Below, piece after piece: positions 1-33,349 of a stretch of 33,349 bases of DNA; position 1 is the stretch's first letter; each line of letters opens with the position of its first letter. The notes under the pieces were generated by a model, which saw only the letters and a program-made list of their open reading frames with translations, made no database searches and was not told where the DNA came from. Where the stretch lies: assembly GCA_003152875.1 (NCBI GenBank), contig PMBF01000116.1, positions 1-33,349 on the forward strand. The letters run 5' to 3'. This DNA comes from Ignavibacteriota bacterium. GTDB lineage: Bacteria > Bacteroidota > Ignavibacteria > UBA10030 > UBA6906. The position numbers and the translations under genes were made by a program.

Positions 1-180
1 CCCTCTCTGTCGGTTCGCTTGCCCGGGTGGGCACGGGTGTCACCGTTAGTGGGGCGGGGCTGCGATTTCCCCGGCACCTTCCCCTTCACGGGTTCCAACG
101 GAACCACTTCCCCTCCTAAAAACGGAACAAACCCTCAAACCGTTCCTGGGGCGATCCCGGTGCGGAGGCGTTTTCTGAGG

Positions 181-2511
<2,331 letters not shown>

Positions 2512-2582
2512 GACAGGAATCCTTTGCTGGCTGAATGGGACTGTGTGGTCGGACCGTTTAGTCTGACGTTGTAATCTGATTA

Positions 2583-2652
2583 GTCTGACCGTTTGGTCTG
2601 ACCGTTCGGGACCGTTCGGTCAGATCCCGCTTCGCGGGATCTGACCGTTTGG
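2583..2652. repeat. Intergenic cluster of 13-bp GTCTGACCGTTYG repeats including an inverted copy
   Basis: Tandem copies GTCTGACCGTTTG (2583-2595) and GTCTGACCGTTCG (2596-2608), then GGGACCGTTCGG (2608-2619), an inverted copy (CGGTCAGA, 2617-2624) and TCTGACCGTTTGG (2640-2652). A degenerate copy GTCGGACCGTTTA lies at 2548-2560. Confidence 0.8.
2617..2647. repeat. Perfect 14-bp inverted repeat with 3-nt loop
   Basis: CGGTCAGATCCCGC-TTC-GCGGGATCTGACCG. No adjacent T-tract, so it is not a canonical intrinsic terminator. Confidence 0.85.
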
Positions 2653-2701
2653 CCTGACCTCGACGTCTGGATGCCGCTCATGCTCAAGCGGGGGGCAGGA
2701 A

Positions 2702-5524
2702 TTACCCCGCTCCCCTGACCCACCCGGTTCCGCAGATGCTTCGAAACGAGCAGCCCGGGCAGCAGCCAGACAGATCTTCTGGCGCGGCATAAGGACGCCC
2801 GGGGTCAAACAACCCCGCGAGTACGCCAGACAGTGTGCGGGTGATTTTGTCCCACTGTTCGCCGCGCGCCGGACCGGCATCAAACAAAGGGAGTTCAGGA
2901 TGCATGGGCCGGGCTGAGTGACCGAGCAGCACATACATCGGATCGATCCCGCCAATCGCCTCCCCGGTCGATGAGCCGAGCATGATGAGATACAGGGGAA
3001 GCTGGAACGAGCGGATGGAGGACGCCCATGTCGAGCTGTCTTCGGGGTCCACCTTGCCGACATTGATCCGGTATCGCTTCTCATCCCCGCCGGTTTTGTA
3101 ATCGATGATCACCGTCCGATCCCCGCGGCGTTCGACCCGGTCGGCCTGGCCGGTAAAGCGCCTGCCGCCGAACTGGCCGGAGAGGGGCACTTCCAAACCC
3201 ACAAGCGTCACCTCATCCCTGGCAAGGACCTCCTGCCGATACCAGGAGAGATATCGCCCGACCTGGGCCTCGATCTGTTCCCTGACCAGGATCTGGGCTA
3301 CCGACACGTCCTCCCCGAAGTGCGCGGCGAAGACCGTGCCAATCGCGCGCTGAAGTTCCGAGGCGGCCGGCTCCTCCGCCTTCAGTCGTCTCCCGCAGCG
3401 GCCGATGTCCAGCGTTTTCAGCACCTCATGCACCAGGGTCCCGATGCCGGCCGCATCCATGTCGGCCTCGACCTGGCGTTTCTCCCTGAGTCCGAGGAGA
3501 CATGCATAATAAAACCTGAGGGGGCACGCCATGTAAGTGTCGAGAGCCGATGCTGTGAGCGTTCTGGATTCGAGCGCCCCGTTCATGGCGGGGGTTTTGG
3601 CAATGGGGTCCGGGCGGTGGTTGGCCAGATTCACATTGAACAATATAGGCGTCACAGAGGCATCGCCGAGCAGTTTTCCTTCACGACGTTCCTTTTCCCA
3701 GAAGAGCCGCTCGATCACCCGGCTCCGCTCTTTTTTCCCGCCCTCCTGATACAGGAGATGCGATTCGGCCGCCCCGCCGAGGAGGACCGCGGAATGATAC
3801 TCGATGAGAGCGGCACGTTCCTCGGGCATCGGGAGGTGTAGTGCAAGCCGCACCGGCGGGGGGAGGAGCGGGTCAATATCGGGTGAGCCCGGCAGAACAT
3901 CATCATTGCAGTCGAGGATGCACACTCGTTCGAACTGCAGATTCCGGGTCTCCAGCAGACCGAGGACCTGCAGTCCCTGCACCGGGGTCCCTGGAAACGG
4001 CACTGACGCTTCGCGCAGCCACCGCAGGGTAATGGTGCAATACGGCGTCAGATCGTCATCGCGGTATGCGGCAAGACGCGATGACGCCAGCAGATTCAAC
4101 TGTTCAAGGAGCGCGACCGCGAATGGCCGGAAGAACTCATGCCGGCGGACGGTACTGCGATCGTCGATGAAGATCAGGATTTCGATCAGGGACCGGGCAA
4201 AGGACCCAAGAGATTGCGCGCCAAGCAGCCGGCGGATGAACGTGTCATGCAGGAGCCTGAGATGCCCGGCCACGCGCGAACTCGTCAGGACCGGTGCCGT
4301 CGTGCGGCCGGCAACCGCATTGAGCAGTATCTCGTCCTGCTCTATCCGCTCGAGTCTTATGAAGGCCGCCCCGGACCCGCTGGCAAGGGCCTCCTCGATT
4401 GCGTGGACGAGGATCCGGGTGGTTTCGGGCTTGCCGTCACACAGGACGTTTTTTGCATACGGGTGAAGCATGAACGCAATGTAATCGGGGCCGTAGACTC
4501 TCCCCCTGTCCATCGACGTGATCATCTGCAGGAGGCTCGAAATGAAGCCGAAGGTCGGTGTTCGCCCGGCCGGATACCCGAGGGAAACGTTGTAGTTCTG
4601 TCCGGGGACAAGCGGGAGGGTCCACTGGGCAACAGGAAAAAGGGCGTCGGCAGACGGAAGGACAACCACCGTCCGTTCGTCCAGAGGCGTCCCCTGCTCC
4701 AGATACTTCTGGAGGACGTGATTCAGGGCAAACACTTCCGCATGTGTCCCCCCGGCCTTGTAGAAGTGAACCGAGGGCCGGGCCATCGCGGGGGGCGGAA
4801 TCGGGGTCGCATCTCCGACCTCCTGCAGCCGGCCGGCAAGGCCGGGACCTTCCTGGTAGATGAACACCGCCTGATCGCATGACCGTAGAAAGCGCACGAG
4901 GACTCTCTCGAGAGGGGCGAACGAGTAGAACCCCGCCACGACGATACGTCCGAACCTCGACAGGTCGATATCAGCAACCCGTTCCGCCACAAAGCCGAGC
5001 CGCATTGCGCGGGTCTGATGCCCGGAAGCTCTGAGCCGCTCATAGAATGCCTCGAACAATCCGGACAGACGTTCGGCATTGGGCAGCTGCGAGAGGGGAA
5101 GCGCAGCGCGAAGGCCCTCCGGCGAGACCTCGTGCATGCTGAGCTCTTCCAGCGCGTCGTACAGGCGGAGCCCGAGGGGAAGGAAAGCGTCAAGCCGGTT
5201 GAACTTTTCCCCCCCGATCCGGTCCGTCATGGACAGGTGAAGATCATACAGGAGGCCGACCGCATCGAGAGGCGTCGCCTCCGTTTGGACAGGCCCGTCA
5301 AGCGTTCCGTACACATAATCGGTCAGCGATTCGAATGAAAAGATGCGCGGCGGTATACAGGCCGAGCCGTGTCTTCCAGCCAGCTCTTTCCTGAGAAAGT
5401 GTGCGGGTCGCTTTCCCTGGAACACCACGGCGGAGGACGAATAGTCATGGACGGCCGGCTCCAGGAAACGGAGGGCTGTCCGCACCAGGTGTTCGGTAGC
5501 CGGGATGACGACGGTTGTGCTCAT
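2702..5524 (-). CDS. AddB-like PD-(D/E)XK nuclease subunit of a helicase-nuclease
   Basis: 940 aa. C-terminal nuclease motif 'FTGQADRVERRGDRTVIIDYKTGG', 'IGTLVHEVLKTL', and a terminal Cys cluster 'CCPGCSFRSICG' typical of AddB Fe-S nuclease domains. ATGA overlap with the upstream helicase gene. Confidence 0.85.
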   Translation of the reverse strand: MSTTVVIPATEHLVRTALRFLEPAVHDYSSSAVVFQGKRPAHFLRKELAGRHGSACIPPRIFSFESLTDYVYGTLDGPVQTEATPLDAVGLLYDLHLSMTDRIGGEKFNRLDAFLPLGLRLYDALEELSMHEVSPEGLRAALPLSQLPNAERLSGLFEAFYERLRASGHQTRAMRLGFVAERVADIDLSRFGRIVVAGFYSFAPLERVLVRFLRSCDQAVFIYQEGPGLAGRLQEVGDATPIPPPAMARPSVHFYKAGGTHAEVFALNHVLQKYLEQGTPLDERTVVVLPSADALFPVAQWTLPLVPGQNYNVSLGYPAGRTPTFGFISSLLQMITSMDRGRVYGPDYIAFMLHPYAKNVLCDGKPETTRILVHAIEEALASGSGAAFIRLERIEQDEILLNAVAGRTTAPVLTSSRVAGHLRLLHDTFIRRLLGAQSLGSFARSLIEILIFIDDRSTVRRHEFFRPFAVALLEQLNLLASSRLAAYRDDDLTPYCTITLRWLREASVPFPGTPVQGLQVLGLLETRNLQFERVCILDCNDDVLPGSPDIDPLLPPPVRLALHLPMPEERAALIEYHSAVLLGGAAESHLLYQEGGKKERSRVIERLFWEKERREGKLLGDASVTPILFNVNLANHRPDPIAKTPAMNGALESRTLTASALDTYMACPLRFYYACLLGLREKRQVEADMDAAGIGTLVHEVLKTLDIGRCGRRLKAEEPAASELQRAIGTVFAAHFGEDVSVAQILVREQIEAQVGRYLSWYRQEVLARDEVTLVGLEVPLSGQFGGRRFTGQADRVERRGDRTVIIDYKTGGDEKRYRINVGKVDPEDSSTWASSIRSFQLPLYLIMLGSSTGEAIGGIDPMYVLLGHSARPMHPELPLFDAGPARGEQWDKITRTLSGVLAGLFDPGRPYAAPEDLSGCCPGCSFRSICGTGWVRGAG

Positions 5525-8500
5525 GAGCGCACCGGCGGTTCAGGATTGATGAAGGAGAGACGTCCGCCGTCGATGTATGCTATCGCCCCTCTGACGGGGC
5601 AGCCGGGGAAGATGTCCCGCAGGATAGCGATGTAGTTGCGGATCTGTTCCCTGTACACCTCTTCCCCACCCTCTCCGCCTGTCTTGAAATCGATCACCGT
5701 CACCTCGGAGGGGTCAATGACAAGCCGGTCCATCCTGTACAGGGCGCCCGAACGGCTCAGGAATTCCTGTTCGGTCCTGACCGTCCTCCCTTCGCGCGGG
5801 ATGAACAGGAGGCGGATCTCCTCAAGGGAGAGGAAAGACAGCAACCGTTCCCTGATGAGCTCCCGCGATTCGATCTCAGAAGGTGCAGAGGAGGACAGGA
5901 CCGACTCGACTGCCGCTGCCGTGTCTCCTTCCAGGAATTCCAGCCGTGCCAGGGCGGTGTGATAGTAGTCTCCGCGCTGCGTCTCAAGGTACCCAATGCG
6001 CCGGGCGTCCCCCGGCCGCGCCGGTGTTCGCAGCGTGTGAGACACAGGGCGGATGGCTCCAGTCGCCGCATCGGTCGTCCTCCTCCCGGGGGCCGGACGA
6101 GCATTCCCGCCCTCCTGGCCGGGAAACAGCATGGACGGGAAACCTCCCTTGCCGTCATCAACGCACACGACATAGAGCTCCTCTTCGGCCCGGGTCAAGG
6201 CCACATACAACCTGTTCAGTTCATCCGCCCTGCATAGTTCCAGCTCGCGCGTGTACTCTGCCTCGAGCTCCGGCGCATTGCCCGATCCCCCTTTGGTGAT
6301 ATGCCAGAGCTCCAGGCCTTCGGGCTCCTCATGGAAAACCATCGGAGAGGGTCGTTTTTCCGCGTCGTAGAGCAGGGTGATCACCACCGGGAATTGAAGC
6401 CCTTTCGCCTTGTGGACGGTCATAACGGTCACGGCTTCCGGGTTCTGCTGCCGTTCAATGCTCCACATCTCCTTGTCACTCTCGTCATCCGTGTACACGA
6501 GGAACTCCTTCAGACTGTTGTTCCCGAGCGCCTCGAACTCCTTCACAACTTCCAGGAACCTGATCAGCCCGCTCTGTTCGTCCTCAGCCAGCCTCAGCAG
6601 ATCGAACGTCTTGAATACCTCGCAGACCACATCGTAGAGCGGGAGATAGCCGACGGCGGAGAACAGGCTTTCGAAGCATCTGTCCCACACAGCCGGGAAC
6701 TGCTCGCGGAAGCGTCCATACAGCGGATGGCGGCCGGCCGGCCCGGTCCGCTGCCAGCGCTCCAGAATGAGCCCTCGCATGACTGCGGAATCGAGGCCGG
6801 GGAACTCGGCTGAACAGAAGGCGCCAAAGAGATCACCCAGGATGAAGGTCGCGAACGCCAGCTCGTCGACCGGAGACTCGAGGAACGAGAGCAGGGCCAG
6901 TAGTTCGGCAGTGGTCTTTCTCGTTCGAATATCGAGGCTGCTGTGGGACAGGAAGGAGATCCGCGCACCATTCAGCCAGGTGCTGATCTCCAGGACAGCC
7001 TGGTTCGATGGGGTCAGGACGGCGATGTCGCCGCGCCGGAAGCCTCGGTGAAGGGCATCGTCGATCAGACCGGTCAGAGCGGCGGCTTCGGGGCGCTCGG
7101 GAGTATTCGGGAGATGCAGCACCTCGACATACCCTGCGCCGCGGCGGGTGTCGGCAGGCTCCTGGATGTAGTCATGGAGGCCGCTCAGGGGTGCGTACCG
7201 GGCATAGCTGGTTGCCGCCACCCGGTTTTGAAAGACTTCTCTTAAGAACCTGACGATGGCCTCGCCGCTCCGGTAATTCCGGTCCAGGCTGGAAGCGATG
7301 ACGGGACTCCCGATGATCGTTTCACGGCCGTCATACAGATTCCGCATGATCCGCCAATCAGCGCCGCGGAACCCATAGATCGATTGTTTTGTATCCCCCA
7401 CGGCGAAAAGAGACCCTCCCTCCGCGAGGGCGTTCTCAACGAGCACGCGCAATGCGGCCCACTGCACGGGGGACGTGTCCTGAAATTCATCGATGAGGTA
7501 ATGTGCAATCCGTTCGCCAAGGACAATCATCACCTGGGGGACCGTACCGGAAGCGAGGAATTCCACCAGCATCCGGTTGACATCGTCGATGGCGATTGCT
7601 CCCTTCCGCCGCTTCGCCTCCTCGATTGCCGATGACACGGTGCGGAGCGCAATGGTAAAGGGCCTGTAAAACAGCGCAGCGTCGAGCACCGCCAGGCGCT
7701 GCCTGGAGCTGTTGAAACGGCCCAGGAGCTCCAGGAACTCATGTTCACGCCCGGCAAGCTCGGCCCTTCCCGCCGCGGTCTTTGGGGTGTTGACCACGGC
7801 GCCCTTTTCTTTTCTCCCCAGCAAAACTCTCCATTCCTCGCCGGCGGCGGCGGCAAGATCGTCCGCGAGGCGGCTGTTCATGGTCAGCGTTGTGGCCGAA
7901 ACGGCCTCCTGCAGCCCGCGGCCGGCCGACCGGAGCTTCTCGAGCTCCCCAGGGAGCTCCCACGACCGGTCTTTCGAGGAAAGGCTTGCGGTCTTTGAGG
8001 CGAGTGTCCGCAGGATCTCCGTGACCCTGGAAATCATGCGCGCGTACGGATCCCACGGAAAGGTTCTTCCGCTCTCAACCTGATCGGTCAGCAGTCTGAC
8101 GACCTGCCGCAGTTCCGCCATCCGCGTCTCGTCGGCTGCCGCCCCACGGGCGTAGACATCAAACGCGTATGCGATCAACGGCTTCTGGTCCATGACGATC
8201 TCGAATTCGGGCTGGAATCCGAACTCGAGGGCGGTGGCTTTGAACACACGCGTCATGAAGCTGTCGATGGTTCTGACCTGGAAATCGCCGTATCTGTCCA
8301 GAATGGTTCCGACCATTTCTCCTGCGCGACGGCTCAGGGCGGCCGCATCGAGCGAAACGAGTGTCCCGGCCTCTGAGGCCGCACTTGCGAGGGGGTCGAG
8401 AGCAATCTCCTTGAGCAACTTCAGGACCCGTTGCTTCATCTCCGCGGCGGCGGCATTGGTGAACGTAACAGCGAGGATATTCTTCAGGTCGTTTCTGGGA

Positions 8501-8631
8501 ACCGCGGGGGAAAGCAGCAGCTGGATCAGCCGCATTGCAAGGGTATGAGTCTTCCCGGCGCCGGCCGAAGCGGAGACAATCATTGCCGACGGGCGGGGAA
8601 GATCCGTGTCGCGTGGAAGAGCAGATGCCAT
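5521..8631 (-). CDS. AddA-like UvrD-family helicase with C-terminal PD-(D/E)XK nuclease domain
   Basis: Walker A 'SASAGAGKTHTLAMRLIQLLL', 'HYLIDEFQDTSPVQW', 'AVGDTKQSIYGFRGAD', 'VMTVHKAKGLQFPVVI', 'RLYVALTRAEEELYVV', and C-terminal 'VTVIDFKTGGEGGEEVYREQIRNY'. The provided ORF runs to 8841; an ATG at 8631 (MASALPRDTD...) just before Walker A is the more plausible start. Confidence 0.88.
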   Translation of the reverse strand: MASALPRDTDLPRPSAMIVSASAGAGKTHTLAMRLIQLLLSPAVPRNDLKNILAVTFTNAAAAEMKQRVLKLLKEIALDPLASAASEAGTLVSLDAAALSRRAGEMVGTILDRYGDFQVRTIDSFMTRVFKATALEFGFQPEFEIVMDQKPLIAYAFDVYARGAAADETRMAELRQVVRLLTDQVESGRTFPWDPYARMISRVTEILRTLASKTASLSSKDRSWELPGELEKLRSAGRGLQEAVSATTLTMNSRLADDLAAAAGEEWRVLLGRKEKGAVVNTPKTAAGRAELAGREHEFLELLGRFNSSRQRLAVLDAALFYRPFTIALRTVSSAIEEAKRRKGAIAIDDVNRMLVEFLASGTVPQVMIVLGERIAHYLIDEFQDTSPVQWAALRVLVENALAEGGSLFAVGDTKQSIYGFRGADWRIMRNLYDGRETIIGSPVIASSLDRNYRSGEAIVRFLREVFQNRVAATSYARYAPLSGLHDYIQEPADTRRGAGYVEVLHLPNTPERPEAAALTGLIDDALHRGFRRGDIAVLTPSNQAVLEISTWLNGARISFLSHSSLDIRTRKTTAELLALLSFLESPVDELAFATFILGDLFGAFCSAEFPGLDSAVMRGLILERWQRTGPAGRHPLYGRFREQFPAVWDRCFESLFSAVGYLPLYDVVCEVFKTFDLLRLAEDEQSGLIRFLEVVKEFEALGNNSLKEFLVYTDDESDKEMWSIERQQNPEAVTVMTVHKAKGLQFPVVITLLYDAEKRPSPMVFHEEPEGLELWHITKGGSGNAPELEAEYTRELELCRADELNRLYVALTRAEEELYVVCVDDGKGGFPSMLFPGQEGGNARPAPGRRTTDAATGAIRPVSHTLRTPARPGDARRIGYLETQRGDYYHTALARLEFLEGDTAAAVESVLSSSAPSEIESRELIRERLLSFLSLEEIRLLFIPREGRTVRTEQEFLSRSGALYRMDRLVIDPSEVTVIDFKTGGEGGEEVYREQIRNYIAILRDIFPGCPVRGAIAYIDGGRLSFINPEPPVRS

Positions 8632-8723
8632 AAATCCCGGTCGATGATATGCTGCCTCAGGCGCAGCCTCAACGAGGAAGGTACTAAAAACCGGCCTGGG
8701 AAAAAACAGAGGCGGCCGCGGAG

Positions 8724-9515
8724 CTACTGCGGGGGATTCCACCCCTTTCGGTTCCACTGAATCAGTTCTATCGTCACGTTGCCGAGCAGTACTGTGAGTT
8801 TTCCCTTGATCGGAACCCCGGCTTCGTCGTCGGAGAACCACCCTTTGAAGTCTCCCGTCATTCCGAAGATCCCTTCGACCGAGGTGTTTCCTTCAACCTT
8901 CACCACCCGGACCGGAGCATCGAGGGCATCGATGGACTCCGTTGAATGGTCCCCCGTAAAGCGAAACGATGTCTGACCGAGTTTTCCGTAGAGGATCGTG
9001 GGAACCTCGACCGTCGTATCCGCCTGGATGAATCGGCGGGGGAAGTAGCCTATGCAGAGCCCGTCCACAAACTCTGATGAGGGGAGCGCAAGAGTATCCT
9101 TCGCTGTCCGCGAATCGGGCTGCGCCGCAGGGTCCTTCAGGTAGATCTCTTCGACGATCACCCGCTTGTTCGGCAGGTCGTACCTGTAGTCCAGTCCCCA
9201 CCACCTGTCTTTCCTTTTCTCAAGCGAGAGCGACCCGTGCGATAGGAAGAGAGAGTCCATCCAGGAGTAGTGGACAGAATGGAGATCCACGAACGGAAGG
9301 CCTGCGTAGGAATCTATATACGCCACCGTTTTCCTGTCCGGGAGGGACTTCAGGCGGATGGTTCCGAGCTTGAACATAGTCCAGCTCACCTCATAGACCA
9401 GATCCTCGCCCTCCTGGTAGATGGCAGGGACCGGCGCGGGGGCCGCAAGGTGAAGGAAGGAAAACCCGATGGCGGCGAGGCCCGCGAGAACGACAATCGT
9501 TCGCATGCGTCTCAT
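8724..9515 (-). CDS. DUF3108-like secreted protein
   Basis: 263 aa with N-terminal signal-like hydrophobic segment. 'YQEGEDLVYEVSWTMFKLGTIRLK' and 'VKVEGNTSVEGIFGMTGDFKGWFSDDEAGVPIKGK' resemble DUF3108 proteins. Confidence 0.75.
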   Translation of the reverse strand: MRRMRTIVVLAGLAAIGFSFLHLAAPAPVPAIYQEGEDLVYEVSWTMFKLGTIRLKSLPDRKTVAYIDSYAGLPFVDLHSVHYSWMDSLFLSHGSLSLEKRKDRWWGLDYRYDLPNKRVIVEEIYLKDPAAQPDSRTAKDTLALPSSEFVDGLCIGYFPRRFIQADTTVEVPTILYGKLGQTSFRFTGDHSTESIDALDAPVRVVKVEGNTSVEGIFGMTGDFKGWFSDDEAGVPIKGKLTVLLGNVTIELIQWNRKGWNPPQ

Positions 9516-9564
9516 GAAGGGGTGAGTTCAATCCGGGAAGACAGCCAGGGGAAAATACGTCAAC

Positions 9565-9624
9565 GCCGGGTGAGATTCAACCAGAAGGGGAAATGCCGGG
9601 TGAGATGCAGCTAGAAGGGGAAAT
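9565..9624. repeat. 30-bp tandem duplication (2 copies, 3 mismatches) spanning the stop codon of the polyferredoxin gene
   Basis: GCCGGGTGAGATTCAACCAGAAGGGGAAAT (9565-9594) and GCCGGGTGAGATGCAGCTAGAAGGGGAAAT (9595-9624). Confidence 0.9.
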
Positions 9625-11197
9625 CCTCGGCAGGTGCGGTGGGCTGGATGACCGGTTTCTGCTCGGGTTTCTTCGCGCGGGCATGGACTCGGTTCGACTC
9701 GACGAAGATCGCCCGGAACGGACGGGTCGGGCACGCGTGCTCGCACGCTCCGCACCCAACGCAGAAGTCCGAACGGACTTCAGGAATCACCAGTTTGTTC
9801 TTGAACGGGACCATGCTGACGGCCTTGGTGGGACAGTGCTCCGAGCAGGCCCCGCAGTCCGTCCCTTCGGTATTGACGATGCAGTTGTCCTTGACGAACT
9901 TCGCGACCCCGAGCTGCGTCAGCTTTTTCTCCTCCTGCTCCATCGGCAGGATCGCTCCGCTCGGACAGACCTGAAGGCACAAGGTGCAGTCGTAATTGCA
10001 GTATGCAACGTCGTAGGCCATGCGCGGCTGGAAAATGCCGCCGATGCCATACTCGAGAAATGATGGCTGGAGCACCCTGGCCGGGCAAACGCTCACGCAG
10101 AGATGACAGGCCGTGCAGGTGGCGGTGAAATGATCAAGTCCCCTGGAGCCGGGCGGGCTGACAGCAAGTGCGGACCCGGTCGGAACGGTTGTCGCTTTGG
10201 TGCTCACGATCTTTTTTCCCACCCCGGGCACCACCCCAAGGACCATCAACGACCCGGCCGCCTGCTGCACAAAGCGCCTGCGCCCCCGGCTCACATTCTC
10301 GCCTCCCCTCTCGCGCCGCTTATGCCAGGGGGTGCGGAAGAACATGTCGTCGCGCGGACAGATTTCGAAACAATTAAAGCAGCCGACGCACCGGTCAAAA
10401 TCCACGGTCATTGCCTTCCGGTCGATGCATCCTGCCTTACACACCCGCTCGCACAGGCCGCATCCCTTGCAGTCCCCCTGGTTGATCGCGACCTTGAAGA
10501 GGGCAAACCGGGACATGAGGCCGAGTACGGCCCCTACCGGACAGATCGTATTGCACCAGAGCCTTCCCCGGGTAAATGAAAACCCGGCGACCACCCCGAG
10601 AATCAGAAGGGCGCCGGCGATCGCAAACCATCCGGGGCGGTACTGCTCAACGGGGTTCACGGTGTAGATATGCAGCAGTTGGAGGGCGAAGGCAAGGACG
10701 TTGTTGGCTCCGATCACAAGCGGACGGCCGAGGGATGCCAGGATTCTCCCGGTGTTGCTGAAGGGATCAAGCAGGGTCGCCGCCATCGTCGAGCCCGCCG
10801 CACATGCCACGATGGTCAGGGCAAGCAGCCCGTAGCGGACCCTGTCATGGCGGGACTGCCGGCGCTGGTACTGTTTCCGCCGGATCTTCCTGGAAAGATA
10901 CGTGAAGAAATCCTGCAGGGTTCCCAGAGGACAGATCGTCGAGCAGTAAACCCGGCCGAACAGCAGTGTGAGGAGGAGGACCGCGATGAATCCCGTTGCC
11001 GCCAGGCAGGCAAGATTGACGAACTTCAACAGGGAAGGGAGGAACTGCAGGTAGGTCACGCCCGTCATGAACGCGGGAGGTACGAATCCCGAAAAGTCAA
11101 GAAACAGCAGGGCGGTCAGGCCGAAGAAGACCAGAGACACTGCAACCCGCCCCCGCTTCAAACTCTTCACCACACCCCCTGCTGAGACATTTCTCAT
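9611..11197 (-). CDS. Membrane polyferredoxin: NapH-like integral membrane ferredoxin fused to a NapG-like 4Fe-4S protein with internal twin-arginine motif
   Basis: NapH-type Cx3CP motifs 'VYCSTICPLG' and 'LWCNTICPVG', multiple CxxCxxC-type 4Fe-4S motifs, and internal 'SRGRRRFVQQAAGSLMVLG' followed by further 4Fe-4S clusters. The ORF was called to 11395; ATG at 11197 (MRNVSAGG...) is the likely start. Confidence 0.82.
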   Translation of the reverse strand: MRNVSAGGVVKSLKRGRVAVSLVFFGLTALLFLDFSGFVPPAFMTGVTYLQFLPSLLKFVNLACLAATGFIAVLLLTLLFGRVYCSTICPLGTLQDFFTYLSRKIRRKQYQRRQSRHDRVRYGLLALTIVACAAGSTMAATLLDPFSNTGRILASLGRPLVIGANNVLAFALQLLHIYTVNPVEQYRPGWFAIAGALLILGVVAGFSFTRGRLWCNTICPVGAVLGLMSRFALFKVAINQGDCKGCGLCERVCKAGCIDRKAMTVDFDRCVGCFNCFEICPRDDMFFRTPWHKRRERGGENVSRGRRRFVQQAAGSLMVLGVVPGVGKKIVSTKATTVPTGSALAVSPPGSRGLDHFTATCTACHLCVSVCPARVLQPSFLEYGIGGIFQPRMAYDVAYCNYDCTLCLQVCPSGAILPMEQEEKKLTQLGVAKFVKDNCIVNTEGTDCGACSEHCPTKAVSMVPFKNKLVIPEVRSDFCVGCGACEHACPTRPFRAIFVESNRVHARAKKPEQKPVIQPTAPAEDFPF

Positions 11198-11261
11198 GAT
11201 GGCTGGATGCATGCAACTCCGCGGAGCCCCCTGTCGGGAAGCACGCGGAGTCTTTCGCCGG

Positions 11262-12203
11262 CTACATTTTGATCCGTTTGATGGAGGCGCTTTCGAGCGA
11301 GCCTTTGCCAAGGCCCATGGAAGCTGCCAGACCGATGTACTTGATCTCCGACGGATCCAGTCCGAAGAGCTTCGTCGCAGCCAGGTCGGCGGCAACGGGG
11401 TCGGGACTCACCAGCTGAGCCTTCATCTGAGACACGTCGCCGCGCGAAACTCCCCGTGGACCATTCTGTTTGAGCACGTTGTAGGCATCCACAATAGTAA
11501 GATCGGGCCTGCGGTAGGAGGCCATATCGGCGATGCACTGGTGCAGGTCGTTCTGGTGCCAGTACGGCCTGTCCCATACAATGCCCATGAGGTTCTTCAT
11601 CCCGATGGTCAGCCGGGCGGAGTCGTGATCCTTAAGGATCGGGACATTCAGGAAGACATCCGCCTGGAGCAGCTGTTCGTGCACCCTGGCCTTCGTCAGG
11701 CGAACTCCCCTTGGCACGTCAACCTCCTGGTAGTTGCTTTCACTGTTCCCCGTGACGATCCTTCCGCCGGCGTCACTGACGGCCTGTTCGATTCCGCTGT
11801 TCTTGTAGCACCGGCTCCAGTTGTCGCATGTATGGTCAAAGACGAAGACCTCTTTGGCCCCGGCATGATAACAATGCTCGATGATGCGGCGGACCAGCCT
11901 GGGATTCGTGTTCCCTGCCCGCTCCGGGTCAACGTCCCACCCTATATTCGGCTTGACAAGAACACGCTGACCCTTCTTGACGAACGCCCCCATTCCGCCA
12001 AGCGCCTCGATGGCCTTGTCGAACATCGCATCGGGTTCCCCGCCCCGGACCGCAATAAGATCAAACGGTCCGGATTCTGCCTTCGATGCCTGGTTCTGGG
12101 GACCCCCCTTGGCCTGGGCGGCCAGCAGCCGGCTTGAGCCTCCCAGCACTGCGACTGCAACGCCGCCACCGATGCTCCGCGCTAGAAATTGCCTGCGATC
12201 CAT
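11262..12203 (-). CDS. Tat-exported DUF362 domain protein
   Basis: Twin-arginine start 'MDRRQFLARSIGGGVAVAVLGGSSRLLAAQ'. 'GQRVLVKPNIGWD', 'VPILKDHDSARLTIGMKNLMGIVWDRPYWH' and 'DLTIVDAYNVLKQNGP' are DUF362-type motifs. Confidence 0.87.
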   Translation of the reverse strand: MDRRQFLARSIGGGVAVAVLGGSSRLLAAQAKGGPQNQASKAESGPFDLIAVRGGEPDAMFDKAIEALGGMGAFVKKGQRVLVKPNIGWDVDPERAGNTNPRLVRRIIEHCYHAGAKEVFVFDHTCDNWSRCYKNSGIEQAVSDAGGRIVTGNSESNYQEVDVPRGVRLTKARVHEQLLQADVFLNVPILKDHDSARLTIGMKNLMGIVWDRPYWHQNDLHQCIADMASYRRPDLTIVDAYNVLKQNGPRGVSRGDVSQMKAQLVSPDPVAADLAATKLFGLDPSEIKYIGLAASMGLGKGSLESASIKRIKM

Positions 12204-12535
12204 GAATTCCTCACTCCTATGAGATTTGTCTGGCGGCACCCCGTTCGCCGATCAGCGACAGAAAAAAACGCCCCCAACGTCCGCCCCGCTGACGGGAAGA
12301 ACCTTGAAGGCGCATGAGAAAGACCGGAGATTGCTTGACCCAACTTGGAAAATACGAGAAATTATGAGAAAAGGCAACGGACACGCTGCGATAGAATCCT
12401 CTTTGGCTGCAGGGACCCCAGGAGCCGGAGCAGAACGACTTTGCAGAGGCCGGGAGAGCTCATTTCGGGCGAAATGTCGCACGGATCTGGATCGCGGCGG
12501 AACCCGGGAAGAAGCGGCCGTCACCTCGCGTCAGC

Positions 12536-14035
12536 TCATTGAACCAGGTAATAGATTCCCTCGTCTCCAACCTGGGAGTCAAAGATTTCTTCGTTATGGG
12601 AGATCACCAGAATGGAATTCCCGCGCTGCTGCCTCTCCCGGAGGAGGTCGAGTACGCGAATGCTGCTCTCGAAATCCAGGCCATTGAGAGGCTCATCCAG
12701 AATGATCAGACCCGTCTCCAGGGAGAGGCCGCGGAGAAGGTTGAGACGCTGCTTCTGACCGCCGCTCAGATTGGAGACTTCGCGTTCCAGGATCTCGTCC
12801 GCCATATCGGGCTCGAACAACTCGTGAAGCGTCCGGCGGACCCAATCCCGGGTCGGCATCGACTCTGTGGGAAGTCCTTTGAACGTGTCGAAAACGGTAG
12901 AGCGGGGATTCAGCGCCTCGTCGGCGTGCTGAAACACCATGGTCATGCTTTTCCCCCATACACGCTTCCGCCAGAACTCTTCACGGGTCCCCACTCCGAC
13001 GGTATCCCCGCCCAGTGTCATGCTGAAGCGCTCACCGCGGAGGAGACCGATCATCATCTTGGCAAGCGTGGTCTTCCCGGTCCCGCTCGGGGCCTTCAGG
13101 TAGGTCATGGCCCCTTGATTGAGCACAAGCGGCGCGGGGACGGATCCCTCCCGGTCGCGGGCTATCGTCAAGGTCCGGTGGAAAACGCCGACGTCGCTCT
13201 CTATCCGGGCGATCTGCCTCCCCCCGGGGGACCGCGGTGGGGGGTGTTGGACTGAAAGCCATCCGAGGTATGTCTCCGGTTCGAATTTCCGGAGCACCAA
13301 AGCACTCTTCTCGAGCGCCAGTTCACGGAACACGACAGCTTCCGCAAGATCCTTGTGCTCTTTCCTGATCATGCTGATGAGGGAATAGTCATGGCTGACG
13401 ACTACCCCGGTAAAGGCCATACGCCGGTAGCGGTCGAACAGCATGCTGAGCACGATATCCCGGAACCTGTTGTCCAGACTTCCCGTCGGTTCGTCGAACA
13501 GGAACAACGAGGGAAGTTCAGCCTCTCCCCTCGCAAGAAAGAGGTCGATCTTTTTGAAGGCCATCGCCAGCAGCATCCGTTGTTTCTCTCCGCCGCTCGG
13601 CCGATAAGGCTTCGGGTAGACCCCGAGCAGGCTGGATGGCCGGGCCGTCGGGGTTCCGCTCCAGAGCTCTCCCAGGATCGCGTCCTCGCTGACGGAGTCT
13701 TTGAGCGATCCCTCCCGGAGCTGCTCGCCAAGCGTCAGGAGGGGATATAAATGAGTGGAGGGCTCCTGGAAAACGAAGAAGCCGTTTTCCTGGACGGAAC
13801 GAACCCACGGGGTCGAGGTGTAGGACGCTGCATCCTGGCCGTTGATGGTCGCCTGGAATTCATCTCCATCAAGCAGGCCGTACACCGCGCGGTTGATCAG
13901 CGACTTGCCGATGCCCGATTCCCCGAACAGTATCATCAGGCGCCGCTCGGGAAGGCTGTAGTCCGGGATGTCCACAAGGGTGCGGTTGCCGGCCCGGATA
14001 CGGATGGAAAACGAAAGCTCGCGGGGGGAGTTCAC
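12536..14035 (-). CDS. Fused two-domain ABC ATPase (Opp/DppD-F-like)
   Basis: Domain 1: GESGIGKS, Q-loop 'VFQEPSTHLYP', signature SGGEKQR, 'LFLFDEPTGSLD', 'VVSHD'. Domain 2: APSGTGKT, 'VFQHADEALNPRS', LSGGQKQR, 'LIILDEPLNGLD', 'VISHN'. GTG start at 14035 (VNSPREL...) overlaps the upstream permease stop as GTGA; the N-terminus of the provided ORF before it is spurious. Confidence 0.88.
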   Translation of the reverse strand: MNSPRELSFSIRIRAGNRTLVDIPDYSLPERRLMILFGESGIGKSLINRAVYGLLDGDEFQATINGQDAASYTSTPWVRSVQENGFFVFQEPSTHLYPLLTLGEQLREGSLKDSVSEDAILGELWSGTPTARPSSLLGVYPKPYRPSGGEKQRMLLAMAFKKIDLFLARGEAELPSLFLFDEPTGSLDNRFRDIVLSMLFDRYRRMAFTGVVVSHDYSLISMIRKEHKDLAEAVVFRELALEKSALVLRKFEPETYLGWLSVQHPPPRSPGGRQIARIESDVGVFHRTLTIARDREGSVPAPLVLNQGAMTYLKAPSGTGKTTLAKMMIGLLRGERFSMTLGGDTVGVGTREEFWRKRVWGKSMTMVFQHADEALNPRSTVFDTFKGLPTESMPTRDWVRRTLHELFEPDMADEILEREVSNLSGGQKQRLNLLRGLSLETGLIILDEPLNGLDFESSIRVLDLLRERQQRGNSILVISHNEEIFDSQVGDEGIYYLVQ

Positions 14036-14889
14036 AGACGCCGCCTCCTCACAAAGCCGGCGGTGATCGTGTGGATGCACAGGAGGGTGAAAATCAACGC
14101 AAAGGCAACGCTCAGACCCTGGAGATGGCGGAAGAACAGCTGGGGCGTGTAGGCGGGATCCGTCAGGATGGTCCCCACCGCCAGGATGTCCTGTTTGCTG
14201 TCCATGGTCGCCAGAAGTCCTCCGAGGGTTGCCGGGAAATTGCTTGCGCTGACCTCGGTGGAGAGCCCGACCGACAGGATGAAGTCGATGCTGCACTGCA
14301 GGAAGACTGCCATGCCGAAGACCGCAATCATGGCGTGAAGGAGGTGTGCCCGGCTGTTCTTCCAGAGGATTTCCACATTCACAATCCTGGCTTCACTCAC
14401 GCCGCAGCAGAGCATGGCGGGATAGAAATCGAGCGCGGCGAATTGCGCGATACGCCCCCGCACAAGGTCTGCGATGTCAAGGAACACGAACACCGCCACG
14501 ATCGCCGACATCCAGAAAAGGAGGGCTGCCGACCCAACCAACACCTCCCGCTCGATGAGGAGCGTCAGCACAATGTAGCCCGCCAGGATGCCCACGATCT
14601 GCGGGACCGAGCGCACAATGTTCAGGAGAAACGTCATGGTGAGATACACACCCTTCCGGCCCCGGCGCTCCAGCAGGTAGAGGCCGGCTCCGCAGGCCCA
14701 GCCGAGCAGCAGGGCAAGCACGACCACGGTCAGTCCGGCCGCCAGGGTATTGAACAACGCGTTCAGCAACCTCTTCAGGGCAGGGTTGTTCAGGAATGCC
14801 AGATCCCAGAGCAGGAGCACCCCCATGCCGGCAAGCCAGACGAGGAGCCAGACGAGATCGGGCCTTGCGGCGAGCTTCTCACCCTTCAT
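14032..14889 (-). CDS. ABC transporter permease (OppC-like, divergent)
   Basis: 285 aa with multiple predicted TM segments. EAA-loop-like 'ALDFYPAMLCCGVSEARIVNVEILWKNSRAHLLHAMIAVFGMAVFLQCSIDFIL'. Located between a second permease and the ATPase with overlapping ORFs. Confidence 0.8.
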   Translation of the reverse strand: MKGEKLAARPDLVWLLVWLAGMGVLLLWDLAFLNNPALKRLLNALFNTLAAGLTVVVLALLLGWACGAGLYLLERRGRKGVYLTMTFLLNIVRSVPQIVGILAGYIVLTLLIEREVLVGSAALLFWMSAIVAVFVFLDIADLVRGRIAQFAALDFYPAMLCCGVSEARIVNVEILWKNSRAHLLHAMIAVFGMAVFLQCSIDFILSVGLSTEVSASNFPATLGGLLATMDSKQDILAVGTILTDPAYTPQLFFRHLQGLSVAFALIFTLLCIHTITAGFVRRRRL

Positions 14890-15976
14890 TGGCGAATCTC
14901 CGGGTCACGAGATGCACCCGCCAATCGACCGCAAGCTCGGTCAGCTTGACAAGCAGGAACATCCCGAACAGGATCGTGACGACGACGTCATACCGGCGGT
15001 AGAGGATGTTCTGGAGCAGCTCGTAGCCGAGATGTCCCTGGATGTTCAGGGCCATTTCGATGATGATCAGGCCAGTGATGAGGAACGACGCATGCTCCTT
15101 GAGGGCGGGAACGAGCTGGAAACGTGCCTGGAGATAGATCTGCTGGAAGATATGGCCTGTAGCGAACTCGCGGGGCCGCCAGAGGAGTCTGAGGGGAAGT
15201 CCGTGCGGCGAGTTCCAACCCCACCCGGCCCTGAGGTTCTTCACCCGTGCGGTATCGACGTACCCTTTCCGGCTCTCCGCTGTAAGGAGATTGAAGAACC
15301 GTGTCGCGTAGTTGATCAGGACTCCGTTGGTAAAAACCGCGAGGAGGATCATGAAGAGAATGGACCCTGTGTCGATCCGTCCCTTGAGCGCATATGCAAC
15401 GACATAGGCTGGTGAAAACAGGATGAACCCGGCAACGGCGGAGCCTGCCGCTCTCAGAAGGAGTCTCAACAGCATGCGGCCGTCCGCACCGCGGCGCTCG
15501 AGAACGAGCCGGAGCAGGCGGGTGGGTGCTGAACCGCCTCCCTGCTTCGCGCTGACGAACGTCAGGACCGCAAGGCTTCGTGCGGCAACGGAAGTGAGGA
15601 GGAGGGTCACGAGATAGACTGCGACAAATTGGAGATACATCCCCCCAAGCCGGGCAAGATCCGCGCCTGTCATCGTCCGCTCAACGCCCGATTTGTACTC
15701 CCGGTTCGTGAACCGCTCCGCCCGGTAGGAATCGATAGCGCCGAGAAGCGAATCGGAAGGCTGACCCGGGAAAAAGGTTTCCGCCGTTTCCCGGAACAGC
15801 TCGCGGTGATAGGGATTGGAGAGATCGACCGAATCGAGGGAGAGGAACGGAGCGAGGGCTTCGTCGCGTTGTGCCCGTGAGTCAGACTGCATTGACGAAT
15901 ACCACCAGAGCGCTGCAAGAAAGAGGAGACCCACACAGAAGACGCTCAGGCCGTGTTCAATGACCTTGCTTCTCAT
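14879..15976 (-). CDS. ABC transporter permease (OppB-like)
   Basis: 'ESRKGYVDTARVKNLRAGW' resembles the OppB EAA loop. 'ITGLIIIEMALNIQGHLGYELLQNILYRRYDVVVTILFGMFLLVKLTELAVDW' resembles the OppB C-terminus. Start MRSKVIEH at 15976 overlaps the upstream stop (ATGA). Confidence 0.82.
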   Translation of the reverse strand: MRSKVIEHGLSVFCVGLLFLAALWWYSSMQSDSRAQRDEALAPFLSLDSVDLSNPYHRELFRETAETFFPGQPSDSLLGAIDSYRAERFTNREYKSGVERTMTGADLARLGGMYLQFVAVYLVTLLLTSVAARSLAVLTFVSAKQGGGSAPTRLLRLVLERRGADGRMLLRLLLRAAGSAVAGFILFSPAYVVAYALKGRIDTGSILFMILLAVFTNGVLINYATRFFNLLTAESRKGYVDTARVKNLRAGWGWNSPHGLPLRLLWRPREFATGHIFQQIYLQARFQLVPALKEHASFLITGLIIIEMALNIQGHLGYELLQNILYRRYDVVVTILFGMFLLVKLTELAVDWRVHLVTRRFANEG

Positions 15977-16821
15977 GGGAGGCGGACCGTGATGAGGCCC
16001 GGGACCGTCTCGACGCGGCATCCAGTTCCGATGAGGGAATTCTCGATGTCTTTAGCCAGAAAGCCCGCGCTGCCGTCGAAGGTCGAATGCGGGCTGGCGC
16101 CCGAGAATTCGCAGACCAGCGCGCCCCGTTCAGGTGTGAGCCTCCAGAGCGGCGGGGAGAGGTTTCGGCCTGCCCGCCGGTCGAACAAACCAAAGAGCCG
16201 GCGGAGGACGGTATTCGTCTCGTCAATCTTCAGGCGGACCATACTTTCGACGGTTGACCGATCGCCCCGCACCTGACTTCCCGGCACGTGATACGAACGG
16301 AGCCCTGCCTCCGAGGCCCGATGGATCCATCCGAGGCTTCCCTTCGGGGAGAGCAGCCTGACATAGATCGAGCCCCCCGACCTGAAGAGCCTCTGCAGCA
16401 GTGAACCTCTGCCGGCGCGATGTACGCCTCCCGACTCGGGTTCCACGGTGACGCCCGCGGCGGCCTGGACCGTGTCGCCGAGCAGTTCGGCCCCCTCGAT
16501 CGAACGGATCCGTCCTGCCTCACCAGCTCCAGCGAGTCCGCCCGACGTGTCCCTGACGAAGAAGAAGGTCTCTCCCTCCGCACGCACGACCATGCTGGAC
16601 GTGTAGCCGTCGGGCAGCATCTCCTGCGGCCTGACGACGATGACCGGTGCAAACGGCGCGAGTCTCTTCAACTCTTCCGTCGTCGCGGCCTGCTGGTACT
16701 GGTTGAAGACCATCAGCTTCTCAGGCCGCTCGATGAGGAGCACCCGCACTCCAGCCGTGGCGCCGCAGGCCAGGACAGAGCCCAGGAAGGCGAGCAATGC
16801 GGTACGCCGTCGGTGTGTCAT
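15973..16821 (-). CDS. Membrane-anchored protein of unknown function within the ABC operon
   Basis: 282 aa with N-terminal hydrophobic segment 'TALLAFLGSVLACGATAGVRVLLI'. No family recognised. It begins 12 bp after the upstream gene ends and has a 4-bp overlap with the downstream gene. Confidence 0.7.
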   Translation of the reverse strand: MTHRRRTALLAFLGSVLACGATAGVRVLLIERPEKLMVFNQYQQAATTEELKRLAPFAPVIVVRPQEMLPDGYTSSMVVRAEGETFFFVRDTSGGLAGAGEAGRIRSIEGAELLGDTVQAAAGVTVEPESGGVHRAGRGSLLQRLFRSGGSIYVRLLSPKGSLGWIHRASEAGLRSYHVPGSQVRGDRSTVESMVRLKIDETNTVLRRLFGLFDRRAGRNLSPPLWRLTPERGALVCEFSGASPHSTFDGSAGFLAKDIENSLIGTGCRVETVPGLITVRLP

Positions 16822-16833
16822 CGGCCCGCCGGC

Positions 16834-18699
16834 TTACTTTTTCCGTTCCTGCCACTTCTTGACGGTGGAGAGCTGCGAGGCTACTCCGTACAGGTCGATG
16901 CTGCTCGCATCGAACTGCGTGCTGAAATACGCAAGCGAAGGCATGGAGAAGAGCCACGCGCCGAGGCACAAATCGTGCTCCAGCGCGTCGATACGACGCG
17001 CATATTCCTGTTTGTCGCCGATCTGGTGGGTCGACATGAAGCCGTAGAGATACTGAAGGAACGTGGCGATGTTCGCGGCGTCCGCTCTGTCGGTCGTCGG
17101 ATCCAGGCGGAAGAAGTTGCGATCCGCCCGGAACGACGAAGGATCCGCCGTCAGGCCTCCACGGCCGTCCGGAACCGTCTGGAGGCTGATGCGATACGTT
17201 TCCAAGTCGGGTTCCCGCAGGAAGACTGTATAGAGGTCAAACAGGAAATTGCTCCGGTATCCGGTGACCGCGATCAACAGGGCGTCATAATTGCCTTTCC
17301 TGACCTCGTCGTTCGTGACCGCGGTAACTCGCACTTTCCCCCGGGTGACCGTCGGATCGTTCAGGATCTCGATGAGGTCGGAAAACTCTTCCCGGAACCC
17401 GGAGTTCAGGCAGGCCTGAATGCGGACGGTGTCCGGGAGGAGACCGGGGTTCGCCGGCTGGTCATCGACGGCCGGAGTGACGACGCTGTCTTCGACGTAG
17501 TACGAGGTGGAGGGAAAAACGCTCCGGTTCAGGTAATCGGCGTAATTGTCGTGATTTCCCTTGTAGTCGAGGATATGCCGCGCTTGTTCGGTGCCGACCT
17601 TGTAGAACCTGTCGAGGATCAGCTTGTTGTTGATGAGCCTCCTGAGTTCCCGCCTCTGGTCTCTGTTCAATCTGGCTGTGTTGAAACAGAGGGCAAAGAA
17701 TGTGTTGCTGATGTTGGATTTCACGAAATACTTCGCGGTATCGCCAAGGATCGGGGAGAGAGAGCCGAACGGCGTGTCCAGCATCAGGTTGATCTTGGTG
17801 TTCCGCAGCTCCGTCGTATATGTGCTGTTGTCGATGAACGGCGCGAGGAGGATGTTGGGAATGACCCCTCCTCCTTCCGGCGAGCGGTAGTAGTTCGAAA
17901 CCCCCTCCTTCGGCGGAAGGGCCAGATAGGAGGCGGAACCGACGCGGTATGTCAGCGCGTTCATGTCGGACCCGTCCGGAAGAATCTTGAACGAGAGCAC
18001 CTCCTTGATATCCGACTCCTTCCAGATGCGGTCTCCCCTGAACTGAAACCGGATCAGGCCGTCCATGTCAGGCCCCTGGAATCCCCAGGTAATCAGGGCC
18101 TGGGAAACCAGAATGTAGTCGGGGGAGAGGCTGCCAAGCTGCTGAATCCGTTTCAGCGTGAAGTTCAGGTCGGCTGGACCGAAAAGGTGGTCGGTCCCCT
18201 TGGTGATCGTGAACTTGTCGTCGGCCGCAGCCACCTGCCAGCTGTCGTGCCAGCGCTTGCCGGTTCTGAGCCTGACGGTCACGACATTATTCTGGTCGAT
18301 CCCCCGGAAATCGCCAAGCCCGTCCTCGTAGACGACCCCGCTCGGGCTGGCGACAAGGTTGAAGAGCCCGTCGAACTGCACCTCATCCAGCTTGTCGGCC
18401 AGGGAGTTGGTGCTCGGCAGATGGGGATCAATAGCGGGCTTCTGGTGCGAGATGTACGGGATAACGATTTCGCCGGAAAGATCGGGTCTTGTCAGAAAAT
18501 AGACCAGGACGCCTACGCCGGCCACAAGGACTGCGATGGCGGTGATGAGCGGCCAACGCTTCCGATTGGGATGGACGGGCCGGTGGAAAGGAGTTTCCTC
18601 ACCGATCGTGTCGGGCGGGAGCGGGCGGGTCTGCTGTACCGGGCGGGGCGGCTGCTTCGGTTGTTCGGCCGGCTGTTGCTCATTGGTGTTGTCGTCCAT
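16834..18699 (-). CDS. Signal-anchored ABC solute-binding-like protein (SBP_bac_5-like)
   Basis: ATG at 18699 with upstream GGAG. N-terminal 'MDDNTNEQQPAEQPKQPPRPVQQTRPLPP...' tail, single TM 'WPLITAIAVLVAGVGVLVYFL', then 'DKLDEVQFDGLFNLV', 'VTVRLRTGKRWHDS', 'FGPADLNFTLKRIQ', resembling peptide-binding proteins. The provided ORF extends upstream into spurious sequence. Confidence 0.75.
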   Translation of the reverse strand: MDDNTNEQQPAEQPKQPPRPVQQTRPLPPDTIGEETPFHRPVHPNRKRWPLITAIAVLVAGVGVLVYFLTRPDLSGEIVIPYISHQKPAIDPHLPSTNSLADKLDEVQFDGLFNLVASPSGVVYEDGLGDFRGIDQNNVVTVRLRTGKRWHDSWQVAAADDKFTITKGTDHLFGPADLNFTLKRIQQLGSLSPDYILVSQALITWGFQGPDMDGLIRFQFRGDRIWKESDIKEVLSFKILPDGSDMNALTYRVGSASYLALPPKEGVSNYYRSPEGGGVIPNILLAPFIDNSTYTTELRNTKINLMLDTPFGSLSPILGDTAKYFVKSNISNTFFALCFNTARLNRDQRRELRRLINNKLILDRFYKVGTEQARHILDYKGNHDNYADYLNRSVFPSTSYYVEDSVVTPAVDDQPANPGLLPDTVRIQACLNSGFREEFSDLIEILNDPTVTRGKVRVTAVTNDEVRKGNYDALLIAVTGYRSNFLFDLYTVFLREPDLETYRISLQTVPDGRGGLTADPSSFRADRNFFRLDPTTDRADAANIATFLQYLYGFMSTHQIGDKQEYARRIDALEHDLCLGAWLFSMPSLAYFSTQFDASSIDLYGVASQLSTVKKWQERKK

Positions 18700-18731
18700 A
18701 GTAACTCCTGTCTCCATTGACCAGTGATCAA

Positions 18732-20954
18732 TCAGTTCTTCCTGATCAGCGGCACCTGCGCCATCGCGCTGATCTCGAACACTCTGAAGCCCGGATACTT
18801 GAAGTGGATTTCCAGGACATTGCTGCCAGCTTTGTCCATTTCCACCGGAGAGATCTGAGATTCGTAGTTGTTCGAAGCCATGGGCGCGGTGATGCGGAAC
18901 CTGCCTTCGTTCCTGATCGGCTTCTTGTTGAGGGTGATCTCCTGGTACCACTGTTCTGTCCCGGCCTTCTCAGCCACCTCATGCGGGAGCTTGATGTTGA
19001 TGTCGAACACGGGGAACTGGGCTTCGGAAGGGATGCGCAGGCCCAGGCGGAAGATGTATTCGTTTGTCCCGCGCGGGCTGGTGGACACCGGCATGGCAAA
19101 AAGCCTGCGGTACTCCCTGGCCTTCACGATCCATTTGGCCGCAGCGGGATTGCACTCATCAACCAACCCCTTCACCTGTTTGTCTGTGCCTTTGTAGAAC
19201 TTCCCATGGTCCACAATGGCACGTGCCTTCTCCACCCCCCTGTCGCCGACGTTTTTGATGAAGTCCGCGTAAATGGCCTTGATCGAGTTTTCCGGGAACC
19301 GGACGTACTTGATCTGGTCCAGGTAATCGTCGATCTGCTTCCGCTTGGCGGCAAGATCGCCGGGCCCGACGGAGCTGAAGCTCAGCTGATGGACCGGCAA
19401 GAAGACCGAGTCCTGGTACAGAGCCGGGACGTTTTCATAGCTGGCTTCATGCTGCCTGGCAAATGCGTCAACCCGCTGCTGCGAGGCCAGCTTCACCCCA
19501 TCGAAGAGTTGCGATTCCAGGTGCCGCGTGATTTGCGTGCGCTGATCCATAAGGGACTCTGGTGAGGAGAGGTCATCCCCATTGAAGAGCTGGCGCAGGG
19601 AAGACTCCGCAGCCGGCCACACCTTCGCTTCGAGGCTTGCCGAGGCCCTGGCGGCATTTCCGTACACCATTTCCTGATCGTTCACCCGGCTTGCCGCGTT
19701 TCCTATCTCCCTGGTCATGCGGACGGCACAGGGATAGCCGCCGAAATGCTCGATCCTTCCCGAAAGCGGCTCGGGGAGGGAAGGCTTGATCTGCGACACC
19801 TTCGAGACCTGCATAGTGAAAAATGCTTCGCCAGCAGTAGGGAGATTCCGGGTTGTCTGCTGATCCAGCTCCTTGAGCCGGCTGTTGACGGAGGCGAGCG
19901 CCTCACTCTCAACGTTGAACTGCTTGACGAACTTCACAAGGCCGTAGACCTCCTTCGACACCGGTTTCCCGCATGACTGGTAGAGGTCCACAAGGGAGTT
20001 GTCCGGCTGGGGCTTTATCGGGCCGATGTCGTTCTTTGAACCCAGGAGCTGGTCATAGTACGGCAAGACTCCGTCCAGGCGCACTGAGAGGAGCGTCCTC
20101 AACCTTTCCGCAGCGCCCGAGGGGAAGCTCTTCGCATGCTTCATGCTTTCGGCCATCGAGGGCACCCCCTCCAGAAAGGCTGCCGTGTTCCCCCTGCTGT
20201 CATGCTCGATATTCACGATCGAGAGGACACGGGCAAAGTTCTCCTGAAAATCCAATTCGTCGTCGAGGCGGGTCTTCAGCTCGGTGTACTGCTTATAGGC
20301 GGTATCCTGGGAGGAAGCGATGTTCTCCGGAAAGACGGAGGCAAGAGAGTTCAGCTCATCCCGGAGGGCACGGAGTTTCACGCTGCGCTGCTGGAGTGCA
20401 GGAAGCTCGGCGGCGGCATTGAGGCCGTCCAGGTTCGTCGTGGGCGAGATGCCTTCGTAGCCCGTCCGGTCGACGCTGTTCGCCCCGAGGGTCCCCCGGT
20501 ATGCGGTGTAGCGTATTTCGAACGTGTAACGCCACGCAGGAACGTACCGGTAATGCATCGCCAGCTGCAAATCCTGCCGAACCGTGTCGATGACCCAGAA
20601 GAACATCGGGCTCCGCGGATCGACGGCATAAACCATGAGGGAATCGTTCGCCGCCGCCTCATCGATAATCGGCTTGAACGGTCCTTCCTTCCCATCGAAT
20701 TGCCTGGTGAGGAAGGCATGCATCGCGAGTTTCTGGTCGATGACCAAAACGAGCTTGAAGTTGTCGTGCGCCGGCGGCGGGAACTGGATGTAGTACTTCT
20801 TGTCGCGCGAAAGCTCGAAGTTGTCCTTGTTGTCTTTCAGCTCGATATAGCCGCGCTCAGCCGGCAGGAGCGGCGGGTCAGGCTCAAGCTCCTTGTAGGC
20901 TGCACAGCCGGCAAGGAGAAACGTGAAAAGGAATAACAAGGGGAGACGTTTCAT
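18732..20954 (-). CDS. Large lipoprotein of unknown function
   Basis: ATG at 20954 with GGAGG at 20959-20963. Signal peptide and lipobox 'MKRLPLLFLFTFLLAGCAAYKELEPD'. 740 aa, no recognisable family. Confidence 0.8.
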   Translation of the reverse strand: MKRLPLLFLFTFLLAGCAAYKELEPDPPLLPAERGYIELKDNKDNFELSRDKKYYIQFPPPAHDNFKLVLVIDQKLAMHAFLTRQFDGKEGPFKPIIDEAAANDSLMVYAVDPRSPMFFWVIDTVRQDLQLAMHYRYVPAWRYTFEIRYTAYRGTLGANSVDRTGYEGISPTTNLDGLNAAAELPALQQRSVKLRALRDELNSLASVFPENIASSQDTAYKQYTELKTRLDDELDFQENFARVLSIVNIEHDSRGNTAAFLEGVPSMAESMKHAKSFPSGAAERLRTLLSVRLDGVLPYYDQLLGSKNDIGPIKPQPDNSLVDLYQSCGKPVSKEVYGLVKFVKQFNVESEALASVNSRLKELDQQTTRNLPTAGEAFFTMQVSKVSQIKPSLPEPLSGRIEHFGGYPCAVRMTREIGNAASRVNDQEMVYGNAARASASLEAKVWPAAESSLRQLFNGDDLSSPESLMDQRTQITRHLESQLFDGVKLASQQRVDAFARQHEASYENVPALYQDSVFLPVHQLSFSSVGPGDLAAKRKQIDDYLDQIKYVRFPENSIKAIYADFIKNVGDRGVEKARAIVDHGKFYKGTDKQVKGLVDECNPAAAKWIVKAREYRRLFAMPVSTSPRGTNEYIFRLGLRIPSEAQFPVFDINIKLPHEVAEKAGTEQWYQEITLNKKPIRNEGRFRITAPMASNNYESQISPVEMDKAGSNVLEIHFKYPGFRVFEISAMAQVPLIRKN

Positions 20955-20985
20955 GAGTCCTCCGATCCTGGAAATGGCAAAAAGG

Positions 20986-21014
20986 AATATATCAACGATT
21001 CCGGCCTCCTTCAA
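20986..21014 (-). promoter_or_regulatory. Candidate sigma70-type promoter for the lipoprotein/ABC operon
   Basis: Minus strand TTGAAG (21014-21009), 17-nt spacer, TATATT (20991-20986), about 32 bp upstream of the start codon. Confidence 0.5.
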
Positions 21015-21160
21015 GTGAAAACACCGGATTCCGGCACATGGTTGCCATCAGCCTTGAAGAAAGGCAGGCGGGCCCGGCACCCCCGGCACGGGCTCCGGAC
21101 CGGTACGCGGTACTCCGTCCCGGCCAAGAAGATCCTCCAGGGCCAGGAATCCAGGAAGCC

Positions 21161-21397
21161 TCATTGCCCGGGCGCACCCTGCGGACCGGCTGGCGGGAAA
21201 TTCTCGCCCGGAACCCCGCGAAGATGCGTTGGCCCCTCAGGGAGTTTTCGGATAAGACGGCCTGAGCGGCGGGCCGCATCCGTAAGGAGGTATTCAATCT
21301 GCGCGTTGACGCTGCGGAGCTCATCGGCCGCCCACCGTTCCAGGGCTTCGTAGAGATCGTCGCTGACGCGCAGGAGGAATCGTTTCTTCCCTGTCAT
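21161..21397 (-). CDS. Small ribbon-helix-helix (Arc-like) DNA-binding protein
   Basis: 78 aa: '[44 protein letters not shown]' is a typical RHH fold. ATGA overlap with the upstream SPFH gene. Confidence 0.82.
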
Positions 21398-22269
21398 GCG
21401 TACAGAGTCCCGGTGTTGATAACCGGCTGCGCCTCCCGATCCGCGACAAGCGCCACCAGAAGGTTGTTCACCATCGACGCCTTCCGCTCTTCGTCCAGCT
21501 GCACGACACCCCTCTCACTGAGCATCTGGAGCGCCTCCTGCACCATCCCTACGGCACCCTCCACGATCTTTTGTCTGGCCGCAACAATCGCCTCCGCTTG
21601 CTGCCGCCGCAGCATCGCCTGAGCGATTTCCGGCGCGTAAGCCAGATGGCTGATGCGCGCATCGGAGATCTCAACCCCTGCAAGCTCCAGACGGGAGTGG
21701 ACCTCGCGGGTGAGCCGGTCCAGGACCTCCGCCGTGCTGCCGCGGAGTGAGGCCTTGCCTTCCGCATGTGCATCGTAGGGATACTGAGAGGCAAGCGAGC
21801 GGATTGCCGTCTCACTCTGAATCCCCACGAACGCTTCATAGCTCTCCACATCGAAGAGCGCCTTCGCCGAGTCGACGACACGCCAGACGATCACCGCGGC
21901 GATTTCAATCGGGTTGCCGTTGAGATCGTTCACCTTGAGCCTTTCACTGTTGAAGTTGTGGACCCGGAGCGAGATCGAGCGCTTGACGGTCAGAGGGTTC
22001 GTCCACCAGAACCCAGCCTGAAGGACCGATCCGCTGTACTTCCCCAGGAATACCAGCACTCTCGCTTCGTTGGGATGGACGATGAAGAAACCCGGAATGA
22101 GCAGGGATACCACAATCATATCGGGGAAGAAGAACCATAACAGTGATGCATCACGAGTCCTGACAACCTCCACCAGAGACCAGACTCCTGCCAGGGTCAA
22201 GAGAACCGTCACCAGCGACATGACGAAGCCGTTTATCTTGAGTGCGGGTCTTTCACTGACAGAGAGCAT
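21394..22269 (-). CDS. SPFH/Band 7 (stomatin/prohibitin-like) membrane protein
   Basis: Two N-terminal TM stretches, then '[34 protein letters not shown]', '[36 protein letters not shown]', '[47 protein letters not shown]'. RBS GGAGG at 22276-22280. Confidence 0.92.
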
Positions 22270-22292
22270 GGAATACCTCCAGGAATATTAAC

Positions 22293-22332
22293 GTGATAAA
22301 GATATGATATCACTTTTCTATCACAATGTCAA
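22293..22332 (-). promoter_or_regulatory. Promoter with overlaid inverted/direct half-sites upstream of the SPFH-RHH pair
   Basis: Minus strand -35 TTGACA (22332-22327), 17-nt spacer, -10 TATCAT (22309-22304). Half-sites GTGATA at 22293-22298, TATCAC at 22308-22313 and TATCAC at 22319-22324 (plus-strand reading). Confidence 0.65.
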
Positions 22333-22648
22333 GTGGTTCCTGAATCAGAACGAAATGTCAAACAGAGTATGATTTTGCATTGTTTGTTCACTATTCTGAA
22401 CCATTCATCAGTCATGTCCTGGTTACAGCATCCATGGGCAGGAGGCATCGGCTGAATCTCGATCAGTGATATTATTCGCAATTCGGGATTCTTGGCACTG
22501 ACCCACCCCCCTGCAAGCCGGCAAGTACTGAACAAGCCGGAGTTCAGTGTGCTCCCGTCGAGCTTTGCCTCGTGGCTTCCGGATGCGGGAATGTAGGATT
22601 GAGGGCACACCATAGCAGCGAGACTTAAGAGACATCACAGGAGAACCT

Positions 22649-24229
22649 ATGAAGCTCCATCGACAGACATGCGCCGTGTTGATTTTTCTGCTGCTCGCGA
22701 TGAGTGCTGTTCACGCGCAGCAGCTGCGCTATGTGCAACAGCGGATCACCAATGGCGTGCTGGAAGGGGTGGTGAGCCCCGATGGGAAGGTGCGCACGTT
22801 CAAGGGTATCCCGTATGCCGCGCCGCCTGTAGGGCCGTTGCGCTGGAAGGCGCCGCAGCCGGTTCTCTCCTGGACCGGTGTCCGGAAGGCCGTCGAGTAC
22901 CCGGCACGCAGTATGCAGGGACGTCCCTATAGTGACATGATCTTCAACGACAATGGTCCCAGCGAAGACTGCCTCTACCTGAACCTCTGGATGCCGGAAG
23001 AATCTACGAAGGTCAAGCTCCCGGTGATGGTCTGGATCCATGGCGGAGGCTACATCGCCGGCTCCTCATCCGAACCGCGGCAGGACGCCGGGAACCTGTC
23101 GAAGAAGGGGGTCATGGTCGTCAGCTTCAACTACCGGTTGGGGGTTTTCGGATTCTTCGCGCATCCTGAGCTCGCCAAAGAGTCCGGACACAATGCCTCG
23201 GGCAACTACGGACTTCTCGATCAGGTCGCCGCCCTCGATTGGGTCAAGAAGAACATCGCCGCGTTTGGCGGCGATCCCGACAATGTCACGATTTTCGGGG
23301 AATCAGCCGGCTCATGCTCGGTCAGTGTCTTGATGGCCTCGCCCCTGGCACGTGGTCTTTTCCACCGCGCAATCGGCGAGAGCGGCGCTCACATTGGCGC
23401 CACACTTCGGATGAAGTCACGCGATCAGGCGGAACAAGAAGGGGTGAAATTCGCGGAGTCGGCGTTGGGGACAGCATCTCTCGAGGCGTTGCGGGCCATG
23501 CCCGCTCAAGAAGTGCTCGAAGCCGCGATGAAGCAACCGTGGGACTATTTCAAGCCAGACGTTGATGGGTACTTCGTACTTGCGGACTGTCCATCACTCT
23601 ACGCCGCAGGCGGCCAGATGCACATACCGCTTCTCGCCGGTTGGAACAAGAACGAAGAAAACTACTATGCCTTCTTCGACAAGGACGAGCCGACAGTTCA
23701 GAACTATGTTGGACACGCCAAAGCACGGTTCGGCGCCGACGCGGAGGCATTTCTCAGGCTCTATCCGGCAGCGACTGATGCCCAGGCAAAGCAGGCGGCG
23801 GCGGACTTCGACGGGGACAAGTTCATGGGGTATGGTACCTGGAAATGGCTCGAACTGCAGCTCAAGACCGGTGAGTCCCAGGTCTTCCGGTACGAGTTTG
23901 ATCAGACTCTTCCTCTGCCGGCGGACGCAAAGCCGGGGACGGAGCCGACGGCGCCTCACGCATCTGAAATCGAGTTCGTCTTCCGGGTGCTCTCGTCGAG
24001 GAACCTGCCGTGGCGTGCTGAGGACCAGATGGTGTCGGAGCTCATATCGTCGTACTGGACGAACTTCGCGAAGACCGGGGATCCGAACGGACCGGGGCTG
24101 CCGAAGTGGCCGGAGTACAACAGCCGGGACGGTTATCAGGTGATGCACATCGAGGCCAACCCAGGTTCCGCTCCTGACGAGCACCGGGACCGGTACAAAT
24201 TCCTCGACCAGCTCCTTCTCGCCCCGTAG
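22649..24229 (+). CDS. Secreted type-B carboxylesterase
   Basis: Signal peptide 'MKLHRQTCAVLIFLLLAMSAVHAQ', 'GIPYAAPPVGPLRWKAPQP', 'SEDCLYLNLWMP', 'VMVWIHGGGYIAGSS', nucleophile motif 'TIFGESAGS'. RBS AGGAG upstream. Confidence 0.93.
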   Translation: MKLHRQTCAVLIFLLLAMSAVHAQQLRYVQQRITNGVLEGVVSPDGKVRTFKGIPYAAPPVGPLRWKAPQPVLSWTGVRKAVEYPARSMQGRPYSDMIFNDNGPSEDCLYLNLWMPEESTKVKLPVMVWIHGGGYIAGSSSEPRQDAGNLSKKGVMVVSFNYRLGVFGFFAHPELAKESGHNASGNYGLLDQVAALDWVKKNIAAFGGDPDNVTIFGESAGSCSVSVLMASPLARGLFHRAIGESGAHIGATLRMKSRDQAEQEGVKFAESALGTASLEALRAMPAQEVLEAAMKQPWDYFKPDVDGYFVLADCPSLYAAGGQMHIPLLAGWNKNEENYYAFFDKDEPTVQNYVGHAKARFGADAEAFLRLYPAATDAQAKQAAADFDGDKFMGYGTWKWLELQLKTGESQVFRYEFDQTLPLPADAKPGTEPTAPHASEIEFVFRVLSSRNLPWRAEDQMVSELISSYWTNFAKTGDPNGPGLPKWPEYNSRDGYQVMHIEANPGSAPDEHRDRYKFLDQLLLAP

Positions 24230-24468
24230 ACATTGGGTAAGACTCTCCCGGCCTCTAATGTCCCCATCGCCCTCGCCGGATCGCCTTCTGCGCCCGGAGG
24301 AGATAGTGATGAGCTCCCTCCACTGAGGGGACGCAGACTCATCGGCGGGAGCCCAGGTCTTGATCGTACCCGGGGGTGTAGAGAATCGACGATGACTGAA
24401 GACAATCGCCCGGCGAAAGACGATCATGCGGGCACGCTTCTGCTCCTGATGAATAGGGGAACACGAAA

Positions 24469-25467
24469 ATGAAAGACACCGAAGCTACCCCGGAGTTCAT
24501 CCGGGAAATTGCCTACGCATTCCAGCGAAGCCGAATCCTTCTGACAGCGTACGAACTCGGCATCTTCGGCAACGTAGGGGATCAGAGCGAATTTTCACAG
24601 GATGTCGCCCGTTCGCTGGGCATCGATTGGCGCGCGACGGACCGCCTGATGAATGCCCTCGCAGCGATGGGGTTGCTGCTCAAGGAGGGAGACACATTTC
24701 GCAATTCTCCATCCGCCTCGAGATACCTGGTCCCCTCCAGTCCGGACTACCTGAGTGGATTAATGCACACGGTCCACCTCTGGGACACCTGGAGCACACT
24801 CACCAACGCTGTGAGGCTCGGCACGTCCGTCCCTGCCCAACAAGATCGAAAAGAAGACACAACGACCTGGACCCAGGCATTCATTGCTGCCATGAACGAC
24901 CGGGCACGCAAACAGGCGCCCGTTGTTGCGGCACTGATGAGCCTGAGTGAGGGCATGAGGGTTCTTGACGTCGGCGGCGGATCCGGCGCGTTCGCCATTG
25001 CATTCGTCCGCGCCGGGAAAAACGTGACGGCCACAGTTTTCGATCTCCCTCAAGTACTTCCTCTTACCAGGAGGTACGTCGGCGCGGAGGGGCTCCTGGA
25101 GCGGATTAATCTCGTTCCCGGAGACTATACGACGGATGAACTTCCGCGAGGATACGATCTTGTGTTTCTCTCTGCCATCATCCACAGCAATTCTCCCGAC
25201 CAGAATCGGGCGCTGCTTCGGAAATGCGGCCTGGCCCTCAACCCGAACGGGTACCTTGTGGTGCAGGATTTCATCATGAATGAGAGCCGGACGGGCCCGC
25301 CGGCAGGTGCATTCTTTGCATTGAACATGCTGGTGGGTACTGCGGAAGGAGACACTTACACGGAATCAGAGATCCGGGGCTGGATGAAGGCAGCAGGAGT
25401 ATCCGACATCACCAGAGTGGAAACCCCGTTCGGATCCGCCCAGCTCAGGGGGAGGAAACCGTCCTGA
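24469..25467 (+). CDS. SAM-dependent O-methyltransferase (dimerisation domain plus class I MTase)
   Basis: N-terminal helical dimerisation-type domain 'RSRILLTAYELGIF', motif I 'VLDVGGGSGAFAIAFVRAG', 'YDLVFLSAIIHSNSPDQNRALLRKC', 'GYLVVQDFIMNE', C-terminal 'TYTESEIRGWMKAAGVSDI'. Confidence 0.88.
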   Translation: MKDTEATPEFIREIAYAFQRSRILLTAYELGIFGNVGDQSEFSQDVARSLGIDWRATDRLMNALAAMGLLLKEGDTFRNSPSASRYLVPSSPDYLSGLMHTVHLWDTWSTLTNAVRLGTSVPAQQDRKEDTTTWTQAFIAAMNDRARKQAPVVAALMSLSEGMRVLDVGGGSGAFAIAFVRAGKNVTATVFDLPQVLPLTRRYVGAEGLLERINLVPGDYTTDELPRGYDLVFLSAIIHSNSPDQNRALLRKCGLALNPNGYLVVQDFIMNESRTGPPAGAFFALNMLVGTAEGDTYTESEIRGWMKAAGVSDITRVETPFGSAQLRGRKPS

Positions 25468-25618
25468 TCTGGCCTTTGCATTCAAGCGATCAGAGGAAAT
25501 CAGGACCCAGGAGTTGACTGGAGGATGAATGCTTGGGGGGGAACATCGAAAAGCGCGGAAAATTCTCCTGCTCACCGGATTCTGAACCCGGCATTCCAAA
25601 CGGAGAATTCCTCATGGG

Positions 25619-25643
25619 AAAGCCCGCCAAAGGCGGGCTTTCC
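25619..25643 (-). terminator. GC-rich hairpin downstream of tRNA-Phe, likely terminator
   Basis: Stem GAAAGCCCGCC / GGCGGGCTTTC with AAA loop, immediately 3' of the tRNA on the minus strand. Confidence 0.55.
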
Positions 25644-25645
25644 AG

Positions 25646-25718
25646 TGGACAGGGACGGAATCGAACCGCCGACACAAGGATTTTCAGTCCTTTGCTCTAC
25701 CAACTGAGCTACCTGTCC
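25646..25718 (-). tRNA. tRNA-Phe (GAA), 3' CCA not encoded
   Basis: Minus strand GGACAGGTAGCTCAGTTGGTAGAGCAAAGGACTGAAAATCCTTGTGTCGGCGGTTCGATTCCGTCCCTGTCCA. Cloverleaf with 7-bp acceptor stem, anticodon loop CTGAAAA and T-loop GGTTCGATTCC. Confidence 0.97.
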
Positions 25719-25791
25719 GTCAAAGCAGGGAAAATATAGCGAAACGCTAGGAAAAAGAAAAGCCCGCGGGTAAAATAACGACGGGACCGCG

Positions 25792-26937
25792 TCAGATCAG
25801 CTTCCCGTTCTTTTTCAGCACCTCACGGGCAATGACGACCCGCTGGATCTCGTTCGTCCCCTCAAAGATACGGTTGATGCGGGCATCGCGATAAAAGCGC
25901 TCGATCGGCATCTCCCTCGAATACCCCATGCCGCCGTGGATCTGCACGGCCATGTCGACGACCTTGCAGAGTCCCTCGGAGACGAACAGCTTCACCGTGG
26001 CCGACTGCCGGGAGATCGGCTTTCCCTGATCGTAGATGAATGCCGTCCGGTAGACCATGGACTCCATCGCATAGACCTGGGTCGCCATGTCGGCCAGCAT
26101 GAACTGGATCGCCTCAAACTGCGCTATTGGTACATCAAACTGCTTCCGTTCCTTCGCATACCGCGTGGAGAGTTCGAGCATCTCCTTCGAGGCTCCGAGG
26201 CACGCTGCGCCCAGGCCCAGACGACCTGCGTCGAGTGTCTTCATGGCGATCAGGAAGCCGCGGCCGTCTTCGCCGATCATGTTGCTTGCCGGGACCCGGA
26301 CGTTTTCGAGGGTAATGGGATTCGTGACGCTCCCCCTGATCCCCATCTTCTTCTCCGGCGGGCCGGCATGGAACCCCGGCATCTTGGTCTCCACGACAAA
26401 ACCGGTAATCCCCTTCTCCGTGCGGGCGAACAGCGACACCACGTCGGCGATGCCGCCGTTGGTGATCCACATCTTCTCGCCATTGATCACCCACTCATCT
26501 CCTTCCCGGCGCGCCCGCGTCCGTAGGTTGAACGAGTCGGATCCGGCCAGCACCTCCGTGAGCGCGAATGCACCGATATACTTCCCCTCGGCAAGCGGCA
26601 CAAGGTACTTCCTTTTCAGCTCCTCGGTCCCGCCAAGGAAGATGGCGTTGGCCCCGATCGACTCATGGGCACCGATGAAGGTCGCCGTGGAGAGACAACC
26701 CCTTCCGATCTCTTCCTGCATGAGACAGTATCCCACTTCCCCGAACCCGCCGCCGCCGTACTCCGGGGGGAACGCCGCGCCGAGCAGACCAAGATCCTTG
26801 ATCTTCTGGATGAGGTCGTCCGGAATGCGCTCCTGCTGGTCGATCTCCTGGCCGCGCGGCTTGATCTCTGCATTCACAAAATCACGCACCATGTCCCGAA
26901 GCATCAGCTGCTCTTCGGAAAAGGGAAAATCACTCAT
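25792..26937 (-). CDS. Acyl-CoA dehydrogenase
   Basis: 381 aa: 'FALTEVLAGSDSFNLRTRA', 'VINGEKMWITNGGIADVVSLFA', 'QIHGGMGYSREMPIERFYRDARINRIFEGTNEIQRVVIAREVLK'. Confidence 0.95.
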   Translation of the reverse strand: MSDFPFSEEQLMLRDMVRDFVNAEIKPRGQEIDQQERIPDDLIQKIKDLGLLGAAFPPEYGGGGFGEVGYCLMQEEIGRGCLSTATFIGAHESIGANAIFLGGTEELKRKYLVPLAEGKYIGAFALTEVLAGSDSFNLRTRARREGDEWVINGEKMWITNGGIADVVSLFARTEKGITGFVVETKMPGFHAGPPEKKMGIRGSVTNPITLENVRVPASNMIGEDGRGFLIAMKTLDAGRLGLGAACLGASKEMLELSTRYAKERKQFDVPIAQFEAIQFMLADMATQVYAMESMVYRTAFIYDQGKPISRQSATVKLFVSEGLCKVVDMAVQIHGGMGYSREMPIERFYRDARINRIFEGTNEIQRVVIAREVLKKNGKLI

Positions 26938-27014
26938 GCGGAACCTCGTTGTTCGCTCGATTGAAGGAATTCGTTGGGGAAGAGGAGAAAAGGGAACTGC
27001 TCCACGACCACGGT

Positions 27015-27068
27015 ATGCGCTTTGGCGACGGAATGCGCATCAGCATCGGAAGGCGCTTCGGCAACGGA
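27015..27068. repeat. 18-bp imperfect tandem repeat (3 units plus partial fourth)
   Basis: ATGCGCTTTGGCGACGGA / ATGCGCATCAGCATCGGA / AGGCGCTTCGGCAACGGA, followed by AGGCGATCC, in the gap between the acyl-CoA dehydrogenase and SDR genes. Confidence 0.75.
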
Positions 27069-27111
27069 AGGCGATCCACGAGCTCGTTGCACCCCGGGGG
27101 ACAGCAGCGGC

Positions 27112-27951
27112 TTACAGCTCCAGGGCGCTCTTCTGGCCGATATAGCTGACGATGTCCTCCCCGCCGTCCACAGCGATGACGTTTCCGGACATCCAGATTG
27201 CTTGCTCATCAGCGAACAGCACCAGCATCCGCGCGACATCCTCCGGGGTCGTCAGCCGGCCGCCGGGGTTCTTGCATTTGGCCACCTCGAGCATCTTGGC
27301 CGCGCCGGGGATCTTCCTGAGCGCCGGAGTGTCCGTGACGCCGGCCATCACCGCGTTCGCAGTGATGCCCATCGGGCCAAGCTCCAGCGCGAGCTGGCGG
27401 ATGTGCGACTCGAGCGCGGATTTCGCCGCGGAAACCGGACCGTAGTTGGGCAGGGCCGTGTGGCCCCCCGAGCTGGTCATGGCAAAGATCCGTCCTCCCC
27501 GTTTCATCAGGTTCCGCGTGATCAGCCCCTGGGTCCAGTACACCAGGCTGTTCGCCATGACGTCAAGCGTCATTTCCATCTGGGCCGGGCTCACTGCGTC
27601 TTCAGCCTTCCGCGCGATGAACGGCTTCAGCGTCCCGAATGCCAGCGAGTGAAGCAGGACCCGAACGACGTGGCCGGAAGACCCGAAGCGCTCCTGGATC
27701 TCGTCCAGCGTCTCCGCCCTTTTGATGGTGTCGGCTGCGTTGATGTTGAAATAGACAACTTCCCGGCCGATGTGCTTGATTTCCTTGATGATCTGCTGGA
27801 CTGCGCCCATCGTGGTCTGACGGTCAAGGTGAACACCAAAGATGTTCATGCCTGCACGCGCCAGTTCGACGGCCGCCGCACCCCCGAACCCGCTGGAGGC
27901 GCCCAGAATCAGCGCCCATTCGGTAGGCTTGAAACGAGGTTCAGATTTCAT
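27112..27951 (-). CDS. SDR-family oxidoreductase, enoyl-ACP reductase-like
   Basis: 'WALILGASSGFGGAAAVELARAG' cofactor motif, 'LLHSLAFGTLKPF' (FabI-like instead of NNAG), 'ALPNYGPVSAAKSALESHIRQLALELGPMGITANAVMAGVTDTPALRKIPG' with Y-x6-K spacing, C-terminal 'VIAVDGGEDI'. Confidence 0.83.
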   Translation of the reverse strand: MKSEPRFKPTEWALILGASSGFGGAAAVELARAGMNIFGVHLDRQTTMGAVQQIIKEIKHIGREVVYFNINAADTIKRAETLDEIQERFGSSGHVVRVLLHSLAFGTLKPFIARKAEDAVSPAQMEMTLDVMANSLVYWTQGLITRNLMKRGGRIFAMTSSGGHTALPNYGPVSAAKSALESHIRQLALELGPMGITANAVMAGVTDTPALRKIPGAAKMLEVAKCKNPGGRLTTPEDVARMLVLFADEQAIWMSGNVIAVDGGEDIVSYIGQKSALEL

Positions 27952-27971
27952 GAGGAGATCCCCGCTGATGG

Positions 27972-29810
27972 TTATTCCACGGTCACGCTCTTTGCCAGGT
28001 TCCGGGGCTGGTCCACATTACAGCCGCGGGCCACCGCAATGCTGTAGGCCAGGAGTTGCAGCGGAATCACGTTGATGATCGGACCGAAATATGAGTAGGT
28101 GCGCGGAACCCGGATGACGAACTCCGCAAGTTTATCGATTTCGGTGTCATCTTCGTTGGCGATGGCGATCACCCTTCCCTTGCGCGCCCTGACTTCCTGG
28201 ATATTGCTCAAGACCTTTTCGTAGATCGCATCCTTGGGAACAACCACCACGACGGGCATATGTTCGTCGATCAGGGCGATGGGGCCGTGCTTCATTTCCG
28301 CGGCCGGATACCCCTCAGCGTGAATATAGGATATCTCCTTCAGCTTGAGGGCGCCCTCAAGGGCGACCGGGAAGTTCGCCCCGCGGCCCAGATAGAGGAA
28401 GTTGGAAGTATCCTTGAACTCCTCCGCAACCGTCCTGACCAGATCCGTGTTCTGCAGGAGGTGCTCCACCTTGTCCGGCACACAGGCGAGCTCCCTGGTA
28501 AGCACGCGGGCATCTTCCTTGCTCATCCCCTTCGCCCGTGCCATCATGATCGTGATCAGCGCCAGCACAGTAAGCTGCGAGGTGAACGCCTTGGTCGAGG
28601 CGACGCCGATTTCCGGTCCTGCATGGATGTAGACGCCTCCTTGCGACTCGCGGGCGATCGAGCTGCCCACCACGTTCACGATACCCAGCACCGTCGCTCC
28701 CTTCCTCTTCGCTTCCCGCATCGCCGCAAGGGTGTCGGCGGTTTCACCGCTCTGGCTGATGCACAGAACAACGTCGTCCGGCATGATGGGAGGGTTCCGG
28801 TAGCGGAACTCGGAGGCGTATTCCACTTCGACCGGGATCTTGGCAATCTGCTCCAGCATGTACTCACCCACCAGCCCCGCGTGCCAGGAGGTGCCGCACG
28901 CGGTAATGATGAACCGCCGGGCATTGAGCATCTTCTCCTTCACATCGCGCAGGCCGCCAAGCACGACCTCCGCCTCCTCCACCTGCAGCCGGCCCCGCAT
29001 ACCGTTACGGATAGTCTCCGGCTGCTCATGGATCTCCTTCAGCATGAAATGCTCGTACCCGCCGCGCTCGATCTGGGCGAGCTCGAAGGTCACCTCCTCC
29101 ACCTCCTTCTCCACCGCCACGTCATCGATCGTCATCGTCCGGAAGCCGGAAGCCGTGAGTTCAGCAACTTCGCCGTCGGCAAGGTAGACCACCTGCCGGG
29201 TATGGTCGACGATTGCGCTGGCATCAGACGCAACGAAGTTCTCCCCGTCCCCCACGCCAATCAGGAGAGGGCTACCCTTCCGCGCGACGATAATCTTGTC
29301 CGGCTCGTGGACCGAAATGACCACGAGACCATAGGTCCCCTCCACCTCGGCAAGAGCGAGACGCACCGCGGCACAGAGATCGTGGGATTTCGCGTACATC
29401 TCCTCGATGAGATGCGCCAGGACCTCGGTGTCGGTGTTGCTCCGGAAGGTATGCCCCTGGCGTGTCAGGCGGGTCTTGATCGAGCCAAAGTTCTCGACGA
29501 TGCCGTTGTGAATGACGGCGATCTCTTCGCGGCAATCGTAATGGGGATGAGCGTTGATGTCGTTCGGCTCACCATGTGTGGCCCAGCGCGTGTGGCCGAT
29601 GCCGAGACAACTGGTGTGGGATACGCCGCTCGCCTTGAGCGCGGCTGCGAGTTCAGACACTTTTCCGGCCTGCTTCAATCCGAAAAATTTCCCGTCCTCG
29701 ATCAGGGCGATGCCGGCCGAATCGTATCCGCGGTACTCAAGCCGCTGCAGTCCATCCAGAATGATGGGGACGCAATTCTGATGCCCGATATATCCGATGA
29801 TTCCGCACAT
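27972..29810 (-). CDS. glmS: Glutamine--fructose-6-phosphate aminotransferase (isomerizing)
   Basis: 'MCGIIGYIGHQNCVPIILDGLQRLEYRGYDSAGIAL', 'GIGHTRWATHGEPNDINAHPH', 'ACGTSWHAGLVGEYMLE', 'ISQSGETADTLAAMREAK', C-terminal 'LLAYSIAVARGCNVDQPRNLAKSVTVE'. Confidence 0.98.
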   Translation of the reverse strand: MCGIIGYIGHQNCVPIILDGLQRLEYRGYDSAGIALIEDGKFFGLKQAGKVSELAAALKASGVSHTSCLGIGHTRWATHGEPNDINAHPHYDCREEIAVIHNGIVENFGSIKTRLTRQGHTFRSNTDTEVLAHLIEEMYAKSHDLCAAVRLALAEVEGTYGLVVISVHEPDKIIVARKGSPLLIGVGDGENFVASDASAIVDHTRQVVYLADGEVAELTASGFRTMTIDDVAVEKEVEEVTFELAQIERGGYEHFMLKEIHEQPETIRNGMRGRLQVEEAEVVLGGLRDVKEKMLNARRFIITACGTSWHAGLVGEYMLEQIAKIPVEVEYASEFRYRNPPIMPDDVVLCISQSGETADTLAAMREAKRKGATVLGIVNVVGSSIARESQGGVYIHAGPEIGVASTKAFTSQLTVLALITIMMARAKGMSKEDARVLTRELACVPDKVEHLLQNTDLVRTVAEEFKDTSNFLYLGRGANFPVALEGALKLKEISYIHAEGYPAAEMKHGPIALIDEHMPVVVVVPKDAIYEKVLSNIQEVRARKGRVIAIANEDDTEIDKLAEFVIRVPRTYSYFGPIINVIPLQLLAYSIAVARGCNVDQPRNLAKSVTVE

Positions 29811-29884
29811 GGTTCACCCCTTTGATGTCGGAAAAGGACAGGAATGAAGGTACTCAAAACCGTCGGGAAAATCAACGAATTCGG

Positions 29885-30604
29885 TCAGGGGATTCCTATG
29901 ACGGCCATCATCCTCCCTGAGCGCTTGCCGTCACGTCTGTAGGAATGGAACACCTCGGGCTCCATGATCGTGCACCCCGGGTGGACCTCGATATTTCCAA
30001 CCGGAATGGCCGCTTCTTCCAGCTGGGCGGCATTCGCTCCCTTGAGGTCGGCCCTGAGCCGGGAGCCGTCCCGGAGCACAAACCGGGAGTCGAGCCTTCG
30101 GGCCACCTCCTCACCGATCTCATAACAGCAACCGCCCGCCGCGGGACCTATGAATGCCAGCATTGAGCGGGGCTCCGCGCCGAATTCGGACTTCATCCGC
30201 TCCACGCCCGAAGAGGCGATCCGGGCGGCAGTGCCCCGCCAGCCAGCATGGAAGGCGCCCACCGCCCCCCTTTCCGGAGCAAACAGGAGAATGGGCACAC
30301 AATCGGCCACGGACACACACAGGAAGACCCGCTTCGTATCCGTGATGAGCCCGTCGATGTCCGGATACAACCCCGAAGCGGCGACCCGTCGAATCCCGGC
30401 ACCGTGTATTTGTACGGGGATGGCGAGCTCGTGGAGGCCAACGCCGAGGCTCCCGAAGAACAGCTCCCTGTTGGCGCGCACAGCCTCTTCATCGTCGCCG
30501 ACCTTGAACGACAGGTTCATCCCGAACGGGGAAGCTCCGCCCCCTTTACGGGTGCTGAAGGCAGCGACTGCCCCTGCCCTAGTGAGAGCCGGAACCACCG
30601 TCAT
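29885..30604 (-). CDS. pgeF: PgeF/YlmD family (laccase-domain, formerly polyphenol oxidase) protein
   Basis: 'AAFSTRKGGGASPFGMNLSFKVGDDEEAVRANRELFF', 'PVQIHGAGI', 'VSVADCVPILLFAPERGAVGAFHAGWRGTAARI', 'GPAAGGCCYEIGEEV'. ATG at 30604; the upstream extension of the ORF to 30730 overlaps the kinase and is spurious. Confidence 0.92.
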   Translation of the reverse strand: MTVVPALTRAGAVAAFSTRKGGGASPFGMNLSFKVGDDEEAVRANRELFFGSLGVGLHELAIPVQIHGAGIRRVAASGLYPDIDGLITDTKRVFLCVSVADCVPILLFAPERGAVGAFHAGWRGTAARIASSGVERMKSEFGAEPRSMLAFIGPAAGGCCYEIGEEVARRLDSRFVLRDGSRLRADLKGANAAQLEEAAIPVGNIEVHPGCTIMEPEVFHSYRRDGKRSGRMMAVIGIP

Positions 30605-33349
30605 CACGCGGCTCCTCCTTCTGCTGTTCCGGCCCGTGGAACGGGAGGAGGATAATGACCGTCGTCCCCTCCCCTGCCCGGCTCTCGATACGCACGCTGC
30701 CCCCCAGGTCATCGACCGTCTTCTTGACAAGCACGAGGCCCAATCCCATCCCTTCGGACTTCGTGGAGAAGTTCGGCCGGAACAAATTGTTTATGATCTC
30801 TTCGGATATTCCCGGACCCGTGTCGTGGATTGCGATCTCCGCCATGGACCCCGATTGCCGTGTGGTGATCGTGACCGAGCCCTCATTGTGCATCGCCTGT
30901 ATGGCGTTCCTGAGGATATTGATGAATGCCCGCCGGAGCTCATCCCGGTCCGCAACCACCGGCGGGAGACCCGGGGCGGCATCAAGCGTGAAGCGAACGC
31001 CGGCCATCCGGTCGAACAACTGGACGGATTCGCGGACAACCTCATTGATGCCGCAGGGCACAAGCTGCGCGCGCGGCATGCGGGCGAAATTGGAAAACTC
31101 GGTGGCAATGCGGCTCAACGTGTCGATCTGGTTCAGGAGGGTCCGCGTCACCTCATCAAGGATCTGGGCGATATCCGCCCCTCCCTCGCGGAATACCATC
31201 CGAAGGTGCTGAACGGCGAGCCGCATCGGCGTCAGGGGATTCTTGATCTCATGCGCAACCTGGCGGGCCATCTCTTTCCATGCAAGCTCCCTCTCCGCGC
31301 GCAGCAGCGTCTCCCTGTTCCGGTGCAGGTCGGCGGTCATCAACTCAAACGACCTGATCAGCTCGCCGATCTCTCCCTCGGCCGTGAGATCGTCCAGCCG
31401 CACTCCCAGATCCCCACGCGCCACCCGCCTGGTCGCTTCGGTAAGCCGGTGAATCGGTGCTGCAATCCGGCTCGCAAAGACGCTGGCAAACGCCACCATC
31501 GCCGCAATCACCAGGAGGTAAATCCCAAGCAGGAACGCATTGCGCACCGACACTTCGGCATCCAGTTCGTCCTGCCTGAACAACGTCGGTACGGAGACGA
31601 TCGATCCGACGGCGCCGTCCTCGTTGACGATGGGCCGGTACCCGACGGCGTACTGGTACACTCCGATCCGCTCCGTTTCAACGAAAAAGCGCTTTCCGCC
31701 AAGCATCACGGCGCTATAAGCCCGGCCGCTAATCCTCCGGTCCAGGATACCGGATTCGAAGAGCTCCGGACGGCTGGTCAGGACGAGTTCTGGTCCGATG
31801 TACACATTGAAATCGGTCCCCACATCGGTGGCCAGGTCTTCCGCTCCCGGGAGAGTCATACGGCGCAGCGAATCGGGCTGATCCGGTATGTTCTGGGCCA
31901 CAGACGTCGTGAACTGGCTCAGCTGTGTGCCAATCCTGGCCATGAGACGATCCTGCGCGCTGAAGCGGCCATAGACCGCCATCAAGGCCAGGGGCACCAG
32001 AGCGGTCACGAGGAGCGCTGCCAGAAGCCGGTCCCGGAATGTCGCCAGGATTGCACCTCCGCGCAACCGGCGGACCGTCACCGCCACCGCAACCATCATC
32101 AGCACTACAACGACACAGAACGTGAGCAGCTTTACCAGGCCAACGAGGTGCCAGACCAGCCCTGGCTCCTCCAATCCGAGGGCGACAATCGCAGAAGGAC
32201 TTCCAGGCTTGCGAACGAGGTACGTTTCATAGCGTTGTCCGTCGATCACCTCTTCCACCCACACCGCCTGCGAGCCGTCACGGCTGAGCGATTCTGCCGC
32301 AGCACCCGGAAGTCTGTAGCCGACCGGGATGGCCGGGCTGCTGGTCGTAAACACGAAGCCATCACGGAACTCGGAAACTGACACCCGCCGATAGAACGAG
32401 CGGATGTCCTGAGGGCCCTCGCTACGCAATAACTCAGGGTTTTCACCCCGGAACAGCGTCTGCTGGCCGGCGGCAATGAGGACCCTTCCGAAACCGAGAA
32501 GGCTGCCGTCATAGGCGCGGATCGGCGTCGACCCTGCGTAGACCCGCATGGCATAGATCCCTGCCCCGGCTTCCCGCACTGCGATTGACAGCGTGCCGGG
32601 GATTGGGGATGTGGTATCTACACGCAGCACAGTTTGGATCTGCCCCCCAATGGCGAAGCGGCTCAGCTCTCGCCCCAAACTGTCCGCAAGCACGAACAAC
32701 GATGTGTACCCCTCCCGGCAAGCCAAGCTTCGCGCCCACCGGACGAACGGAAGCTGCTGTATATCCTCGGCGTCATTGTCCGTCAGAACATCGAGTGTCT
32801 CGTCGCCGGTGAATCCACGCAGCGCGTCCTCCACCACGGAATTCATCCAGCCGTCGACGGGCCTTGTCACTTCGTCGGCAAAGTTCTCGACTCGTCCACG
32901 GTCCTTCTCTCTGACATTCATGTCGACGAGCGGGTAGTAGAGGACGGCAGCGGCGCCCAGCAGCAGCACACCCGTACGGAGATCCAAGAGAGGGAGGATC
33001 CTCTCCCGGCCCGTAATCCCGGCTGCGAGGAGAAGAGCAAGGGCGGCAAAGGCGAGTCGGTAGGCAACGGGATTTGCGGGTGCCGGCAGAACCCAGCCGA
33101 AGATCCAGGCCAGAACACCTAAGACTAACGCTCCGGCTACCCATGAGGCGCGGCCTGGTGCCCTGCCCCCCGACAGGCACGAGAGAATATACCTCACCCC
33201 CGCAGCAGAGACGAACAGCACACAGGCAGCAATCAGAAGGAGGTCGCCGATCACAACGGCCAATTCCACCGACGGAGTGATCTGCCCGGGGTCGCTGAAG
33301 TGGAGGGTCGAATCGAAGACAACGCTGCGCACAGCCGCGCCGAAGCTGC
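30579..33349 (-). CDS. NtrY-like membrane sensor histidine kinase (HAMP plus HisKA/HATPase), 5' end probably beyond the window
   Basis: Several TM segments, HAMP-like 'RIAAPIHRLTEATRRVARGDLGVRLD', H-box 'QVAHEIKNPLTPMRLAVQHLRMVF', N-box 'NILRNAIQAMHNEGS', 'IHDTGPGISEEI', 'GMGLGLVLVKKTVDDLGG'. The frame stays open to the window edge. Confidence 0.92.
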   Translation of the reverse strand, partial: SFGAAVRSVVFDSTLHFSDPGQITPSVELAVVIGDLLLIAACVLFVSAAGVRYILSCLSGGRAPGRASWVAGALVLGVLAWIFGWVLPAPANPVAYRLAFAALALLLAAGITGRERILPLLDLRTGVLLLGAAAVLYYPLVDMNVREKDRGRVENFADEVTRPVDGWMNSVVEDALRGFTGDETLDVLTDNDAEDIQQLPFVRWARSLACREGYTSLFVLADSLGRELSRFAIGGQIQTVLRVDTTSPIPGTLSIAVREAGAGIYAMRVYAGSTPIRAYDGSLLGFGRVLIAAGQQTLFRGENPELLRSEGPQDIRSFYRRVSVSEFRDGFVFTTSSPAIPVGYRLPGAAAESLSRDGSQAVWVEEVIDGQRYETYLVRKPGSPSAIVALGLEEPGLVWHLVGLVKLLTFCVVVVLMMVAVAVTVRRLRGGAILATFRDRLLAALLVTALVPLALMAVYGRFSAQDRLMARIGTQLSQFTTSVAQNIPDQPDSLRRMTLPGAEDLATDVGTDFNVYIGPELVLTSRPELFESGILDRRISGRAYSAVMLGGKRFFVETERIGVYQYAVGYRPIVNEDGAVGSIVSVPTLFRQDELDAEVSVRNAFLLGIYLLVIAAMVAFASVFASRIAAPIHRLTEATRRVARGDLGVRLDDLTAEGEIGELIRSFELMTADLHRNRETLLRAERELAWKEMARQVAHEIKNPLTPMRLAVQHLRMVFREGGADIAQILDEVTRTLLNQIDTLSRIATEFSNFARMPRAQLVPCGINEVVRESVQLFDRMAGVRFTLDAAPGLPPVVADRDELRRAFINILRNAIQAMHNEGSVTITTRQSGSMAEIAIHDTGPGISEEIINNLFRPNFSTKSEGMGLGLVLVKKTVDDLGGSVRIESRAGEGTTVIILLPFHGPEQQKEEPRDDGGSGSH

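Follow-up and report, generated by a model that had tools for sequence, protein, structure and literature searches.

The Opp/Dpp/Nik ABC transporters are built from OppB-type and OppC-type permeases with EAA-like loops, an SBP5-like binding protein and paired ATPase domains. The YejABEF and YejBEF-YepA transporters combine a family-5 binding protein with a pair of unlike permeases and an ATPase whose two domains are fused, and YejBEF-YepA of Agrobacterium imports muropeptides (cell-wall fragments) in bacteria without AmpG (PMC9790009). Here we describe a six-gene set from an Ignavibacteriota bacterium that resembles both groups in the named components. Unlike the E. coli yej operon, it also encodes a lipoprotein and an SH3-like subunit. 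Unlike Opp/Dpp/Nik, it combines a binding protein predicted to be anchored with permeases below the Pfam cut-off and two extra envelope proteins, the oligo_HPY extension is not among the families listed for 28 of its ATPases, and its binding protein is the best conserved component. No description of the set was found in the open papers searched; relative to these, the joining of the core with the two extra proteins and the inverted conservation pattern are new, while the core itself is distantly related to Opp/Dpp/Yej.

The stretch analysed (the window) comprises 33,349 nt of contig PMBF01000116.1 in assembly GCA_003152875.1, a genome of 3.96 Mb. All six genes lie on the minus strand and were named in order of transcription: the lipoprotein S1 (740 aa, 18732..20954), the SBP5-like binding protein S2 (621 aa, 16834..18699), the predicted exported protein S3 (282 aa, 15973..16821), the OppB-like permease S4 (365 aa, 14879..15976), the OppC-like permease S5 (285 aa, 14032..14889) and the fused two-domain ABC ATPase S6 (499 aa, 12536..14035). 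An earlier note on this DNA had described six contiguous ORFs, and all of them were found open between these coordinates. Its spacings were also exact, with gaps of 32 nt (S1-S2) and 12 nt (S2-S3), followed by an ATGA overlap (15973-15976), an 11-nt overlap (14879-14889) and a GTGA overlap (14032-14035). A promoter-like site on the minus strand (20986..21014), directly 5' of S1, reads TTGAAG-17-TATATT from 21014 to 20986 with TG preceding the second hexamer. It is a consensus match only and was graded weak, because three such sites occur in the region against 1.9 expected.

The neighbouring genes are also on the minus strand. Upstream of the set are an SPFH/Band-7 protein and then a small ribbon-helix-helix protein overlapping by 4 nt (21161-22269). 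Directly downstream are a multi-4Fe-4S membrane protein and a DUF362 protein whose N-terminus is twin-arginine-like (9611-12239). At 2702-8841, a PD-(D/E)XK nuclease lies next to a UvrD-type helicase that itself matches PD-(D/E)XK weakly; both are long and resemble an AddAB-type recombination pair.

Relatives were gathered by a genome scan with S6. The scan depends on exact peptide words, so lineages may be missed and the set may also occur outside the phyla found; taxon labels are as given by the submitters. About 40 loci were returned at 41-56% identity, after which identity fell to about 25-35% for ordinary transporters. By label, nearly all of these loci came from Bacteroidota-like phyla and their neighbours, including Ignavibacteriota, Chlorobiota, Calditrichota, Fibrobacterota, Raymondbacteria and a group labelled Latescibacterota or Zixibacteriota. 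Complete S1-S6 in the same order and on the same strand was present in 25 of 42 S6 loci, belonging to Ignavibacteriota/Chlorobiota/Bacteroidota, Calditrichota, Fibrobacterota and Raymondbacteria, and most of the others were cut by contig ends or had the ATPase located apart. The relatives repeat the S1-S6 order with median spacings of 30, 24, -4, -4 and -4 nt. S2 was kept in 12 of 13 genomes chosen for a split, incomplete or interrupted S6 locus, and each of the 24 loci retrieved with S2 had S1 next to it. In the S2 tree, the rows nearest to the window were labelled Ignavibacteriota, Chlorobiota and Bacteroidota.

S2 occurred as a single copy and on an all-or-none basis, in 12 of 297 genomes of the home phylum, 29 of 40 of the Calditrichota group, 19 of 101 of the Fibrobacterota group and 3 of 16 of the group holding the 'Zixibacteriota' and 'Latescibacterota' bins; since genomes share descent, these counts are not independent events. 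Within the 297-genome home-phylum sample, S1 was present in exactly the 12 S2-positive genomes, and S3 in 11 of these 12 and in no S2-negative genome. The recurrence of the set is far beyond chance, and the six genes are a discrete, single-copy, conserved system; with their order kept across phyla and S1, S2 and S3 co-occurring, the proposal of the earlier note that they form one dedicated unit holds. That note had also named in advance two findings that would speak against it, namely homologs of S1 and S3 lying mostly away from the transporter, and a match of the whole set to a characterised family. In the 297-genome sample, S1 and S3 were confined to genomes with the transporter, and Pfam, NCBIfam, PDB and the open papers searched gave no family covering the set.

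No seventh gene recurred, as no neighbour family was present in more than 5 of the 42 loci, and where single loci had genes inserted inside the set (MBOAT/DltD-like, Uma2, ClpP and others), these did not recur. For example, an MBOAT acyltransferase and a DltD/DUF1574-like gene lie between S2 and S3 in locus L029 (4188-6697) and are absent from the other loci. One locus labelled Deltaproteobacteria (L025) groups with the Calditrichota-like phylum and has its gene neighbourhood, and its label is probably wrong. The loci labelled Latescibacterota (L027) and Zixibacteriota (L053) fall into one phylum-level group of 16 genomes, so one of these labels is probably wrong as well. A flagellar link was rejected, with flagellin found in 7 of the 12 S2-positive home-phylum genomes and in 12 of 20 S2-negative ones, and thus not associated. 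A defence system was rejected as the PADLOC matches were generic ATPase matches only. There was no match of S2 among 72,556 plasmid records and no match of S1-S3 to phage families.

In 28 members, Walker A, Q-loop, signature, Walker B glutamate and switch histidine were intact in both halves of S6, which therefore has the two ATPase domains with complete catalytic motifs expected of Opp/Dpp. The oligo_HPY extension (PF08352), expected there too, was absent from the window S6 and from the 25 families listed, of 30, for the 28 members, whereas the YejF and OppD controls matched it. S6 and YejF were 27% identical over nearly the full length. The fusion of the two ATPases pointed out in the earlier note is real, but its standing as a departure from Opp/Dpp-type systems was overstated, since YejF is also fused.

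EAA-like loops were found in both permeases, ESRKGYVDTARVKNL in S4 and DFYPAMLCCGVSEARIVN in S5, and S4 has in addition a periplasmic segment of about 85 aa after TM1. In profile-profile comparison, S4 scored 90% with OppB and S5 scored 65% with OppC, against 0.6% and 7% for the crossed comparisons. The window S4 and S5 gave no match to Pfam BPD_transp_1, while the E. coli OppB and OppC controls matched it strongly; 10 of 37 S5 relatives did match (best 1.3e-7).

The S2 of the window scored 14.1 bits against SBP_bac_5 (PF00496), below the cut-off of 32.4, so it barely matches a family that E. coli YejA matches strongly. SBP_bac_5 was matched by 18 of 29 S2 relatives (best E 2.1e-9), and a profile of six E. 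coli SBP5 proteins was matched by S2 with 96% probability (E 1.8e-9, profile-profile), mainly in the first lobe. The N-terminus has a hydrophobic segment of 18-24 residues in 28 of 29 members (peak KD 2.58; residues ~50-70 in the window protein), with neither a lipobox nor a conserved cleavage site. An inner-membrane anchor is therefore credible, and the anchoring from inside proposed in the earlier note is supported at the level of prediction. The proline-rich cytoplasmic tail ahead of the anchor in the window protein is not conserved in the family, and conservation is even along the whole length of S2. S2 is thus predicted to be neither the free periplasmic nor the lipidated form expected of an Opp/Dpp binding protein. 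By profile-profile comparison only, S2, S4 and S5 are remote relatives of Opp/Dpp; because the oligo_HPY extension was not found and the binding protein is predicted to be neither free nor lipidated, the set was left out of that family. It may well work like an Opp/Dpp importer all the same.

S1 carries the lipobox LLAGC, and Cys17 is invariant in 23 of 23 aligned sequences, as expected of a bacterial lipoprotein; S1 is accordingly predicted to be lipidated. The model (mean pLDDT 89.9) contains an N-terminal beta domain (residues ~37-139), a helical rod of about 460 residues (140-600) and a C-terminal beta domain (606-732), the last being the best conserved region (0.69). A Foldseek search with the model gave no convincing fold match, and its likeness to helical rods was weak. 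The middle region resembles BIRC6, Munc13 MUN and Tip20 at the level of fold only (TM-scores of 0.11-0.14 on the query) without sequence relation, which we regard as chance likeness of helical rods. In E. coli, the localisation of lipoproteins follows a rule on Asp at position +2. S1 has no Asp at this position, and by that rule it is probably located in the outer membrane, facing the periplasm.

In its model (mean pLDDT 89.5), S3 consists of a beta-rich region and an alpha/beta C-terminal part. Foldseek gave no match with E < 1e-3 and no convincing fold, while several of the better matches, all weak, were to SH3-containing proteins; an SH3_3 match was also found in one family member (E 0.01). 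Compared with SH3-domain envelope proteins of the NlpC/P60 and lysostaphin types, S3 lacks a hydrolase domain and has an added alpha/beta C-terminal part. Its N-terminal hydrophobic stretch is short (peak KD 1.46; 19 residues in the window protein, mostly 9-17 across the family), and behind it there are often ends that resemble those of signal peptides, such as SIA/Q or YA/Q. These features favour a cleaved signal peptide over the anchor assigned to this protein earlier, and S3 is probably secreted and SH3-like. One locus (L028, 6553-9172) is complete except for S3; there, S4 directly follows S2 and most of the S4 periplasmic segment is gone. In genome G001 (L136 and L140, contig C2), the order is permuted to S4-S5-S6-S1-S2 with no S3 found, and rodA and a penicillin-binding protein are encoded nearby. 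As S3 is absent in the former and was not found beside the other genes in the latter, it is not strictly required. A contact between S3 and S4, suggested by the joint loss in L028, was weakened as a candidate, for G001 retains the S4 segment with no S3 found.

For a common set of 14 loci, pairwise identity averaged 0.58 for S2, 0.52 for S5, 0.49 for S6, 0.44 for S4, 0.38 for S1 and 0.24 for the fast-evolving S3. Binding proteins usually diverge fast, and it is unusual for one to exceed its ATPase in conservation. Among the E. coli paralogues compared, the binding proteins were the least alike, with 39% mean column identity against 47% and 45% for the permeases. As the slowest-evolving part, S2 could have a structural role rather than that of a scavenger. 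The strongest distance correlations were S1-S2 (0.86, some of which shared descent alone would yield) and S4-S6 (0.86). Together with the constant adjacency of S1 and S2 and the permuted order in one genome, they suggest that S1-S2 and S4-S5-S6 are two separate modules and that the system can, in at least one case, do without S3.

We consider it reasonably probable that the six genes encode a type-I, binding-protein-dependent ABC importer in which the binding protein is tethered and a lipoprotein is dedicated to the system, derived from Opp/Dpp but clearly split off. The channel would be formed by two different permeases, OppB-like S4 and OppC-like S5, and S6 would provide two complete ATP sites. 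A transmembrane segment of its own would fix S2 to the inner membrane and so keep it beside the channel instead of letting it diffuse freely. Through its helical rod and conserved C-terminal domain, S1 would most likely hand substrate to S2 or position it, and S3 would act as an exported SH3-like helper. Import is the direction that we infer, the contact between S1 and S2 is deduced from their co-evolution, and a small peptide-like substrate is a guess from ancestry. The peptide transport, sensing and envelope-spanning roles put forward in the earlier note are likewise conjectures. The set might even form a trans-envelope importer, in which the outer-membrane S1 rod docks on tethered S2 and makes a physical conduit or gate from the outer to the inner membrane with no diffusing binding protein; this extension is tentative.

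The conservation pattern also fits an envelope-maintenance machine, in which ATP would drive mechanical or assembly work across the periplasm and S2 would serve as a structural adaptor that has lost solute binding. S2 is better conserved than both S6 and S1 in the 14 loci and evenly so along its length, as expected of an interface protein, and S1 is a lipoprotein with a long helical rod. However, both permeases have importer-type EAA-like loops and align to OppB and OppC, respectively, and SBP5 homology is still detectable in S2, so that we hold this reading to be unlikely. The predicted permanent tether of the binding protein might instead serve ligand sensing, with occupancy reported by ATP turnover and no transport. 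Against this, the importer core is complete and no kinase, regulator or other signalling neighbour recurs around it in the 42 loci, which makes a sensing complex very improbable.

A special case of the importer reading concerns the substrate. The interest in muropeptides came from YejBEF-YepA, which takes them up in AmpG-less bacteria; the six-gene set has a fused ATPase and OppBC-type permeases as this proven muropeptide importer does (PMC9790009). S3, through its SH3-like matches, would then touch peptidoglycan, and in G001 rodA and a penicillin-binding protein are indeed close by. That neighbourhood is a single case, however, and an AmpG-like permease coexists with the set in most positive genomes; we regard muropeptide import as improbable, more so than the envelope machine. 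The window genome's AmpG-like match (E 2e-45) is below the NCBIfam curated cut-off, as are those in most positives, and such matches are lacking more often in S2-negative genomes in two phyla. With AmpG-like permeases present alongside the set, its role as a simple AmpG replacement is unsupported.

In conclusion, the preferred reading remains a binding-protein-dependent importer of unusual composition. The set is an all-or-none, single-copy ABC system spread over several diderm phyla, and it includes two protein families without known homologues. Its slowest-evolving part is the binding protein, the opposite of the usual pattern. It offers a testable target, being an unexplained gene set of little-studied bacteria near Bacteroidota, and the bridging of S1 to S2, if true, would be a new way of feeding an ABC importer.
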